NCBI RefSeq assembly: GCF_000023705.1
Contig: NC_012968.1
Coordinates: 62,001-126,000, forward strand
Source of the DNA: Methylotenera mobilis JLW8
GTDB taxonomy: Bacteria; Pseudomonadota; Gammaproteobacteria; Burkholderiales; Methylophilaceae
Reading direction: 5' to 3'
Length of the DNA stretch: 64,000 nt
Shown here: piece by piece, positions 1 through 64,000 of the stretch
How positions within the stretch are numbered: the first letter of the stretch is position 1
How the letters are laid out: each line of letters starts with the position of its first letter
Notes under the pieces: model-generated
What the model saw: the letters and a program-made list of their open reading frames with translations, nothing else
Told to the model about the DNA's origin: nothing
Databases searched by the model: none
Translations under genes and position numbers: made by a program

Positions 1-13
1 ATAATAAACAAGA

Positions 14-79
14 CCAAAGTTGACGAGTGTCGCTTTGGCCATTTTTAAGGAATCATTGTCCACATTGGCCTGATTCCTT
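14..79. terminator. Two adjacent hairpins at the window start
   Basis: CCAAAG (14-19) pairs with CTTTGG (33-38) and is followed by a short T run at 42-46, which resembles a weak intrinsic terminator for a gene outside the window. Directly after it AAGGAATCA (47-55) pairs perfectly with TGATTCCTT (71-79), a second hairpin without a T run. Only the base pairing is seen; the terminator role is inferred. Confidence 0.4.
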
Positions 80-97
80 AAATTTAACCCAAAAAAA

Positions 98-117
98 CTA
101 CCGATTAGTAGGTAGTT
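98..117. promoter_or_regulatory. Palindromic operator upstream of the DsbA-like/OsmC genes
   Basis: ACTACCGATTAGTAGGTAGT is an inverted repeat with perfect 6-base outer arms. Its 16-base core, TACCGATTAGTAGGTA, differs at only two positions from the palindrome at 9526-9543 beside the TetR gene. The shared consensus is TACCGAYTAGTWGGTA. The site lies 34 bases before the start codon at 151, so it probably overlaps the promoter. Binding by the TetR protein encoded at 9604-10200 is inferred. Confidence 0.6.
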
Positions 118-150
118 AAAGATTTTAAATACTAAATAGGAGAAGTTTTT

Positions 151-831
151 ATGAAAAGAGTCAACGTAGAGATTTGGTCAGATTTCGCTTGTCCGTGGTG
201 TTGGATCGCAAAACGACGTTTTGAAAAGGCTGTGTTTAGGTTGGCGGGAGAAGTCGATGTGATTGTTACACCTAAATCCTATCGACTTGCCAAAGGCGCA
301 GCGCCAGAAGATTTCAAACAAGCCATCATACGTAAGTCTGTAAGTATTACGGCAGCAGAAAAGTTGTTGTCCATGATCGATGAGCGCGGCGCCCTAGAGG
401 GTTTGAAATATAACTTTGACACCATGCGTTTTGGTGACACAAGTGATGCACATGCGCTTGTTAAAAGCATCTCATCGATAGCGGATAAAAACACAGCCGT
501 TGAGAGAATTTTCCAAGCATATACCACCGATGGAATCGATATATTCAATAGAGATGTGCTGATTTCGCTTGTTAAAGACTTGGGTATTTCTGAAAGTGAG
601 ATAGATTTTGACTCTCCTCAAATTGCATCTGAAATTGCTCAAGATGAGTTAAAAGCAAATCGACTATCTAATGGTGTGCCTTTGTTCATATTCAATAACG
701 GCTACCCGCTGTCAGGTGCGCGCGAAGTGGATGACTTTGAAAGTGCTTTGCTTAGAGCAGCAAAGGATGCCCCTGAGTTTCTGGATGATGTTTCTGGGCA
801 AAGCTGTGGCATCGATGGGTGTGCAGTCTAA
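151..831 (+). CDS. DsbA-family (FrnE-like) thiol oxidoreductase
   Basis: This 226-residue protein has a thioredoxin-fold N-terminus with the active-site motif C14-P-W-C17, a helical insertion in the middle and a cis-proline segment (GVPLFIF) near residues 176-182, the layout of the FrnE/DsbA family. There is no signal peptide, so it should act in the cytoplasm, unlike classical DsbA. An extra pair of cysteines lies at the extreme C-terminus (SCGIDGCAV). The start follows a clear AGGAG site. It lies directly downstream of the palindrome at 98-117 and is followed by an OsmC gene, which suggests a role in disulfide or electrophile stress. The substrate cannot be told from the sequence. Confidence 0.85.
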   Translation: MKRVNVEIWSDFACPWCWIAKRRFEKAVFRLAGEVDVIVTPKSYRLAKGAAPEDFKQAIIRKSVSITAAEKLLSMIDERGALEGLKYNFDTMRFGDTSDAHALVKSISSIADKNTAVERIFQAYTTDGIDIFNRDVLISLVKDLGISESEIDFDSPQIASEIAQDELKANRLSNGVPLFIFNNGYPLSGAREVDDFESALLRAAKDAPEFLDDVSGQSCGIDGCAV

Positions 832-956
832 GCTTTAAGCGTTAAGTTTTATTGATTGGTAGCAACACGTAAATTCAGATTTAGCAAAATTCCATAGGTA
901 AATTTGCTAAAACTTATTTCAAACGCGAAAGCGTAATTACTAAAAGGAGTAGCAAA

Positions 957-1517
957 ATGAGTAACACATTAAATGGTATTGACCTCGTAGCTTTGCAAGG
1001 AATTGCGCAAAATGTAGCAGGAGCTGAGAATGCGTCTAAACGCAGCGCTAAGTTTAATGTTAAAACAAAATGGGAAAACCAAACCCGCACAGTGGCTACC
1101 GTCAGTCGCTACTCATTCCTTGGGACAGAACACCAACGACACTTTGAAATTGCAGCAGATGAACCGACGGAATTCCTTGGCCAAAACTCTGCGCCTAATC
1201 CTCAAGAGTTACTAATGTCTGCCCTCAATGCTTGTCTATCTGTTGGCTATGCAGTTAACGCTGCAGCAATGGGCATTACTATCCATAGCCTAGAAATTGA
1301 GACTGATGGCGAGCTCGATCTTCGTGGCGCGCTAGGAATGGACGAGAATGTCAATCCAGGTTATGACGAGGTGAGCTACGTTGTTAGGCTACATACTGAT
1401 GCTTCAAAAGAAAAGGTCGAAGAGCTGCACAAGATTGTAACCAAAACCTCAGCGAACTATGCTAATTTCTCTAGAGCCATCCGCATGGTAACGAAGCTGG
1501 AAGTTCAAGAAGGATAG
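957..1517 (+). CDS. OsmC-family protein with a single conserved cysteine
   Basis: The 186-residue protein has the OsmC/Ohr fold pattern: an N-terminal strand region, the segment around NPQELLMSALNACLS holding the first peroxidatic-type cysteine (C93), and a C-terminal half rich in strands. Family members that reduce organic hydroperoxides use two cysteines. Here the second position, in the KTSANYANF segment, has no cysteine, so classical Ohr chemistry is doubtful. A strong AAGGAG site precedes the ATG. The 125-base gap after the DsbA-like gene shows no terminator, so the two may be cotranscribed from the promoter with the operator at 98-117. Confidence 0.8.
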   Translation: MSNTLNGIDLVALQGIAQNVAGAENASKRSAKFNVKTKWENQTRTVATVSRYSFLGTEHQRHFEIAADEPTEFLGQNSAPNPQELLMSALNACLSVGYAVNAAAMGITIHSLEIETDGELDLRGALGMDENVNPGYDEVSYVVRLHTDASKEKVEELHKIVTKTSANYANFSRAIRMVTKLEVQEG

Positions 1518-1897
1518 TCTTAAGTAACTAACTTGTAACCTAGCAGCCAATGTCTTTCTGTGTGATAAGTCCAGTGAAGTATCTAGCTGAGCACTTTTAA
1601 GTAAGGCATGGCTGCTAAATCAATTGTCAGTGACTAATATCGTCTGGAAACATAGTTGAATTAATGGGGTAAGTAGTGTCTCGCTGTGCTATCTATAAGA
1701 CGCCCCCATGCAGATTTAACTCCATCTTCGCAAGGAAAAACTAGATTTAACTAAACAATTTATTCAGGTGATTGCTTACTAGATGTTTATTTATAGCGTC
1801 TACCAGATATTAATACCTGCTCATTAAAAAACTCAAGCATATACATTTACATATTTAAATGTAACAATGTTTATATTATTCACTTATCGAGGCAAAT
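1518..1897. other. Intergenic stretch with no gene seen
   Basis: This 380-base AT-rich stretch separates the OsmC and OYE genes. No convincing open frame, RNA gene or strong terminator was seen. No copy of the TACCGAYTAGTWGGTA operator was found. It presumably holds the promoter of the OYE gene. Confidence 0.5.
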
Positions 1898-3031
1898 ATG
1901 ACAGTTTCAGCGCTCTTTCAATCCGTACAATTGGGTGATCTAACACTTGCTAACAGGATAGTCCTACCCCCACTGACCCGCTGCCGCAGTTCACAGCCTG
2001 GGAATGTGCCAAATGATATGATGGCCACCTACTATGGCCAACGTGCTTCGGCAGGCTTCATGGTAACTGAAGGGGCTCAGATTGAACCTCGTGGCCAGGG
2101 TTACGCTTGGACCCCAGGCATTCATTCTGATGAGCAGGTAGAGGGGTGGAAGAAAGTTACAACGAGCGTACATGCTAAAGGCGGGGTTATTTTCTGCCAA
2201 TTGTGGCATGTAGGTCGTGTGTCACATCATAACCTGCAACCTGATGGAGCTGCACCTATTGCCCCCTCAGCAATACAAGCTAAGTCTGTGAAGGTATTTA
2301 TTGAGACAGGACCTGGACAAGGTGCATTAACAGAGCCTAGCATGCCCCGCGAGCTAACAAATGCTGAGGTGAAGGAGTTGGTAGGACTGTACCGCCATGC
2401 TGCAGAAAATGCAAAGCTAGCAGGTTTTGATGGAGTAGAACTTCACTCTGCGAATGGATACCTACTTAATCAATTCATTTCTGAGCATACCAATCATCGC
2501 ACAGATGAATATGGCGGCTCATTGGAGAATCGTCTACGCTTTCTAAAAGAAGTAACTCAGGCAGTCATTGACGTGTTTGGAAATGATCGGGTAGGTGTCA
2601 GGTTTGCACCTTTATTTGAAACGACTACCGAAGATAGGGTTTATCTAGGTTTGGTGGAAAGCGACCCACATGAAACCTATATTGGGGCAGCAAAAATGCT
2701 CAATGAGCTTGAGATTGCTTACTTGTCGATAGCTGAAGCCGATTGGGATAACAGCCCTGACCTACCTGAGTCATTCAGGAAAGAACTGCGTGAGGCCTTT
2801 GAAGGAGCTATTATCTATGCAGGTCGATATACCGCGGAGAAGGCTACCTCTGTGCATGCCAAAGGATATGGAGACCTATATGCATTTGGCCGCACCTTTA
2901 TTGCAAACCCAGACTTGCCACATCGGATTTTGTATGGCCTACCTTTGAATTCGGTACAATATGATACCCTCTATGGAGGTGGAGAGTCTGGGTACGTGGA
3001 TTACCCCTTTAGTACGCAGATAATGACTTAG
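1898..3031 (+). CDS. Alkene reductase, Old Yellow Enzyme family (NemA-like)
   Basis: This 377-residue flavoprotein has the standard NemA/XenB features: N-terminal strand with NRIVLPPLTR, the RASAGF segment, QLWHVGR, and the substrate-binding pair H183 and N186 in the ELHSANGYLLNQF segment. Such FMN enzymes reduce activated C=C bonds of enones, maleimides and some nitro compounds using NADPH. Length is typical. It is cytoplasmic. An ArsR-type regulator follows 44 bases downstream on the same strand. A second, divergent paralogue lies at 4655-5761, and this copy keeps the canonical catalytic His that the second lacks. Confidence 0.9.
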   Translation: MTVSALFQSVQLGDLTLANRIVLPPLTRCRSSQPGNVPNDMMATYYGQRASAGFMVTEGAQIEPRGQGYAWTPGIHSDEQVEGWKKVTTSVHAKGGVIFCQLWHVGRVSHHNLQPDGAAPIAPSAIQAKSVKVFIETGPGQGALTEPSMPRELTNAEVKELVGLYRHAAENAKLAGFDGVELHSANGYLLNQFISEHTNHRTDEYGGSLENRLRFLKEVTQAVIDVFGNDRVGVRFAPLFETTTEDRVYLGLVESDPHETYIGAAKMLNELEIAYLSIAEADWDNSPDLPESFRKELREAFEGAIIYAGRYTAEKATSVHAKGYGDLYAFGRTFIANPDLPHRILYGLPLNSVQYDTLYGGGESGYVDYPFSTQIMT

Positions 3032-3075
3032 AGAGTGGGCTTGCCCCACCAAGCAAATTATTAGGTGGGAGCACC

Positions 3076-3405
3076 ATGGATCTAAATGAAGCAATGAAAA
3101 TGCTGGCTAGCCCAACACGTCGAACGATTCTGGCGTGGCTGGACAATCCTGACCAGGCATTTAAGGAGTACTCCCAACTGTACCCCTATAAGGTTCATGG
3201 TGTATGTGCAAGTCTGATTCAGGACAAAATTGGCCTGTCACAACCGGCAACATCTTTGTGTTTAAAAGCCCTGCACAATGCCGGTTTTCTCGAAGCAACC
3301 AAAATTGGCAAGTGGACTTATTACAAGAAAAAATCCAATGTTATTGAACAAGTGCTAGCAGAACTACAATCTGAATTAGGCGATAAGGATAAGTCACTAC
3401 AGTAA
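3076..3405 (+). CDS. ArsR-type winged-helix transcriptional regulator
   Basis: The 109-residue protein is a small winged-helix regulator: helix 1 with LASPTRRTILAWL, a recognition-helix region IGLSQPATSLCLKALHNAG, and a wing segment ending in TYYKKK. A GGTGGGAG site precedes the ATG. It follows the OYE gene closely and is likely cotranscribed. Three cysteines are present (in HGVCASL, TSLCLK and nearby), but no classical CxC metal site. The family binds DNA as dimers and often controls neighbouring genes; its effector is unknown. The DNA site could not be recognised. Confidence 0.75.
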   Translation: MDLNEAMKMLASPTRRTILAWLDNPDQAFKEYSQLYPYKVHGVCASLIQDKIGLSQPATSLCLKALHNAGFLEATKIGKWTYYKKKSNVIEQVLAELQSELGDKDKSLQ

Positions 3406-3548
3406 ATGAAAAGGAGTGAGTACTGAGCAAACGTAGCCTCGCTAAAGTAGATTTAGTTGCTGGAATTTATTTTAGGACAAAAAAATAGAAGATTAAATTG
3501 CCAGCAACATCTTAAAGATCGATGGTAATGCTGATAAAGTAAAAAATA

Positions 3549-4478
3549 CTAAAGATTTTCAGTTTTTAGGGAATTTTCGTACACCTCTAGGTTGGTTAAT
3601 GCAGCTAGCAAATATGGAGTACGTACACCTGCTTCCAGCCCTTTCTTAACCATGTCGCCAACGATATGGTCAGCTTCAGTTCGATGGTTGATTTTCATAT
3701 CTTTATACATTGAGGCTTCAAATGACGAGTTGTCTTTCGTCAATTGATCCAGCGCCAATTGTTTATCTTTCGCAAGTGGACGATAGCCATAGGCTGATGC
3801 AACAGTATTACATTCATCCAGAATACCCATAATAACTTGGCGACCAAACTGCGTATTCATAATCATGCCTATGTTGCCACGCATCATGCAATTTACTGCG
3901 GCAGCAGCACATAAAAATGTAAATTTTGACCATAAGTCAGCCAAAATATCATCGCTTACTTTCACATTAAAATTAGCATGTGACAATCTCTCCGACAGTA
4001 ACTCCAGCAATGAATGTTGACTGCTATGGCGCACTCCTAATGTTAATGAATGTGAGGGTGATAGATGTTGGATATTCCCTTTTTCATCCATCGTCACACT
4101 TAAATAACAAAACCCACCCATCACCCGTTCAGTATGAAACTTTTCATCTAACTTTTGAAAATGGATCAGGCCATTGAGCAGTGGAATAATCGTGGTTTGA
4201 TTACTAACAGCAGGACTTATAGTTTCTATAGCATCGTCTAGATCATACGATTTACAGGTGAGAAGAATGAGATCGTAAATACCACTCAAGCTGGCTTTTG
4301 TTACCGTCTTTACTTGTAGATGCGCATCACCAAAGGGACTTGTGATTGATAGTCCATTTTCATGCAGAAATTTTTGCCTATGTTCACGCACTAAATAAGT
4401 GACATCTAAGCCTGCTTGTTGCAGCCTTCCGCCAAAGTAACCGCCAATTGCACCACAGCCAAGAACCAAGATTTTCAT
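3549..4478 (-). CDS. panE: 2-dehydropantoate 2-reductase (ketopantoate reductase) family
   Basis: The 309-residue protein starts with a Rossmann motif (LGCGAIGGYFGGRL) for NADPH and has an ApbA/PanE C-terminal helical domain. A conserved Lys sits in LWSKFTF near residue 176, where the family catalytic Lys lies. The canonical enzyme reduces ketopantoate to pantoate in coenzyme A synthesis. Paralogues act on other 2-keto acids, so the exact substrate is uncertain. It lies 177 bases downstream of the minus-strand operon ending in the second OYE and could be its last gene or independent. An in-frame ATG at 4478 opens the Rossmann strand directly. Confidence 0.75.
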   Translation of the reverse strand: MKILVLGCGAIGGYFGGRLQQAGLDVTYLVREHRQKFLHENGLSITSPFGDAHLQVKTVTKASLSGIYDLILLTCKSYDLDDAIETISPAVSNQTTIIPLLNGLIHFQKLDEKFHTERVMGGFCYLSVTMDEKGNIQHLSPSHSLTLGVRHSSQHSLLELLSERLSHANFNVKVSDDILADLWSKFTFLCAAAAVNCMMRGNIGMIMNTQFGRQVIMGILDECNTVASAYGYRPLAKDKQLALDQLTKDNSSFEASMYKDMKINHRTEADHIVGDMVKKGLEAGVRTPYLLAALTNLEVYENSLKTENL

Positions 4479-4654
4479 GAAATCACTCTATTCAAATCAT
4501 TCTTCCCAATCCTAAACCTAGTGCCACAAGCTTAACATTTTCAATATGTAGGCTAGACTTAGCATGCATGAATAAGATAATTCACACTGCTAAGTCTGGA
4601 GCCTAAGAACACTTCAGCTTTCATAAAAAGCTATCAGCTGATAATGTCTATGAG

Positions 4655-5761
4655 TTAACTAGTTGCGGGATCGTAAACAGGATAGTCTGTATACCCTTTA
4701 GCACCTATGACACCGTAGTAAGTGGAACGATCGCTTTCGGCAATGGGCCAACCGTGTTGCATCCGCGCCACTAAGTCAGGATTTGAAATAAAGGGCATCC
4801 CGAATGCTATCAGGTCTACATTATCTTTTTTCAACTCTGCTTCGGCATTGTCTTTGTTGAAACCACCAGCTGCCATTAAAGTACCACGGTAAAGTTGACG
4901 GAAGTTTTCGGCAAAACCCTCAGGGATTGGAGCGGTGCTCATGTTAGGTTGATAGTTCAGGTGTACATAGGCTAACTTCCTGTCGTTAAGTGCTGTTGCT
5001 ATACTTAACCAAGTTTCAGCTTCTTCAGCAAACGGGCGGAAATCATACAGACGTCCAAAGGGAGAGAAGCGTACAGCGACTTTTTCACTGCCAATTTCGG
5101 CACAGAGAGCATCGATTGTTTCCAAAAGAAAACGCATTCTGTTTGCGATTGAACCACCATAAGCATCTTGTCGAGTATTGATGTTACTACTTAAAAACTG
5201 GTCAAATAGGAAGGCATTAGCAGCCATTAACTCGATACCATCAAATCCTGCTTCAATTGCACGTCTTGCTGACTTTACAAAATCATCAGTTACCCGTTTC
5301 ACTTCTTCAGTACTCAGTGATCTAGGTTTACTAGGTAAAACTGGCCCTCCTACACCTGGCTCTACCCACGCAAATACACTGGTGTCAACAGCAGGCACTT
5401 CGCTTGCCGAAACAGGAGAAGCATTCCCTGGTTGGATTGATACATGAGACATTCTTCCCACGTGCCAGAGTTGCGCAAAAATAAGGCCGCCTTCTGCGTG
5501 GACTGCATCAGTAACCTTTTTCCATCCAGCTGCTTGCTCATCAGTGTGAAGACCAGGGGTGTATAAGTAGCCCCTACCTTCGTCAGATACAGGTAGCCCC
5601 TCGGTAATGATTAGCCCTGCTGATGCACGCTGTGCATAATAAAGTGCTGTAAGCTCATCCGGAACTAAATCAATCGCCCTTGTACGCGTCATAGGCGCCA
5701 TAACGACTCGATTAGGCAATAAAGTACCAGACAAGTTATATGAAGAGAATAACTTACTCAT
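4655..5761 (-). CDS. Old Yellow Enzyme homologue with Met replacing the catalytic His
   Basis: With the start at 5761 (MSKLFSSYNL) the protein has 368 residues and the full OYE barrel: NRVVMAPMTR, RASAGL, QLWHVGR and DAYGGS. The usual His-x-x-Asn ligand pair is M179-x-x-N182 here (segment IELMAANAF), so the residue that hydrogen-bonds the substrate carbonyl is lost. Substrate range or mechanism may therefore differ from NemA. An upstream in-frame ATG at 5785 is less likely because 5761 overlaps the preceding gene by only eight bases. It is the last close-packed gene of the operon starting at 9503. Confidence 0.85.
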   Translation of the reverse strand: MSKLFSSYNLSGTLLPNRVVMAPMTRTRAIDLVPDELTALYYAQRASAGLIITEGLPVSDEGRGYLYTPGLHTDEQAAGWKKVTDAVHAEGGLIFAQLWHVGRMSHVSIQPGNASPVSASEVPAVDTSVFAWVEPGVGGPVLPSKPRSLSTEEVKRVTDDFVKSARRAIEAGFDGIELMAANAFLFDQFLSSNINTRQDAYGGSIANRMRFLLETIDALCAEIGSEKVAVRFSPFGRLYDFRPFAEEAETWLSIATALNDRKLAYVHLNYQPNMSTAPIPEGFAENFRQLYRGTLMAAGGFNKDNAEAELKKDNVDLIAFGMPFISNPDLVARMQHGWPIAESDRSTYYGVIGAKGYTDYPVYDPATS

Positions 5762-6098
5762 GATGTGGAAGGCTCTTAACGGCATCTAGTACACGTGCAG
5801 AATACACAAGCGCTGCACCGGCGTTCATTGCAACAGCGACGCCTAACGCTTCAGCGATTTCAGCTTCAGTTGCGCCTTCTTTTACAGCCTCTTTAGCATG
5901 CACGGCGATGCAACCATCACATCGAGTAGTGACCGCTACGGCAAGAGAAATTAATTGCCTAGTTTTAGCATCTAAATGATTAGTTTTCGCGCCTGCGCCT
6001 GTTGCTATTTGATAGCCCTTCACGGTATCAGGCGTGAGTGCTGCTAAATCTCCTACGCGGCTCATCAGTTCATCTCTGTAATTATTCCAATCCATCAT
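5754..6098 (-). CDS. AhpD-like carboxymuconolactone decarboxylase family protein
   Basis: The 114-residue protein has the CMD fold with the AhpD-type redox motif C60-x-x-C63-x-x-x-H67 (segment CDGCIAVHAK). Family members with this motif act as small disulfide reductases or peroxidase partners; those without it are decarboxylases. The next gene overlaps by eight bases, indicating translational coupling with the OYE. Its place in an operon with a SoxYZ-like carrier and a flavoprotein suggests thiol or electron transfer rather than aromatic-ring catabolism. The last is inference. Confidence 0.85.
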   Translation of the reverse strand: MMDWNNYRDELMSRVGDLAALTPDTVKGYQIATGAGAKTNHLDAKTRQLISLAVAVTTRCDGCIAVHAKEAVKEGATEAEIAEALGVAVAMNAGAALVYSARVLDAVKSLPHHE

Positions 6099-6139
6099 GA
6101 TTTATTTCCTTTGATTAATATAAAAATATTGGCTTAACA

Positions 6140-7402
6140 TTAACTAAGAACATCTGCCCAGATGTTCTTAGCCCATATACCTGCCTGTAATCCTTCCTCA
6201 AGAGAAGGGGCAGCAGAAACTCCGCCACCAGGTGCAGCATGCATATCACGGTCTTTTGGGTCATATCTATAGACACTGGCAACATGCATTGCTTGCTTGT
6301 CATCGACAAAGCTATAACAGGTGTTGGCAAAAACAGGCTGTTGATCCATGGCTTCTCCAGAAAGCTCTGCAATGATTGCTGCCGCACATACTTTTGCTTC
6401 AGAGGTTGCAACATGAGCTGATTTGGGGAGTGACGTATCGACTGAATCACCTAATACATGTATTCCTGAGATATTGCTCGATTCGTAATTCAAGTAATTG
6501 ACCTTACACCAAGGCCTTCCTTGACTGCCCAACCCTGTATCAAGCGCCAATCTACTGGCTGTTTGAGGTGGAATTAAATTCAGCACATCCACTTTGTGAG
6601 TGTCAAATGTTGTTTTGACACTCAGTGTTTTAACATTGAGATTCTCAATTGCGCTGCTAGGTTGATATTCAATGATGTCGGCATATAAATCTTTCCATGC
6701 TCTCTCAAACAATGGGCGCTTTGAAGTGATTGCAGGGTTCGCATCTAAAATCAGTAACTTCGAACGTGGCTTATGTTGTTTTAGGTAAAAAGCGATCTGG
6801 CATGCACGTTCATAGGGGCCTGGCGGGCAGCGGTATGGAACTGGAGGGATGGTAATTGCTACCACTCCACCTTCTGGCATGGATTCCAGTTGCTTCTTCA
6901 ATAATGCCGTTTGAGGGCCTGCTTTCCACGCATGAGGAATAACTGTTGCCTGCAGCTCAGGCGTCAGTGTAGGCAAATTTGAATAGTCAAAGTCTATCCC
7001 TGTAGCAATAATGAGACGATCATATGAAATCCGCTCCCCATTGACTTCCACAGTTCTACGATCTGAATCAATACGGCTTGCGATGCCTTGAATCATGCGA
7101 ATGCCAGAACTGTCGCGCAAATGATCATAGGAATGTGTAATGCCTTGCATATTCATTGCACCAGAAAATACCTGATTACTTGTTGGACAAGAAATGAACT
7201 GTGGCCTAGGTTCGATTAGCGTCACTTTCACTCTGCCTTCGCTCCACATCCTTAGATATTTTGCTGCCGTTGCGCCACCAAACCCTGCACCTATAATCAC
7301 AACATGTCCATATGACGAGGATGATTTTGCAATTGCGAATGATGGAAAAGCGACTACACCTAAACCTATCAGACTACCCTTAAGAAAGTGTCTACGATCC
7401 AT
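6140..7402 (-). CDS. Flavocytochrome c sulfide dehydrogenase-type flavoprotein (FccB/SoxF-like)
   Basis: The 420-residue protein begins with a twin-arginine export signal (RRHFLKGS, then a hydrophobic stretch ending FAIA), followed by an FAD Rossmann motif (VIIGAGFGGATAAKYL). The body matches the sulfide:quinone/flavocytochrome c group, with cysteines in ISCPTSNQV and RCPPGPYERAC that may correspond to the redox-active pair. It should be exported folded to the periplasm. A cytochrome c gene lies immediately upstream (two-base gap), as in fccAB. The natural substrate may be sulfide or a carrier-bound thiol on the SoxYZ-like protein in the same operon. Confidence 0.85.
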   Translation of the reverse strand: MDRRHFLKGSLIGLGVVAFPSFAIAKSSSSYGHVVIIGAGFGGATAAKYLRMWSEGRVKVTLIEPRPQFISCPTSNQVFSGAMNMQGITHSYDHLRDSSGIRMIQGIASRIDSDRRTVEVNGERISYDRLIIATGIDFDYSNLPTLTPELQATVIPHAWKAGPQTALLKKQLESMPEGGVVAITIPPVPYRCPPGPYERACQIAFYLKQHKPRSKLLILDANPAITSKRPLFERAWKDLYADIIEYQPSSAIENLNVKTLSVKTTFDTHKVDVLNLIPPQTASRLALDTGLGSQGRPWCKVNYLNYESSNISGIHVLGDSVDTSLPKSAHVATSEAKVCAAAIIAELSGEAMDQQPVFANTCYSFVDDKQAMHVASVYRYDPKDRDMHAAPGGGVSAAPSLEEGLQAGIWAKNIWADVLS

Positions 7403-7404
7403 TA

Positions 7405-7779
7405 TTACTCCAGAGATTTTTTAATGGGATGCTTCCGAAAATAAGGACAAGCTCTAACCTGTTTAGCAAATAAAGTGGCTAGTTGCTCTATTTCTGTTTC
7501 TGTAAGTCCTTTAGCGTGTTGCACCATGACGTCATGCTCTTTATCAGAGCTTCGATAGTCTTTCATTTTGTTAATGAAGTAATCTTCATCCAACCCAGCT
7601 AAACTTGGAATAACAGTTTCATTGGTTGGCTGCCCCCCATGGCATGTAGCACAAGAAGAGGCGAGCGTACGTATATGTGTGCTGCTCTCTTCTGCATTAG
7701 CCGTTAGAGGCATCCATATCGCCATTAATATCGTCAGTGTAGATAACAAGGGGGCTTTTTTAATGTGACTGAAAGACAT
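7405..7779 (-). CDS. Monohaem cytochrome c, small, periplasmic
   Basis: Starting at 7779 (MSFSHIKK) the protein has 124 residues with a cleavable signal ending in LTANA. One haem site, C-A-T-C-H, lies near residue 50, and a likely axial Met is in the HDVMVQHAKG segment. This start is preceded by GGGAG; the upstream in-frame start at 7794 overlaps the previous gene and lacks such a site. It lies directly before the flavoprotein gene and is probably its electron acceptor, as FccA is for FccB. It is shorter than dihaem FccA. Confidence 0.85.
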   Translation of the reverse strand: MSFSHIKKAPLLSTLTILMAIWMPLTANAEESSTHIRTLASSCATCHGGQPTNETVIPSLAGLDEDYFINKMKDYRSSDKEHDVMVQHAKGLTETEIEQLATLFAKQVRACPYFRKHPIKKSLE

Positions 7780-7784
7780 TATCT

Positions 7785-8702
7785 TTACTCCCACTCTAGC
7801 TGTGGGTAAGCGTGATTGATGTTACGTCGATTGATAAGGTCAAAAAACACCCAATTTGGCTTCTCTGCTTGTGCTGCGGTATCAATGGTTTTCTGCATAT
7901 CTACCCCATTTTTTATCGCCTCACGCACATCTTTCAGTAATAAATTCAGATATGCGCCTTGTCTATCTAACATACCGTTCTTATCTTTAGTTGGATCACC
8001 ATGACCAGGAACAGTCATTTTTGCCGGAACGGCCTTAAGACCTTCATTAACACTAATCCAACCTTTTAGGTCACCGTCTAAAGATGGTGTTTTGGTGATA
8101 AAAAGCAAATCTCCAGTCCAAAAAGTTTGAGTCTTTTCATCAAGAACGGTAAGGTCTGTATTAGTGTGCGACTTAGGCCATGCTTGTAAATGAAGCTTCC
8201 TATTGCCTAAGTCAACATCCATTACATTATTAACGACCTTGGTAGGTAAGATGATTTCACTTCCATTTGCGTCAGGGCCAAGAACGTCCAGTAAAGCGCG
8301 CATTAAAGATTCATGGTTGAGTGAAAGCGTACTAGGCAGGTTATGGTGTCCTATAAACTCTGGTTTATCTTGAGCAAATGCAGCATTTCCAAAGATATGG
8401 TCAGGATGTATGTGCGTATTGATGACATAGCGGATAGGTAGATCGGTAACCGCCCTGACTGCCTCGCGCAACTCAGTGCCAACTTTGTAAGACCCGCCGG
8501 TGTCTACGATTGCAACACTACTAGTGCCGACAATAAACCCGATATTAGCCATGTCACCGTGATAATCTTTATCAAAGTCGCCATGCGTGCCAATATGCAC
8601 ATAGACACCTTCTGCAATTTTGTTCATAGGTAGCGGCGTCGCACTTACAGGCACAGTGACGAGCGCGATGACTAATCCAATTCCAGAAATAAGCGCTTTC
8701 AT
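7785..8702 (-). CDS. Periplasmic metallo-beta-lactamase-fold hydrolase (SoxH-like, quinoprotein relay type)
   Basis: The 305-residue protein has a signal peptide ending near PVSA and a complete zinc-binding MBL core: HIHPDH (residues near 97-102), a TGDLLF segment with the bridging Asp, and a PGHGDP segment. SoxH-like MBL proteins are frequently coupled to SoxYZ-like carriers near PQQ dehydrogenases; they may hydrolyse a carrier-bound thioester or similar adduct. The start follows the SoxYZ-like stop by three bases. Function here is inferred only from fold and context. Confidence 0.85.
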   Translation of the reverse strand: MKALISGIGLVIALVTVPVSATPLPMNKIAEGVYVHIGTHGDFDKDYHGDMANIGFIVGTSSVAIVDTGGSYKVGTELREAVRAVTDLPIRYVINTHIHPDHIFGNAAFAQDKPEFIGHHNLPSTLSLNHESLMRALLDVLGPDANGSEIILPTKVVNNVMDVDLGNRKLHLQAWPKSHTNTDLTVLDEKTQTFWTGDLLFITKTPSLDGDLKGWISVNEGLKAVPAKMTVPGHGDPTKDKNGMLDRQGAYLNLLLKDVREAIKNGVDMQKTIDTAAQAEKPNWVFFDLINRRNINHAYPQLEWE

Positions 8703-8705
8703 AAT

Positions 8706-9503
8706 CTAGTTCACTTTAACTTCGGTAGTTGTAGTGAAGCTCTTACCTTCGTTATCTTGAATAACAACTGTAAGTGTTCCAGATTTATCTGCTTTGAAAG
8801 GGAATTGGATATTTGGATCTTCACTTACGCCAATGTAGGTATCCGCATCAAATACTGTTTTACCCTCGAATGTTGCTACGATTTTGTTGATGAAGAATGC
8901 AGGTCGATAGCCTAAAGATACCAAGTCTTGCTGCAAGCCTGTGTACATAGGGTGTTTAATCAAAAGATGGGCTTGTTTTATAGCAGAGGTATTATCCTCT
9001 TTTACAGAAAGCTTCATCTTGCCTGCAGATTGCCTAGCAAGAGATTCGTCACCACCAATACTACCGCCACAACCGCCAGCTGCTCGAATAGGCACTTTAT
9101 TCATGAAAAAGCGCCCATCACTCGTTTCTGCAACCACATGAATGTATGCATCACTCTCCATGCGAATTCTAGTATTGATTGCTGCTTTTCCAGAATCTGG
9201 TGAGAAATGATATACAGCCGTCAGAGGGACTGGGTTGGTATCAGCAATGATGGTAACTGACTTGATGTACTGACTTTGATCCTGAGGGTATTGGACGCTG
9301 AATTCGAATGGAACTTGTGCTCCACTTTCAGCACGCAAAGGAGCTTTGATGCTAATTGCATTATTTTCTTCCAAAGTTTTATTGGCGAAATAAGTCTGTT
9401 TCAGCGTCCCCCAATACTTATCTACCACCTCTGCATGGCCAATTTGCTGAAAGCTAATCAATACTGAAGACATTAAACCTAAGATCATTAATTTCTGTTT
9501 CAT
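8706..9503 (-). CDS. SoxYZ-like fused sulfur-carrier protein, quinoprotein-associated
   Basis: With the start at 9503 (preceded by AAAGGAG) the protein has 265 residues and a signal peptide ending in GHA. The N-terminal half resembles SoxY and ends in the carrier-type motif GGCGG, whose Cys in SoxY holds covalent sulfur intermediates. Here the motif is internal and followed by a SoxZ-like C-terminal half, so SoxY and SoxZ are fused. This matches the SoxYZ-like carriers described next to PQQ-dependent dehydrogenases. It is the first gene of a six-gene operon controlled by the operator at 9526-9543. Confidence 0.85.
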   Translation of the reverse strand: MKQKLMILGLMSSVLISFQQIGHAEVVDKYWGTLKQTYFANKTLEENNAISIKAPLRAESGAQVPFEFSVQYPQDQSQYIKSVTIIADTNPVPLTAVYHFSPDSGKAAINTRIRMESDAYIHVVAETSDGRFFMNKVPIRAAGGCGGSIGGDESLARQSAGKMKLSVKEDNTSAIKQAHLLIKHPMYTGLQQDLVSLGYRPAFFINKIVATFEGKTVFDADTYIGVSEDPNIQFPFKADKSGTLTVVIQDNEGKSFTTTTEVKVN

Positions 9504-9525
9504 CTTAAACTCCTTTAGTTGAAAG

Positions 9526-9543
9526 ATACCGACTAGTTGGTAT
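9526..9543. promoter_or_regulatory. TetR-type operator between the divergent SoxYZ-like and tetR genes
   Basis: ATACCGACTAGTTGGTAT is an 18-base near-perfect palindrome located 23 bases before the SoxYZ-like start and 61 bases before the tetR start. It shares 14 of 16 core bases with the palindrome at 98-117. The position between a TetR gene and its divergent neighbour is the classical autoregulatory arrangement. The shared core suggests both operons are controlled by the same repressor. Confidence 0.65.
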
Positions 9544-9603
9544 GATATTCTTATGGTAATATTTGTCAACTACTAAAATTAGCTTTTGTTTAAAGGTATT
9601 ACT

Positions 9604-10200
9604 ATGAAAGAATCAAAATCAACTCTGTCCCGCAAGCGCATCTTAGAAGGTGCCCAGGATCTGATATTAGCTCGCGGGTTTTCAGCGATGACAGTTGATG
9701 CAATTTGTCAGTCTGCAGACATTACTAAAGGAGGATTTTTCCACCACTTTGCCAACAAAGAGGCGTTAGGTGAAGCCGTGCTTGCAAAGTTCTGGAATGA
9801 TGCTGAAGAAAGGCAATTATCTGCAGCGTATAGAAATGAAACTGATCCTGTTAAATATTTAGAGGGATATTTAAGTAATGCAATTGAAGCTTACAAAGAC
9901 CCTGTATTGCAAAAGGGATGCATGTTAGCCATATTTACAATGGAGTTGGCTGAAAGTAATGAGGCATTATTTAAATCTGCGTCACAGTATTTTGACAACT
10001 GGCGGACGGAGTTTATGGCAATGTTAGAGAGAGCATTCGCTACAGCAAACTCTTCAATAGATGTCCAATCTTGGGGTGATCTCTACATTTCAACCTTAGA
10101 AGGATCTTTGCTTCTAGCGAAAGCTAAAAATGACCCAAAGGCAATAACCAGAGCGTTAACATTATACAAATCACTACTCATGAGCTCACTAGTGGATTAG
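9604..10200 (+). CDS. TetR-family regulator with NemR-like Cys106
   Basis: Starting at the ATG at 9604 (preceded by AAAGG; the frame opens earlier only at a TTG) the protein has 198 residues. The N-terminal HTH runs through residues 10-60 with DITKGGFFHHFANKEAL as recognition helix region. The ligand domain contains C106 in KGCMLAI, aligned by eye with the GC segment around Cys106 of E. coli NemR, the electrophile-sensing repressor of nemA. With an OYE in the adjacent operon, electrophile sensing is a reasonable inference, but this Cys is also common in other TetR proteins. Confidence 0.85.
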   Translation: MKESKSTLSRKRILEGAQDLILARGFSAMTVDAICQSADITKGGFFHHFANKEALGEAVLAKFWNDAEERQLSAAYRNETDPVKYLEGYLSNAIEAYKDPVLQKGCMLAIFTMELAESNEALFKSASQYFDNWRTEFMAMLERAFATANSSIDVQSWGDLYISTLEGSLLLAKAKNDPKAITRALTLYKSLLMSSLVD

Positions 10201-10341
10201 TTTCACAACTAGTGACAAACTAGTTTATGGCATTACTATATAACGCTGATGCTCCATAACTTCTAGCAAGACCAAGTATTGATACTTAGTAAGAATCACA
10301 TCAAGTGGAAATAAAGGCAGTTGATAGGCATTCGCAGATGC

Positions 10342-11190
10342 CTATTTGCTGTATTTTTCAGAAACGACTAGCCACAGACCCACAAGAATTAAAAATGCTG
10401 AAACGATTATTTGTGCAGACAGGTATTCATCTAGCAATAAAATACCACCTACCGTAGTAATCAATGGGACAAGCAGTTGCAAAGTCGCGGATTTCGTTGA
10501 GCCTAAGCTAGGCAAAACACTATACCAAATTGCATATGCGATAGCAGACGTAAGGCTACCTGAAACGATTGAATAGATGACTCCTAAGGCATCCAGATGT
10601 GAATGCATGATTAAAACTGGAATCAACAGCAGAGCAAAAAATGCAGCTCGATAAAAACTACCGGCGGTATTTAAAATTGGAGAGATCGAATTGGTCCCGA
10701 TGATCGTGTAGATGGCCCATGCCACACCTGAAATAACCATAAAGAAAGCACCAATCACTGGCGGCGTTTCAACACTAGGCCAAAGCAACGCAATCAATCC
10801 TAGGGTGGATATCGCAACCCCCACCTTTTGTAACAATTGAAGCCTGTGTCCTTTTTTCAATGCGTAAGCCAGCATAGTCATTTGCACCGTGCCGAATAAT
10901 AGGAGCGCGCCAGTAGCAGCAGACATAGAAACATATGCAAAAGAAAAACCAGCAGCATAGATGAAGAGAGCTAAACCAGAAATCCAATTGCCCGCGAAAT
11001 CAGAACGTTCATAACGGATCCGCACGAGGAGCCATAAGGTTATTGCACCAGCTGTAAGCCGGATTGTAGTAAAAGAGGCTGGGTCTATATGCTGGTCAAC
11101 TAAAGCAAGGCGGCAGATGATTGAGTTTGCTGCAAAGGCAATTAATGCAATGCTCAATCTAACATAAAGTATATTGGTGCTAAGTCTCAT
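10342..11190 (-). CDS. EamA-family (DMT) transporter
   Basis: The protein has about ten hydrophobic helices arranged as two EamA repeats and about 282 residues from the ATG at 11190. The frame opens 27 bases earlier at a GTG, and no ribosome site clearly decides between them. Members export metabolites or amino acids across the inner membrane; the substrate cannot be predicted. The stop lies in a small hairpin (TAGGCAT ... ATGCCTA) at 10326-10345. Downstream on its 5' side the Tn7-like element begins about 500 bases away. Confidence 0.8.
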   Translation of the reverse strand: MRLSTNILYVRLSIALIAFAANSIICRLALVDQHIDPASFTTIRLTAGAITLWLLVRIRYERSDFAGNWISGLALFIYAAGFSFAYVSMSAATGALLLFGTVQMTMLAYALKKGHRLQLLQKVGVAISTLGLIALLWPSVETPPVIGAFFMVISGVAWAIYTIIGTNSISPILNTAGSFYRAAFFALLLIPVLIMHSHLDALGVIYSIVSGSLTSAIAYAIWYSVLPSLGSTKSATLQLLVPLITTVGGILLLDEYLSAQIIVSAFLILVGLWLVVSEKYSK

Positions 11191-11217
11191 AAATACTGGG
11201 ATTACCTTTTTGTACAC

Positions 11218-11728
11218 TTAGCAATCAATATATTACGATAGCAAATAACTACCAAGACCCTAGGCGATTAACTTTAAAAATTTATATATTGTATTTGATA
11301 CCTAACTCTTAATTTATGTATCAAAAAAACTTTTATAAAATAACCTTTAAACTTACTTATGCTTATCACAGCAGATAGAAATAAAATTCAAAGATTAAAG
11401 ATTTGTTTCAATATTGAGTGGCTGGTTAATGCCGATTACGGTCAGTTTTTGGCTAAAGTCGACCGTCAGCTTAGGGCCGAGAGCTGAAAAGCAGAAGGCC
11501 TCTTTTCAGAGGCCTTCTGTTTGGTGCGTTGTAAGGGACCATTGGTACGTAGCTGTCTCCGACGACCTCACTGTGCTACGTTTCTCACACAAAACCTATT
11601 CATTCTTGTGCTGTTCGGCCGGTTCTGTGTCTCAAGGGCTACAGACGGGCTAACACTTGTATGCATTTTGCCGCGTTGCTATACATTGTCAATCATTTTT
11701 TCAATTAATGTAAACCATTCTACATAAT
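11218..11728. other. Intergenic stretch with dispersed-repeat-like segment and strong hairpin
   Basis: No credible gene was found. The segment at about 11413-11490 is GC-richer than its surroundings and resembles the short intergenic repeats seen in many proteobacteria, with alternating GGTCAG/GACCGTCAGC elements. It is followed by a perfect 12-base stem (CAGAAGGCCTCT with its complement, 11492-11519). The minus strand continues into TTTTC, so this could terminate minus-strand transcription. The sequence GGTTAATGCCG near 11425 also occurs at the right cassette repeat at 23046, which may be chance. Confidence 0.4.
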
Positions 11729-11776
11729 TGGCAATCACTAAAAAGTGCTATCTCATAAACCGCTATTAAAAAAGCG

Positions 11777-11911
11777 GTGAATGAAGTTGTCGCTCGACTA
11801 AAAATATTAGGCTTATCAAAATTTACAGTCGGGCTTGAAATGACAGATTTGTCAGTGCTAATGAATTTCTTGCAAGGCGTACAAATAGCTCGTAGTTATA
11901 AAATATTTTAA
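11777..11911 (+). CDS. Possible small protein or gene remnant
   Basis: A 44-codon frame from a GTG reads like a genuine protein segment (VNEVVARLKILGLSKFTVGL and onwards) and is followed within 30 bases by a strong terminator. There is no ribosome site before the GTG and the frame has no ATG start, so this may be the tail of a truncated gene. It lies just inside the proposed left transposon end. No family was recognised. Confidence 0.25.
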   Translation: MNEVVARLKILGLSKFTVGLEMTDLSVLMNFLQGVQIARSYKIF

Positions 11912-11940
11912 TCAATCAAAGAAATATATTTTGTCAAATT

Positions 11941-11964
11941 AAGCCGCTAATCAGCGGCTTTTCT
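11941..11964 (+). terminator. Intrinsic terminator
   Basis: AAGCCGCT pairs perfectly with AGCGGCTT around a four-base loop and runs into TTTTCT. An almost identical terminator occurs at 26427-26450. Confidence 0.7.
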
Positions 11965-12508
11965 CATTATTCAGATTCTATTTTTATAACTATAGGTTCC
12001 TAGATTAACCAGTGGTTAATATTTATATATATAAATCATATAGTTACATTAAATTAACAATTGCATTTTTATTGAAAATAGATTAATTGTTATTGCTATA
12101 GCAAAACTTGCGTGATTAAAAAACTATGCTAATTTTGTTTTCAGATTACCCGGAAATTATTTTTATGGGTAGTTTGATTATGCGGCAGTTTTAACAACTG
12201 TCATTTTTGAAAGGAAGTACCGAAGAAAAGAAGCTTAAAGAGTGAGTAGCCTAAATTATCAGGCTACTAAAATGCAAAAGACCCAAGCGGAATGCACTTG
12301 AGTCAGTTGAGTGTAATACTTGAACTCCTAGTCCCCACTAGTTAATTACATTCTACGACATCAGTATGTTTTGTCAAATTTAAGACGATAGTCTTGGCCC
12401 CCTTGTACCCTAAACTTTCTAATTAGTAAAAAATACTGATTAGCTAGATAGGACTCCCTACGCCTAAATTTCTGAGTTACTCCATTTGATGCAAATTAGG
12501 AGTTAACA
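11965..12508. other. Leader region upstream of tnsA
   Basis: This AT-rich stretch has no gene. It contains a hairpin (AGTAGCCT with AGGCTACT, 12245-12268) and TTTTGTCAAATT at 12369-12380, which repeats the sequence at 11929-11940. These could be transposase-binding or regulatory elements, but no matching copies were found on the right side. The tnsA promoter should lie here; an AGGAG site precedes the tnsA ATG. Confidence 0.4.
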
Positions 12509-13189
12509 ATGAATCAATTAATAGCAGTACCAGAAATACAAATCATCTTTCCGAAAGATGGAAAAGTCCGTAGCCGCAAAATAGTAAAACGTTCAAACGC
12601 ACGCAACACTGGTAAGTATCCGAGTTGGAAGATGCAACGCATGATGCAATGGGAATCCGTTCATGAAGGCAATGCAATGCGTATCCTCGATGCATCGCCG
12701 CGAGTAATTTCTTTTTATGAGCAACCGTGCGAAATCATATACAAAATGAACGGTGAGCATCGCCGGCATTATCCTGACTTCATGGTGGTTGAAAGCCATC
12801 GTCGAGAGTTTTGGGAAGTTAAAACTGAAGTTGATGCAAACAGTGTGGAAGTTGCAGAGCGGACAGAATTCTTAAAGACATTTCTGCCTGAGTATGGATA
12901 CAGCTACCTTGTTGTATTCGCTGAAAATCTGGCCAAACAGCCAAGGCTTGATAACGTTAAGCGCTTGAACAAGCTAGGACGTCATCCTGTTCCCATTATC
13001 GAGCAAGAGCGAATTAGGCGCATATTTAACAATAATCCGGTCATGTCTTGGGAAGCGTTCGAGCAACAATCTCCACAAACATTACGCAATGTCAGCCGCC
13101 TGATACTGGAAGGAAAACTAAGTATCGACTTCAATCAACCTCTTAGCTCTGCTACTTCAATTCATAGCAACTTTACGGCTCACTCTTAG
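12509..13189 (+). CDS. tnsA: TnsA-like transposon endonuclease
   Basis: The 226-residue protein has a restriction-endonuclease-like core: E49/E53 in WESVHEG, D90 in RHYPDFMVV, and E103-V-K105 in FWEVKTE. This matches the catalytic pattern of Tn7 TnsA, which cuts the 5' strands at transposon ends and so allows cut-and-paste rather than replicative movement. The C-terminal part contacts TnsC in Tn7. All key residues are present, so the protein looks active. It opens the tns operon, 11 bases before tnsB. Confidence 0.9.
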   Translation: MNQLIAVPEIQIIFPKDGKVRSRKIVKRSNARNTGKYPSWKMQRMMQWESVHEGNAMRILDASPRVISFYEQPCEIIYKMNGEHRRHYPDFMVVESHRREFWEVKTEVDANSVEVAERTEFLKTFLPEYGYSYLVVFAENLAKQPRLDNVKRLNKLGRHPVPIIEQERIRRIFNNNPVMSWEAFEQQSPQTLRNVSRLILEGKLSIDFNQPLSSATSIHSNFTAHS

Positions 13190-13200
13190 GAGGCATCATC

Positions 13201-15192
13201 ATGGCAATCGCATATTTTTGTAAAAATACAACGTTTGATATGGATGGACGTGAATACCAACTTAATCGAGAAATCGCAGCAGGTATTTGGCAGGTGCAGG
13301 AAGTTAGAACGGGTCGAATCCATGAGTTCAGTACTAAATCACTTCAAGAGCGTTATTCCGGCGGAGAGTTGGTATTCACCAAAGATGATAATGACGTTTT
13401 GAAGAAAGAGAACACGACTAAAAATATTTCGGTAAAGATTAATCGTCAGATTGAAGGTGCTGCTTGGGATAAAGCCAAAGTTAAGCGCATGTATGCTAAA
13501 GCAATTGAGAATCTGCCCAGTACAGAAGGTGTTGTGAAACAAGCGATACAGGAGGTTTGGGAGAAAATAAAACTACCAGAGAAAGCGCCACATTGGGTAA
13601 GTGTATGTGCTTGGAAGAAAAAATATATCACTCATGGCAAAGACGTTTTCGCATTAGGAGAGCAACACCAACGGAAAGGCAACAGAGTGCCACGCTATCC
13701 AATAGAGGTAATTGAAATCGCAGAAGATTGTATAGATCGTATCTATATGCGTCGTGAGCGCGGTACCGTAGAAGAAACTGTGGAGGAAGTGGTGGTTATG
13801 ATAGAGCGTGAAAACAAACAGCTCCCAATGACTATGAAACTACCTCGTCCCAAAAGAAGGTTGATCGAACGATTGATTAATCTCATACCTGCCTTTGACC
13901 GATGTGCAGCCCGTTATGGCCGTTTAGCTGCAAATCGCATCTATCGAAGCAAAATGAGACATTTAGTTACTAAGAAGCCGCTTGAGTCTGCAGAAATTGA
14001 TCATACCAAGCTAGATTTGTTTGTGATTGATGATGATTCACATATTCCACTTGGTCGACCCTGGCTCACTATCTGTATTGATAGTCATACGCGTTGTATT
14101 TTAGGCATCTACATTGGCTTTGAACCACCTAGTTTTCTGACGGTAGGCAAATGCCTAAAGCATGCTTTCTTACCTAAGACTAATTTACAGCAGCAGTTTC
14201 CTGATATCAGAAACACATGGGAAGCACATGGTGTGATGGAGCAATTGTATGTAGATAATGGTTTGGAGTTTCACAGCGTTAGCTTAGAAAAGGCATGTTT
14301 TGCATTCGGAGTTGAGATTATCTACACCCCTCGCAAAACACCTTGGTTCAAAGGCAAGGTTGAGCGCTTCAATCGCAGCATTAATGACGATGTTAGTCAT
14401 GGTATCGCTGGCACAACCTTTAGCAACATCTTTGAGAAAGATGACTATGATCCAGCTAAGCATGCGGTTGTTACACTGAGTACTTTGCGTCGCATTATTC
14501 ATAAATGGATTGCAGATTGTTATCACCAAAAGCCACATCGTAGTTTAGATCGGCAGACACCAGCTGTCGTTTGGGCTAGCAGCATTAATCCAGAAGATAT
14601 TGCGTTAGCAAATAATCCTGCAGAATTGGATGTGCTGTTAGGTAAAGCAGTAGAAGCTAAAAAGGTTACACACCAAGGCATCGAGATTAACAACCTGCTC
14701 TACAACTCACCGGAATTGATGAAATTGAGACGTCAATATGGTGAAAGTTTAACCGTAGATATTCGGGTGGATGAAAGTGATGTTGGTCACTTGTATGTGA
14801 TTCTAAAAGGCAATCAGGGTTATATCGAAGTCCCTGCGCTCAATCATGAATATGCAAACGGATTGACGCTGTGGTTACACAATATATGCCGTAGCTATGC
14901 CAAGAAACACTTCAAGAAAGTTGACGTGTATAGCTATGCATTGGCTAAGACCGAGATACGCGAAATTGTTGAGCAAGAGCTAAAACTGAAACGCCGTAAA
15001 TCAAATAGTAGAGTTGCGCGCCACCAGGACACCAATCAAGCAGCCAACGCTAAGAGAAGGGAGAAAGCAGGAGCAGATGTTACGAAGCCATTGCCTGCCC
15101 CAGCTACCTCAAAAGTGAGTGCAAATAGTAACCCCGTGCCTATCACTCGAAACAGGCAGAAGTACGTTCCAATTATTGAACAACGTGCTTAA
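13201..15192 (+). CDS. tnsB: TnsB-like DDE transposase
   Basis: The 663-residue protein carries N-terminal helix-turn-helix DNA-binding regions and an RNase H-like integrase core with D267 (AEIDHTKLD), D352 (YVDNGLEF) and E388 (GKVERFNR), a DD35E spacing. It should bind the transposon ends and join the 3' ends to target DNA. A Mu-type C-terminal beta domain and a basic tail (KRRKSNSR and on) follow, the tail being where Tn7 TnsB contacts TnsC. A GGAGG site precedes the ATG. No truncation or missing catalytic residue is seen. Confidence 0.95.
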   Translation: MAIAYFCKNTTFDMDGREYQLNREIAAGIWQVQEVRTGRIHEFSTKSLQERYSGGELVFTKDDNDVLKKENTTKNISVKINRQIEGAAWDKAKVKRMYAKAIENLPSTEGVVKQAIQEVWEKIKLPEKAPHWVSVCAWKKKYITHGKDVFALGEQHQRKGNRVPRYPIEVIEIAEDCIDRIYMRRERGTVEETVEEVVVMIERENKQLPMTMKLPRPKRRLIERLINLIPAFDRCAARYGRLAANRIYRSKMRHLVTKKPLESAEIDHTKLDLFVIDDDSHIPLGRPWLTICIDSHTRCILGIYIGFEPPSFLTVGKCLKHAFLPKTNLQQQFPDIRNTWEAHGVMEQLYVDNGLEFHSVSLEKACFAFGVEIIYTPRKTPWFKGKVERFNRSINDDVSHGIAGTTFSNIFEKDDYDPAKHAVVTLSTLRRIIHKWIADCYHQKPHRSLDRQTPAVVWASSINPEDIALANNPAELDVLLGKAVEAKKVTHQGIEINNLLYNSPELMKLRRQYGESLTVDIRVDESDVGHLYVILKGNQGYIEVPALNHEYANGLTLWLHNICRSYAKKHFKKVDVYSYALAKTEIREIVEQELKLKRRKSNSRVARHQDTNQAANAKRREKAGADVTKPLPAPATSKVSANSNPVPITRNRQKYVPIIEQRA

Positions 15193-15213
15193 TCATTTGC
15201 AAAGGACAATGTC

Positions 15214-16230
15214 ATGGACACAACAACTTATATCCCTGTGGCTGTTGATCAAATATTGGTGCCTCACCACATGTTCAATAAAGCTAAAGATCGTATCGAA
15301 AATCACTTATTAGCAGCACAAAGTTATCAAGAGCCTATCTGTATTGCGGTGATTGGTGATTCGCGTGCCGGCAAATCAAGACTGCTTGAGTATATAAGCA
15401 AGAAATATTCTAAAGTCCGTACTGCAGATGGTGTCATCATACCGATGATTTCCATTAAGACACCTGCTAAACCAACAGTAAAAGGTCTAGTAGAGATTAT
15501 GCTACGTGAGATTGGTGACCCACTTTGGTTTAAACGCGGTTCCGAGACAGAGAAGACCGAGCAGCTATACATCCTACTCAAGCAAGCACAAACGCATACC
15601 CTAATCATTGACGAGTTCCAGCACTTCTACGATAAGGTATCGCATAAAGTGCAGCATTATTTATCGGATTGGCTTAAAAACTTTGTTGACCGTACGGGAT
15701 TGATGATCATTGTGGCTGGCTTACCAGATTGCATGGCCGTCATTAACCAGAATGAGCAGTTGCGTGGTCGCTTCTTGGCGCCGATTCATATGCCTAGATT
15801 TGTATGGGGTACTGCCGAACAATGCGAAGAGTTTATGGATTGTTTGGAGTCTTTTCAACTTGGGTTAAGTCGATATGATTTTCCTGAGCTTGGTTCTGAG
15901 GAAGTCGCGTTTCGGTTTTTCTGTGCGACTGGAGGTTTGATTGGCTACATTGCCAAGATACTGTACATCGCCTGCCTGAATGCGCAGATGGCGAACACGC
16001 AGATTATCACCATGCATGATCTTGCAAAGGCATATGAAGAAGCCGTATGGATGGATGAAGTGACACCTATGATGAATCCATTTTCAGAGGATTTTGATGC
16101 AAGTCCCGTAGAGTATCTGCTAGAAATGGCAAAGCAAGTTGGAACTGCTTGTCCTGAAGTTTCTAAACCTCGTGCCACTCGATCACGCAAATCTGATTTA
16201 CCTAGTGCAGCAAGCGTACTGGCGGCTTAA
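15214..16230 (+). CDS. tnsC: TnsC-like AAA+ ATPase
   Basis: The 338-residue protein has a Walker A motif (GDSRAGKSRLL), a Walker B motif (TLIIDEFQHF) and sensor-like segments typical of TnsC/TniB. In Tn7-like systems it polymerises on target DNA and links the target selector (TnsD/TniQ) to the TnsAB transposase. It is shorter than Tn7 TnsC (555 residues) and nearer the TniB size class. It lies 21 bases after tnsB and two bases before the next gene, so the operon is tightly packed. Confidence 0.92.
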   Translation: MDTTTYIPVAVDQILVPHHMFNKAKDRIENHLLAAQSYQEPICIAVIGDSRAGKSRLLEYISKKYSKVRTADGVIIPMISIKTPAKPTVKGLVEIMLREIGDPLWFKRGSETEKTEQLYILLKQAQTHTLIIDEFQHFYDKVSHKVQHYLSDWLKNFVDRTGLMIIVAGLPDCMAVINQNEQLRGRFLAPIHMPRFVWGTAEQCEEFMDCLESFQLGLSRYDFPELGSEEVAFRFFCATGGLIGYIAKILYIACLNAQMANTQIITMHDLAKAYEEAVWMDEVTPMMNPFSEDFDASPVEYLLEMAKQVGTACPEVSKPRATRSRKSDLPSAASVLAA

Positions 16231-16232
16231 GC

Positions 16233-18131
16233 ATGATGGATAAACAACCGCTTGCTATTACACCTTCCCCTGCAAAGGGGGAGGCTTTACAGGGCTTTAT
16301 ATTAAGAACATCAGCGCTTAATGGTTATTCCAGCCCATCAAAGATATTTGCTTACGCCGAGATGTCTGACAATGAAGCACGTTCGGCAAGGCCTCCTTTA
16401 GACAAGTTGGCACCGCTTTACGGAAGAACGACAGAGTCATTGATTGAAGCCGGATTGGATTATTTAGACGAAACTACTCCTGCTAAGCATTTACCTGTCA
16501 TGAGGCACGCTATTCCATACATGTACACTAGGAGTAAGAATGCAGGATTTTGCTTGCAGTGTGTACAAGAAAAAGGCTTTATTGAAAGCTTTCATGAGCT
16601 GAAATATGCATTGGCCTGCCCACACCACCATTGCAAAACAATACTGTCTTGTCCGAGCTGCAGTAGCCCTCTGAACTGGCATCGTCGTAACCTAACCACC
16701 TGCAGTTGCGGTGAGGACTTGTCGGCGCATATGCCTCAGAATATTGAGCACCCAGCAATGCTTGTTCTGCTTGGCATTCTGCATGCTAAGTTAATGAAGC
16801 AGCCTTTACCGCATGATGAGATGCGAGCGTTAGGTTTTTCGATTGATGCGATAGAGCAATTGTCGATACAAACATTGCTCTCGATTATCTACCGTTTTGG
16901 TTTATTCAATCAAAAGCAGCAGCCTGCAAGCAATGAGTACGAGGTTGATTGGCAAGCGTTACAAACTACCGCTGAAGTACTGTCTGATTGGCCAAACAAG
17001 TTTCATGATTATTTAGAGGCCGTACATGCGCCTACAGCCAATCTTAATTTGAGTGGGTTGCGTGGTCAGTTCAACTCTTTTTATGAGTCTTTCTTCAAGA
17101 ATATTGACCAGAGTAGTCACCTGCAATTTATGCGTGATGCGTTTGTACAGTTCGGTCATCAGCGGTGGCGCCAAGCTTCGGTGCATCCTAAGTTGTTAAG
17201 TGAAGCCGCCTTAAATGAGTCAAAAACACATGGGATGGGCATATACGAGTTTTCTAAGATGATTGGCGTACAACCAGCAACCGCCAGAAAACTCATTGCC
17301 AAAGGCTTGGTGCAAGTCACAAGCACCGAGCTTAATCAAACACGCAAATTGATAGAGTTGTCGCCACAACAGCAATTTACTTTTGCTGAAGGTAAAAGAT
17401 TAAGCCTGAAAACGGCAGCGCAACGCTTAGATTTACCTGTTGAGATACTGAGGGTCTATCGTGCTAGAGGGTATTGCCAGGCTAAATACCTAACATTACC
17501 TATTGAACTATTTCATGAGAAGGATGTAGAAGTTTTACAGCAAGATTTGATGGGTGATTGCCAGCTGCAAAAGGTGTTTGTAGATAAACGTCACATCACT
17601 ATGGCGCAAATCATGCGTATGAAAGTGAATGCTGATGTTAAAGCCACTTTCATAGTTGATGTGAGGAATAGAGCCATCACTCCACTTGGCACTTTATCTG
17701 AAATGCCAAGTGGCTTGGTGTTTGATAAATTCACCACGAAAAGACATTTAGAACAAATTAAACAGAGGCTGAATGGAGGTGTATCTTTTGAGGCTGCTAT
17801 TGAAAGTTTGCAAACTAACCGAGCAGGATTGCTTGCACTAGTGAACACAAAGGCGTTGCAGTATCAGTTCTTTAACTCAGAAATGACTTTAGTGGAAAAC
17901 ACCTTGCTGAGCTTTAGTGATCAATACATCTCTTGCCAAGAAGTCGCTAATTTGAAGTCACTTACTGTTAGGTCGGTAATTAATTTATGCCAAGATTTAG
18001 GGATTCATTTGTATAAAACACCGCAAGCAGATTTGTTTAAGAATGAAGTGAATTGGATTGAAAGGAGCGATTTAGTATTGCTAGGCATAGACCAATTTTG
18101 CATATCTGGCTTATTTGAGATAGCCGCATAA
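16233..18131 (+). CDS. tnsD: TnsD/TniQ-family target-selection protein
   Basis: The 632-residue protein begins with a TniQ domain followed by zinc-binding clusters: C-L-Q-C near residue 103, ACPHHHCKTILSCPSC, and TTCSCG. The long C-terminal half contains repeated helix-turn-helix-like segments and is larger than TniQ of Tn5053-type elements, so it resembles TnsD, which recognises a fixed chromosomal site. No glmS, comM or other usual target gene is visible in the window. The site it selects is therefore unknown; the 3' end of the gene at 24807-25388 is a candidate. Confidence 0.9.
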   Translation: MMDKQPLAITPSPAKGEALQGFILRTSALNGYSSPSKIFAYAEMSDNEARSARPPLDKLAPLYGRTTESLIEAGLDYLDETTPAKHLPVMRHAIPYMYTRSKNAGFCLQCVQEKGFIESFHELKYALACPHHHCKTILSCPSCSSPLNWHRRNLTTCSCGEDLSAHMPQNIEHPAMLVLLGILHAKLMKQPLPHDEMRALGFSIDAIEQLSIQTLLSIIYRFGLFNQKQQPASNEYEVDWQALQTTAEVLSDWPNKFHDYLEAVHAPTANLNLSGLRGQFNSFYESFFKNIDQSSHLQFMRDAFVQFGHQRWRQASVHPKLLSEAALNESKTHGMGIYEFSKMIGVQPATARKLIAKGLVQVTSTELNQTRKLIELSPQQQFTFAEGKRLSLKTAAQRLDLPVEILRVYRARGYCQAKYLTLPIELFHEKDVEVLQQDLMGDCQLQKVFVDKRHITMAQIMRMKVNADVKATFIVDVRNRAITPLGTLSEMPSGLVFDKFTTKRHLEQIKQRLNGGVSFEAAIESLQTNRAGLLALVNTKALQYQFFNSEMTLVENTLLSFSDQYISCQEVANLKSLTVRSVINLCQDLGIHLYKTPQADLFKNEVNWIERSDLVLLGIDQFCISGLFEIAA

Positions 18132-18308
18132 TAGTTAGACTAATATTCTGTCTCTAAATGATATAAATCCAGACTCTGGGAGTGCGTAATCATAAAGAAG
18201 ATACTGATTACTCGTATACTTAATCAACTATTTAGAGCACGACTAAATCATGATTTGAAATATGATGAGACAATTTAATAATTACTACCGTAATTACACA
18301 TTAATTTT

Positions 18309-18890
18309 ATGAATCCAACTGATAAAGATATTAATATTGCTCAATCTGCAATTGAGGCTATGTCTAAAACAACCGATTTCAATGAGTTTGAGAGGCATTG
18401 GCAAGATTATTTGTTTCGAATCGAACGAGCATGGGAAACTGCAAGCAATTATGCAAAAAAGACTGGTGGAAAATGCCAGCGATGGATATCAAACAACTCA
18501 ACTCTCCGAAAAAAAGACCCTTTACTTAGGTTTTTAAAACATGCAAGAGATGCCGAAACACACGCTGTAAGTGCAACTGTAGATAGATCAATAAAAGTAT
18601 CTTTAGCTGATAGACTGGGACGGAAAATTCAATTGAATTCAGCGTCAGTATCTTTTGAAGATGGCGTATTAACTCTAGACCTTCAGTCTCCAGATAAGAG
18701 CGTAGACTGGCTCCCTGCTTTATTACCGGGTGATCCATACCTGACTAGATTCAAAACAAGAGGGGAATGGTACAACCCGCCAACTTATCATTTGAACGAA
18801 AAGATTAAGGATTTCCATCCAGTTGCAATAGCTATTTTGGGGTTGGAATTTTATCGTAAAGAGTTCACTGAGGTTTTTAGTCTTAAGTAA
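18309..18890 (+). CDS. Hypothetical cargo protein
   Basis: This 193-residue soluble protein has an acidic helical N-terminus and a strand-rich C-terminus (SADRLGRK...-type segment, then PALLPGDPYLTRF). No family is recognised, and there is no signal peptide or membrane segment. It follows tnsD by 177 bases, inside the transposon cargo, and is 39 bases from the next gene, so the two may form a pair. Cargo in this position of Tn7-like elements is often defence or stress related, but nothing in the sequence shows that here. Confidence 0.7.
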   Translation: MNPTDKDINIAQSAIEAMSKTTDFNEFERHWQDYLFRIERAWETASNYAKKTGGKCQRWISNNSTLRKKDPLLRFLKHARDAETHAVSATVDRSIKVSLADRLGRKIQLNSASVSFEDGVLTLDLQSPDKSVDWLPALLPGDPYLTRFKTRGEWYNPPTYHLNEKIKDFHPVAIAILGLEFYRKEFTEVFSLK

Positions 18891-18929
18891 TCTTTTAGTC
18901 ACGACCGCGTTATCTAAAAAACAATAAAA

Positions 18930-19379
18930 ATGCTTAAATACATCACAACTCTAGCTGCTGCTATAACTCCGCTTATGTATTTTCATGGTGCTTTATTCCA
19001 TGAAAGCTACTTACGCGCTCTTGGTGTTCCAGCAGATCTTTTTCAACTACCTTTAGAAGACACATTGGTGCAAGGCTTTACTGCCTACATGCTTTTAGGC
19101 ATCCAATATTTACTTTTATTATTTCTGTATCTGCTAGTTGCCTTAAGCATGACTTACAACTTGAATGAGGCTTCTAAAATAAGTTTTATAAAGCGTGTGG
19201 TAGCTTGGATTGCCCAACGAAGTAAAGGTCTTAATTTAGTTGATAAGGCAAAAGGTCACCATTTGACTGAAAAAACAATGAAGTGGGTAGGCTATTCACT
19301 TATAGCTGTACTTAGTTTGCTTATTTTTTTAGGCACTACTCTTGTGCTAGCAATGGAAGCCGAAAAGCTTGGAAAATAA
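18930..19379 (+). CDS. Cargo inner-membrane protein, probably truncated by a stop codon
   Basis: The 149-residue protein has about three hydrophobic segments (residues 1-20, 55-80 and 120-145) and the motif HESYLRALGVPADLF. It ends at a TAA (19377-19379). The same frame continues for 66 further sense codons to 19580 with protein-like content, suggesting a longer membrane protein with a cytoplasmic C-terminal domain that acquired a nonsense mutation. Alternatively the tail is non-coding or used by readthrough. No function is recognised. Confidence 0.65.
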   Translation: MLKYITTLAAAITPLMYFHGALFHESYLRALGVPADLFQLPLEDTLVQGFTAYMLLGIQYLLLLFLYLLVALSMTYNLNEASKISFIKRVVAWIAQRSKGLNLVDKAKGHHLTEKTMKWVGYSLIAVLSLLIFLGTTLVLAMEAEKLGK

Positions 19380-19580
19380 ATTGCTAATCGCAACATCAAA
19401 AATCCTGAAAAATATTACAAACTGCAGGAGTTACATTTAAGCAACGGCGCTTTAGTTAAGGGTTATACCTTCGCATGCTCAAATTATGGGTGTGTAGTTC
19501 ATGCAGATAAAAAGATTCAAATTATTCGATTGGATAGGGTTGAGTCAATAGATGCCCTAATCACTCCCTATACACAATAA
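19380..19580 (+). pseudogene. In-frame continuation after the stop of the preceding membrane protein gene
   Basis: The frame of the preceding gene continues without interruption for 66 codons, including the segments YYKLQELHLSNGALVKGY and DKKIQIIRLDRVESI, which look like a small strand-rich domain. It has no own start codon or ribosome site. This fits the lost C-terminus of a protein of about 216 residues. Confidence 0.45.
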
Positions 19581-19597
19581 ATTTACATTTGTGTATA
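19569..19597. repeat. Hairpin at the left cassette boundary
   Basis: TATACACAA (19569-19577) pairs perfectly with TTGTGTATA (19589-19597). It sits just outside the left inverted repeat of the nested cassette. There is no T run on the plus strand. Confidence 0.5.
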
Positions 19598-19600
19598 AAC

Positions 19601-19671
19601 AAAAAGCCACTTAATTTACACGGCATTTACCGACTCTGCAGACCGGGTGCGGGACGTAAACAAGTGACTAT
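19601..19671. repeat. Left inverted repeat of the nested cassette
   Basis: It starts AAAAAGCC and ends GTAAACAAGTGACTAT, with the conserved core GACCGGGTGCGG. Its mate is at 23006-23078 in inverted orientation. Small differences between the arms (GC for AT, GAC for AAA) show they have diverged and are not a recent perfect duplication. Confidence 0.8.
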
Positions 19672-19744
19672 GGGAGCGATTTTGCACATTAATGAGGTCT
19701 TTTTAGGGTTGAGTCTCAGAAAAACATACTGCCTCCTAAACTGC

Positions 19745-20068
19745 TTAGAAGTACTCTTCGTTATCTTTAGGGGGTAGATTGCGTAGCACATCTTCTCTAG
19801 TTTTTAGCAGCGACTCATCCTGGCTTTTAAAAACTCTATCCATGACATGTAATACAGCTAAGGCATTCAGATAGTTACTCGCAAGCACTGAATGTTCTCC
19901 ACGTTCAATTCTTTGTAACGTATTTAGACTAATGTGGGCTCTATATGCAAAATCACGTAATGAGATACCTCTTAGTTTACGCTGAGCAGATATCACCTTT
20001 CCCCAATAGCTAATAATGTCTAAAGCATCAATGCTAATTGGGTTTGTTTGGGGTATTCGTTTAGCCAT
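19745..20068 (-). CDS. XRE-family helix-turn-helix regulator
   Basis: The 107-residue protein contains a phage-repressor-type HTH: ISLRDFAYRAHISLNTLQRI, followed by ERGEHSV, in residues 33-60. The C-terminal tail is charged and may mediate dimer contacts. It is encoded at the left edge of the cassette, and a large perfect inverted repeat covers its promoter (20072-20120), so autoregulation is likely. It probably controls the cassette genes. HTH regulators like this accompany many defence or toxin modules, but no such partner is recognised. Confidence 0.85.
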   Translation of the reverse strand: MAKRIPQTNPISIDALDIISYWGKVISAQRKLRGISLRDFAYRAHISLNTLQRIERGEHSVLASNYLNALAVLHVMDRVFKSQDESLLKTREDVLRNLPPKDNEEYF

Positions 20069-20071
20069 GAT

Positions 20072-20120
20072 GTACCTATAAAAAGTTTCTTATACGATAT
20101 AATATACTTTTTATAGGTAC
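20072..20120. promoter_or_regulatory. 15-base perfect inverted repeat over the XRE promoter
   Basis: GTACCTATAAAAAGT (20072-20086) and its exact complement (20106-20120) flank a 19-base AT-rich spacer, directly upstream of the XRE start at 20068. The arrangement suggests two repressor half-sites or two operators around a promoter. Confidence 0.6.
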
Positions 20121-20184
20121 GATATTAAGGGTTTTTCAAAATTAATTGTCTCGGCTTTTTTATAGCATTTCAATGGCCGAGGCC

Positions 20185-20883
20185 TTACATCACCTTGTAG
20201 CACCAATCCTTTTGGGCAGGGGATAGAGTCACGGGTGTTTCAGTTAAATAATCCGTGCTTGTTTCAATTATTTTAACTTTCTGAGTTGTAACGTTGTTGT
20301 ATGAGACGCGAATCAAATTCGATGAAAAGCCTTTGTTTATCCAAAGCTCGTCGTAAGTGCGTATTTTATCTTCATAGAAAAAGCAAAACTTTAATTGCCT
20401 ACTTTTCTTGAAACTTTTGCTTGGAAGAAAGTTAATCAATGTAACAAAAATGTAAGGCAGGTAATCAGGAATCAAATTAGCATAGCCATAAACATTAAGC
20501 CTCTTTGCTTCCTCCAGTATTTCAATGAACTCTTTAAAATCCAAGTATGACGTAATGGCTTTTACCCTTGAATATATCTGCTCAATATTGTTCTCTGTAA
20601 ACAATCTATTTGCACGAACTGCAGCTTCATTAGGCAGTCTAGGCGCTAAGTTAAGATAAGGCCTTTTGGCAGGGTCTTTAGTTGGGCAAAATAGACTGTC
20701 ATCATGGTAGAAGTGTCCGTCAGCTTTTTTCTTACCAGCTCTTACTTTCATTTGTCGCATACAAACTGGACAACGCGCCGGCGGCGCATCGTTCGGTTTT
20801 GTGTAGTTTAAGGCTACAGCGAATTTAAGATATTCCTCATGCGATATCAAGTCCGGTTTTATTGGGTGTAAAGCGTCGAACAT
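20185..20883 (-). CDS. Hypothetical protein with CoiA-like zinc-finger N-terminus
   Basis: The 232-residue protein carries a probable zinc site: C38-x-x-C41, then H57-F-Y-H60 and C66. The C-x2-C ... HF-x-H pattern recalls the N-terminal zinc finger of CoiA-like proteins, but no nuclease motif is seen in the remainder, which is mostly helical (residues 80-150) and then strand-rich. It is upstream of and same-strand as the XRE gene, 117 bases away. Role unknown; DNA or RNA binding is possible. Confidence 0.65.
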   Translation of the reverse strand: MFDALHPIKPDLISHEEYLKFAVALNYTKPNDAPPARCPVCMRQMKVRAGKKKADGHFYHDDSLFCPTKDPAKRPYLNLAPRLPNEAAVRANRLFTENNIEQIYSRVKAITSYLDFKEFIEILEEAKRLNVYGYANLIPDYLPYIFVTLINFLPSKSFKKSRQLKFCFFYEDKIRTYDELWINKGFSSNLIRVSYNNVTTQKVKIIETSTDYLTETPVTLSPAQKDWCYKVM

Positions 20884-21313
20884 CTATTTCTCCTCAAAGA
20901 ATAAAGTATATGAGTGCTAATTGTTTTGGAGGCCCCCAAACTTCTTCTCCCAATAATCAGAAAATTAACAAACATCCTTGTACTATTAAAAAGCTAATCA
21001 AGAAAGGATTTATCAAGACATGACCAAATAAAGGCTGAATGCGAGACTTGTTGGATTTGAATGTAATTTAAATATTTGAATTATGAATGCAGATTAGAAA
21101 AATAAGTTCTTTAATTAATTTTTATTAAAACAAAAGTTGTATACTAAATAAAGTTAAACGAACTTATACTGCTATTTAAGTTACAAATCATTTACATTGT
21201 AAAAAAATTGTGTAGTATCACAACAAATTCTTGTGTATTTTTTATTGTTTGTAATGTTTTGATAGGGTATAATTCGCAACTTTTTTAAAGTTGTGAGTTC
21301 AGGGGAACGATCA
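20884..21313. other. Central divergent promoter region of the nested cassette
   Basis: These 430 bases are very AT-rich and carry no gene. They separate the divergent gene pairs and should hold both promoters. No RNA gene or clear operator was seen. Confidence 0.45.
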
Positions 21314-21604
21314 ATGATTACATCAGCATTAGCCATATTACTAGTTTTATTTTCGACATTAGGTTTACTTGTCGCGGTAGCGCTCGTCGTTAAAATTCTT
21401 AGGGCTAACCCAGAAGAGTTCAATGAGGCTCGCCGTTTACAAGGATCACCAATCAACGTTTTTAATGGTAATCTGAAAAACTCTTCAGATGAATGCGGTG
21501 ATTTTAGGATTGTTAGAGGCTTAAAATTTGATGCGAAGAATAAAAAATATATTTCTCAATCAGCTTTATCTTCTGAGGGTCTTAAAGCTGTTTTTCCTCA
21601 TTAG
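21314..21604 (+). CDS. Small single-pass membrane protein of the cassette
   Basis: From the ATG at 21314 (preceded by AGGGGA; the frame opens 21 bases earlier at a GTG) the protein has 96 residues. One membrane helix spans roughly residues 4-30 (ILLVLFSTLGLLVAVALVV), followed by a polar tail of about 65 residues. No family is recognised. A strong terminator follows at 21629 before the next gene. Pairing with the larger membrane protein downstream suggests they may act together in the envelope. Confidence 0.65.
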   Translation: MITSALAILLVLFSTLGLLVAVALVVKILRANPEEFNEARRLQGSPINVFNGNLKNSSDECGDFRIVRGLKFDAKNKKYISQSALSSEGLKAVFPH

Positions 21605-21628
21605 CCGTAAATAATAATTATATTAAAT

Positions 21629-21652
21629 AGAGGGGCTAGCCCCTCTTTTTTT
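21629..21652 (+). terminator. Intrinsic terminator between the two plus-strand cassette genes
   Basis: AGAGGGGC pairs with GCCCCTCT followed by seven T. The next ATG is only 12 bases beyond the T run, so the downstream gene is reached only by readthrough or by a promoter within or before the hairpin. Confidence 0.8.
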
Positions 21653-21663
21653 ATGGGAAAAAT

Positions 21664-22938
21664 ATGTTGTATAAAGCGTGGATTCCAAACGTCTCCGGTA
21701 ATTTGTCATTCAGTAATATTCGAGGTTCGAAAATCCCCAATCGAGCCAAAGCTCCCCACACATTTAATCATATTGCCAATGAAGATAATGGTTGGATTTA
21801 TTCATTGCAAGAGCGTGATCTATCAGACGGGGCATTTCCCAATCGAGACGGTAAATTTTATTACCTACTAAAAGCCAATATAGAGCGCCGATGGGAACAA
21901 AATGAGATTTTGAGAGGATACGTAATAACTTATCCAAAAACTCAATTAACTCAAGAAGAAAAAAAATTAATTGAGACTATCAAAGCTGATGTTTTTGATT
22001 CAAATCAGATTGATAAATTGTTAGAAATTTGGAAACAAAAGTCTTTTTTTATTCAAGTGAATTTTGAACTTAGTCGGGATGGTTTTATCGATTTAAACTT
22101 AGAGCAAAGCTTAGATAAAGAAATATCATATTCGATAGTATTTGAATCTTATTCTTTCCTCAAGGATTTGATTCACGCACATAAATTCCATAGATATGAC
22201 GATGATGCAATTGTCGTGCCCTATCCTGATAAACAGGATAACGACTTATGGATAGTAAAAACATTACGTAACCTTCATAGGTCTGTGGTGTTTAGCTATC
22301 GTAATGCAACGCATCAACAGGACATATTAAATGCTTTGGGGAAATTGTCATACTTAGATAGCTTCCAAAATATAGCAAAGAATAAGTATGGGGATTTAAT
22401 TAGAAAGGACAATTGGATTGATACCGGCATTCTAAAAACATCATTAGATCTAAAACTTAGAGATAAAGAGAGCTTGGAAAATAATAAGTCTGATTTGCAA
22501 CAAACTTTACTAAATATAATTTTATCTTTATTCGGTCTGATAATTGCAATGACTCAATTGCTTCAAGTGCCGTGTATCGATGGATTGACGTACGACTCAT
22601 CATGTGTATCGCATGACCAGAAGTTTATGTTTGCATTAGATACCGGTTCATTGGGCTATGTGCAGATAATTTTAAAGTACTGGACTCAAATTGCTTTAAG
22701 TATGCCAATAGTTATTGGAATCCTATTAATAATGGTGAATTTTTGGCGAATTGACCGTTGGTTAAATAACAATATTGGTCACAGTTGGTGGGGTGGATAT
22801 ATCAGATCAATTTTGGCTTTTGCTGTCAGCGACAAATGTGGGATCTTACTGGCCTTTGGATGGGTCATTATATTCGCGGTTATAATGGTATCACTTCTGA
22901 TGGTTGGTTTAGGACTATTCCATCCCTCATTTTATTGA
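21664..22938 (+). CDS. Hypothetical cassette protein with soluble N-terminus and C-terminal membrane helices
   Basis: The 424-residue protein has a long hydrophilic N-terminal part of about 275 residues and three membrane helices near residues 280-300, 345-365 and 395-420. This soluble-sensor-plus-membrane-anchor layout is common among envelope effectors of defence modules, but no known domain is recognised and no function can be claimed. The usual ribosome site would lie within the terminator hairpin region immediately upstream, so translation may depend on RNA folding there. Confidence 0.7.
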   Translation: MLYKAWIPNVSGNLSFSNIRGSKIPNRAKAPHTFNHIANEDNGWIYSLQERDLSDGAFPNRDGKFYYLLKANIERRWEQNEILRGYVITYPKTQLTQEEKKLIETIKADVFDSNQIDKLLEIWKQKSFFIQVNFELSRDGFIDLNLEQSLDKEISYSIVFESYSFLKDLIHAHKFHRYDDDAIVVPYPDKQDNDLWIVKTLRNLHRSVVFSYRNATHQQDILNALGKLSYLDSFQNIAKNKYGDLIRKDNWIDTGILKTSLDLKLRDKESLENNKSDLQQTLLNIILSLFGLIIAMTQLLQVPCIDGLTYDSSCVSHDQKFMFALDTGSLGYVQIILKYWTQIALSMPIVIGILLIMVNFWRIDRWLNNNIGHSWWGGYIRSILAFAVSDKCGILLAFGWVIIFAVIMVSLLMVGLGLFHPSFY

Positions 22939-23005
22939 TGATTACCTAGAAATAGTTCCTGGAAGTATATTTATCTATTTTGATTTCTAGATATAAATCT
23001 TGTTT

Positions 23006-23078
23006 ATAGTCACTTGTTTACTTTCCGCACCCGGTCTATAGAGTCGGTTAATGCCGTGTGTAAATAGGAGGCTTTTTA
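23006..23078. repeat. Right inverted repeat of the nested cassette
   Basis: It is the inverted mate of 19601-19671, reading ATAGTCACTTGTTTAC at its left and GGCTTTTT at its right end, with the shared core CCGCACCCGGTCT. It begins 68 bases after the stop of the large membrane protein. Confidence 0.8.
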
Positions 23079-23719
23079 TTTAAGTGCTGTGATTGGAAAC
23101 ATATCTTCTATCTTATTCATATTTTGAATATTGGATAGAGTGACAGAACTAACAACCCCGCCATACTCTAGTTAAACGCTATAAGATTTTTCTTCTTTTG
23201 TAGTACATGTCGCAAGCTCGATCCAAAGGTTGCCCACATTCCCACAATAGCTAAGCGAAAGCGTTGCTATTCCAACAATTACAAATGGCCACTAGATGGA
23301 GACGCATAGGTGCTAAACGCACCTATCGCCATGATCCATGTTTTTGGGTTAGTCCACTGAAAAGTAGCTGCACTCCCAAAACTATTGGCTCTGCTGTGCG
23401 GTCAGCCTGGCTTTTTTCTTCTAGTGGTTCTGATGTCGCAATACACTGGGCTAGATCGAGCATATACGCAGCACCTACCTACTTCAAGTACCCGTAAGTA
23501 CGCTAACATTGAAAAGGACAACAAGGTGTCTAAGGGCATTTAACTTTCCATTTCAATTGACTACTCTCCAGTTCAGTTTCGACATTATTGAATGTCTACT
23601 GAATTCTGGGAAGTCTAGTAAGAGCATTTATTGATTTTGTAGTGGAACCTCTCGTTAGGGAAGACGCGATAGCCGATACAATGGCTAGTAACTAAAGAAA
23701 TTGAAAAAAAGGAAAAAAC
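23079..23719. other. Gene-free stretch between cassette and nuclease-like gene
   Basis: About 640 bases show no supported gene. A short plus-strand open frame at 23264-23497 has no ribosome site and unlikely composition. A small hairpin (AGGTGC ... GCACCT) lies near 23308-23327. The rest looks like degraded sequence; nothing recognisable. Confidence 0.4.
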
Positions 23720-24280
23720 ATGAGCGATTGGGAGTTCCTATACGAAATGCATGAGCAAGGCTATAGTTCAGAGGAAATAGCTGATGCAGCTGGCTCTGGC
23801 TTAGCTCCGTGGGAATGGCAATATATAAGTAAAGAGTGGGTCGACTCGCAACTCGAAAGCGAACAAATAGAGCATTTTAAGAGTAGAGATGGATTTCCAT
23901 TTAGCACCCTTGAACAAACTGAGATATTTCATGATTTGATTGACTGTGCAGAGCGTCACTTTGAAAACACTGGTAGATATTTACAGGTTTGGGGCGAGCT
24001 CGGAGAAATTTACGCTGAAATCAAGTTTGGGCTGCGTCGCCATGGAACTCATCGAGCAGGGTCGGATGGAACAATTGATGGCAGGCTTGTAGAGGTAAAA
24101 ACCATCTCACCTGAGAAAACCAGCGATCATGTCCTAGTTAAGAGTCAAGGTGACTTTGAGCGGCTGCTTATCGTTCGTATAGATCGCCATTTTCAATTCC
24201 AAGGCAAGCTTTTTGAAAGAAGCGAATTAAAAGGCGCTACAGGCAAATTCCTTAGAGGGCAACTCAAGGACGATGAGTAA
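23720..24280 (+). CDS. Cargo protein with PD-(D/E)xK nuclease-like core
   Basis: In this 186-residue protein residues 94-127 read as a nuclease-fold signature: E96 or E100, then D120 in GTIDG, and E125-V-K127 followed by T. Such D-x4-ExK patterns occur in restriction enzymes and Holliday-junction resolvase-like proteins. The preceding segment is a helical N-terminus of about 90 residues without recognised domain. There is no methyltransferase nearby, so a classical restriction system is unlikely. Its place in the transposon cargo makes a defence role plausible but unproven. A GGAAAA site precedes the ATG. Confidence 0.65.
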   Translation: MSDWEFLYEMHEQGYSSEEIADAAGSGLAPWEWQYISKEWVDSQLESEQIEHFKSRDGFPFSTLEQTEIFHDLIDCAERHFENTGRYLQVWGELGEIYAEIKFGLRRHGTHRAGSDGTIDGRLVEVKTISPEKTSDHVLVKSQGDFERLLIVRIDRHFQFQGKLFERSELKGATGKFLRGQLKDDE

Positions 24281-24322
24281 AATGGATAACCAATCATTAA
24301 AGGCTTAGGCTATGTTACTAGG

Positions 24323-24538
24323 TTAAAACTCGTTTTTATATTCAGTCCAAGCAACTTCAAAAGCATCTATTGCTGCCCGACAAGCATTCCTATGTCGCAA
24401 ATGTGATAACCATGAGTCCTTTGAGGCATTGTCATTAGGAAATTTAGTATCTCTCTTAACATCACGAGCAAAATCTCCGACCATATCATTTCTATTTGCT
24501 TGTGACAGAATCCAATTGTTAAACCCAATAATTTGCAT
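24323..24538 (-). CDS. YozE-like SAM-fold small protein
   Basis: The 71-residue protein resembles the YozE/SAM-like family: an aromatic-rich opening with FNNWIL, the core DMVGDFARDVKRDTKFP, and a C-terminal helix ending AFEVAWTEYK. These small helical proteins have no established enzymatic role. It is convergent with the nuclease-like gene and is the last gene before the proposed right transposon end. Confidence 0.7.
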   Translation of the reverse strand: MQIIGFNNWILSQANRNDMVGDFARDVKRDTKFPNDNASKDSWLSHLRHRNACRAAIDAFEVAWTEYKNEF

Positions 24539-24663
24539 ATGCTTTACCAGTTTTTAATAGTAAAAGTTTATATGCATATTAATGCATTATCTTATGCTGG
24601 AATACATCTATTGATGATGTGTATGAGTCTCATCCGCCATTGAACTAACCAGGGCCGTGCAAC

Positions 24664-24763
24664 GTTTGCTTATGAGATAAGAACTGCTAGCAGCTTATGC
24701 GTCAATTTCATAAGAAACTTGCAGTTTATGAGGTATATAGCTTGCAGCTTATGTTGAATACCA
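24664..24763. repeat. Repeated elements at the proposed right transposon end
   Basis: The element GCTTATG or GTTTATG, usually preceded by GCA, occurs near 24668, 24693, 24724 and 24747, at spacings of 25, 31 and 23 bases, with one inverted partial copy near 24716. Such arrays of about 22-base sites are what TnsB binds at Tn7-type right ends. A related element, CTCATAAACCGC, lies at the proposed left end (11752-11763). Confidence 0.45.
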
Positions 24764-24806
24764 AATTTATAACTTATTGTTTTTATTTATTGTTAAGTAG
24801 CTCCAT

Positions 24807-25388
24807 TTAAGTCAGCCAACATTGTTTTTTATCACTAAAAAAATATAAATACCAAGATGGACGGAGATAAACGTAGCAAGTATATAAATTTCCATCATCT
24901 CTGCACGCCCTAAGATTGTGATATTTCTTTTCAGGGGGAGTTTCTAGGTACGCATAACCAGAAAGTTCGTTAACCAAAAAATAGAGGACACGTGGTTTTT
25001 CCCGAACTTTGCTTCTTATACTCTGAATCTCTGCTTGTTCCAGCAGGAGGCGATATTCAACCCACCGATCATTGCTCAAACCCACATTACGTTCACCTAT
25101 TCCTTTTTGGGATTCTGGCACAATCCTATAGAACTCTGGATTCATAATTGACAAACTACGATCAACCCTTTGCATTTCTTCCAGTCGTTGCATAGCAGGC
25201 AATCGATTACTGAACTTTTCGCGCATCTCGGCTTCTTTCTCAAATCCTGAGGACAGAGTTAGTACGAGTAAATAAAAAAATCCTTTTAATAAACCTACAA
25301 CAAGAACGAATCCGATCAACACCAATAATCCTCTTCGGGTATAGCAGCTTACGGTACGGTGCATGTTATTAAATTTAAACGATTTCAC
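24807..25388 (-). CDS. Hypothetical single-pass membrane protein, right flank of the transposon
   Basis: A GTG start at 25388 is favoured because AGAAAGG precedes it; an ATG follows at 25364 and the frame opens at a GTG at 25436. The protein has about 193 residues, one membrane helix (LLVLIGFVLVVGLLKGFFYL) near the N-terminus and a polar C-terminal domain of about 140 residues that should lie in the periplasm. No family is recognised. Its 3' end lies 44 bases from the proposed right transposon end, making it the best visible candidate for the attachment gene. Confidence 0.65.
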   Translation of the reverse strand: MKSFKFNNMHRTVSCYTRRGLLVLIGFVLVVGLLKGFFYLLVLTLSSGFEKEAEMREKFSNRLPAMQRLEEMQRVDRSLSIMNPEFYRIVPESQKGIGERNVGLSNDRWVEYRLLLEQAEIQSIRSKVREKPRVLYFLVNELSGYAYLETPPEKKYHNLRACRDDGNLYTCYVYLRPSWYLYFFSDKKQCWLT

Positions 25389-26036
25389 GTTAACCTTTCT
25401 ACGTACATTTGTGTGAACAATTGAAGTGTATGTCACGCCGAATATCTTTGTTAGCCAAATAAGGTGGGCATATTATGCCAACGCGTAACACTCTAAATTT
25501 TCACTATTCCTTTTCGTCCATCGGCGAGTTTCTTTCTTTTGCTTAGCCAAAAGAAAGAAACCAAAGAAAAGGCTACCCCCTACCGCTTGTTTCCTATATT
25601 TCGTTAAATACTGGGTGGCAAGCTATAACCGTGAAGGTCATCCCATCATCACGAATTGCTAAAGCAATTGTTCTTATGTGAAAACTCGCTTTGCTCAAGC
25701 AGTCGCTTGCCGAAAGCTCCCAGCATTTAACAAAATATAGACGCGGAAGACAAGGGGCTTTAGGGCTATGTGGATGCTGCACCTGTTAAGCCAAAGTAGT
25801 ATATCCCGCGTAAGCGGGCATGGCAGCCTAGTAGAGAGCGTATCTTAATATGCCAAATCTATCGCATTTTTTGTTGTGAGAAACTATCTCCTGTTTGGGC
25901 ATTCAAATAGATTATTAAGTAGGAAATCTAAAGGTTGTCATAGAAATTTTTAGATGTGGTTTTAATTTCGCAGGCTTGTTAGGGTGGATGGTTAGTGATG
26001 ATGGATTTTAATGCCTCGCCCGAAAGGAGAAGTTAA
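25389..26036. repeat. Intergenic region with nested inverted repeats
   Basis: A perfect 14-base palindrome arm pair (GTTTCTTTCTTTTG, 25528-25541, with 25548-25561) is followed by a larger imperfect hairpin: 25594-25615 pairs with 25719-25740 at 20 of 22 bases, with GGCAAGC (25617) and GCTTGCC (25705) nested inside. No gene is supported. It looks like a dispersed chromosomal repeat able to form a long stem. The promoter of the lipoprotein gene should be near 25950-26020. Confidence 0.55.
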
Positions 26037-26381
26037 ATGTCCAAAATGCGTATTGTTTTACCACTTGCAATCTTGTTAGTTGCTGGCTGTGTGGTTACTC
26101 CCGCAGATAGAGTGGTCGTAGCACCGGCTTTGCCTGTCGTTGTGGAGTTTGGTGCTGAGCCTTACTATTATCAACAAGGCTATTACTATTATTACGATAA
26201 CCACTACTGGCGTTATTCAAATTCACGAGCAGGGCCTTGGTTAGACTTACCTCGCAGCCATTACCCTAAAGAAATCAGATATAGAGGTCGTGGCGGTGAT
26301 GGCAGAGACCGAGATGGTGACAGAGATAGATACAGAGACCATGATCATGATGGCGGCTACCGCGAACGAGGCGGGTATTAA
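26037..26381 (+). CDS. Small tyrosine-rich lipoprotein
   Basis: The 114-residue protein has a lipoprotein signal with lipobox LVAGC (Cys18), a Tyr-rich middle (PYYYQQGYYYYYDNHYWRY) and a C-terminal tail of repeated Arg-Asp and His-Asp pairs ending in GGY. The Tyr-rich part resembles small YY-containing outer-membrane lipoproteins common in betaproteobacteria. The charged tail is low complexity and could bind metal or polymer, which is only a guess. An AAAGGAG site precedes the ATG and a strong terminator follows at 26427. Confidence 0.75.
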   Translation: MSKMRIVLPLAILLVAGCVVTPADRVVVAPALPVVVEFGAEPYYYQQGYYYYYDNHYWRYSNSRAGPWLDLPRSHYPKEIRYRGRGGDGRDRDGDRDRYRDHDHDGGYRERGGY

Positions 26382-26426
26382 TATGGCCTTTTTCTCAACG
26401 GCGTTCTGAGTAAAATAACGCATGTT

Positions 26427-26450
26427 AAGCCGCTAATTAGCGGCTTTTCT
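26427..26450 (+). terminator. Intrinsic terminator
   Basis: AAGCCGCT pairs with AGCGGCTT and is followed by TTCTT. It is nearly identical to the terminator at 11941-11964. Confidence 0.75.
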
Positions 26451-26518
26451 TATTTATTAGGCTCAAGTTCTTATCTGGCTAATGGTCAGGTCAATATAAA
26501 CAGCATGAGCCAGTTGGC

Positions 26519-28015
26519 TTACTTAGTCTCCACCGCCGTTGCCATCATTAAGGGTTGTTTAATTGCCGATGTTTGGAGCTCAGTTGGCAGCCATCCACCA
26601 CCAAGCGCCTTGAATGCAGCAACAGCTGATCTGGCAGATTCAGTTTGTGCTTGGGCTTTTGCATCTGAAATTTTCAATAAATTTTCATCAGCGTGTAGCA
26701 CTTCAATTAAGCTCACTACACCTCTTTGATACGCGATAAAGGATGATTCACGCGCTTGACTCATTGATTGCTCTCCTCGCGCCAATGATGCTGTTTGCTG
26801 CTCACGCTTCACTAATGCAGAAATGGCGTTCTCTACATCTTCAGCCGCGCGTAGTGTTGATTGTCGGTAAGCTGCCAAAGTCTCTGCTTCTTGACCTTTT
26901 GCGTGGTCAATTTGTGCATCAATGCGGCCAAAATCAAACAAGCGCCAACGTAGGCCAATCACGCCTGCGGCCTGATTGGCAGCGCTACTAAATAAATTGC
27001 CACCAGAAATGGCGGTTGCACTGCCAATCAAGAGGCTGAGAGCCACCTTGGGATAGTACTCAGAGATGGCTTGACCAATTTTTGCATTGGCGATGGCTAA
27101 TTTTCGTTCTGCAACGATGAGGTCTGGCCTACGTTGCAACAAATCGGCTGGAGAGCCTACAGATGCAATTTGAGGCGCAGCTGGAATAGGTTTAAATGTA
27201 CTTAGTTCAGATCTGTATTTGCCGGGCGCAGCGCCTAGCATCACATCAAGCGCATTCATCGCCACATCAAGACCAGCTTCTAATACGGGAATAGTCGCTT
27301 CAACTTGGGCAACCGCCGCTTCCGCCTGTTGTACTTGCAGCTTAGGAGCTAGCCCTCTGGAATGGAGTATATTGACCTTAGTCACGAGTTGCTGCTGTGT
27401 TTCGAGTTGTTTTTTTGCAATATCTAAACGAGATTGTAAGCCACGGATGGTGATGTAAGTATCAGCCGTTTGCGCCGCCACCGCCAAGCGCGTTGCAACA
27501 GCGCCAGCCTTTGCTGCTTGATATTCAGCTAAGGCAGCGTTTTGTTCACGCTTTAACCCGCCAAAAATATCCAATTCCCAGCTAGCGTTAAAGTTCGCCT
27601 CATATAGATTGGCATCTCGGTTATAGCCGGGGGTTGCATTGAGAAGCTGTCCTAATGGGGACTCCAATGACTGATGGTTGCGAATGGTTTGAGCACTGAT
27701 ATTGCCAGAGGGGATTAATGCTGCATGTGCGGCACTAAGTCCGGACTTTGCCTGCTGGATTCTGGCTTGTGCCTGCGCAATATCGAAGTTTTGCGCTAAT
27801 GCTAGTGCTACAAATTGCGTTAATTGCGGATCACCAAATCCCTCCCACCATTTCGCAAAATCAGCATTCGTGGTGGCTTTACGGTTATCCAGCGCAACTT
27901 GCCCTAGATAATGATCAGGTAACGATGCGTCCACTTTTTTATATTCTGGCCCAACGGCGCAGCTGCTGAGAATTCCAGCGCTTAATAAAAGTGGAATAAA
28001 ACGAAAGGTAGGCAT
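26519..28015 (-). CDS. RND efflux outer-membrane factor (NodT/OprM family)
   Basis: From the ATG at 28015 (AAGGA site upstream; the frame opens 21 bases earlier at a TTG) the protein has 498 residues, with a lipoprotein signal ending in LSSC and the two repeated coiled-coil/beta segments of the TolC-like family (for example PDLIVAERKLAIANAKIGQA). It forms the outer-membrane channel of a tripartite pump. It is transcribed away from a TetR gene, with a palindromic operator between them (28045-28068). The adaptor and permease lie on the other side of the tetR gene. Confidence 0.92.
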   Translation of the reverse strand: MPTFRFIPLLLSAGILSSCAVGPEYKKVDASLPDHYLGQVALDNRKATTNADFAKWWEGFGDPQLTQFVALALAQNFDIAQAQARIQQAKSGLSAAHAALIPSGNISAQTIRNHQSLESPLGQLLNATPGYNRDANLYEANFNASWELDIFGGLKREQNAALAEYQAAKAGAVATRLAVAAQTADTYITIRGLQSRLDIAKKQLETQQQLVTKVNILHSRGLAPKLQVQQAEAAVAQVEATIPVLEAGLDVAMNALDVMLGAAPGKYRSELSTFKPIPAAPQIASVGSPADLLQRRPDLIVAERKLAIANAKIGQAISEYYPKVALSLLIGSATAISGGNLFSSAANQAAGVIGLRWRLFDFGRIDAQIDHAKGQEAETLAAYRQSTLRAAEDVENAISALVKREQQTASLARGEQSMSQARESSFIAYQRGVVSLIEVLHADENLLKISDAKAQAQTESARSAVAAFKALGGGWLPTELQTSAIKQPLMMATAVETK

Positions 28016-28044
28016 AATAATCCTTGAACTTATCAATTAAAGTT

Positions 28045-28068
28045 GTGACTATATTACAATACGGTCAC
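28045..28068. promoter_or_regulatory. TetR operator, outer-membrane-factor side
   Basis: A 24-base site of the form GTGAC-N14-GTCAC, beginning GTGACTAT. An equally spaced copy with the same first eight bases is at 28727-28750. Both flank the tetR gene, so the regulator likely represses both the channel gene and the adaptor-permease operon. Confidence 0.65.
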
Positions 28069-28091
28069 TTATTGTCAATCCCCCAAAGTCA

Positions 28092-28718
28092 ATGTATGCT
28101 ACAAATATGATTAAAAAACTAGAAAACAACTTACGTGGTCCATCGGAACATAATGTCCGCGATCAGATAGTGGAAGCGGCGGCTGAGTACTTTAGCCGTT
28201 ATGGGTATGAAAAGACCACCGTTTCCGATCTCGCTAAATCCATCGGCTTTTCTAAAGCCTATATCTACAAATTCTTTGCTACAAAACAAGCGATAGGTGA
28301 GGTGATTTGTTCCAACACCTTGAGTGCTATTTTGAAAGCAGTAGATGAAGCGATGGCGGGCTCTCCCACAGCATCAGAGCGGCTAAGACGCATGTTTAAA
28401 GCGGTTGTGGAGGCAAGTTCACAGTTGTTCTTTGAGGATCGTAAGCTCTATGATATTGCTGCATCAGCAGCGGGTGAGCAATGGCAGTCTTGCACTAATT
28501 ACCATGAACAAATTAAAAAAATCATTTTAGAAATCGTGCATGAAGGACGTGTGACGGGAGAGTTTGAGCGTAAGACTCCGGTCGATGAAACCGTGAATGC
28601 AATCTATTTGGTTATACAGCCATATGGCAATCCATTATTGCTCCAGCATAATCTGCACTTGGCTGAGCATGCCCCTATCATTCTCTCTAACTTAATATTA
28701 AGAAGTTTGTCCCCATAA
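28092..28718 (+). CDS. TetR/AcrR-family repressor of the RND pump
   Basis: The 208-residue protein has an N-terminal HTH (residues 24-70, with SIGFSKAYIYKFFATKQAIGE as recognition region) and a helical ligand-binding domain. It lies between the divergent outer-membrane-factor gene and the adaptor-permease operon, the standard place for a local efflux repressor. Paired operators flank the gene. A second in-frame ATG at 28107 is possible; no ribosome site decides. The inducing compound is unknown. Confidence 0.88.
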   Translation: MYATNMIKKLENNLRGPSEHNVRDQIVEAAAEYFSRYGYEKTTVSDLAKSIGFSKAYIYKFFATKQAIGEVICSNTLSAILKAVDEAMAGSPTASERLRRMFKAVVEASSQLFFEDRKLYDIAASAAGEQWQSCTNYHEQIKKIILEIVHEGRVTGEFERKTPVDETVNAIYLVIQPYGNPLLLQHNLHLAEHAPIILSNLILRSLSP

Positions 28719-28726
28719 ATTATTTA

Positions 28727-28750
28727 GTGACTATTGACATATTTAGTCAC
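28727..28750. promoter_or_regulatory. TetR operator overlapping the adaptor-permease promoter
   Basis: GTGAC-N14-GTCAC with the same spacing as 28045-28068. A TTGACA hexamer (28735-28740) lies inside the site, so binding should block the promoter of the gene at 28793 directly. Confidence 0.65.
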
Positions 28751-28792
28751 TAGTATCAGAATGCGAGTTACTACTATTAGGGAGTAACTCGT

Positions 28793-29914
28793 ATGCTTAG
28801 CCGTAAACTTATTTCAGCCAGTGTCATTGGTCTATCCGCAATGTCACTGTTCGCGTGCAGTGAAAAAACACCTGATGACCCACGCACTCAAATTCCCTTA
28901 GTTAAAACGACAACGGTTAATGTCGCCTCTGAAGCTTCGCGCTCTTTTACCGGTGTCGTTGCTGCTAGGGTTCAGAGTGATTTGGCATTTCGTGTTTCGG
29001 GAAAAATACTGGAGCGCCTGGTTGATTCAGGGCAGCAAGTGAAGCGTGGCCAACCATTGTTTCGTATTGATCCCAATGACCTCAAGTTAACAGCGCTAAG
29101 TCAGAAAGAGGTTGTCATGGCCGCAAAGGCGCGTGCAGACCAAACTGCCGAGGATGAAATAAGGCACCGAGGCTTAGTAGAAGCAGGGGCAGTTTCCGCT
29201 TCCGTCTATGATCAAATAAAATCGGCGGCTGATTCTGCAAAAGCACAATTAAAAGCAGCTGAATCACAAGCTGATGTAGCAAAAAATGCATCTAATTATG
29301 CAGTATTGGTTGCCGATGCGGATGGTGTGGTGGTTGAAACGCTGGCAGAACCCGGGCAAGTAGTGAACGCCGGGCAGGCGGTGGCGCGTGTGGCGCATGC
29401 CGGTAAGCGTGAAGCCATTGTGCATTTACCGGAAACCTTACGACCAGCATTAGGAACAGTGGCACAAGCAAAGCTATATGGCAATGGCAGCAAAACCGTA
29501 CCAGCTAAACTCAGGCAGCTTTCTGAATCCGCAGATGCGCTTTCTCGAACATATGAAGCCAGATACACACTGAGCGAAGGCTTGGCAGATGCGCCACTGG
29601 GGTCGACGGTCACAATTCAGCTAAATGAAAGTGGTTCTACAGCTGCCACTAGTATTGAAGTACCTATCGGAGCGATATTCGATTCAGGTAAAGAGTCAGG
29701 CGTCTGGGTGGTTGAAGGTAAACCATTACATGTGAGCTGGCGTCCAGTAAAACTAATCAGCATCAGTGAGGAATCAGCACGCATAGACAGTAACCTTAAA
29801 TTGAATGAGCAAATCGTTGCGCTTGGCGCTCACCTTCTGCACCAAGGTGAAAAAGTGAGGGTGGCGACTGATAGCGACCTCGGTGCTGATTTGAAAAGTG
29901 GAGAAGAAAAATGA
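28793..29914 (+). CDS. RND efflux periplasmic adaptor subunit
   Basis: The 373-residue membrane-fusion protein has a lipoprotein signal (LFACS), the lipoyl-like half motifs FRVSGKILERLVDSGQQVKRGQPLFRI and its mate after the hairpin (VVVETLAEPGQVVNAGQ), and a beta-barrel C-terminus. It links permease and outer-membrane channel. It overlaps the permease start by four bases, so they are coupled. Only one hairpin is long enough for a short coiled coil, which is usual for HAE1/HME-like adaptors. Confidence 0.92.
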   Translation: MLSRKLISASVIGLSAMSLFACSEKTPDDPRTQIPLVKTTTVNVASEASRSFTGVVAARVQSDLAFRVSGKILERLVDSGQQVKRGQPLFRIDPNDLKLTALSQKEVVMAAKARADQTAEDEIRHRGLVEAGAVSASVYDQIKSAADSAKAQLKAAESQADVAKNASNYAVLVADADGVVVETLAEPGQVVNAGQAVARVAHAGKREAIVHLPETLRPALGTVAQAKLYGNGSKTVPAKLRQLSESADALSRTYEARYTLSEGLADAPLGSTVTIQLNESGSTAATSIEVPIGAIFDSGKESGVWVVEGKPLHVSWRPVKLISISEESARIDSNLKLNEQIVALGAHLLHQGEKVRVATDSDLGADLKSGEEK

Positions 29915-32900
29915 GCGGATTTAACCTATCCGCACTTGCGGTGCGCGAACGCGCTATCACGCTGTTTCTGATATTTTTGATTTCGATTGCCGGCATACTT
30001 GCTTTCTTTCAACTTGGGCGTGCTGAAGACCCGCCATTCACGATCAAGCAAATGACGGTAGTGACAGCATGGCCAGGTGCAACGGCTCAGGAGATGCAGG
30101 ATCAGGTCGCTGAGCCATTGGAAAAGCGCCTGCAAGAACTCAAGTGGTACGACCGTGCGGAAACCTTCACACGCCCTGGTTTAGCTTTCACCATGGTTTC
30201 GTTTCTAGACAGTGCTCCACCTTCTGAAGTGAAAGAAGAGTTCTATCAGGCACGTAAAAAGCTCGGAGACGAAGCTAAAAAATTGCCTAATGGGGTCATT
30301 GGCCCAATGCTCAACGATGAGTATGCGGATGTAACATTTGCTCTATTTTCCCTGAAAGCCAAAGGCGAGCCACAGCGACTGCTTGTACGCGAAGCTGAGA
30401 AACTGCGTCAGCAATTGCTGCACGTAAAAGGCGTTAAGAAAGTCAATATTATTGGCGAGCAGTCCGAGCGCATTTTCGTGTCATTCTCCCATGACCGTTT
30501 GGCTACCTTGGGGATTACCCCGCAAGAGATTTTTGTTGCTCTGAACAACCAAAATGTTCTGACACCAGCTGGTTCTATTGAGACTAAAGGCCCACAAATA
30601 TTTGTTCGCGTTGATGGTGCGTTGGAGAGTTTGGAGAAAATTCGACAAACCCCAATCGTTGCAAAAGGCCGTACCTTGAAGTTATCGGATATTGCAGCCG
30701 TTGAGCGTGGCTATGAAGACCCCGCCACTTTTTTAGTGCGCAATAACGGAGAACCGACGCTCTTACTTGGCGTGGTGATGCGAAACGATTGGAATGGCCT
30801 TGATTTGGGTAAGGCGCTTGAATCAGAAGTGTCTAACATCAACACTGAACTGCCTTTGGGCATGACGCTGACTAAAGTGACCGATCAGTCTGTCAACATC
30901 AGTTCAGCGGTAGATGAGTTCATGGTGAAGTTCTTTGTGGCTTTGCTTGTAGTGATGGTGGTGTGTTTTGTTAGCATGGGCTGGCGTGTTGGCCTCGTAG
31001 TGGCTGCAGCGGTGCCACTGACATTGGCTATCGTGTTCATCATTATGGCTGCGTCTGGCAAAAACTTCGACCGCATTACGCTGGGTTCACTGATTCTTGC
31101 GCTTGGGTTGTTGGTGGATGATGCCATTATCGCTATCGAGATGATGGTGGTGAAGATGGAGGAGGGCTACAGCCGCGTTGCAGCTTCTGCTTATGCTTGG
31201 AGCCATACTGCCGCCCCCATGCTTTCCGGTACGTTGGTCACAGCGGTTGGTTTTATGCCCAACGGTTTTGCTCGCTCTACAGCTGGCGAATACACCAGCA
31301 ACATGTTTTGGATTGTCGGCATCGCGCTTATCGCATCCTGGGTGGTGGCAGTGGTATTTACTCCATATCTTGGTGTCAAACTTTTGCCGGATTTCAAGAA
31401 GATTGAAGGCGGTCACGATGCCATTTATGACACGCCTCGCTATAACCGATTCCGCCAAATATTGGGGCACATCATTGCCCGTAAATGGGTGGTGGCTGGC
31501 ACGGTGGTGAGTCTTTTTGTTGTAGCGATCCTTGGCATGGCAGTGGTGAAGAAACAGTTTTTCCCTACCTCTGATCGCCCTGAAGTGCTGATTGAGTTAC
31601 AAATGCCATATGGCACCTCCATTACGCAAACAAGTGCTGCAACAGCCAAGGTCGAAGCTTGGCTAGCTAAGCAGCAGGAAGCTAGGGTAGTGACCGCTTA
31701 CATCGGTCAAGGCGCACCTCGATTCTTTTTGGCAATGTCTCCTGAGTTGCCTGATCCCTCATTCGCCAAGATTGTGGTGCTCGCGGGTAATGACAAAGAG
31801 CGGGAAGCCATTAAGCTAAGGTTGCGTCGCGCTATTGCGGATGGGTTAGCGCCTGAGGCACAGGTGCGTGTTACCCAAATCGTATTCGGACCGCCTTCAC
31901 CATATCCTGTGGCTTACCGTGTGATGGGTCCTGACCCAGACCAGTTGCGCTTAATTGCAAATGAAGTCGCAGGTGTGATGCGCGCCAGCCCTATGATGCG
32001 CACGGTCAATACAGACTGGGGTACAAAAGTACCAACTCTGTATTTCAAACTGGATCAGGACCGACTTCAGGCCGTGGGATTGACCTCAAACGCTGTATCG
32101 TCGCAGTTGCAGTTTTTGTTAAGTGGCGTCTCCATTACTGAGGTGCGTGAGGATATTCGTTCTGTGCAGGTAGTAGGGCGCGCTGCTGGCGATATCCGTA
32201 TTGATCCGGCCAAAATCAGTGGGTTTACATTGATCGGATCGGCAGGGCAGCGCATTCCATTGACACAAGTAGGTGTGGTTGAAGTGCAAATGGAGGACCC
32301 TATACTCAGACGCAGAGACCGCACGCCGACCATTACTGTCCGTGGCGACATCGACGAAAGTTTGCAACCACCGGATGTGTCGAGTGCTATGTTGATGCAG
32401 TTGCAACCGATTATTGATAAGTTGCCTGCTGGCTACAGAATTGAGCAGGCCGGTTCTATCGAGGAGTCAGAAAAGGCTAGCACGGCAATGTTGCCTCTGT
32501 TCCCGATAATGATCGCGCTCACCCTGCTGATTATCATCTTGCAAGTGCGTTCGATTGCGGCCATGGTCATGGTGTTTCTGACCAGTCCGCTAGGGCTTAT
32601 CGGTGTGGTACCGACGCTCCTGCTGTTCCAGCAGCCTTTCGGTATCAATGCCTTGGTTGGTTTGATTGCACTATCTGGCATCCTAATGCGAAATACACTT
32701 ATTTTGATTGGACAGATACGTGAAAACGAAGAAGCGGGGTTAGATCCTTTTAATGCGGTTGTAGAAGCGACTGTGCAACGTGCAAGACCAGTGATCTTAA
32801 CTGCCTTAGCCGCAATCCTGGCATTTATACCGCTGACGCATTCAGTTTTCTGGGGAACGCTTGCTTATACGCTGATTGGTGGGACGTTTGCGGGAACGAT

Positions 32901-32997
32901 TCTTACGCTCATGTTCTTACCGGCCATGTATTCCATCTGGTTCAAGATTAAACCAGCCCCAGTTAGCAGTTCATCTATCGTCAAACCCACCCATTAG
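29911..32997 (+). CDS. RND efflux permease (AcrB/MexB-like superfamily)
   Basis: The 1028-residue protein has the twelve-helix RND layout with two large periplasmic loops (roughly residues 35-330 and 560-860). The fourth helix carries LGLLVDDAIIAIEMM, with the paired Asp residues of the proton relay. Length is typical. Adaptor, permease and divergent channel form a complete pump. The sequence looks like the drug or solvent (HAE-type) rather than metal-export group, but the substrate is not shown by the sequence. Confidence 0.94.
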   Translation: MSGFNLSALAVRERAITLFLIFLISIAGILAFFQLGRAEDPPFTIKQMTVVTAWPGATAQEMQDQVAEPLEKRLQELKWYDRAETFTRPGLAFTMVSFLDSAPPSEVKEEFYQARKKLGDEAKKLPNGVIGPMLNDEYADVTFALFSLKAKGEPQRLLVREAEKLRQQLLHVKGVKKVNIIGEQSERIFVSFSHDRLATLGITPQEIFVALNNQNVLTPAGSIETKGPQIFVRVDGALESLEKIRQTPIVAKGRTLKLSDIAAVERGYEDPATFLVRNNGEPTLLLGVVMRNDWNGLDLGKALESEVSNINTELPLGMTLTKVTDQSVNISSAVDEFMVKFFVALLVVMVVCFVSMGWRVGLVVAAAVPLTLAIVFIIMAASGKNFDRITLGSLILALGLLVDDAIIAIEMMVVKMEEGYSRVAASAYAWSHTAAPMLSGTLVTAVGFMPNGFARSTAGEYTSNMFWIVGIALIASWVVAVVFTPYLGVKLLPDFKKIEGGHDAIYDTPRYNRFRQILGHIIARKWVVAGTVVSLFVVAILGMAVVKKQFFPTSDRPEVLIELQMPYGTSITQTSAATAKVEAWLAKQQEARVVTAYIGQGAPRFFLAMSPELPDPSFAKIVVLAGNDKEREAIKLRLRRAIADGLAPEAQVRVTQIVFGPPSPYPVAYRVMGPDPDQLRLIANEVAGVMRASPMMRTVNTDWGTKVPTLYFKLDQDRLQAVGLTSNAVSSQLQFLLSGVSITEVREDIRSVQVVGRAAGDIRIDPAKISGFTLIGSAGQRIPLTQVGVVEVQMEDPILRRRDRTPTITVRGDIDESLQPPDVSSAMLMQLQPIIDKLPAGYRIEQAGSIEESEKASTAMLPLFPIMIALTLLIIILQVRSIAAMVMVFLTSPLGLIGVVPTLLLFQQPFGINALVGLIALSGILMRNTLILIGQIRENEEAGLDPFNAVVEATVQRARPVILTALAAILAFIPLTHSVFWGTLAYTLIGGTFAGTILTLMFLPAMYSIWFKIKPAPVSSSSIVKPTH

Positions 32998-33009
32998 AAA
33001 GGAATAATC

Positions 33010-33816
33010 ATGTCACCCTCCAAAGTAGTTCTTGTCACTGGCGTATCATCAGGTATTGGGCGCACTGTCGCTAAAAAATTGGCTGAGCAGAACTGTCTAG
33101 TATTTGGCACCGTTCGTAACCTGAGTAAATCTCAAGCTATTCCCGGTGTCGTGCTTATCGAAATGGATGTACGAGACGAAGCATCGATAACCAGAGGAAT
33201 CGAAACGATTATTTCTCAAGCTAAGCGTATCGATGTACTGGTGAATAGTGCAGGCGTAACCCTGCTAGGAGCCGCTGAGGAAACATCGATGGCGGAAGCA
33301 CAGTCACTGTTCGACACTAACTTTTTCGGACTATTGCGCACAATTAAGGCCGTGTTGCCACATATGCGTCATCAGCGTTCAGGCCGAATTGTCAACGTCA
33401 GTTCAGTGTTGGGTTTTCTACCTGCGCCTTACATGGCGCTCTATTCGGCTTCTAAGCATGCCATTGAAGGACTATCTGAGTCTCTAGACCACGAAGTACG
33501 CCAGTTTGGCATCCGCGTTTCATTGATCGAACCATCTTTTACTAAAACTAATTTGGATTTAAATGCGCCACAAACTGTAGAGAGAATTTCTGACTACAGT
33601 AAAGAGCTAAGTATCGTTTCGAAAGCAATTCAAAACAACGTACAAAAGGCGCCGATGCCAAATCAAGTCGCAGACACAATAGTTAAAGCTTCTTTAGGTG
33701 CATGGAAGATGCGTCATACGCCTAAAGGCGAAGCGTCACTTTTGGCTAAATTGCGTCGTTTTATGCCAGCTGCCCCAGTTGAGAAAGGATTAAGAAAAAC
33801 GTTTGGACTTGCTTGA
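33010..33816 (+). CDS. Short-chain dehydrogenase/reductase
   Basis: The 268-residue protein has the NAD(P) motif TGVSSGIGRTVA, NSAG near residue 83, and the catalytic Ser and Y-x-x-x-K pair (YSASKHA). It follows the RND permease by 12 bases with an AAAGGAA site, so it is probably the last gene of the pump operon. It may modify a pump-related compound. Oxidoreductases are common passengers of such operons. Substrate unknown. Confidence 0.88.
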   Translation: MSPSKVVLVTGVSSGIGRTVAKKLAEQNCLVFGTVRNLSKSQAIPGVVLIEMDVRDEASITRGIETIISQAKRIDVLVNSAGVTLLGAAEETSMAEAQSLFDTNFFGLLRTIKAVLPHMRHQRSGRIVNVSSVLGFLPAPYMALYSASKHAIEGLSESLDHEVRQFGIRVSLIEPSFTKTNLDLNAPQTVERISDYSKELSIVSKAIQNNVQKAPMPNQVADTIVKASLGAWKMRHTPKGEASLLAKLRRFMPAAPVEKGLRKTFGLA

Positions 33817-34125
33817 TTAAATCCAAAATTGTCATTAAGCCAACTAGCGTGGGCATCTATATGCTCACGCTTAACATTAGATATTCACCATTCACTTTCG
33901 CCCTTCAGTGACATTCTTCTTTAGCTTGTTCAAAAGTAGCCAAATAAAGAACTGCTCCTTATCGCATGGATCATGTTCTTCTCAGCGTCATGGCCGTTCA
34001 GTATGTCTCGTAAGAATGTTTGATCAATCTTAATAAGATGGTAGGCTGTTTTTTATATAAGTAATTGAAAAAAAGCAGTTACCCATTACAATCGACCTAA
34101 AATTGTTTTTAAGAAAAACTCCACA
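33817..34125. other. Intergenic stretch, nothing specific seen
   Basis: About 310 bases without a gene, RNA or strong terminator. A weak palindromic segment (GCCAACTAGCGTGGGC) lies near 33839. The promoter for the LrgA-LrgB pair should be near 34050-34110. Confidence 0.4.
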
Positions 34126-34473
34126 ATGATAGACGGTCTAGTACAAATCTTAATCTGGCAAGGGATGGGCGAGTTAATCTCCAGATTCTTTATTCCTGAT
34201 ATTCCGGGGCCAGTGATTGGCTTGCTGTTATTACTCAGCTTTTTGGTCATTAAAGGCGAGGTTAACCAGCCGTTGGGGATGGTGGCTGATACTTTCCGTC
34301 AACACTTGGGTTTACTCTTTGTGCCTGCATCTGTGGGCGTTGTGTTGTTTTTACCCGACCTCAAAACGCATGGATTAGCGGTCACTTTGGCGTTGTTAGT
34401 GAGCGTGGTGCTGACTATTGCCGTCACCGCATTGGTGCTTAAGCTTTTCTGGAAAGCGACCCATGACGAATAA
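34126..34473 (+). CDS. CidA/LrgA-family membrane protein
   Basis: The 115-residue protein has four hydrophobic helices with the family segment IPGPVIGLLLLL. CidA/LrgA proteins are holin-like and act with an LrgB partner to control murein hydrolase release or carboxylate export. The next gene starts 11 bases before this stop, so the two are translationally coupled. Confidence 0.88.
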   Translation: MIDGLVQILIWQGMGELISRFFIPDIPGPVIGLLLLLSFLVIKGEVNQPLGMVADTFRQHLGLLFVPASVGVVLFLPDLKTHGLAVTLALLVSVVLTIAVTALVLKLFWKATHDE

Positions 34474-35194
34474 CCGCTTACCAATCTCTGAAATTTGGGT
34501 GTATCTTTCGGGCGATCCATTATTTGCGCTGGTGCTCACGTTAGCGACTTACCAGCTAGGTTACATGATTTACGTTAAAGTGAATCGCCACCCTGTATTT
34601 AGCCCTGTCGCCATTTCGGTGTTGCTGATTACTTGCATTATTTCCTTGATGAACATGCCTTACCAAAAATACTTTGAAGGCGCGCAGTTTGTGCATTTTC
34701 TATTGGGTACAGCAACGGTGGCATTAGCCGTGCCCATTTATCGAGGCTTTAATGATTTAAAAGGTAAGTTATTCCCCATTACACTAGCATTAACCATTGG
34801 CAGTGCGGTGTCGATTTTTGTAGGGGTGGTTATCGCGAAAAGCATGGGTGCTGGTAGTACGATAGTTGGCAGCATGTATGCAAAATCTGTCACCGCGCCC
34901 ATTGCTATGGGTATTGCCGAGCGCATTCATGTCTCACCCACCCTCACGGCGGTGTTTACGGTGATTACAGGGATGTTGGGTTCTATTTTAGCGCCGTATA
35001 TTTTTAACGCGCTCAATATCAAACATTGGTGGATGCGCGGCACTGCGATTGGTGTGGGGGCACATGGTTTAGGCATTACCCGTGCGTTTAGCGTTAATGA
35101 TGAAGCTGGCACGTATGCGAGTATGGCAATGGGCTTAAATGGCGTATTGAGCGCCGTGTTATTACCATTTATTATTGGGTATATTCGTACCTAG
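34463..35194 (+). CDS. LrgB-family membrane protein
   Basis: The true start is the ATG at 34463 inside the end of the preceding gene (MTNNRLPISE). The 243-residue protein has seven or more hydrophobic helices and the LrgB segments KSVTAPIAMGIAE and HGLGITRAF. Together with the CidA/LrgA protein it should form an antiholin-like or transport complex in the inner membrane. Confidence 0.88.
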   Translation: MTNNRLPISEIWVYLSGDPLFALVLTLATYQLGYMIYVKVNRHPVFSPVAISVLLITCIISLMNMPYQKYFEGAQFVHFLLGTATVALAVPIYRGFNDLKGKLFPITLALTIGSAVSIFVGVVIAKSMGAGSTIVGSMYAKSVTAPIAMGIAERIHVSPTLTAVFTVITGMLGSILAPYIFNALNIKHWWMRGTAIGVGAHGLGITRAFSVNDEAGTYASMAMGLNGVLSAVLLPFIIGYIRT

Positions 35195-35290
35195 ATTTAT
35201 AGAATTAAGCTCACTCTAATCTAGTGATTCCTGCCAAAGCCTTGTAGCTAAGAAGGCTAGACATGGTGCTTGAACGTTAACAATTGGTCG

Positions 35291-36154
35291 TTACAGCAGT
35301 TCTTCCACGTGTTTTTTAATATTTTCTGCAATCTTCTTGGTAGGTAAATCGTTATCGTCATTACCAAATGGGTCTTCAATTTCCTCGGCAATCAGTTCTA
35401 AGCTAGCAAGCACATAGAAAATAAACACGACAATCGGAATCACGTAATAGCCCAAGCTTAATACATATCCAAATGGTAGTGTCATCACGTAAAAGAAGAT
35501 GAATTTTTTAATAAACGCGCTATAAGAGTAGGGGATCGGCGTGTTTTTAATGCGTTCGCAGACACCGCAAACGCCGGTAAATGAATCAAGTTCGTCTTTA
35601 ATGAGGTAGAGCTGGTCACCGGTTATTTTCCCTGTGGTGTAGAGCTCATTGGCTTTTTGGAACAGGATTTTAGCCACTTGGTTAGGGCTGTGGGTGTGAT
35701 GGTTTATGGTTAAATCTAAGCCTTCAAACAGTGTTAGGCTGACTTCTTCATTGGCTAAATGTTTAGAGAGCACAGATGCATAGATCGGGATGGCTTTTCT
35801 AAAGAAGTTGCGGTCACTTTCCTCCGAAAGATAAGCGGAGAGCTTTAGCGCCAAATTGCGGCTGTTGTTGACTAACGCGCCCCATGCTTTTCTGCCTTCC
35901 CACCAGCGCTCGTAGGCGGTGTTGGTTCGGTAAGCCAATAATAGTGACAGTACAAAACCAACCGTGGTGTGCATGAGCGGGATATTCTTCACATGACTTT
36001 TATCGGATAGTTGCCACAACTCTAACTCTAGGTAGGCAATGCCACCGGCGTAAAGTCCTATGAATATCATCATGGGGATAAGCCGCCTAAAGGTATCCGA
36101 TTCGTGAAAACGGAAGATAAAAATAATCCAGTCTTTAGGGTTATATTGAATCAT
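35291..36154 (-). CDS. Bestrophin-family ion channel protein
   Basis: The 287-residue protein matches the bacterial bestrophin (UPF0187) family: RTNTAYERWWEGRKAWGALV near residue 80 and an acidic C-terminal segment EEIEDPFG, with four membrane helices. These proteins are pentameric channels for ions, reported as cation channels in Klebsiella. The start follows directly from the ATG at 36154. It stands alone on the minus strand, with no operon partner. Confidence 0.88.
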   Translation of the reverse strand: MIQYNPKDWIIFIFRFHESDTFRRLIPMMIFIGLYAGGIAYLELELWQLSDKSHVKNIPLMHTTVGFVLSLLLAYRTNTAYERWWEGRKAWGALVNNSRNLALKLSAYLSEESDRNFFRKAIPIYASVLSKHLANEEVSLTLFEGLDLTINHHTHSPNQVAKILFQKANELYTTGKITGDQLYLIKDELDSFTGVCGVCERIKNTPIPYSYSAFIKKFIFFYVMTLPFGYVLSLGYYVIPIVVFIFYVLASLELIAEEIEDPFGNDDNDLPTKKIAENIKKHVEELL

Positions 36155-36231
36155 TGCTTTTGCTAAACGCTATCTATTAAAAGTTTGCAGCGAGTATAGC
36201 ATGACAGCAATGTTGGGCTGGAACGGCGGTG

Positions 36232-36252
36232 CCGCAGTGGTATTCACTGCGG
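36232..36252. terminator. Hairpin downstream of the alginate-export-type gene
   Basis: CCGCAGTG pairs with CACTGCGG across a five-base loop. There is no T run on either strand, so termination is uncertain. Confidence 0.35.
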
Positions 36253-36345
36253 GTGATAGCTGCTAAGCCAGCACTACTTAACTAAACGTAACATTCTCAA
36301 TCTATTACATGCCTTAGCGCGAAATAGTGCTAATTTTGTAAGAAG

Positions 36346-37860
36346 CTACCAAATAAAACTAACCCAAGTAGCGAGGTAATCAATATCACCGCCACCAGCT
36401 TTGTCCACCTGCGTTCCTGTGTACATATGCACATAGGATGCGGTAGCGACCACATGCCGGTTAATTTTCCATTGTGCTGCGGCCTCTAATGCGGTGCCTA
36501 CATATTTGGATGCATCTGCAGCTGGTAACAGTACACGCCCAGTGGTTGCGTAAATTGCATCTTGCTTGCTGTGTTTCCAGATAAAGTCACTGCCAAATGT
36601 GATGGTCAGGTCTTCTCTGGGCTGCATTTGTAGCGAGGCGTGAATGTCCGCCAAGTTGGCTGGGCGAAAAAACGCGGCATCATTGAAGTAGTTAGCTTTA
36701 AAGAATAATGGATTGAAGGTTTCTAATTTGCCGTCTTTTTTATTGCTATCACCACTTGCGATATCGGCTTTGACACCCAAGCGTGGATGCCAGGCAAGGT
36801 CTTTAAAGGTGTAACCGGTGTCGCTGGCGAATGTCCAGGCGCGAATCTCTTTGTCCCCCACCTCGCCTAGTTGAGCCACGGCTTCCCAGTCGTAATCCCA
36901 TTGGCCGTTCTTGCCAAACCAGCGAAGGCCTAAGGTATGCCGATTCTCCGTACCCTTGGCACCTACATAAGCGGCTTCTTCATTACGGTAGTTGAGGTAG
37001 TAAGCGTCTACACTGGCGCCAGATGTGGCGCTTAATGGTGTGCTGGCATAGATACCACTAAAGGTCTGTGCTTGATTTGGCTTATCTGCTTCGTATCTAT
37101 CTTCTTTTACTGGGCGGGTAATAAATCCGTATAGTTTCTTATTGCCCTCGTTAGAATGAATAAACTGTAAACCATCGAATTTAAGTTGCGTATTTGGCCC
37201 CGCTCGGGTGGCAATCAGTCTGCCAGAGCCGTAACTCATGGAGAACCTGCCTGCACGAATGGTTTGCCTGTTCCCATTTGGGCTTGGGTCGCCAAAGGTA
37301 TAGTCAACAAAGGCTTGCTGTAAGTCTAGCGGGTTCTGGTTCACGTCTAACTTTTGCTCGCCGCCAAACTGCACACTGGAGATTCCTTGCACAAAGAACC
37401 GTAGGCGTTCATTTGCATGCACGTCCGCATGCAGCATGATTCTTTGTAAGCCATAATGGTCACTGTCTGCGCCCTTAATACCAAAGGCTTGATTGTGAGA
37501 CTGCTCGTAGCGCTCTCTGATTTCTCCGCCGAAAGAAAGGTAGCTTTCAGTATTTTCAGGGTCTAACGGGATGTATTTAAATGCATCAAATGGGTCGTTA
37601 CGTTTTGCAGGGTCTGCCAGATAAGAATAGCGCTCTGTGTAGCGCAAGATAGTATAAGGTGGTGGTTTAGCGTTTGGTGCGCCAAACGGTACGTCTTCTG
37701 CAAGGATTGATTCATGGGGATGAACGAACTGGGTTTCATGCTGCTGGTGATCAACAACACTGTAATCTGCGGCCATGGCCGGAAAAGTGATGACACCAGC
37801 CATCATTGCTGCAGTTAATCTAATTGGTACCGCGCCAGAAGTTTTGATTATGTTGTTCAT
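36346..37860 (-). CDS. Alginate-export-family outer-membrane porin
   Basis: The 504-residue protein has a signal peptide ending in PAMAA and the AlgE/alginate_exp domain (FGGEIRERYE near residue 107, then beta-strand repeats to a C-terminal aromatic SFIW). It forms an outer-membrane beta-barrel. There are no alginate synthesis genes nearby, so the substrate is likely some other anion or polymer. It is downstream of an isochorismatase-like gene on the same strand, with a hairpin between them at 37923-37945. Confidence 0.85.
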   Translation of the reverse strand: MNNIIKTSGAVPIRLTAAMMAGVITFPAMAADYSVVDHQQHETQFVHPHESILAEDVPFGAPNAKPPPYTILRYTERYSYLADPAKRNDPFDAFKYIPLDPENTESYLSFGGEIRERYEQSHNQAFGIKGADSDHYGLQRIMLHADVHANERLRFFVQGISSVQFGGEQKLDVNQNPLDLQQAFVDYTFGDPSPNGNRQTIRAGRFSMSYGSGRLIATRAGPNTQLKFDGLQFIHSNEGNKKLYGFITRPVKEDRYEADKPNQAQTFSGIYASTPLSATSGASVDAYYLNYRNEEAAYVGAKGTENRHTLGLRWFGKNGQWDYDWEAVAQLGEVGDKEIRAWTFASDTGYTFKDLAWHPRLGVKADIASGDSNKKDGKLETFNPLFFKANYFNDAAFFRPANLADIHASLQMQPREDLTITFGSDFIWKHSKQDAIYATTGRVLLPAADASKYVGTALEAAAQWKINRHVVATASYVHMYTGTQVDKAGGGDIDYLATWVSFIW

Positions 37861-37922
37861 GATTTAAAAATTCTAAGATGCTGGTTTAATGGCGAGTTAA
37901 TTGAGATAAATAACAAGCGGGG

Positions 37923-37945
37923 CAGAAGGGGGTATTCCCCTTCTG
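37923..37945. terminator. Hairpin between the hydrolase and porin genes
   Basis: CAGAAGGGG pairs with CCCCTTCTG across a five-base loop, followed by ATTTT on the plus strand. On the minus strand it could reduce transcription from the hydrolase into the porin. Confidence 0.5.
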
Positions 37946-37955
37946 ATTTTAATAA

Positions 37956-38582
37956 CTATTTCTTAGTGCTTTGCGCGTTAAAAGAAGTGATGAGATTACG
38001 GTAATCAGGGATATGGTTAGATAACAAAGTCGCCAAGCCCTCAATATCACGACGCCAATCACGATGTAACTCACAAGCCACCCCAAACCAAGTCATGAAC
38101 TGAACACCGGCAGCTTCCATACGGCGCCATGCCGCATCACGCGTCATTTCATTAAATGTGCCAGAAGCATCCGCCACCACAAACACCTCAAAACCCTCTT
38201 CAATCGCAGCCAGTGCTGGGAATGCTACACACACCTCGGTCACCACGCCGGCAATGATGATCTGCTTCTTACCTGTGGCTTTAATCGCCTTCACGAAGTC
38301 CTCGTTATCCCACGCATTGATTTGGCCAGGACGTGCAATATAAGGCGCATCAGGGAACATCTCTTTTAACTCAGGCATCAACGGACCGTTAGGACCATTC
38401 TCAAAGCTAGTCGTTAAGATGGTTGGCAACTGAAAGTACTTAGCAGAATCTGCCAATGCCAATACATTGTTCTTAAAGCGATCTGGCTCAATATCGCGTA
38501 CTAAAGATAACAGGCCTGCTTGGTGATCTACTAGTAATACTACTGCGTTGTCGCGGTCTAGACGTACGTATGGTTTGTTCAT
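37956..38582 (-). CDS. Isochorismatase-family hydrolase (YcaC-like)
   Basis: Starting at 38582 (MNKPYVRLD, with GGA seven bases upstream; an ATG at 38588 is too close to it) the protein has 208 residues. The catalytic elements are D in LLVDHQAGLL, Lys near residue 85 (AIKATGKKQIII), and nucleophile Cys in VVTEVCVAFPALAA. The YcaC group has uncertain physiological substrates, probably amides. It is cytoplasmic. Confidence 0.88.
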   Translation of the reverse strand: MNKPYVRLDRDNAVVLLVDHQAGLLSLVRDIEPDRFKNNVLALADSAKYFQLPTILTTSFENGPNGPLMPELKEMFPDAPYIARPGQINAWDNEDFVKAIKATGKKQIIIAGVVTEVCVAFPALAAIEEGFEVFVVADASGTFNEMTRDAAWRRMEAAGVQFMTWFGVACELHRDWRRDIEGLATLLSNHIPDYRNLITSFNAQSTKK

Positions 38583-38939
38583 TTTCATTTCCTTTTTTAA
38601 TAATGTTTTAGTGTTTAATTTGTTTGTTGCTGGAACGGTTCCCACTATACGGAGATGAAATGTTGTGCACTAGATGGTTAGATGACAAATTACTTTTCAT
38701 TTAAATGAACAATAGCCCAACCTAACTTAATCCTGTGACAATAATGGTTTGAGTGTGCCCAGATGCGTTTTAGCCGGGAACAGGCAACAATTCGTTAAAC
38801 AATTCTTTAGTGATGCTAATATGTCAGTAAATATCCAATCAAATCTGAGTCTAGCCTCAGATGAAAGATTGTCAGCCCCCAAGCGTTCCTTACACGCCAT
38901 TGTTGCTAATGCTATTGCATATATAAGCCATTGATACAG

Positions 38940-40292
38940 ATGAAATTAATGAGTTCAGATAAGAAATGGAATCTCAAGTGCCTCGTAGCCGCTGTAGTCA
39001 CTACGCTGGTGGTATTCCTTTTTCTTAATCATTTTCTCAATCTGCAAAAGCAAAAGTTAAAGGCAGATGAAACGCTGAAGTCCTCTGTTTATGGCAACCT
39101 GCTGTGGACTGAGGTGGATCGTGAGTTAAATTCACTGCTGTTTATTTCTAATGGCATGGCGAGCTTTATTTCGGCTTACCGCGATGATCTGCGCCCAGAG
39201 AAAATTAAATTTATTCTCAAAGATTTATGGCAGCGCTCCAAACATGTGCGTAATCTGGGTGTGGCCGTAGGCTACAAAATTACTTACGTGTACCCGGAAG
39301 AGAGTAATTCACAAATCATTGGTAAGGATTTCCGCGATATACCCAAACAATGGCCCAAGGTGAAACAGGCGGTGGACAGCCGCGAAGGGGTGTTTGATGG
39401 CCCGGTTGATTTATTGCAAGGTGGCCGGGGTTTTATTTACCGCTACCCGATATATTTGGATGACGAGTATTGGGGCATCATGTCTACGGTGATCAATACC
39501 GATGAGTTTTTGTCGGCGGCATTTAAAAATACGCCCAAAAATCACCAATTCGCGATTCGTTCATATGGCAGTAAAACGGTGTTTTATGGTGATCCGCAAT
39601 TGTTTGCAGATAAAAACACCTATAAGCAGACCAGTGTCGTGCCCAATGGCAAATGGGAGTGGGCGATTAAAAACCACTCCAACGCCTTTACCGATCAGTT
39701 TATTGTTTACCAGTTGCTTGGATTTTTATTTAGCCTGTTCTGTGGCGCGGCGGTTTATCGCATGATTCACGCCATGCGTAGGCTGTCTGAACAGGCCATG
39801 CTGGATAGTTTGACCCACCTGCCGAATCGTAGACTGCTACAGGATCGCATGGATATTGCCTATCACTCCTGTAACCGCTCGCACAAAATGATGGCGGTTT
39901 TAATTATTGATATCGATTATTTCAAGAAAATCAATGATACCTATGGCCATGATTTTGGAGATGAGGTGATTAAAACCGTGGCTAATGGTATCAAGGCTAC
40001 GCTACGTGATACCGATACTGTGAGCCGAGTCGGTGGCGATGAGTTTATTGTGCTATTGAAAGAGTTTAAAGTTTTAGAAAATGTGCACTCTATTGCACAT
40101 AAGCTCACCGAGGTGTTTGCCAGCCCCTGGTTAGTGTTAGATAAAGAAATAACGATACATTTAAGCATAGGAGTTTCGGTTTACGACCCGGAAAATCCTG
40201 TCGGTATTAAAGAGCTGTTAAAAGAAGCGGATATCGCTTTATATGATTCCAAAGCGCAAGGGCGTAACCGATTTAACTTTTATCAGAAATAG
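38940..40292 (+). CDS. Membrane diguanylate cyclase with CHASE-type sensor
   Basis: The frame opens at a TTG at 38931; ATG codons at 38940 and 38952 are better starts. The roughly 450-residue protein has one N-terminal helix (about residues 15-35), a periplasmic CHASE-like domain to about residue 240, a second helix near 250-270 and a GGDEF domain with intact RVGGDEF and an inhibitory-site R-x-x-D five residues before it. It should make cyclic di-GMP in response to an external small molecule. There is no EAL domain. Confidence 0.9.
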   Translation: MKLMSSDKKWNLKCLVAAVVTTLVVFLFLNHFLNLQKQKLKADETLKSSVYGNLLWTEVDRELNSLLFISNGMASFISAYRDDLRPEKIKFILKDLWQRSKHVRNLGVAVGYKITYVYPEESNSQIIGKDFRDIPKQWPKVKQAVDSREGVFDGPVDLLQGGRGFIYRYPIYLDDEYWGIMSTVINTDEFLSAAFKNTPKNHQFAIRSYGSKTVFYGDPQLFADKNTYKQTSVVPNGKWEWAIKNHSNAFTDQFIVYQLLGFLFSLFCGAAVYRMIHAMRRLSEQAMLDSLTHLPNRRLLQDRMDIAYHSCNRSHKMMAVLIIDIDYFKKINDTYGHDFGDEVIKTVANGIKATLRDTDTVSRVGGDEFIVLLKEFKVLENVHSIAHKLTEVFASPWLVLDKEITIHLSIGVSVYDPENPVGIKELLKEADIALYDSKAQGRNRFNFYQK

Positions 40293-40331
40293 ATCTTATT
40301 TCAGTGGCGTTATGCATAAGCAAAGTTAAGT

Positions 40332-40376
40332 AACTGAGGGTTTATTTATTCATTTAATTAAACCCTCAGTTTTAGC
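40332..40376. terminator. Bidirectional intrinsic terminator
   Basis: A perfect 13-base stem (AACTGAGGGTTTA, 40332-40344, with 40359-40371) is flanked by T-rich and A-rich ends. It lies between the convergent cyclase and peroxidase genes. Confidence 0.8.
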
Positions 40377-40382
40377 GCAATA

Positions 40383-41396
40383 CTACTGACCGAATCGTCT
40401 GCCAAAGCTCACTGCATATGCTCCTGGGCGTGCTAATAGTATCTGGTCATCAGAGGCGGCGATGCCGTCCACTAAATTGAGCGGGCTGAACATGGTGGCT
40501 TTTTCAAATGCTACGCCATTGGCATCTATATTTTTCAGCGTGAGTGTACCCAGTTCTACCAGCTTTCTATTTTCTGGCCACACCACGGTTGGATCATTCA
40601 CCTCATCGTCTTTAGCCGCTAACTGCACGCTGATTTTGAACTTAGCTGGTGCTTTGCTTAAACGTAGTGGCAATTCGTCCACCAAATAGTTGGGGGCGGC
40701 ATTTGTAGACTGCTCTTTACTTAGAAACTCTGTACCGTTGATAGGGGTGATGCGGTAGCGCCCATATTGGGTTTCGCCTTGGGCATTGGTAAATGCAAAT
40801 GCGTTTACCCCGTAATAAGCTTCTGTGGCAAAGCTCACCGGTGCTGGTTTGGGCATTTGTACAAAGCTGAGCGCTGCAGGATGCGAGCCTAAAAATTGTT
40901 CTATTGGTGTTGGTTTGGCAGCGCCCGCGCCACTTGCTGCAATGGCGTTGAGTAGCCCTAAAAAGTCTTCAGGCGTGGCTGCCGGAAAGCCATTGGTAGA
41001 AATACTTACAATATCGGTATAGCTTGCATCTGCAAGTTGAAAGCGAATGGCGATGCCTTTAGGGAAAGAGTTACCATCGGCATCCGGGATGGTTGGCAAG
41101 CCTGTCGCATCGGAAAAACGCACAGTGACAGGGCTGGCTTTGGTTTGCAGGTGCGCGGCACTGCTGAGGCTAGCTGCCGATTTTGCCGGTACAAATTCAC
41201 CTTGCGCCACAATGCCCTTGGCGTGGTTGGCGCGATAGCCTTTGTGTGGCCCACCTGATAGTTTGGTGAGGGTGTTCACAATTTGTTCAGTGACTGGTTT
41301 ATCACTTTCAGTTGCATCCTCTGCATAAACATTACTCATGCTGAATACTAGAGCGGTGAGGGCAAAACTTTTAATTAAGGTATTTTTTGTTTTCAT
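40383..41396 (-). CDS. Periplasmic catalase-family peroxidase
   Basis: The 337-residue protein has a signal peptide ending in VYA and a catalase-like core: RANHAKGIVAQGEF near residue 55 with the distal His region, and VRFSDATGLP. It belongs to the short catalase-related family rather than full catalases of 480 or more residues; these have peroxidase rather than strong catalase activity. The C-terminus (AYAVSFGRRF) supplies a Tyr region for haem binding. It is monocistronic. Confidence 0.85.
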   Translation of the reverse strand: MKTKNTLIKSFALTALVFSMSNVYAEDATESDKPVTEQIVNTLTKLSGGPHKGYRANHAKGIVAQGEFVPAKSAASLSSAAHLQTKASPVTVRFSDATGLPTIPDADGNSFPKGIAIRFQLADASYTDIVSISTNGFPAATPEDFLGLLNAIAASGAGAAKPTPIEQFLGSHPAALSFVQMPKPAPVSFATEAYYGVNAFAFTNAQGETQYGRYRITPINGTEFLSKEQSTNAAPNYLVDELPLRLSKAPAKFKISVQLAAKDDEVNDPTVVWPENRKLVELGTLTLKNIDANGVAFEKATMFSPLNLVDGIAASDDQILLARPGAYAVSFGRRFGQ

Positions 41397-41750
41397 GGAG
41401 TTGTCCTAAGTATAAATGTGGGTGAGTAAGTATAAAGCTGATGCTGTTGTTAAATGGTCAATCAGGCTGGCGCTGAGAAAAATGTGCAGCGCATTTACTA
41501 TTGGCAGAACCATATTATCTGATGATATGGATTCGAATATTACTCTTATCCGGCCCGCTGTAAAATAAATGAGTCATAAGCTTGATGAAGATAAAAATTA
41601 GTGTGCATGGGCAGTATTGTCTGAGCATGGCTAGGATAAACAGATTCGCAGTTCTTTATAATTGTTAGTTTTTAATATATAAGTTTTAAATATTAAAAGT
41701 TATATATATGCCGTTATATTATCCAGCCTAAATTGCATTAGGGGTACTTT
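41397..41750. other. Intergenic stretch before the sfnR-like gene
   Basis: About 354 bases, AT-rich toward the right, without a gene. No -24/-12 element was found here, so the activator gene itself is probably expressed from a sigma-70 promoter within the AT-rich part near 41650-41720. An AGGGG site precedes the start codon. Confidence 0.4.
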
Positions 41751-42869
41751 ATGGGGCATATAGAATTTAACGAATATGGTGAGGCTGAATATAAGGCAAG
41801 AAGCGGCCCGCCTGTTATCACCTTTAAAAATCTCAATCAGGTTAGCCTTTCAATTAGGGCAAGTGCGTTGGTGTTTGAAGACCCAGAGTCAAGCAAGTTG
41901 CTGTCATTGATCGAACGGGTTGCCCCTAGTGATGTTACTGCTTTTATTATGGGCGAGACCGGCACGGGTAAAGAGCTAGTGGCGCGCCACTTGCACGCAT
42001 TAAGCCCGCGTAAACATGGCCCATTCGCCGCGATTAATTGCGGTGCATTTTCTGAGTCTTTGGTAGAGAGTGAGTTGTTTGGGCATGAGAAGGGATCGTT
42101 TACCGGTGCTGTATCCAGCAAGCAGGGGTGGTTTGAAAGTGCTAATGGCGGAACTTTGTTCTTGGATGAGATTGGTGATTTACCACTATCTACACAAGTT
42201 AAATTATTGCGCGTTATTCAGCAGCGAGAGATTGTACGTGTCGGCTCTAGAAAAGCCACGCCTATTGATGTGCGGCTGGTAGCTGCGACCAATGTCAATT
42301 TGGAAGATGCAGTCAAAGCCGGCCGCTTTAGGGAAGATTTGTACTATCGGATTAATGTAGTGCCGATTCAGATTGCGCCTTTGCGTAATAGAGTTGGTGA
42401 TATTTTGCCGTTGACCGAGCACTTTCTGTCCATCTACAAAAATCGCCTGCATACAAAACAGCCGACATTAGCATCCGAAACCATCAAGCTGCTGCATGAC
42501 TACCCATGGCCTGGCAATATTCGTGAGCTTGAAAATGTTATTCATCGTGCGTTATTGGTGAGTGATGGTAATGAGCTACGTCCGCGCGATTTAAATTTGC
42601 CAGCGATACAGGCGGCAGCAGGTTCAGCGTCTGGCGCGTTTGCGGGCAACGCTTTTCAATATGCAAGCAATGAAGTGTGCACCTTGGATAAAGCGCTTAA
42701 CGAAATTATTCAATCTGAGCCTGAGCATTTATATGAAACGGTAAATCGCAAGTTAGTGTTATCTGCTTATGCATATTGCCGCCAAAATCAGGTGCAAACC
42801 GCACGGGTGCTAGGTATTAGTAGAAACATATTACGTACCTTGCTGAAACAGTTTGGCGTGATTCAATAG
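41751..42869 (+). CDS. sfnR: SfnR-like sigma-54-dependent activator
   Basis: The 372-residue protein has a short N-terminus without a receiver domain, an AAA+ sigma-54 interaction domain with GETGTGKE (near residue 67) and the sigma-54 contact loop as GSFTGA rather than GAFTGA, and a C-terminal Fis-type HTH (RVLGISRNILRTLL). It closely resembles SfnR, the activator of sulfone and sulfonate use in Pseudomonas, by the RASALVFEDP opening. The lack of a sensor domain fits control by expression level. Five -24/-12 promoters lie in the following 13 kb. Confidence 0.9.
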   Translation: MGHIEFNEYGEAEYKARSGPPVITFKNLNQVSLSIRASALVFEDPESSKLLSLIERVAPSDVTAFIMGETGTGKELVARHLHALSPRKHGPFAAINCGAFSESLVESELFGHEKGSFTGAVSSKQGWFESANGGTLFLDEIGDLPLSTQVKLLRVIQQREIVRVGSRKATPIDVRLVAATNVNLEDAVKAGRFREDLYYRINVVPIQIAPLRNRVGDILPLTEHFLSIYKNRLHTKQPTLASETIKLLHDYPWPGNIRELENVIHRALLVSDGNELRPRDLNLPAIQAAAGSASGAFAGNAFQYASNEVCTLDKALNEIIQSEPEHLYETVNRKLVLSAYAYCRQNQVQTARVLGISRNILRTLLKQFGVIQ

Positions 42870-42878
42870 TTAGCTAAC

Positions 42879-42899
42879 GTGTTGTTCACTTTGCAACAC
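42879..42899. promoter_or_regulatory. Candidate activator site upstream of the FMN reductase
   Basis: GTGTTG and CAACAC arms separated by nine bases resemble the GTTGCT/AGCAAC palindromes near the other sigma-54 promoters. The site partly overlaps the sfnR terminator and lies about 80 bases before the -24 element. Confidence 0.4.
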
Positions 42900-42933
42900 C
42901 TCTGCTTGATAACAAGCAGAGGTGTTCTTTTTT
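42895..42933 (+). terminator. Intrinsic terminator of sfnR
   Basis: A perfect 14-base stem (AACACCTCTGCTTG with its complement at 42913-42926) and ATAA loop is followed by CTTTTTT. Confidence 0.9.
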
Positions 42934-42976
42934 AACCAAGAATTCTAGTATAAACGCTATTTTTAGCCATTAATTG

Positions 42977-42993
42977 CAGGCATGAATCGTGCT
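42977..42993 (+). promoter_or_regulatory. Sigma-54 promoter of the FMN reductase gene
   Basis: CAGGCATGAATCGTGCT has GG and GC separated by exactly ten bases, as required for -24/-12 promoters. The start codon is 56 bases downstream of the GC. Confidence 0.6.
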
Positions 42994-43048
42994 GGTGTTA
43001 ATAGGTAAGTTTTACTTAATTGACGCTTTTTTCGCAAAGGATTAAAAA

Positions 43049-43597
43049 ATGAAAGTTGTTGCTATCTCCGGCAGCCTCAGCGCGCCGTCTCGTACCAAAG
43101 CATTGGTAGAAAATATTCTTAACAACGTAACGCAAAAAGTACATGCTAAACATACACTGATTGATATTGCACAATTTGCACCAGAGCTAGGCAGTACCGT
43201 TACTTATAATGATTTCCCTAAAGTGTTGTTTGATGCTTATGCAGCGATTGCTGAGGCTGATTTAATTATCATTGGCACCCCTGTGTACAAAGCATCCTAT
43301 ACCGGACTATTGAAACATTTTTTTGATCTACTTGATCCAAAGTTATTAGTTGGTAAGGTTGCAGTGTTGGCTGCTACTGGTGGCACCGACCAGCATGCGT
43401 TGGTGCTGGAGTATCAGTTAAGACCATTGGTTAGCTTTTTTGGTGTGACCACGGCACCTACTGCCATTTATGCGCGTGATAATGAGTTTATCGATTACCG
43501 TTTACATAGCGAGGCGATTGAAGCGCGTGTTAATACCGCGGTTAATCAGGCGCTTAATCTACTAGAAAGCAAAACGGCACAAGCACTTGCTGCTTAA
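43049..43597 (+). CDS. msuE: NADPH-dependent FMN reductase (SsuE/MsuE family)
   Basis: The 182-residue flavodoxin-fold protein starts with VVAISGSLSAPSRTKALV and contains IIGTPVYKASYTGLLKHFFDLL, the SsuE/MsuE pattern. It supplies reduced FMN to two-component monooxygenases such as SsuD or MsuD. It is the only reductase in the island and should serve both monooxygenases at 55043 and 56131. Its own -24/-12 promoter puts it under the same activator. MsuE and SsuE cannot be separated by eye. Confidence 0.88.
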   Translation: MKVVAISGSLSAPSRTKALVENILNNVTQKVHAKHTLIDIAQFAPELGSTVTYNDFPKVLFDAYAAIAEADLIIIGTPVYKASYTGLLKHFFDLLDPKLLVGKVAVLAATGGTDQHALVLEYQLRPLVSFFGVTTAPTAIYARDNEFIDYRLHSEAIEARVNTAVNQALNLLESKTAQALAA

Positions 43598-43621
43598 ACT
43601 TTAAATGTACTCAACATAGAA

Positions 43622-43659
43622 AAAAGCCCATGCAGAAATGCATGGGCTTTTATTTTTTT
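43622..43659. terminator. Bidirectional intrinsic terminator
   Basis: AAAAGCCCATGCA pairs with TGCATGGGCTTTT across GAAA, with T runs on the plus side and A run on the other. It separates convergent msuE and exbD. Confidence 0.9.
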
Positions 43660-43681
43660 GTGGATTGTTAGTATTGTTGGG

Positions 43682-44089
43682 CTAGTTTGCTTGAGTGATT
43701 ACTGCAAGCTTTGTGATACCAGAGCGTTCAATCGCTGCCATGACTTTTGCAACTGAACCATATTTAACAGACTCGTCTGAATTCAAATGATAAGTTTGGT
43801 CCGGATTGCTGTTGTATCTTGATTTTAACTCTGGCTCCAGTGCTGCTAGCGCCACAGCCTGTTTATCAATGTAAACGTTGCCTTCTGCATTCACACTAAT
43901 AGTGACCGGTGTGCTGGAGTCAGCTAGTTTGGTTGCACTCGCTTTGGGTAAATTAACGGTGATTGCATTATTGAGCAATGGTGCAGTCACAATAAATACT
44001 ACCAGCAGCACCAACATCACATCCACTAATGGAGTGACGTTGATTTCGCTTAACACGTCATCACCATCACTTTGGGAGGAAAAAGCCAT
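43682..44089 (-). CDS. exbD: ExbD-like energy-transducing protein
   Basis: The 135-residue protein has one N-terminal membrane helix (LVDVMLVLLVVFIVTAPLL) including the conserved Asp needed for proton use, and a periplasmic domain. Its start overlaps the exbB stop by one base. It forms the inner-membrane motor with ExbB that energises TonB. It is the last gene of the ssuB-tonB-exbB-exbD operon. Confidence 0.93.
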   Translation of the reverse strand: MAFSSQSDGDDVLSEINVTPLVDVMLVLLVVFIVTAPLLNNAITVNLPKASATKLADSSTPVTISVNAEGNVYIDKQAVALAALEPELKSRYNSNPDQTYHLNSDESVKYGSVAKVMAAIERSGITKLAVITQAN

Positions 44090-44814
44090 TATGCTACCGC
44101 TCCTTTCAGGTTGTGTACCACCGCTTTTTCGCCTTGGTTAGCGGTTGCGTCATTATTTTTTCTGAAAGTTGCCTTGCGTGACAAAGTAATTAAGTCTTCT
44201 GCAAAGTCATCCAGATTATTGCTGCTGGTTTTTAATCTGCGTAAGAAAAAGTTATAAGCCAATACTGCGGGCACGGCAACTGCAATGCCTACTGCAGTTG
44301 CAATCAATGCCTCACCTATTGGGCCCGCCACTACATCCAAGCTGGCAGAGCCGGTTTTTCCGATGGCAGAGAGTGCATGCATGATGCCCCACACCGTGCC
44401 GAACAGACCAACGAATGGTGCTGTGCTGCCTATGCTCGCTAGCACTACTAGACCGCTCTCTCTGGTGACGCGCTCTTTCTGAATTTGCTGGCGTAATGCG
44501 CGCTCCAGTACATCTTGTCTATCGCCAAAATGTTGTAAGTCATTGGCAGTGTTGGAGTCAATATCTTTTAATACATTAAAACCTACAGTAGCCACCCGGT
44601 AGGCAGGGCCGTTGTGGTCTTTCAGGTCTGCGGCTGATTGGAAATTACGCGCACTCCAAAATGCTGCTCTGTATTTAACATTTTGCTTGCGGATTAACCA
44701 TACCTGTAAAGATTTGGCCAAGATTAAAGTCCACGTGACAAAAGACCCTGCAATCAGTGTTAATAGCACGGCTTGTACAACAATGGAGGTAGAAGTGTCA
44801 GAAAAATTATACAT
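44089..44814 (-). CDS. exbB: ExbB-like (MotA/TolQ/ExbB) proton channel
   Basis: The 241-residue protein has three membrane helices and the family core TAPFVGLFGTVWGIMHAL and AVAVPAVLAYNFF. It pairs with ExbD as the proton motor for TonB. It sits 13 bases after tonB. Together with tonB and exbD it forms a private energising system, separate from any housekeeping TonB elsewhere in the genome. Confidence 0.93.
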   Translation of the reverse strand: MYNFSDTSTSIVVQAVLLTLIAGSFVTWTLILAKSLQVWLIRKQNVKYRAAFWSARNFQSAADLKDHNGPAYRVATVGFNVLKDIDSNTANDLQHFGDRQDVLERALRQQIQKERVTRESGLVVLASIGSTAPFVGLFGTVWGIMHALSAIGKTGSASLDVVAGPIGEALIATAVGIAVAVPAVLAYNFFLRRLKTSSNNLDDFAEDLITLSRKATFRKNNDATANQGEKAVVHNLKGAVA

Positions 44815-44827
44815 AGTAAGATTACCT

Positions 44828-45634
44828 TTATTTAGCTAGTTTGAATTCAATAGGGACGGTCGCCCAGCCATCAATGGCAGTGCTACCACGTTTGGATGGT
44901 ATGAATATCCAGTTTCTAACGGCATTGCTTGCCGATTCATCCAAAGTCTTGCGACCGCTGGATTGTTTTATTTCCACCTTGTCCGGCTTGCCGTTTGCCA
45001 GCACATGCACGCGTAGCAGAACTTTGCCTTCCCAGCCCTGGCGCTGTGCAAACGCAGGGTATTCTGGCGGTGGGTTATTTAAATAAGCAGCGTTGCCTGT
45101 TGCCTCAGTAATTGGCTCTTCTGCCTTTACCGTTGGGACTTCTGGTGCAGGCGGGGCCGCCACTATTGGTGCCGCAGTGACTGGTGCCTGACGGTTCTCT
45201 GGAATAGTGATAGCCTCGGCTGGTACGTTTTCCTGAGCGACTGCTGTGCGTAATGCAGGCGCAGGTTTTGCTACTTGTGGTGTTACCGGTTTAACCATCT
45301 TGGGCGGTGGAGGCGGTGGCTTAGGCGGCTCAATCACTTCTGGTGGCTTGGCTTTGATAAATTCAATCTCCACCTTATTCAGCTTTGGTTGCTGCACTGC
45401 CGGTGTTGCCTGGTAGTTCAGATAGGCAATCACAGCTACGCCATGCAAGAGCGCCGCGAGTGCGCCTAATGCCAATAGATGGCGCTTATTAATGGCCGTA
45501 TGCTCAATTACAGCATCTGGTTTAAAGTCGTATGCAGTGAGGTGCGGATACATTATTGTTTCAGTGTCATAGGCGGTCGTTGCCTCTATGTCAGCACTGG
45601 CAAATGCGACTGAAGATCTGGTTAATGTAGACAT
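44828..45634 (-). CDS. tonB: TonB energy transducer
   Basis: The 268-residue protein has an N-terminal cytoplasmic part of about 50 residues, one membrane helix (LLALGALAALLHGVAVIAY), a Pro-rich periplasmic linker (PPKPPPPPPKMVKP) and a C-terminal TonB domain (YPAFAQRQGWEGKVLLRVHV). The cytoplasmic extension is longer than in E. coli TonB. It should energise the receptor at 51078-53447. Confidence 0.93.
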   Translation of the reverse strand: MSTLTRSSVAFASADIEATTAYDTETIMYPHLTAYDFKPDAVIEHTAINKRHLLALGALAALLHGVAVIAYLNYQATPAVQQPKLNKVEIEFIKAKPPEVIEPPKPPPPPPKMVKPVTPQVAKPAPALRTAVAQENVPAEAITIPENRQAPVTAAPIVAAPPAPEVPTVKAEEPITEATGNAAYLNNPPPEYPAFAQRQGWEGKVLLRVHVLANGKPDKVEIKQSSGRKTLDESASNAVRNWIFIPSKRGSTAIDGWATVPIEFKLAK

Positions 45635-45673
45635 ATTAATCCTTCTGCCAAGGGTGATGATTTGCAGCCAGCA

Positions 45674-46567
45674 TTACTCCACCCCTGTCATCGAGAAGTC
45701 AGACATGACATCAGTCTTGATATTTTGGAATAAATACGAAGAGCGGTCGCGTGGGCGAGGAAGTGGTACAGGGACGATACGCTTGATGCGGCCAGGGTGG
45801 GACTCCATGACCACAATACGGTCACCCAAAAATATGGCTTCTTCAACGTCATGCGTGACTAATATGGTGGTGAGGCCCTCTTGTTCCCACAGACGTTGCA
45901 GCTCCTGCTGCAGCTTCAGCCTAGTCAGTGCGTCCAATGCGCCAAATGGCTCATCCAACAGCAACAGTTTGGGCTTTAGCACCAATGCTCTGGCAATAGC
46001 CACACGCTGTGACATACCGCCAGAAATCTGATGGGGGTAGGCTTTTTCAAAGCCGGTTAAGCCAACCACGTTAATCTGCTGCTGAACACGCAGCTTACGC
46101 TCATGTTTAGGTACATCCGTGGCAGAAAAAGCTAAGTCTATATTTTCTTCCACAGTCATCCATGGGAATAAGCGATGCTCCTGAAACACAATGCCGCGGC
46201 TTAGGTCTGTGCCTGTTATCAGTTTGCCCTGATAGATAATGGACCCTGCGTACTGTGTGTCTAGACCAGCGATTAACCTAAGTAAGGTAGATTTTCCGCA
46301 ACCGCTGGTACCAACGATAGATAAAAACTCACCTGGAATAATCTCAAGGTTAATGCCATCAAGCACTTTAAGCGTCGTATTTTGCAGTTGGTAGCTTTTT
46401 ACTACGTCCTGAATCAATAAAGACTCTTTATTTATCGTTTTATTAGTTTTGGTGGTGATCAGGTTTTTATGAGGATGAAGTGCAGCAGGGGAATCTGTTG
46501 CTATATTCACCTTGTTAAAAGGTGCTGCGCTTTTGCTAAAGTCTATAGCCACGTTATATGTTGTCAT
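45674..46567 (-). CDS. ssuB: Aliphatic-sulfonate-type ABC transporter ATPase
   Basis: The 297-residue protein has Walker A GTSGCGKST (near residue 92), signature ISGGMSQR, Walker B LLLLDEP and an H-loop (ILVTHDVEEA), typical of SsuB/TauB. It carries an N-terminal extension of about 50 residues before the ATPase core. Unusually, it is separated from its permease genes, which lie on the other strand at 49176-50751, and is instead the first gene of the tonB-exbBD operon. One sigma-54 promoter (46622-46640) drives all four. Confidence 0.9.
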   Translation of the reverse strand: MTTYNVAIDFSKSAAPFNKVNIATDSPAALHPHKNLITTKTNKTINKESLLIQDVVKSYQLQNTTLKVLDGINLEIIPGEFLSIVGTSGCGKSTLLRLIAGLDTQYAGSIIYQGKLITGTDLSRGIVFQEHRLFPWMTVEENIDLAFSATDVPKHERKLRVQQQINVVGLTGFEKAYPHQISGGMSQRVAIARALVLKPKLLLLDEPFGALDALTRLKLQQELQRLWEQEGLTTILVTHDVEEAIFLGDRIVVMESHPGRIKRIVPVPLPRPRDRSSYLFQNIKTDVMSDFSMTGVE

Positions 46568-46621
46568 GCCTTAAATTCTCCATACCAATAAACAATTGCC
46601 ACGAATGGCTCTGAATCTATA

Positions 46622-46640
46622 CTGCAAACGCCATGCCAAA
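46622..46640 (-). promoter_or_regulatory. Sigma-54 promoter of ssuB-tonB-exbBD
   Basis: On the minus strand TTTGGCATGGCGTTTGCAG is a close match to the -24/-12 consensus, with GG and GC ten bases apart. It lies 57 bases upstream of the ssuB start. Confidence 0.75.
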
Positions 46641-46701
46641 ATAAACTTATGTTTATAAACATATAGTTAAGTAATTTATGTGTATTTTTAAGCCTTTTAT
46701 T

Positions 46702-46806
46702 TGTTGCTTAAGCAACAGTCGATAAATGATTGCTGTTGAATTGGCAGCATATGTATTTGGATCCGTGTGCATGCTTAGGCTGCTGCTTAGGCAACAGCAC
46801 TGTTGC
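46702..46806. promoter_or_regulatory. Cluster of activator-site palindromes between divergent sigma-54 promoters
   Basis: TGTTGCTTAAGCAACA (46702-46717) is a perfect 16-base palindrome. GCAACAG-CA-CTGTTGC (46791-46806) is a second. A third related half-site run (GCTGCTTAGGCAAC) overlaps the latter. They lie 60-200 bases from both divergent -24/-12 elements, the usual distance for enhancer sites of sigma-54 activators. Binding by the SfnR-like protein is inferred. Confidence 0.6.
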
Positions 46807-46899
46807 TGTTGCCGCATATGCTCTGCGGTGTAATCAGCAGATTGGCTCGTAAATTAAGTTTTTGTTATATATGTTATTGATTCGTATATATTTTATTTG

Positions 46900-46917
46900 T
46901 TGGCATGAAGCGTGCTC
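46900..46917 (+). promoter_or_regulatory. Sigma-54 promoter of the first desulfinase-like operon
   Basis: TTGGCATGAAGCGTGCT has the -24 GG and -12 GC with ten bases between. The start codon is at 46971. Confidence 0.7.
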
Positions 46918-46970
46918 AATCCTAATCAAGTTTTGCGTGTGTCCACGCATTAAATATTTAGGGAGAAATC

Positions 46971-48011
46971 ATGAGTACAGCATTAGACACACTTTGGTAT
47001 ACACGTTGCCCTGTGCCAACAGGATTAGGCATAGCCGTGCAAAAAGGCTGGTTAGAGGAGAGTTTTCGCGCGAAATCTACCAAGATTGAATCATTGCGTG
47101 AGTCAAATAATCAATCAGTACGCGAATCGCACTTTGACCATACTTTAGCTAATTCAGTCCGGCATGGCGGTAATATCCCAGCGATATGGGCACGTGCTAT
47201 TGGTCGCGAAACCAAGGTAATTGGTCTGTCATGGGCAGATGAGGCTCAGCTGATTTTAACTACGCCTAGTTCTGGTATACGCAATGTTAAAGATTTAAAA
47301 GGTAGAAAGTTTGGTTTGCCTAGGTGGGTAAATGTACAGATTGATTTTGTTCGTGCACAAGCGTTACGCGGATTAGAAAATGCACTTAGTTTAGACGGCT
47401 TGGCGGTAAGCGATGTTGAGATTGTGGATTACGAGATTGGCATTGGCTACAGCGACGCGCCAGCTAAAAAAAGTGCGGATGGTAGCTACATCTTCGGCAG
47501 CCAGTCAGGCAGCCGTAACGACGAATTAATAGGTTTGCTACGTGGTGAGGTGGATGCCATTTTTCTCAAAGGGGCAAGCGCAGTAGCACTAGCGAGTCAG
47601 CTAAATCTTGTGACGGTCATTGATACTGGAGCGCATCCTGAGCCGTTGATTCGTTCCAATAATGGTACACCACGTACTTTGAGTGTGGATACTCATCTAA
47701 TTGAAAATCATTTTGATGCGGCTGAGCGTATCGTGGAACAGGTGCTTCGCGCTGAAGATTGGGCACATGTACACCCTGATGAAACACGTCGCTTCTTGGC
47801 TAAAGAAACCAACAGTAGTGAATATTGGGTAAGTGTAGCGTATGGCGCAGATGCACATCTGCGTCTGCAAACCGATTTTGCACAGACGTCTATTGATGGA
47901 TTGCAGGATTTTGTGAATTTTCTGCACCGTTGGGAATTTATTCCTAAGCCATTCAATGTGAATGATTGGATTGATACCAGACCTTACGATGCTGTGATCA
48001 GCAAGCGCTAG
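46971..48011 (+). CDS. DszB-like sulfinate desulfinase homologue (copy 1)
   Basis: The 346-residue protein has the periplasmic-binding-protein fold but no signal peptide, so it should be cytoplasmic. It shows TRCPVP with C13, and H54 followed ten residues later by R64 and GG (HFDH ... VRHGG). The DszB desulfinase uses Cys27, His60 and Arg70, with the same CPVP motif, the same His-to-Arg spacing and the GGEIPP segment matching GGNIPA here. DszB releases sulfite from a sulfinate. The natural substrate here is unknown. Automatic annotation would probably call it an ABC substrate-binding protein. It heads an operon with the SsuA-like protein and two permeases. Confidence 0.75.
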   Translation: MSTALDTLWYTRCPVPTGLGIAVQKGWLEESFRAKSTKIESLRESNNQSVRESHFDHTLANSVRHGGNIPAIWARAIGRETKVIGLSWADEAQLILTTPSSGIRNVKDLKGRKFGLPRWVNVQIDFVRAQALRGLENALSLDGLAVSDVEIVDYEIGIGYSDAPAKKSADGSYIFGSQSGSRNDELIGLLRGEVDAIFLKGASAVALASQLNLVTVIDTGAHPEPLIRSNNGTPRTLSVDTHLIENHFDAAERIVEQVLRAEDWAHVHPDETRRFLAKETNSSEYWVSVAYGADAHLRLQTDFAQTSIDGLQDFVNFLHRWEFIPKPFNVNDWIDTRPYDAVISKR

Positions 48012-48081
48012 GCGATTATTGCCTGATAGGCTTGGTATTAAGAGTCTCTGGCTAATTTTTGTATTTGAATGTGAGAACAAA

Positions 48082-49173
48082 ATGAATTTCAGTATTAAAA
48101 ATAGAACCCCTGTTATTGCGTGGTTGTTGGTGGGCTTGGCATTTATGTTTGGCCTGTTCACCGATGCCAATGCAGACCCTGCTAAAGAGGTCAGGATTGC
48201 AACCGTAGCCTACAACGTTAATGGCAAGATAGGTTTTAACGGCACGGCTGCTATCGTGGAGGAGCAGGGCTGGCTAAAAGAAGAGCTTAAAAAGCAAGGC
48301 GTAACCCTTACCTGGGTGCCAGTTACTGCCCAATCTGTGGGTGTGACCATTAACGAAGGTTTTGCTAATAAGAGTATAGACTTTGCTGGTTATGGCGATT
48401 TGCCATCGATTATCCTTAACTCTGGCGGAATAGAAACGCGCATTGTGGTGCCAGGTGGGCGAGGTAATAATGTGTATCTGGTGGTGCCGCCTAATTCCAG
48501 TGCAAAATCGCTGGCTGACCTAAAAGGTAAACGCATTGCTTTGCACCGCGGCCGCCCTTGGGAAATAGCGTTTGCCCGCTATGTGGCAGCAAGCGGGTTC
48601 AAATTTTCAGATTTCAAAATATCTAACTTAAATCCGGGTGCTGGCGCCGCTGCTTTAGCTGCCGGCAATGTAGATGCCTTTGTTACGTTGAGCGATGCCT
48701 ATCAGCTGGAGGATAAAAAAGTAGGCAAGATTATTTGGTCCACCAAGAGCGCGGCACAAGATTGGAAAATGCGAGCTGAGTTATGGGGCGCCAAAGACTT
48801 TATTGCGCAAAACCCTGCTATCACGCAGATTATTGCTACTGCTTACGTGAGAGCAGTGTACTGGACCTCGCAAGAAGCACATCTGGATGAGTATTTGAAG
48901 ATTGCGAATCAAAATGGCCAGCCTGAAAACGTATTCAGACGTGAATATTCAGATGACTCCGTATCATGGAAGCTACGCTGGAGCCCACTGTTTGATGACC
49001 TAGTGCTAGATCACTATGCCAATGTTGCTCAATATAGCCGACAGGCCAACCTTATTCGCAAGGATATTAATACCAAGCAATTGTTTGATGCGCGCTTTTT
49101 AAATGCAGCAATCAAGGAGCTTAAGCTTGAAGGTTACTGGCAACCGAGGAAACCTGCGTTTAGAGGGGCTTAG
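48082..49173 (+). CDS. ssuA: Sulfonate-type ABC transporter substrate-binding protein
   Basis: From the ATG at 48082 (MNFSIKNRTP; the frame opens earlier at 48019) the protein has 363 residues and a true signal peptide ending in DANA, unlike the two desulfinase-like paralogues. The core (FAGYGDLPSIILN, then GAAALAAGNVDAF) matches SsuA/TauA binding proteins. It should deliver a sulfonate or related anion to the permeases just downstream; the next gene starts two bases after its stop. Confidence 0.88.
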   Translation: MNFSIKNRTPVIAWLLVGLAFMFGLFTDANADPAKEVRIATVAYNVNGKIGFNGTAAIVEEQGWLKEELKKQGVTLTWVPVTAQSVGVTINEGFANKSIDFAGYGDLPSIILNSGGIETRIVVPGGRGNNVYLVVPPNSSAKSLADLKGKRIALHRGRPWEIAFARYVAASGFKFSDFKISNLNPGAGAAALAAGNVDAFVTLSDAYQLEDKKVGKIIWSTKSAAQDWKMRAELWGAKDFIAQNPAITQIIATAYVRAVYWTSQEAHLDEYLKIANQNGQPENVFRREYSDDSVSWKLRWSPLFDDLVLDHYANVAQYSRQANLIRKDINTKQLFDARFLNAAIKELKLEGYWQPRKPAFRGA

Positions 49174-49175
49174 CC

Positions 49176-49952
49176 ATGACAAGGATAAGGAATATAGCGA
49201 ATAGTCTGCATACTAATGCATTGTTTTTTGTGTCGCCTGCTGTGCTGTTGCTTGCATGGGCATGGGTATGCAGTGCAGGCATATTTCCGGAGCAGATTTT
49301 AGTTTCACCCGCTGGTGTGTATCAAACTGCGCACGAGCTTTGGGGTAATGGTGAGCTGCAATCACATCTGCATGACAGCTTGTATCGTCTGGTGTTGGGC
49401 TTCGCTATCGGCTCATTGCTAGGCTTAGTATTCGGTGTATTGATGGGGCTGTTTAAGCCTATAGATGCATTTTTTGCACCTACCTTTAATGCCTTACGAC
49501 AGGTGCCAACTATCGCTTTTATCCCTATGTTGGTTATGATTTTTGGGGTGGAAGAGACGTTCAAGATTGTGGTGGTGGCTAAAGCAGCCTTTTTCCCAAT
49601 TACACTTGCCACCTATGATGCGGTTAAAAACATTCCAAGCAGTTATTTCGAAGTGTCTAAAGTGTATCAACTATCCCACGTAAGCTTAGTTCGGCAGGTT
49701 ATTCTGCCTGCGACGGTACCACCGATACTGACAGGGCTGCGTCTGGCGCTGGGGCGTTCTTGGATGGTGCTGGTGGCAGCGGAGTTGATAGCGGCAGACA
49801 GCGGCATAGGGCAAATGATGGAAATGGGTAGGCAGATGTTCAGAATAGATATTGTTTTGGTGGGGGTGTTGGTCACTGGGGTGATCGGCTTTTTGCTAGA
49901 CCGCAGTTTGCGCTCTGTAGAGACGCATCTTGGCCGCTGGAAACAAAGCTAA
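49176..49952 (+). CDS. ssuC: Sulfonate-type ABC transporter permease 1
   Basis: The 258-residue protein has six membrane helices and the ATPase-contact motif EVSKVYQLSHVSLVRQVILPATVPPILTGL. It is a typical SsuC/TauC permease. The paired permease at 49969 is 16 bases downstream, so the transporter probably uses a heterodimer, whereas classical SsuC is a homodimer. Confidence 0.9.
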   Translation: MTRIRNIANSLHTNALFFVSPAVLLLAWAWVCSAGIFPEQILVSPAGVYQTAHELWGNGELQSHLHDSLYRLVLGFAIGSLLGLVFGVLMGLFKPIDAFFAPTFNALRQVPTIAFIPMLVMIFGVEETFKIVVVAKAAFFPITLATYDAVKNIPSSYFEVSKVYQLSHVSLVRQVILPATVPPILTGLRLALGRSWMVLVAAELIAADSGIGQMMEMGRQMFRIDIVLVGVLVTGVIGFLLDRSLRSVETHLGRWKQS

Positions 49953-49968
49953 CTAATTAGCAGAGGTA

Positions 49969-50751
49969 ATGATGAGTATAATTAATCAGTTTTCATCGAG
50001 GATTACGCATTTGAGAGGGCTGCTACTGCCGACTACAGTAGCCGTGATGTGGGAGTTTATGTCGCGGCAGGGGGATGCTTATACCTATATTTTTGTGCCT
50101 TTACGCCAAATCGGCGGCGGTTTTGTCGAGCTGATTCAAAGCGGAGAGTTGTTGATTAATCTCGTGGCAACTTTACAGACTACTGTAATTGGGTTGCTCA
50201 TAGGCGGATTTTTCGGCCTGATGGTGGGTGGTTTAATGGCCGTGTCGCCATTTGCCAATAAATTAATCGGACCGCTGTATCATACTTTGCGACAGGTACC
50301 GTTGCTGGGATTAATCCCGTTAATCGCCTTATGGTTTGGCAATGATCTGTTTTCTAAAATCCTGATTGTCAGTCTTGCGGCATTTTATCCCATCGTGCTG
50401 AATACGTTTGAGGGCATGCGAGGCATAGAGCGTAAGTATGTAGAAGTAGCATCGGTGCTTAAATTTAACCGTTTGCAGTTGTTAGTACATGTTTTATTGC
50501 CTGCTGCCACGCCATCAATCATGACCGGGTTTATGCATGCATTAGCTTTTGCCTGGGTCTCTACCGTAGGCTCTGAGCTGCTATTTTCTACCGGCCCTGG
50601 TGTTGGTGGGTTGATGCTGATGGCGCAGGAGTCATCAAGAATGGATATTGTGATTGTGGCTGTGGTCAGTATCGGTTTGACCGGTTTACTGATGAACGCT
50701 AGTCTGTCTCATCTACGTCAATATCTGCTGCGTTGGCGCAGCGTACGCTAA
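49969..50751 (+). CDS. ssuC: Sulfonate-type ABC transporter permease 2
   Basis: The 260-residue protein is a second permease of the same family, with EVASVLKFNRLQLLVHVLLPAATPSIMTGF as its contact loop. It shows clear divergence from permease 1, suggesting an old duplication. A strong terminator follows at 50788-50818. The ATPase of this transporter is encoded on the opposite strand at 45674-46567. Confidence 0.9.
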   Translation: MMSIINQFSSRITHLRGLLLPTTVAVMWEFMSRQGDAYTYIFVPLRQIGGGFVELIQSGELLINLVATLQTTVIGLLIGGFFGLMVGGLMAVSPFANKLIGPLYHTLRQVPLLGLIPLIALWFGNDLFSKILIVSLAAFYPIVLNTFEGMRGIERKYVEVASVLKFNRLQLLVHVLLPAATPSIMTGFMHALAFAWVSTVGSELLFSTGPGVGGLMLMAQESSRMDIVIVAVVSIGLTGLLMNASLSHLRQYLLRWRSVR

Positions 50752-50787
50752 TGCAGTATTAAGCAAAGCGGTTCTCCTGATATGTGT

Positions 50788-50818
50788 GCGGTGCGTCTTC
50801 GGATGCACCGCTTTTTTT
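50788..50818 (+). terminator. Intrinsic terminator of the ABC operon
   Basis: GCGGTGC pairs with GCACCGC around a UUCG-type loop and is followed by seven T. Confidence 0.9.
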
Positions 50819-50888
50819 ATAGATTTTTCAGCCATTTTTTTCATATGAGCTTGAGCCATAAACCATCAATATCGGCTGTTTATTAACA

Positions 50889-50981
50889 AGCAACTGTTTT
50901 AATTGTTGCTGCATATACAACAAGAATAATCATGTGCCAATTGGTTGGTTGCTATTTATGTTCAATTAAATCAACAGGTTG
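50889..50981 (+). promoter_or_regulatory. Activator palindrome and IHF-like site before the receptor gene
   Basis: AGCAAC-N10-GTTGCT (50889-50910) matches the candidate activator palindromes seen at 46702 and 46791. AATCAACAGGTTG (50969-50981) fits the IHF consensus WATCAA-N4-TTR. The order enhancer, IHF site, -24/-12 is the classical sigma-54 layout. Confidence 0.6.
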
Positions 50982-50996
50982 TTCTGTGATTTAGAC

Positions 50997-51014
50997 TTGG
51001 CACATATTCTGCAC
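50997..51014 (+). promoter_or_regulatory. Sigma-54 promoter of the TonB-dependent receptor
   Basis: TTGGCACATATTCTGCA has GG at 50999 and GC at 51011 with ten bases between. The ATG is at 51078. Confidence 0.7.
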
Positions 51015-51077
51015 TCTCTATAACTGTTAAGGCATATATGCCATGAAAATTTTAATCACAGTTAAAGAGAGTATTCA

Positions 51078-53447
51078 ATGAGAAGTAAAGAAATTAAAGG
51101 CGCCCATCCGCGTCAGGCTATTTTCCAGTTAAAGCCGCTGGTAAAAAATGTATCACTAGCATTAGCAATTAGTGCGGCTACGGTCCTTAATGCCAATCTG
51201 TCTTATGCTGAGGAGGTTGTATCCGCCCAGTCTGAAGATAAGTCCAAAGCAGAAGGTGTAGCGCTACCTTCTGTGACGGTGACTTCACAAAAGCGTGAGG
51301 AGAGTGTGCAGGAAGTAAAAACAGCGATTACAGCTTTAGGCGGTAAAGATTTGCTTGATCAAGGGGTGGGGCGCTCAGCCAGTGAGGTGCTGAATTATGT
51401 GCCCAATGCGTCAGCTGCAACACAGCAGCATGGGCGACCACGTTGGTGGATTCGCGGTGTAGGGGCAGGCCAGCAGCAATATGATTTATCAAACCCGGTC
51501 GGGTTCTATTTGGATGAAGTCTATATCAGTAATGCCAGTGCTACAGGCTTTCCCTTATTTGATATCGAGCGTGTAGAGGTGCTACGCGGCCCACAAGGCA
51601 CGTTATGGGGTAAAAACACGACTGGCGGTGCGGTGAGTGTCGTTTCAAAAAAACCATCGTTTAATACCGATACCAAAGATAATTATGTGAAAGTGGATTA
51701 TGGCAGCTATAACGACAGAATCGTACAAGGGGGCGTAGGCGGCGTGATTATTGATGAGCGCTTAGCTGGCCGCGTGTCGTTTTTACAAGAAGACCAAGAT
51801 GGTCGTTTGAAAAACCAGTTTACCGGCAGTAATGATGGCGGCTTATCAGAAGGGGCGATTCGTGGGCAGTTGCTGGCTATTTTAACGCCTGATGTAGAGG
51901 CGCTGCTAAACGTGCATTACCGTAAATATGAAACGGATGGCGCGATTACCACTACCAGAAGTTATGCAGCTAATGGTGTGCTGCGCAACGGCTACGCGCC
52001 AAGTAAAAACATTACGCATGTCAGCACCAATGCGCCTGATTATAGTGATAACACGCAAAATGGCGTGAGCTTGAATTTGAAATGGCAGCTGGGTCGTTTG
52101 GCGCTAACCTCTATCACCGGCTATGAAGATTTTCAGTCTGAAATATTGACCGATAACGACTTTACGCCACTTGAGATTTCCAGATCGCATACCGATGGCA
52201 AGAGCCATCAGTTTTCACAAGAGTTTAGGTTAGCATCACCGAAAGAAGACCGTTGGAACTGGTTGGCGGGTGCTCACTACTTTAATGAGAATGTGAATTT
52301 TAGTACGCAAGGTGCTAAATTACCATCTGCCACCGTGCCGGGATTGGCTGGTGCGCCACCGGGTGCAACTTATAACAAATCAGACTTAACGCATAATGCA
52401 GAGAGCTTTGCCTTGTTCGGCAGTAATACTTATAACTTTACCGAGCAGCTCAATGCGACCTTAGGTTTGAGATGGACGCGTGAAACCAAGGAATATGAGC
52501 TAAATAGAAAAGGCTCGACCGGCACAGGCTCATGGAGCAATCTGGCACAGTGGTGGAGCACCTATACTGGTGGATATGCATCAGCAGGTCCAGCAGGCTC
52601 AGGCACGTTTAGCGCTAAAAACTCCAAGACCTGGAACGCGATTACTTACGATATTACTCCAGAGTATAAGATCACTCCGCACGACCGTGTATATGCAAAG
52701 TACTCGCATGGCGAGAAGTCTGGCGGCTTTAATACTGCTGCCACTAATCTAGCCGCGGTCAATACGGTAAAGCCGGAGCAGTTAGATGCTTATGAGCTTG
52801 GTTACAAATCAGAGTGGCTAGGTGGGCGTTTAAACTTCAATACCAGCTTGTTCCATTACAACTATAAAGATGTACAGGTGAATGTTGTTGGCTTTAACGC
52901 TAATGCAGGAACTACAGTTTCTTATTTGCAGAATGCGAAAAAAGCCACTGTAAACGGTGCAGAGTTTGAGGTGGAGGCATTGCCGCTAGAGAATTTGCAT
53001 GTCAATGCCAGCCTAGGCTTGTTAGATGCAGATTATGATAGTTTACAGGTAGTGAACGGCGGGGCAGATTTGAGTGGTAGATCATTAGTACGTGCGCCGC
53101 ATGTAACGGCACAGCTTGCTGCGGATTATCGTATCCCTGTACGCTACGGTAAGGTGATTATTGGTGCAGATGCTCGCTACCAAGCCAAACAGTATTACTT
53201 TATTGATCCACAATCTGAAGCACGTGGTCACTTGAATCAAGAGGCTTACACCTTGGCAAATGCAAGGATTTCATTTGCCACGCACAATGACAAGTATTTA
53301 TTTACCGGCTACGTGAATAATCTATTTGATAAAGAGTACAAAAACCACTCATTGCCAGCTTTTAACGCAGCTCAGGGCGTTAATGGCGATAGCGTTTATT
53401 GGGCGGCGCCAAGAACAGTTGGCGTTTCGGTCACCACACGCTGGTAA
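51078..53447 (+). CDS. TonB-dependent outer-membrane receptor
   Basis: The 789-residue protein has a long signal peptide ending in LSYA, a TonB-box-like segment (SVTVTSQKRE), a plug domain (IERVEVLRGPQGTLWGKNTTGG) and a 22-strand barrel ending in an aromatic-rich TTRW. It belongs to the non-siderophore group of receptors. Its sigma-54 promoter and the private tonB-exbBD genes suggest it imports an organosulfur compound too large or too scarce for porins. Substrate not predictable. Confidence 0.92.
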   Translation: MRSKEIKGAHPRQAIFQLKPLVKNVSLALAISAATVLNANLSYAEEVVSAQSEDKSKAEGVALPSVTVTSQKREESVQEVKTAITALGGKDLLDQGVGRSASEVLNYVPNASAATQQHGRPRWWIRGVGAGQQQYDLSNPVGFYLDEVYISNASATGFPLFDIERVEVLRGPQGTLWGKNTTGGAVSVVSKKPSFNTDTKDNYVKVDYGSYNDRIVQGGVGGVIIDERLAGRVSFLQEDQDGRLKNQFTGSNDGGLSEGAIRGQLLAILTPDVEALLNVHYRKYETDGAITTTRSYAANGVLRNGYAPSKNITHVSTNAPDYSDNTQNGVSLNLKWQLGRLALTSITGYEDFQSEILTDNDFTPLEISRSHTDGKSHQFSQEFRLASPKEDRWNWLAGAHYFNENVNFSTQGAKLPSATVPGLAGAPPGATYNKSDLTHNAESFALFGSNTYNFTEQLNATLGLRWTRETKEYELNRKGSTGTGSWSNLAQWWSTYTGGYASAGPAGSGTFSAKNSKTWNAITYDITPEYKITPHDRVYAKYSHGEKSGGFNTAATNLAAVNTVKPEQLDAYELGYKSEWLGGRLNFNTSLFHYNYKDVQVNVVGFNANAGTTVSYLQNAKKATVNGAEFEVEALPLENLHVNASLGLLDADYDSLQVVNGGADLSGRSLVRAPHVTAQLAADYRIPVRYGKVIIGADARYQAKQYYFIDPQSEARGHLNQEAYTLANARISFATHNDKYLFTGYVNNLFDKEYKNHSLPAFNAAQGVNGDSVYWAAPRTVGVSVTTRW

Positions 53448-53475
53448 TTATCCACGCAAGTGTTGATGCAAAAAT

Positions 53476-53511
53476 CGCCAGATTGCCATTAGGTGGTCTG
53501 GCGTTATTTTT
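53476..53511 (+). terminator. Intrinsic terminator of the receptor gene
   Basis: CGCCAGA pairs with TCTGGCG, extended by wobble pairs, and followed by TTATTTTT. Confidence 0.8.
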
Positions 53512-53593
53512 ATCAGCGTAGGCATATCGAGGTAGCGTCTGCTACGTGTGCAAACCAAGCTGTTATTCATTTATATTCTGAGAGTTCATCCCT

Positions 53594-54802
53594 ATGAGCC
53601 AATCCAATACCTTCAATACCCAACGTCCCTTATTAGCCACCCACCATTTCACTTATTCATTTGTTGGCCTGGCGCTCATGAGCGGCATCACCATCGGTAT
53701 GAATAAGATTCTAGTCACTTTATTAGCGCTCCACCTGAATGCCGAGTCATGGCAGATAGGTTTGTTAATAGGAGCAGAAAGTTTATCGATGATGTTAATG
53801 TCGCTGCCCGCAGGCATCTTTATCAGCCGCTTCAGTGCGCGTTGGGTCTATGCAATTTCTAGTTTGGGCGCAATGATTTTATATCCGTTAATTGGCTACT
53901 CAACCTCTTGGTATCTTGCAGCTATTTTTTTATTTATTGCTGGAATTTGTATTCCATTTCGCGTGGTGGCCATGAATACCTCATGGTTAGAACGCCTGCC
54001 TGAAGTCGGCACTAGCCGTGGAGGCTGGTATCGAGGCACCTTGATGTTAGGCATAGGCTTGGTCGGGCCATTGCTTGGCAATTTAGTATCCAGTCATTTG
54101 GGGATACAGGGTAGCTATTGGATTACGAGCATATTATTTGCGGTGATGTCGTTTTATGGCTTCACTATTTTATCGCGTACACGTGAGTCCGCTGGCGCTA
54201 AAAGCGTACGTGGTGGAGTGAAGGAGATGCTGCAATACCTTACTGACCCGATGGTGCGTCAGGTATGTCTATATGATGGACTGGGGGGGATGGTACGTGG
54301 GTTTTTTGGTACTTTTATTATTGTTATTGCGGTGCGTCAATTTCACTGGAGTGCACAGCAGGGAATCACGCTGATGGTAGTAGAGGGTGCTGCATTTGTT
54401 GCGGTACTGCTATTTCTTGGGCATGTAGTGGCAAAGCTAGGTGAAAAAATAACGTATAACTTAAGCCATACCAGTCTGATTATCGGGTTGGCATTCTTGG
54501 GATTAAGTACTGGCGTGGTCGGGCTTTTGATTGGCGCTGTATTACAGGCGATAGGTCAAGCATTCAATCATCTCGTTAATATTTCACGATTGGCACATTC
54601 TGGTAAAAATATGGGTCATGTTTCAGGGTTATTTACCATGGTGGGTATGGCAGGTGGATTTGTGGGCGCCACTCTGGGCGGCTTTTTAAGCAAAGGTTTT
54701 GTGCTGCAGGATATATTTTTACTATGGATTCCTATCTGGTTGGCAGTATGTCCGGGCTTCCGTGCGTTTATCAGTAGCAACTTTAAAAAGATGACTACAT
54801 AA
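53594..54802 (+). CDS. Major facilitator superfamily transporter
   Basis: The 402-residue protein has about twelve membrane helices with the MFS loop GIFISRFSARWVYAI between helices 2 and 3. It lies after the receptor's terminator and its own promoter is unclear; no -24/-12 element was found. Within an organosulfur island it may export a desulfurised product or import a substrate. No specific family was recognised. Confidence 0.85.
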   Translation: MSQSNTFNTQRPLLATHHFTYSFVGLALMSGITIGMNKILVTLLALHLNAESWQIGLLIGAESLSMMLMSLPAGIFISRFSARWVYAISSLGAMILYPLIGYSTSWYLAAIFLFIAGICIPFRVVAMNTSWLERLPEVGTSRGGWYRGTLMLGIGLVGPLLGNLVSSHLGIQGSYWITSILFAVMSFYGFTILSRTRESAGAKSVRGGVKEMLQYLTDPMVRQVCLYDGLGGMVRGFFGTFIIVIAVRQFHWSAQQGITLMVVEGAAFVAVLLFLGHVVAKLGEKITYNLSHTSLIIGLAFLGLSTGVVGLLIGAVLQAIGQAFNHLVNISRLAHSGKNMGHVSGLFTMVGMAGGFVGATLGGFLSKGFVLQDIFLLWIPIWLAVCPGFRAFISSNFKKMTT

Positions 54803-54816
54803 GATATTAACGGTTT

Positions 54817-54856
54817 GCAAAATCAACAGTGCTGCTTCTCATCTTGTTGATTTTGC
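54817..54856 (+). terminator. Hairpin after the MFS gene
   Basis: GCAAAATCAACA (54817-54828) pairs perfectly with its complement at 54845-54856. No T run follows. The right arm merges into GCAGCAAC, so the region could also hold an activator site for the downstream sigma-54 promoter. Confidence 0.5.
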
Positions 54857-54908
54857 AGCAACTATTGAATTCACATCAATATGGATTGGTTTTTTGTTTG
54901 TAAAAATA

Positions 54909-54943
54909 CAATACAAATCAATAGGTTGTATTGATTTGTATTG
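54909..54943. promoter_or_regulatory. 15-base perfect palindrome with IHF-like core before the monooxygenase operon
   Basis: CAATACAAATCAATA (54909-54923) and its exact complement (54929-54943) flank GGTTG. The left arm and loop contain AATCAATAGGTTG, which fits WATCAA-N4-TTR for IHF and shares AAATCAAYAGGTTGT with the receptor promoter. It begins 41 bases before the -24 GG compared with 31 in the receptor promoter, one helical turn different. Confidence 0.55.
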
Positions 54944-54953
54944 GCAGGTGATA

Positions 54954-54971
54954 TTGGCATGCATCCTGCAA
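54954..54971 (+). promoter_or_regulatory. Sigma-54 promoter of the monooxygenase-desulfinase operon
   Basis: TTGGCATGCATCCTGCA has GG at 54956 and GC at 54968 with ten bases between. The start codon is at 55043. Confidence 0.75.
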
Positions 54972-55042
54972 ATTAAAAGAAATAGCGCTACATATACATA
55001 TCAAGGTAGCTAGTTAATTCAGTTTAATTTTAGGAGGAATGT

Positions 55043-56110
55043 ATGACTACAGAATTCTTGTGGCAATTGCCAACCAGCGGTGATGGGCGTTACGGCAATA
55101 GTAGAAAAGAGCGCCGTGCAGAACGTGCCTCATCCGCTCACCCCTACTCGGATGTCCTGACGGATCCTCGTGGTTTGAGCTTCAACTATTTTGATTACCT
55201 GCACCAAGTTGCACGTGCGGCAGATCTTGCTGGTTTTGATGGCATACGTATTCCAGAAGATATCAATGGTGATGAGCCATGGATCATCGCAGGTTATGTG
55301 GCACGTGGCAGTCGCCATTTAAAGCTAGTCACTGAGTTTGATGCCTCACGTGGTTCGTCAGTGTATGCAGCAAAAAATACAGTGAGCTACCAGCGCTTTA
55401 CCGATGGGCGCTTTGCATGGCAGATCAGTGCTGGCGGTGATGACAAGCATAGACGCGCTTTAGGGGACTTTGTGGCAGATAGTGAAATTAATCCGCGCAT
55501 TGAAGAATTTGTTACCGTAGCGCGCGGCGTACTCACCCAGTCTCCATACAGTTTTAAAGGAAAGTATTTCGAGGTGCTGAATGGCGGATTTCAAGGGGCA
55601 TTATCTAACCAAAAAGTGCCGCCAATTTACCTTTCCGGTAAGAGTAAGGAGTCTTTGGCGCTATCGGCCAAAGTGGCAGACTTTCACATCTTCGATGCAG
55701 ACACGGTAGAGAGTGTCCAACAGCAAATCCAAGAACTTAGCTCGCTAGCCAAACAGTATGGACGTGAGATTGCATTTGCGCTACGTATCGATATCGTCAG
55801 CCGTGAAACTGAGGATGAAGCGATTTTTGATGCACAACGTTATTGGCAGCAGTCTACGCAAAACCATCATCAGCCTGAGCTGAACGGTAATCTATGGGTA
55901 GGCTTATCAACTGATACCACAGCAGCCAATGCCACTCTAGTCGGCAGCTACGAGCAAGTGACGCAAGCACTTGTGGCCTATGCCGCTGCCGGGGTTAGCA
56001 GCTTCCTGCTTTCATCTGTCCCGCACTTTGAAGAGGCCTACCGCCTAGGGGAACATGTTTTACCTGGGGTGCGCGCTCAAATCAAGCACGATCAACGTCG
56101 TGCTGCCTAA
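55043..56110 (+). CDS. SsuD-like flavin-dependent monooxygenase 1
   Basis: The 355-residue protein is a luciferase-like monooxygenase of the SsuD/DszA-related group, opening with FLWQLPTSGDGRYG and ending with SSVPHFEEAYRLGEHVLP, the SsuD-type C-terminal signature. It is more divergent from SsuD than its neighbour and lacks the long loop around the middle. It uses reduced FMN and O2, probably from the reductase at 43049, to oxidise an organosulfur compound. A GGAGG site precedes the ATG. Substrate may differ from alkanesulfonates. Confidence 0.85.
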   Translation: MTTEFLWQLPTSGDGRYGNSRKERRAERASSAHPYSDVLTDPRGLSFNYFDYLHQVARAADLAGFDGIRIPEDINGDEPWIIAGYVARGSRHLKLVTEFDASRGSSVYAAKNTVSYQRFTDGRFAWQISAGGDDKHRRALGDFVADSEINPRIEEFVTVARGVLTQSPYSFKGKYFEVLNGGFQGALSNQKVPPIYLSGKSKESLALSAKVADFHIFDADTVESVQQQIQELSSLAKQYGREIAFALRIDIVSRETEDEAIFDAQRYWQQSTQNHHQPELNGNLWVGLSTDTTAANATLVGSYEQVTQALVAYAAAGVSSFLLSSVPHFEEAYRLGEHVLPGVRAQIKHDQRRAA

Positions 56111-56130
56111 TTAAATTTAAGGAATATTGT

Positions 56131-57285
56131 ATGACTATTGATGTTTTTTGGCGGATTCCCACCCACGGTGAACCTAGCTCACACCGTAATCGCACTCCGC
56201 ATCGAGGTGACTGGTTCCCTGGAGATGACACTAAAGCCAAGCCAGGAAGTGTGGGCGGCACTGGAGAGGGTTATATCGACTATGTGGCAGAGATTGCGCG
56301 TGCTGCTGAGATTTCAGGTTTTCAGGGTGGGTTGATTCCATCTTTCCCGATGACAGATGAGCCTTGGGTGATTTCTTCATTACTCGCGCGTGAAACCTCT
56401 ACGTTTCGCTTCATGATTCCGTTTCAGCCAGGATTTTTGAACCCAGTAGTCGCTGCGCGGATGACCGCAAGTTTGCAGCGCGCTACCGGTGGTAGAGCTT
56501 TATATAACATTATTACTGGTGGCGGAGGTCCTGCGCAATTATGGTGGGGAGATTCAGCGTCTCATGATGATAGATATGGCAGAACCACAGAGTTTTTGGA
56601 TGTATTAAAAGGGGTTTGGAATGGCGGACCGTTCTCGTATAAAGGCAAGTTTTATCAAGTGGAAGATGCTGGATTAGCGCACCCATTATCTCAAGAAGAG
56701 TACCCTGAAATATACTTCTCAGGCTCTTCCGATGCCGCACTGGCCTCTGCCTCCAAGCATGCTGATTATTACCTGACATGGCTGGAACCATTTGAGCAGC
56801 TACGTGAGAAATTTGACCGGGTTAAAGCACGCACTCAGATTCTTGGACGTAAAATTAAATGCGCTATCCGTGTGGATATCATTGCTAGACCAACGGAAGA
56901 AGAAGCGTGGGCTGAGGTTGAAAAAGGATTTAACAGCTTGAGCCGCGAAGCTTTGGATAAATTCCAAAACCCAGATGCCAGTGACTCAGTAGGTGCTGCG
57001 CGCCAGCGTGGTAATCGCCCAACCACCATCAATAGTTATAAAGATTTGATTATTGAGCCAAATGTTTGGTCTGGCTTTAGCCTGCTACGCGGTGGTCAAA
57101 CCAACGGCATAGTTGGTAGCTATGAGCAGGTAGCTGAACGCTTGGATCAACTGGTGGCGTTGGGTGCCGATGCATTTATTTTAGCCAGCACACCACATCT
57201 TGAAGAAGCGTATCGCGTGGGCGAAGAGGTGCTACCGTTATTGCGTGGCAAAACTGATACTGCGATTTTACGAGCTGTGGGGTAA
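56131..57285 (+). CDS. ssuD: SsuD-like flavin-dependent monooxygenase 2
   Basis: The 384-residue protein is close to alkanesulfonate monooxygenase SsuD: VFWRIPTHGEPS, LYNIITGGGGPAQLWWGD, DYYLTWLEPFEQL and TPHLEEAYRVGEEVLPLL all match by eye. SsuD cleaves alkanesulfonates to aldehyde and sulfite. Two such enzymes in one operon with a desulfinase suggest sequential oxidation, for example thioether or sulfone to sulfinate or sulfonate. It starts 20 bases after monooxygenase 1. Confidence 0.88.
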   Translation: MTIDVFWRIPTHGEPSSHRNRTPHRGDWFPGDDTKAKPGSVGGTGEGYIDYVAEIARAAEISGFQGGLIPSFPMTDEPWVISSLLARETSTFRFMIPFQPGFLNPVVAARMTASLQRATGGRALYNIITGGGGPAQLWWGDSASHDDRYGRTTEFLDVLKGVWNGGPFSYKGKFYQVEDAGLAHPLSQEEYPEIYFSGSSDAALASASKHADYYLTWLEPFEQLREKFDRVKARTQILGRKIKCAIRVDIIARPTEEEAWAEVEKGFNSLSREALDKFQNPDASDSVGAARQRGNRPTTINSYKDLIIEPNVWSGFSLLRGGQTNGIVGSYEQVAERLDQLVALGADAFILASTPHLEEAYRVGEEVLPLLRGKTDTAILRAVG

Positions 57286-57290
57286 TTGAG

Positions 57291-58367
57291 ATGGCTAATC
57301 CATTACCAGTCAATCAGCCATCCGGTTCTCAATTAAACGACATCTGGTTTACACGCTGCCCAGTGCCTACAGCAACTGGTTTGGCGTATAAATTAGGATG
57401 GCTTGAAGAGGAGTTTGCAAAAGATGGTATCTCAGTCGCAACGATTCAGGATGCGCCTAAAGCGCTTGCGCGCCATCATTATGATCATGAAATCACCAGT
57501 TTGATTCGAGAGGGTGGCAGCTTGCTTGCCTTGGCGGCCAAAGCTCAGGGTGCAAAAACAAAAGTCATCGGATTAACCTGGATAGATGAATGGCAGGTGA
57601 TTTTGGTGAGCAAGGGCTCTCCTATCAATCGGCCGGCAGACCTTAAAGGGCGACGTATTGCATTACCAGCGTATGTTGATCGTGAAATACAGTCACATGT
57701 GCGCGGCAGCAGCATTGCACGTGGCATGACCTTGCAGGGGGTAAAGGGCGTTTTGGCATATGCCGGATTAACGCTGGATGACGTGTCATTTGTAGAGGTA
57801 GGCTCGGGGCAGGGTTCAGATACTGGCCTAGGCAGCCTGTGGTCAGGGCTCGATAGCCTGGCACGTGGCGAAGTAGATGCAGTGTATGTTAAAGGCGCAT
57901 CGGCAGTGGATGCGGCTAAACGCTACGGTGCAATAGTGGGCATTGATATTGATAGGATCACTGACCGTCGATACCGCGTCAATAATGGCACGCCACGGCC
58001 GATTACTGTGCATGAAGATTTGATTGAAAACCACTTTGAGTTGTTGGTGCGCTTTCTTGGTCAAACATTACGTGCGGCCGATTGGGCAGCTTCTAATCTG
58101 GATGGGGTGCATAAGATTTTAAAAGAAGAAACCCGTGCCGGCGATGATGGGGTGGCGACAGCTTATCGTGATGGGTTCCACCAGTCGTTACACCCTAGCT
58201 TATCAAAAGAGTTAATGGATTTATTCAGAATCCAAAAGAACTTCACCTTAATTCATGGCGTGTTAGACCATGATTTTAATCTGGATACATGGATAGACCC
58301 CAGACCATTGGCTGCTGCACGCCAGTGGCTGGATAACTATTACCATACGCAGGAAAAGGCTGCGTAA
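57291..58367 (+). CDS. DszB-like sulfinate desulfinase homologue (copy 2)
   Basis: The 358-residue protein is a clear paralogue of the protein at 46971-48011. C23 lies in TRCPVP, and H63 is ten residues before R73, which precedes EGG. This is the DszB pattern (Cys27, His60, Arg70). There is no signal peptide. It starts five bases after monooxygenase 2, so oxidation and desulfination would be encoded together as in the dsz pathway. The two copies differ outside the active-site motifs, which suggests different substrates or a division of roles. Confidence 0.75.
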   Translation: MANPLPVNQPSGSQLNDIWFTRCPVPTATGLAYKLGWLEEEFAKDGISVATIQDAPKALARHHYDHEITSLIREGGSLLALAAKAQGAKTKVIGLTWIDEWQVILVSKGSPINRPADLKGRRIALPAYVDREIQSHVRGSSIARGMTLQGVKGVLAYAGLTLDDVSFVEVGSGQGSDTGLGSLWSGLDSLARGEVDAVYVKGASAVDAAKRYGAIVGIDIDRITDRRYRVNNGTPRPITVHEDLIENHFELLVRFLGQTLRAADWAASNLDGVHKILKEETRAGDDGVATAYRDGFHQSLHPSLSKELMDLFRIQKNFTLIHGVLDHDFNLDTWIDPRPLAAARQWLDNYYHTQEKAA

Positions 58368-58397
58368 TTTATTTAATTTTAATGAAGGAGTTTTAGC

Positions 58398-59114
58398 ATG
58401 GGAAAAATTGATACAGAGTTAGCCGCCGATGTCTCGGCATTTGCACAAAGCGTGAAGCAAGACGCTGAGCACGCCTTTAGGGTGCTGCGCGAAACAGATA
58501 CCACCACCGCTTATGGTACGGTTGGCTTTGTGGTACGTGTACCTGGGCATGAGAAGCTGGTGGTGGTGAATGATCCGGGTCCGTGGAATAGGGGCGCAGA
58601 AATCACGCCAGCCATTATTGGCTTTGATGGCGCTGTGTTTGCAGGCAACCATAGCGGCGGCAAGCGCTACAACAAGCTATTTATTGAGCATCCTGACGTA
58701 AATATTATTTCACACGTGCATACACTTTATCTGGCTGCTTGGGCACAAACGCACCGTACTTTTCCTATCAACTATGTTGCGTTTAATCGCCATCATCTGG
58801 TGCGCGAGTTGCCAATTTATATTGATAGACGCCAGCCTGAAGTAGATTTTATTGTGGAGAAAGTGAATGAAAATCCACATAACTTTGCCATTATTGAAGC
58901 CAATGGCGGTGGCACGGTATGGGGTAAAGGCGGTGTGAGAGCATTGACTGATACTATTATTCTGCTCGAAGAAACTGCGCGCTTGCAACTGCTGGCTGAG
59001 GCGGTAGGTGGCTCAAGAAATTATGGTGCGGGTGCCTTAAGGCAAAATTGGACCATGACAGGTTTGTTCGATGAGGCCAAAACATTAGGCCTGCTGCCTA
59101 TTACCGATATCTAG
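58398..59114 (+). CDS. Class II aldolase/adducin-family protein
   Basis: The 238-residue protein matches the class II aldolase fold: NDPGPWNRGAE region, GNHSGGKRYNKLF and the zinc-binding pair in SHVHTLYLAAW. The family includes sugar-phosphate aldolases and decarboxylases. In this operon it may cleave or rearrange the carbon product released after C-S cleavage. A GAAGGAG site precedes the ATG. It is the last gene of the operon driven by the promoter at 54954. Substrate unknown. Confidence 0.82.
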   Translation: MGKIDTELAADVSAFAQSVKQDAEHAFRVLRETDTTTAYGTVGFVVRVPGHEKLVVVNDPGPWNRGAEITPAIIGFDGAVFAGNHSGGKRYNKLFIEHPDVNIISHVHTLYLAAWAQTHRTFPINYVAFNRHHLVRELPIYIDRRQPEVDFIVEKVNENPHNFAIIEANGGGTVWGKGGVRALTDTIILLEETARLQLLAEAVGGSRNYGAGALRQNWTMTGLFDEAKTLGLLPITDI

Positions 59115-59442
59115 TACCTCATATTGACATATTGCATTCTCGGTAATTGAGTTTAGTCATGCGTATTTAAGTGATGGTCTTCAAATGTTGCTTGAGTACA
59201 TGATTGCCGAGATGCAGCATCCCTGCTTTCTATCAATGCTTGCATGTGATTATTTGAGAATTGACAGGCTTATCTTTTGATAGAAACTATAGTTTCGCCC
59301 ATAGTGATTGCGTACTGCTTATAACCGCGCCCAGGACGATGAAAATGGGCACTGGGTTGAGGTTGTTGCAATACCTTAAATGAAAGTATTAAGATCAATA
59401 AAGACGAGCTCGCCTCATATTGATCTTAATAGTGTTCAACTA
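59115..59442. other. Intergenic stretch with a strong hairpin
   Basis: No gene is supported. A perfect 14-base stem (TATTAAGATCAATA, 59387-59400, with 59418-59431) lies between the convergent aldolase and MxaD-like genes and probably ends one or both transcripts, although T runs are short. Confidence 0.5.
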
Positions 59443-59964
59443 TTATTCTGAAATTTTCTTTAAGTTATCTAACCCACCACGATAAACACTCGTGATAACT
59501 TTTACTGCCGTAGCGTCATCTTGACCTTCAGCTGGAGTCGCAGACGTATCTTTGCGTTTGAAAGTGCCATCCCAAACTACGATTGATTTATTTTTTCCAA
59601 CTTGCTTGACTGTCACTGATGAAGCATAGCTGGTTACAGGAAGGACGCCTTCAATTATTGAGTATTTAAAAGTTTTGGCTTTAGCATTGTATTTAAGTAA
59701 CTTCTCTTTAATCGTCCCACCATCTTGAAGTGTTAATAGGCGTTCCGCCCCAACTTTATTGTTCTCACCTTTAACAATTTCAGTGGTTTTAACAGCTGGA
59801 TGCCAAGCACCTAAATCATTAAAATTATTTACTTTCTCCCAAACTTTTACAGAAGGTGCATCAATACTTATTTCTTCATGAACTTTGAGGTTTTTTGCTT
59901 CATCAGCAAATACGTTGAATGTTGTGCTAATGAGCATTGAAGCAATCAATAAACTACATTTCAT
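59443..59964 (-). CDS. MxaD-like periplasmic SRPBCC-family protein
   Basis: The 173-residue protein has a signal peptide ending in VFA and an SRPBCC (START-like) domain whose segments IDAPSVKVWEKVNNF, WHPAVKTTEIVKG, DGGTIKEKLLKY, EGVLPVTSY and GLDNLKKISE match MxaD, the accessory protein reported to promote electron transfer between methanol dehydrogenase and cytochrome cL. There is no mxa operon here. An AGGAG site precedes the ATG. The promoter region carries a palindrome related to the TetR operators at 98 and 9526, linking it by inference to the other quinoprotein-associated genes. Confidence 0.82.
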   Translation of the reverse strand: MKCSLLIASMLISTTFNVFADEAKNLKVHEEISIDAPSVKVWEKVNNFNDLGAWHPAVKTTEIVKGENNKVGAERLLTLQDGGTIKEKLLKYNAKAKTFKYSIIEGVLPVTSYASSVTVKQVGKNKSIVVWDGTFKRKDTSATPAEGQDDATAVKVITSVYRGGLDNLKKISE

Positions 59965-60001
59965 TTGTTATCTCCTAAAGTAATTACAATAAATACCCAT
60001 T

Positions 60002-60044
60002 GGTATACTGATTAGTATACTACCGGGTATACAGATCTGTATAT
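60002..60044. promoter_or_regulatory. Overlapping palindromes upstream of the MxaD-like gene
   Basis: GTATACTGATTAGTATAC (60003-60020) matches its own complement at 16 of 18 bases and shares TAC(C/T)GATTAGTA with the operator at 98-117. A second, perfect palindrome, TATACAGATCTGTATA, lies at 60029-60044. They are 40-80 bases upstream of the MxaD-like start. Shared control by the TetR protein is possible but weaker than for the other two sites. Confidence 0.45.
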
Positions 60045-60278
60045 AGTTTAATTAAAGCTGGATATATTTAAGATTCGAAAGGGGTAGTAAAAGCAATGGC
60101 ACATTATATTTTGGTAGTGGTTGATGCTATTAATATAATTAACGTGCCCAGGTTTTTCATTTTATGGAGCGCCAGAATCACCCGTAATGGATTGATGATT
60201 TTATTTTGCCAGAAATCTGTAAGGAATGATTGTAGCTGACGACCAATGTCTACATTTTGAATAGGAATCGAGTGCACC

Positions 60279-60671
60279 ATGAAATTTATCATGAAATCTA
60301 TATTGCGTAATATCCTGATGTTATCTGTATTGTTTGCCGGTAGTGCCATGGCTGATACGGTTGCCTTTACCCAAGCGGCATTTGCCAAGCTGCAACTGGA
60401 AGGTAAGCCGATTCTGGTGCATATACACGCGAACTGGTGCCCAACCTGTCGTGCGCAAGCGCCCATCATTTCATCGCTGTTAAAGCAAAAATATTTTCAA
60501 ACGGTGACATCACTGCGTGTTGATTTTGATCAGCAAAAAGACATAGTAAAGGCGTTCCATGCCTCACGTCAGAGCACGCTAATCGTGTTCAAAGGTAATA
60601 AAGAGCTTGGCCGTAGCTTGGGCGACACCACGCCAGATGGCATAGAAAAACTATTGCGCAAGACACTTTAA
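60279..60671 (+). CDS. Periplasmic thioredoxin-like protein
   Basis: The 130-residue protein has a signal peptide ending in AMA and a thioredoxin fold with active site W-C-P-T-C (HANWCPTCRAQAP) and a later TLIVF segment at the cis-Pro position with Ser-Thr instead of Pro. AGGA precedes the first ATG; a second in-frame ATG at 60291 lacks such a site. The adjacent CcdA-like gene, ten bases downstream, suggests the pair reduces periplasmic disulfides. Confidence 0.85.
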   Translation: MKFIMKSILRNILMLSVLFAGSAMADTVAFTQAAFAKLQLEGKPILVHIHANWCPTCRAQAPIISSLLKQKYFQTVTSLRVDFDQQKDIVKAFHASRQSTLIVFKGNKELGRSLGDTTPDGIEKLLRKTL

Positions 60672-60681
60672 GGAGACGGCA

Positions 60682-61410
60682 ATGCTTGCTGAACTTGGTA
60701 CTTACGGTCTTAGTTTTATTGCAGGAATATTGTCCACGTTATCTCCATGCGTCCTGCCACTGGTGCCGATACTAATCGGGTCTGCGGTAATGGCGCATCG
60801 ACTAGGGCCCTTTGCGTTGGCGGCTGGGCTTGCATTGTCATTTACCGTGGTTGGGGTTTTGATCGCAAGTGTAGGAGCGGCTATCGGGCTGGATCAAGAG
60901 GTGCTCCGTAACATCGGCGCAATGCTACTGCTTGTCTTTGGGGTAGTGTTGCTCTCTACGGGGTTGCAAGCAAAGTTTGCGGTGGCAACTTCAAGCTTGA
61001 GTGGCACTGGGCAATCGTTGTTGAGCCGCGTTTCTACTGATGGATTGATTGGTCAATTTTCAATCGGCTTGTTATTAGGCTTGGTTTGGAGCCCTTGTGT
61101 TGGGCCTACTTTGGGCGCAACCATTACCCTTGCCAGCCAAGGCCAAAACCTTGGGCACGCCGCGGTTGTGATGGCGATATTTGGCTTAGGGGCAAGTACA
61201 CCGTTGGTTATTTTAAGTTTGCTGTCACGTCAGAGCATCATGAAGTTTCGTAACAAAATGATGGCGAGCGGAGCAGCAGGCAAGAAAATACTGGGCATGC
61301 TACTCTTGGTGCTTGGGCTATTGATATTAACTGGTTGGGACAAACACTTAGAAGCTTCCTTTCTAAATATTGCCCCTGACTGGCTAGTGCAGCTTACAAC
61401 ATCAATATAG
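60682..61410 (+). CDS. ccdA: CcdA/DsbD-like transmembrane thiol transporter
   Basis: The 242-residue protein has six membrane helices and two cysteine motifs, LSPCVLPLVP in helix 1 and WSPCVGPT in helix 4, the redox pair of CcdA. It passes electrons from cytoplasmic thioredoxin to periplasmic thioredoxin-like partners, here probably the protein at 60279. AAGGAGA precedes the ATG. Confidence 0.9.
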   Translation: MLAELGTYGLSFIAGILSTLSPCVLPLVPILIGSAVMAHRLGPFALAAGLALSFTVVGVLIASVGAAIGLDQEVLRNIGAMLLLVFGVVLLSTGLQAKFAVATSSLSGTGQSLLSRVSTDGLIGQFSIGLLLGLVWSPCVGPTLGATITLASQGQNLGHAAVVMAIFGLGASTPLVILSLLSRQSIMKFRNKMMASGAAGKKILGMLLLVLGLLILTGWDKHLEASFLNIAPDWLVQLTTSI

Positions 61411-61444
61411 CCTGTATCCTTATTTTTACGCTAGCAGATATAGG

Positions 61445-61837
61445 TTAGTCGCGCCCGCAATAAAACTTGCGCATGGATTCACCGGTCACATCCGGTGCTA
61501 TGGGTTCCCACTCCGCAGGGGTGCTGCTTTTGAGCATGGATGCGCCACGCCCCAAATTGAGCTGGTAGTAGTTCGCGGCCATGGTTCTGCGCATTTTGGT
61601 TTTACAGTTGACCTCGAGCAAAGACTTTACCGAGAGGTAAGTTTGTTGCTGCATGGTTTGTGTTGTGCTGTAGTCCTGCATTTGCCAAACTTTTAGCACT
61701 TGGTCCTGGTTGCGTAATGCCAGGTTGTAATAAACCTTCACATTGCTTTGATTGCTGGAGCCGCTAAACTCAGTCCAATCCGCCCATGCGCCGGAGCTGA
61801 GAAGTGCAAGCGTGAGCGCGATTAGCAGTTTTGTCAT
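61445..61837 (-). CDS. Surface-adhesin-E-like small secreted protein
   Basis: The 130-residue protein (start at 61837, MTKLLIALT; another ATG lies at 61849) has a signal peptide ending in AWA and the segment VWQMQDYS found in surface-adhesin protein E-like proteins, which are small beta-sandwich periplasmic or surface proteins. Two cysteines (EVNCKTK and FYCGRD) can form a disulfide. Function in free-living bacteria is unknown. Confidence 0.7.
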   Translation of the reverse strand: MTKLLIALTLALLSSGAWADWTEFSGSSNQSNVKVYYNLALRNQDQVLKVWQMQDYSTTQTMQQQTYLSVKSLLEVNCKTKMRRTMAANYYQLNLGRGASMLKSSTPAEWEPIAPDVTGESMRKFYCGRD

Positions 61838-61874
61838 GTTGTGTCCCATCGTGGTTTGCTACCAGAGTAATGGA

Positions 61875-62141
61875 CTACTGGTGAGTCGCATTCATTTTGC
61901 GTTCAAGGTCAGCAATGTCACTATTGATTTTGGTGCGTTCTTCTTCACTGAGCTGTGGGTTATTCAGGCGTTGCTGCAATTGATTGCGCACCGCAGCTAG
62001 CATTTTTGAATGAGAGGCTTGCACTTCCACTTGTGGCTCCCGCATTTTGGCCAGCGCTGCGGTCAGTGCTTCATATTCTTGGTCATTCAGGCCGGTAATG
62101 CTTTTTAGCTCGGTGGATGGTTGTGCTGGTGTATTGGTCAT
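61875..62141 (-). CDS. Small helical hypothetical protein
   Basis: The 88-residue protein is almost entirely charged helix, with a coiled-coil-like C-terminal half (QLSEEERTKINSDIADLERK). There is no signal or membrane segment. No family is recognised. It lies 26 bases upstream of the adhesin-E-like gene on the same strand. Confidence 0.6.
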   Translation of the reverse strand: MTNTPAQPSTELKSITGLNDQEYEALTAALAKMREPQVEVQASHSKMLAAVRNQLQQRLNNPQLSEEERTKINSDIADLERKMNATHQ

Positions 62142-62370
62142 GTGGGTATTAAATGCATATTGAAAGATGGTGCAATTTTATCACAGGCTGCTTTGCTTAG
62201 AGCGCAGGGAAGCGATGTACACAGATTGCGCAGGCATGATGATGGTGTGTAACAAGCGCTTGAAGGTTCAACAATAAGCACCAAATAAAAATTGGTAATA
62301 TCTGGCTAAAAGGTAGATGATTATAATTGTCTGGAATTATTCTGAGATTTTTTAGTCAAGGGGAAACGAT

Positions 62371-62580
62371 ATGTCTGCACATACTTATAAACTCATCGAA
62401 CTTGTAGGCAGCTCTAGTATAGGCACTGATGATGCAATCCGTAATGCGATTGCGAAAGCCGCACGCACCGTAAAGCATATGGACTGGTTTGAGGTGGTAG
62501 AGACTAGGGGGCATATTGTGAATGGCGAGGTCGCGCATTATCAAGTGACCATCAAGGTTGGTTTTAGAATAGAAGATTAA
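62371..62580 (+). CDS. Dodecin family flavin-binding protein
   Basis: The 69-residue protein matches dodecin: YKLIELVGSSSIGTDDAIRNAI, then the aromatic DWFEVVETRG segment whose Trp stacks on the flavin, and QVTIKVGF. Dodecins assemble as twelve-subunit shells that buffer flavins. An AGGGGA site precedes the ATG. It is six bases before relA but on a separate functional theme. Confidence 0.92.
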   Translation: MSAHTYKLIELVGSSSIGTDDAIRNAIAKAARTVKHMDWFEVVETRGHIVNGEVAHYQVTIKVGFRIED

Positions 62581-62586
62581 ATAATA

Positions 62587-64000
62587 ATGATCCATGGTTC
62601 CAGTTCATTACAAATACCTGCTTTATCTGATAATGATACGCAAGCATGGATAGACTCGTTAGCTAAGCATTACTCGCTTGCCGATGTAGAGTTGGTTCGT
62701 CAGGCTTGCCAGTTGGCAACCTTGGCTTATGATGCTCATGCCGAGCTGACAGGTGAGCCGCTGTTGCAACATGCAACCAGCACCGCTGCTATTTTAGTCA
62801 GTTTGAATTTGGATGCTGAATCCATTATTGCCACCATATTGTATGCGGTACCTGCGCATATCGATAACTGGCAAGAAACCCTCAAGCTGCGTTTTGGCAA
62901 TAATGTTGCGCGTTTGGTCGAAGGCTTGTTGCGCATCACACAAGTGCAGGAGTTCAGCGAGCTGGAGCGCTTGCAGCAGCAAGAGCAGGAGGATGCCGAC
63001 AACAGCAAGCAGGTGGAGAGCCTGCGCAAGATGCTGTTGGCGATGGTACAGGATATCCGTGTGGTGCTGATTAAACTAGCAGAGCGCACGCAAATACTGC
63101 GCAGCTTGGCTGGCGCCAGCCGCGAGCAGCAAGTACTGATTGCACGCGAGATACAGGGCATTTTTTCACCGCTCGCTAATCGGCTTGGCGTGTGGCAGTT
63201 GAAGTGGGAGATGGAAGATCTCTCACTGCGCTATCTAGAGCCGCAGCTCTACAAAGAAGTTGCCAAGTTGCTGGATTCACGCCGAGTAGACCGCGAACAG
63301 TACATCGCGGACGTTGAAGAATTACTGAAGCAGAAACTGGCACAGGCCGGGATTCAGGCTGAGGTTTCCGGCCGACCTAAGCATATCTACAGCATTATCA
63401 ATAAAATGCGGCGCAAAAATCTGGATTTTGAGCAACTGTTTGATGTGCGTGCAGTGCGGATTTTGGTTGAGGATGTGAAGGATTGCTATAGCGCACTCAG
63501 TTTAGTGCAAACGTTATGGCAGCCTATTCCGGGTGAGTTTGACGATTATATTGCACGCCCTAAAAGCAATAACTACCGCTCCTTGCACACAGCAGTCAGT
63601 GGCCCTGAAGGCTTAGCGCTGGAGGTGCAGATACGCACGCATGAAATGCATCAATACTCCGAGTTGGGTGTGGCTGCGCACTGGCGCTACAAAGAAGGGG
63701 GCAAGTCTGACAACATTCTGGACGAGAAAATAGCCTGGCTGCGTCAGATTCTGGCATGGAAAGAAGGTGCCACCGATAGTAGCGACTTGCTGGAGCAGTT
63801 TAAAACCGAGCTGTTCCAAGAAAATGTGTATGTATTTACGCCGCAAGGTAAGGTGATCGATTTACCTAAAGACGCGACGCCGATTGATTTCGCCTATGCG
63901 TTGCATACGGATTTAGGGCATAGAACCCGTGGTGCTAAAGTGGACGGCAATATCGTACCGCTCAATTACAAGTTGCAAAACGCACAACGCATTGAAATTC
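62587..64000 (+). CDS. relA: RelA/SpoT-family (p)ppGpp synthetase, partial
   Basis: The frame opens at ATG 62587 and runs off the window after about 471 codons. The N-terminal HD hydrolase region is degenerate (LYAVPAHID where hydrolases have HD), which points to RelA rather than SpoT. The synthetase domain is intact: FDVRAVRILV, EFDDYIARPKSNNYRSLHT and VQIRTHEMHQYSELGVAAHW. A TGS domain begins at VYVFTPQGKVIDLP. It should make (p)ppGpp on ribosomes during amino acid starvation. Confidence 0.92.
   Translation, partial: MIHGSSSLQIPALSDNDTQAWIDSLAKHYSLADVELVRQACQLATLAYDAHAELTGEPLLQHATSTAAILVSLNLDAESIIATILYAVPAHIDNWQETLKLRFGNNVARLVEGLLRITQVQEFSELERLQQQEQEDADNSKQVESLRKMLLAMVQDIRVVLIKLAERTQILRSLAGASREQQVLIAREIQGIFSPLANRLGVWQLKWEMEDLSLRYLEPQLYKEVAKLLDSRRVDREQYIADVEELLKQKLAQAGIQAEVSGRPKHIYSIINKMRRKNLDFEQLFDVRAVRILVEDVKDCYSALSLVQTLWQPIPGEFDDYIARPKSNNYRSLHTAVSGPEGLALEVQIRTHEMHQYSELGVAAHWRYKEGGKSDNILDEKIAWLRQILAWKEGATDSSDLLEQFKTELFQENVYVFTPQGKVIDLPKDATPIDFAYALHTDLGHRTRGAKVDGNIVPLNYKLQNAQRIEI

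Follow-up and report, generated by a model that had tools for sequence, protein, structure and literature searches.

The analysed window, a stretch of 64,000 nucleotides from Methylotenera mobilis JLW8, contains a gene cluster that includes two genes, B1 and B2, encoding DszB-family proteins (Table 1). Both reading frames were located on the forward strand where the first-pass annotation had placed them. B1 was said to be encoded with an SsuABC-type transporter, and the genes for an SsuA-like protein and two permeases do come next; B2 was said to be encoded with two SsuD-like monooxygenases (LLM1 and LLM2), and it starts 5 bp past the second of these genes. The MFS transporter may be an exporter of the desulfurised product.

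Table 1. Genes and sigma-54-type sites of the cluster, by position in the window
Feature	Position	Strand	Remarks
Sigma-54 activator	41751..42869	+	about 40 residues ahead of AAA+ domain
FMN reductase, nearest MsuE	43049..43597	+	207.4 bits, cut-off 212.5
ExbB-like protein	44089..44814	-	read from sequence
TonB-like protein	44828..45634	-	read from sequence
ABC ATPase, SsuB/TauB-related	45674..46567	-	
Sigma-54-type -24/-12 site	46623..46638	-	56 bp before ATPase-TonB-ExbB unit
Sigma-54-type site	46901..46916	+	55 bp before B1
B1, DszB-family protein, 346 aa	46971..48011	+	C13, H54, R64-x-G-G, T11
SsuA-like substrate-binding protein, hydrophobic N-terminus	48079..49173	+	start is the Met of MNFS
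ABC permease 1, SsuC type by context	49176..49952	+	homologues in 32/80 loci
ABC permease 2, SsuC type by context	49969..50751	+	homologues in 31/80 loci
Sigma-54-type site	50998..51012	+	looser pattern only; 66 bp before TonB receptor gene
TonB-dependent outer-membrane receptor	51078..53447	+	
MFS transporter	53594..54802	+	
Sigma-54-type site	54955..54970	+	73 bp before LLM1
LLM1, luciferase-like monooxygenase, SsuD-related	55043..56110	+	
LLM2, luciferase-like monooxygenase, SsuD/MsuD type	56131..57285	+	
B2, DszB-family protein, 358 aa	57291..58367	+	C23, H63, R73-x-G-G, T21
Class II aldolase/adducin-fold protein	58398..59114	+	HxH kept

LLM2 scores 284.8 bits with the SsuD model, below the cut-off of 518.2. 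At C54, R226, H228, R297 and Y331 of SsuD, which we take to be functional positions, LLM2 has T, R, D, R and T, respectively, and C54, H228 and Y331 are thus missing. In LLM1 homologues the residues at SsuD-equivalent positions are poorly kept, and LLM1 is possibly a partner subunit. SsuD-type enzymes normally free sulfite themselves, so a desulfinase would be superfluous if the substrate of LLM2 were a sulfonate. A classical dszABC operon was considered and rejected, because SsuD is the best-scoring model for both LLM1 and LLM2, with TIGR03860 far lower, and no acyl-CoA-dehydrogenase-like protein is encoded among the ORFs of 41751-59114. DszA (NtaA/DmoA-type) and DszC partners were not found beside either putative desulfinase gene in the window.

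Four transcription units are preceded by sigma-54-type sites at 55-73 bp, which suggests that B1 and B2 belong to one regulon. Two of the sites had been spotted by eye before the pattern was drawn up, so that independent support comes from the third site matching the strict pattern, the fourth matching the looser one, and a genome count; the control in the comparison of 80 loci was one mononucleotide shuffle. The sigma-54 activator has no sensory domain, given how few residues precede its AAA+ domain.

Relation of B1 and B2 to DszB and to binding proteins

The CPVP motif with its Cys (C13 in B1, C23 in B2) is present in both proteins, as is a His exactly ten residues before an Arg (H54/R64 and H63/R73), with x-Gly-Gly after each Arg. 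These residues had been likened to the Cys27/His60/Arg70 pattern of DszB, and the phmmer alignment indeed puts the Cys on C27, the His on H60 and the Arg on R70, so that the reference residues C27, H60 and R70-x-G-G73 are matched in B1 and B2. Catalytic roles in DszB are described for Cys27, His60 and Arg70 of the RXGG motif (PMC6100217, available text). The position of Ser25, the neighbour of His60 in DszB, is occupied by Thr in both proteins, a conservative change, and family-specific invariant residues (e.g., H66, E100 and K201 in B2 numbering) are absent from DszB. A chance match of the motif is ruled out by the near full-length phmmer alignment of both proteins to DszB; as judged from the sequences, the motif is a product of whole-length homology, far beyond a short coincidence.

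In the phmmer search of PDB sequences, DszB (2DE2) was the best match over nearly the full length (E = 7.8e-9 for B1 and 2.2e-10 for B2), whereas SsuA (2X26) reached only 0.016 and 0.33, respectively. The family profile likewise matched DszB best (5.2e-32, against 3.2e-5 for SsuA), the set of sequences behind the profile and models having been selected for the Cys-His-Arg triad. The predicted models of B1 and B2 are of high confidence, and their top Foldseek match is DszB (5.7e-21 and 6.3e-20), with SsuA at 2.2e-14 and 2.7e-15; the superposition on DszB that had been proposed as a check is thus positive at the level of the fold only. In the tree, DszB groups with B1 and B2 and apart from SsuA, TauA and further binding proteins, with an SH-aLRT support of 97, although the trees were quick ones with long branches, including that of DszB, and groupings of this kind can be spurious. 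Sequence, profile and tree, together with the predicted fold, therefore bear out the description as DszB-like, the catalytic residues being retained apart from the change of Ser25 to Thr. B1 and B2, which are 36% identical to each other, are by these comparisons distant and deeply diverged relatives of DszB with the same predicted active-site residues. Identity to DszB is about 25-30%, and at this level the reaction may differ.

The nearest NCBIfam and Pfam models of B1 and B2 are SsuA_fam and NMT1, respectively, and relatives, where named in public annotation, are mostly called ABC transporter substrate-binding protein. On these grounds both could be taken for SsuA-type binding proteins of the ordinary kind, with a misplaced start codon or an overlooked signal peptide, but the SsuA_fam scores (85 and 63.6 bits) lie under the cut-off of 163.5. 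The claimed absence of a signal peptide agrees with hydropathy, on which alone these calls were made: no hydrophobic N-terminal stretch occurs in B1 or B2, unlike the separate SsuA-like protein already encoded in the B1 operon. Among 189 DszB-like ORFs only six contain a hydrophobic stretch, five before a later Met (an over-long start call) and one past the motif, and in related loci 53 SsuA-like ORFs were compared, none of which has the Cys, the His or the Arg of the triad. Together with the profile E-values, these results led to rejection of the missed-signal-peptide explanation, which we regard as very improbable.

Relatives, paralogues and recurrent partners

The DszB-like family is patchy (6/299 sampled Pseudomonadota genomes), and scanning 84,980 species genomes yielded at least 521 stretches in which relatives are encoded. 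The scan pattern includes the Cys, and all 80 primary matches are therefore Cys-His-Arg by selection. Outside this selection, 97 neighbouring DszB-like ORFs were compared: 56 keep Cys, His, Arg and Gly-Gly, and 24 have Ser-His-Arg. The Cys-to-Ser paralogues, which are natural counterparts of the inactive C27S mutant of DszB, adjoin Cys copies in 19/32 Pseudomonas loci, and His-to-Asp paralogues occur in nine Sphingomonadaceae loci. Retention of Cys-less paralogues indicates that the DszB fold can serve a non-catalytic role. B1 and B2 themselves could then be non-catalytic cytosolic binders that carry, store or sense a sulfur compound or a sulfinate product, with the monooxygenases or the sigma-54 activator, for example, as recipients of the ligand, and the binding-protein fold found by Foldseek agrees with this. 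Mere binding, however, does not need the Cys, and the DszB residues are kept in B1, B2 and the majority of the neighbouring ORFs counted above; we consider such a role unlikely.

Recurrent partners of the relatives include SsuD-like monooxygenases, the class II aldolase-fold protein, SsuABC-type import, the TonB receptor and the sigma-54 activator. A homologue of the aldolase-fold gene lies at most 400 bp from the B2-like gene in 49 of the 80 loci; the neighbour counts rest on genus-level labels given by hand and on score thresholds set after the data had been viewed. This proximity, the deep divergence from DszB and the invariant residues that DszB lacks would suit DszB-fold enzymes with another organosulfur reaction, such as desulfonation, elimination or a step shared with the aldolase-fold protein. 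The residues that carry the DszB chemistry are nevertheless kept, and monooxygenases of the sulfinate-making kind (SfnG) occur as relatives or neighbours of the system, and another reaction seems slightly less probable still than a non-catalytic role.

In a Rhizobium locus (L008), SfnG-like and SfnB-like genes flank the B1-like gene. The acyl-CoA-dehydrogenase-like neighbour in this locus is not called DszC here: its top PDB matches are 5Z8T and 5GJ7, no DszC name occurs in the best 60 of its 76 PDB matches, and the nearest NCBIfam model is SfnB, below the cut-off. NtaA/DmoA-type genes adjoin relatives in two loci (L003 and L005), and an acyl-CoA-dehydrogenase-like gene is located beside a relative in L048.

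Proposed route and comparison with known systems

The reading that we favour, with a probability of roughly 0.6, places B1 and B2 in the DszB family as sulfinate desulfinases that work in the cytosol without a cofactor and complete a 4S-like sulfur-scavenging route; desulfinase is the best reading of these putative enzymes. The TonB receptor and SsuABC-type transporter would take up an organosulfur compound, and the MsuE-like reductase would supply the LLM1/LLM2 monooxygenases with reduced FMN for the cleavage of a single C-S bond, the product being a sulfinate. B2 and B1 would then hold the sulfinate by Arg and His and protonate the carbon via the Cys, and the sulfite freed would enter cysteine synthesis. 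The four units would be switched on together by the sigma-54 activator. The analysis itself shows the homology, the retained residues, the predicted fold, the linkage of the genes and the promoter-like sites; from these we infer the reaction, the order of the steps, control by sulfur limitation and the role of each partner.

A new desulfination pathway for aliphatic or natural organosulfur compounds had been suggested for this DNA. The recurring gene set and the sigma-54-type promoters strengthen the idea of a pathway, but the aliphatic substrate is its weak part: in the calculated mechanism of DszB, the proton of the Cys carries out an electrophilic aromatic substitution (PMC6100217, available text), and this chemistry is better suited to aryl or vinyl sulfinates than to aliphatic ones. 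A study of sulfolane in Rhodoferax gives no clue to the substrate, since no dszB is reported in its available text (PMC6395730). More tentatively, and at somewhat less than even odds, B1 and B2 may belong to a large class of sulfinate desulfinases that has escaped annotation and through which soil, plant-associated and methylotrophic bacteria obtain sulfur from natural organosulfur compounds. This class would act in a sigma-54-controlled route in which the monooxygenase is split into LLM1 and LLM2 and the aldolase-fold protein is a partner, and the Cys-to-Ser or His-to-Asp copy that some lineages have next to the active one would be a built-in binding or regulatory subunit.

To our knowledge, few cofactor-free sulfinate desulfinases are known. 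If active, the family would offer a wide choice of starting enzymes and supply a step that is missing from the soil organosulfur cycle; database labels would hide B1 and B2 as transporter parts within a putative sulfur-scavenging gene cluster. DszB is a slow step of fuel biodesulfurisation (PMC12168087, available text). A dimethyl sulfide route published in 2026 leads to sulfite, with methanesulfinate and methanesulfonate as intermediates (PMC13352529), and the text of that paper contains no word beginning with desulfin or sulfinate. A direct desulfination branch is now testable with two genes. No description of such clusters was found among the open-licence PubMed Central titles and abstract starts listed (subscription literature was outside the scope), and the term DszB-like had no match in open-licence PubMed Central.

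The periplasmic binding proteins SsuA and TauA share the fold and weak sequence similarity with B1 and B2 but have signal peptides and none of the three triad residues. Thi5 (HMP synthase), at Foldseek ranks 12 and 13, sets a precedent for an enzyme on this fold in the cytosol, although its reaction is unrelated and its similarity to B1 and B2 is much lower. The SsuEADCB and msu/sfn systems share with the cluster the FMN reductase, luciferase-like monooxygenases, SsuABC-type import and a sigma-54 activator. SfnR is sigma-54 dependent, and we know of no desulfinase in either system.

In the available description of Gordonia terrae C-6, the bdsABC genes include a distant DszB-type desulfinase that acts in benzothiophene desulfurisation, lie beside ABC genes and are up-regulated when benzothiophene is the sulfur source (PMC3868597). 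By that description, bdsABC resembles the cluster in its low-homology DszB desulfinase, flavin monooxygenases and ABC transport genes; its host is an actinomycete, unlike the organism of the window. DszB itself (2'-hydroxybiphenyl-2-sulfinate desulfinase; PDB 2DE2, 2DE3 and 2DE4) differs from B1 and B2 in having Ser25 in place of Thr, in lacking their extra invariant residues and in its DszA/DszC-type partners, whereas the fold, full-length homology, Cys/His/Arg-x-Gly-Gly and absence of a signal peptide are shared.

Relationship of B1 and B2 to DszB

Two open reading frames encoding the DszB-family proteins B1 (346 amino acids) and B2 (358 amino acids) exist at the coordinates claimed in the first-pass annotation (see table), and the proteins share 36% identity. 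The sequence features claimed for them are also present. Both proteins carry the CPVP Cys motif close to the N-terminus (TRCPVPT) and a His followed ten residues later by an Arg, which precedes x-Gly-Gly. A hydrophobic N-terminal stretch is absent from both, whereas the SsuA-like substrate-binding protein (SBP) encoded 3' of B1 has one.

Among all PDB sequences, the desulfinase DszB was the top match for B1 (E 7.8e-9) and B2 (E 2.2e-10), whereas SsuA gave E values of 0.016 and 0.33, respectively. The proposed kinship with DszB was borne out by a family profile of 47 members, picked from those carrying the full Cys-His-Arg triad, which matched DszB over almost its full length (E 5.2e-32) and SsuA over a short stretch only (E 3.2e-5). 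It also held at fold level in AlphaFold models predicted from family alignments (mean pLDDT 93.8 for B1 and 92.8 for B2). Foldseek ranked DszB first for both (B1, 5.7e-21, TM 0.76; B2, 6.3e-20, TM 0.71) and SsuA second (2.2e-14 and 2.7e-15, respectively). DszB grouped with the B1/B2 family (SH-aLRT 97) in a quick maximum-likelihood tree that also included the E. coli proteins SsuA and TauA and further binding proteins, although DszB and several others form long branches, on whose joins the tool gives a warning.

The Pfam match for B1 and B2 is NMT1, and the only NCBIfam match is SsuA_fam, under the cut-off. Relatives named in public plasmid records are mostly called "substrate-binding protein"; one record instead uses "monooxygenase", in one instance under the gene name soxB.

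Features of the window and of related loci
Feature	Position	Strand
B1, DszB-like ORF	46971-48011	
B2, DszB-like ORF	57291-58367	
SoxY-SoxZ fusion	8706-9569	minus
Metallo-beta-lactamase-fold protein	7785-8702	minus
Short ORF, no Pfam hit	7405-7794	minus
Flavocytochrome c sulfide dehydrogenase flavoprotein	6140-7402	minus
Sigma-54-type site	56 bp before ATPase-TonB-ExbB unit	
Sigma-54-type site	55 bp before B1 unit	
Sigma-54-type site	66 bp before TonB-receptor unit	
Sigma-54-type site	73 bp before LLM1 unit	
His-to-Asp paralogue (homologues in L052, L071, L072, L074, L075, L076, L081, L082)	L003 11477-12529	

Active-site residues and paralogues

In the passages of PMC6100217 on the DszB active site, C27 is the proton donor of the calculated mechanism, the H60Q mutant shows a ~17-fold loss, R70 lies within an RXGG motif conserved among homologues, a hydrogen bond links S25 to H60, and R70 is in contact with G73. 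These passages also describe the C27S mutant as inactive; it was nevertheless crystallised with bound substrate. B1 and B2 retain the Cys, the His, the Arg and the two Gly residues, with Thr replacing Ser25. In alignment, 60 DszB-like rows read T-C/S-H-H/Q-R-G-G-E, whereas 53 SsuA-like ORFs, most of them drawn from the loci of the DszB-like ones, all lack each of the Cys, the His, the Arg and the Gly-Gly at these columns. The 193 DszB-like ORFs at 93 loci carry Cys-His-Arg (151), Ser-His-Arg (24), Cys-Asp-Arg (7), Ser-Asp-Arg (2) or other residues (9), but all 80 primary genome-scan matches are Cys-His-Arg by selection, the scan pattern having included Cys. The 97 further ORFs at the same 80 loci comprise 56, 24, 6, 2 and 9, respectively.

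A Ser copy neighbours a Cys copy at 19 of 32 Pseudomonas loci (e.g., L028, L039, L048 and L059). All 24 Ser-His-Arg copies retain His, Arg and Gly-Gly, and are natural counterparts of the C27S mutant. A third paralogue, with Asp replacing the triad His, occurs at nine Sphingobium and Sphingomonas loci, and two of these (L071 and L074) also have Ser for Cys. Both kinds of paralogue look like binding-only relatives, which keeps alive the explanation that B1 and B2 are non-catalytic. That a DszB-like fold also serves mere binding likewise counts against the desulfinase reading. A very distant DszB-like protein with Cys-His-Arg, annotated as a substrate-binding protein and without a Pfam hit, was observed in Rhizobium johnstonii (L009 7947-9122).

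Gene units, promoters and recurrence

B2 is encoded in the unit LLM1-LLM2-B2-aldolase (gaps of 20, 5 and 30 bp), where LLM1 and LLM2 are SsuD-related luciferase-like monooxygenases and the aldolase is a class II aldolase/adducin-fold protein; the second unit is B1-SBP-permease-permease. LLM2 is nearest MsuD (E 6.7e-70) and SsuD (E 2.3e-68), and scores under the SsuD cut-off. At the equivalents of SsuD C54, R226, H228, R297, Y331 and H333, the 29 LLM2 homologues scoring at least 400 bits have T (29 homologues), R (29), D (26), R (26), T (25) and H (29), respectively. LLM1 homologues retain fewer of these residues (R226 equivalent in 18 of 28), which suggests that LLM1 may be a partner subunit as in LuxAB. 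At least 95% of the 67 homologues of the aldolase-fold protein share its HxH, and the protein appears to lack the third His and the acid that are usual in class II aldolases.

A strict sigma-54-type pattern, composed after two sites had been spotted by eye and based on the sigma-54 consensus, has three sites in the window (0.22 expected; three or more in 0 of 100 shuffles). A looser pattern adds a fourth (1.09 expected; four reached in 1 of 100 shuffles). The 2.55 Mb genome holds 18 strict sites (two in the reversed control), three of them in the window cluster; the other 15 lie on contig 1, and one of these may lead to other regulon members. Loose sites occur at 71 of 80 loci (177 in total; 15 in one mononucleotide shuffle). 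Perfect palindromes at 46702-46717 and 46790-46813, between divergent sigma-54-type promoters upstream of B1, are possible activator sites. Elsewhere in the window are a minus-strand sulfur-redox module (6140-9569) and a Tn7-like transposition gene row (12509-18131) encoding a TnsA-like endonuclease, integrase-core transposase, TniB-like ATPase and TniQ.

Recurrence was scored at 80 species-genome-scan loci under 26 hand-assigned genus-level labels, with homologue thresholds of our choosing. Homologues were found of the aldolase (67), LLM2 (54), B1 (53), sigma-54 activator (36), SBP (35), TonB receptor (34), ATPase (33), LLM1 (28), MFS (14) and FMN reductase (8). At 49 loci (14 labels), no more than 400 bp separates the aldolase gene from B2. 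Most of the set occurs together in loci of Janthinobacterium, Massilia and Duganella, and of some Pseudomonas and Sphingobium; in actinomycetes, a set reduced to permease, ATPase, B2, LLM1 and LLM2 is present at three loci (L047, L078 and L088). SfnG-like monooxygenase and SfnB-like protein genes flank the B1-like gene in Rhizobium L008, and an acyl-CoA-dehydrogenase-like gene adjoins B2 in Pseudomonas L048. The family is sparse, occurring in 3 of 41 near genomes, all of a single genus, and in 6 of 299 Pseudomonadota genomes (E up to 1e-40), own genome included in both; relatives are encoded in at least 521 stretches of the species collection.

Proposed route and nearest described system

The best account is sigma-54-controlled sulfur scavenging, in which LLM1 and LLM2 would produce a sulfinate and the putative desulfinases B1 and B2 would free sulfite from it. 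Each copy may have its own substrate or its own step. Judged by the chemistry of DszB, the favoured candidate substrates are sulfinates borne on an aryl or vinyl carbon, and the presence of a TonB receptor may indicate a compound that is larger or scarce. SsuD-type enzymes normally release sulfite themselves, which counts against a sulfinate route, as does the aldolase-fold partner, which has no explained place in it. Among the titles and abstract openings listed by searches of open-licence PubMed Central, none describes such clusters. The nearest described system, from the relevant passages of PMC3868597, is bdsABC of Gordonia terrae.
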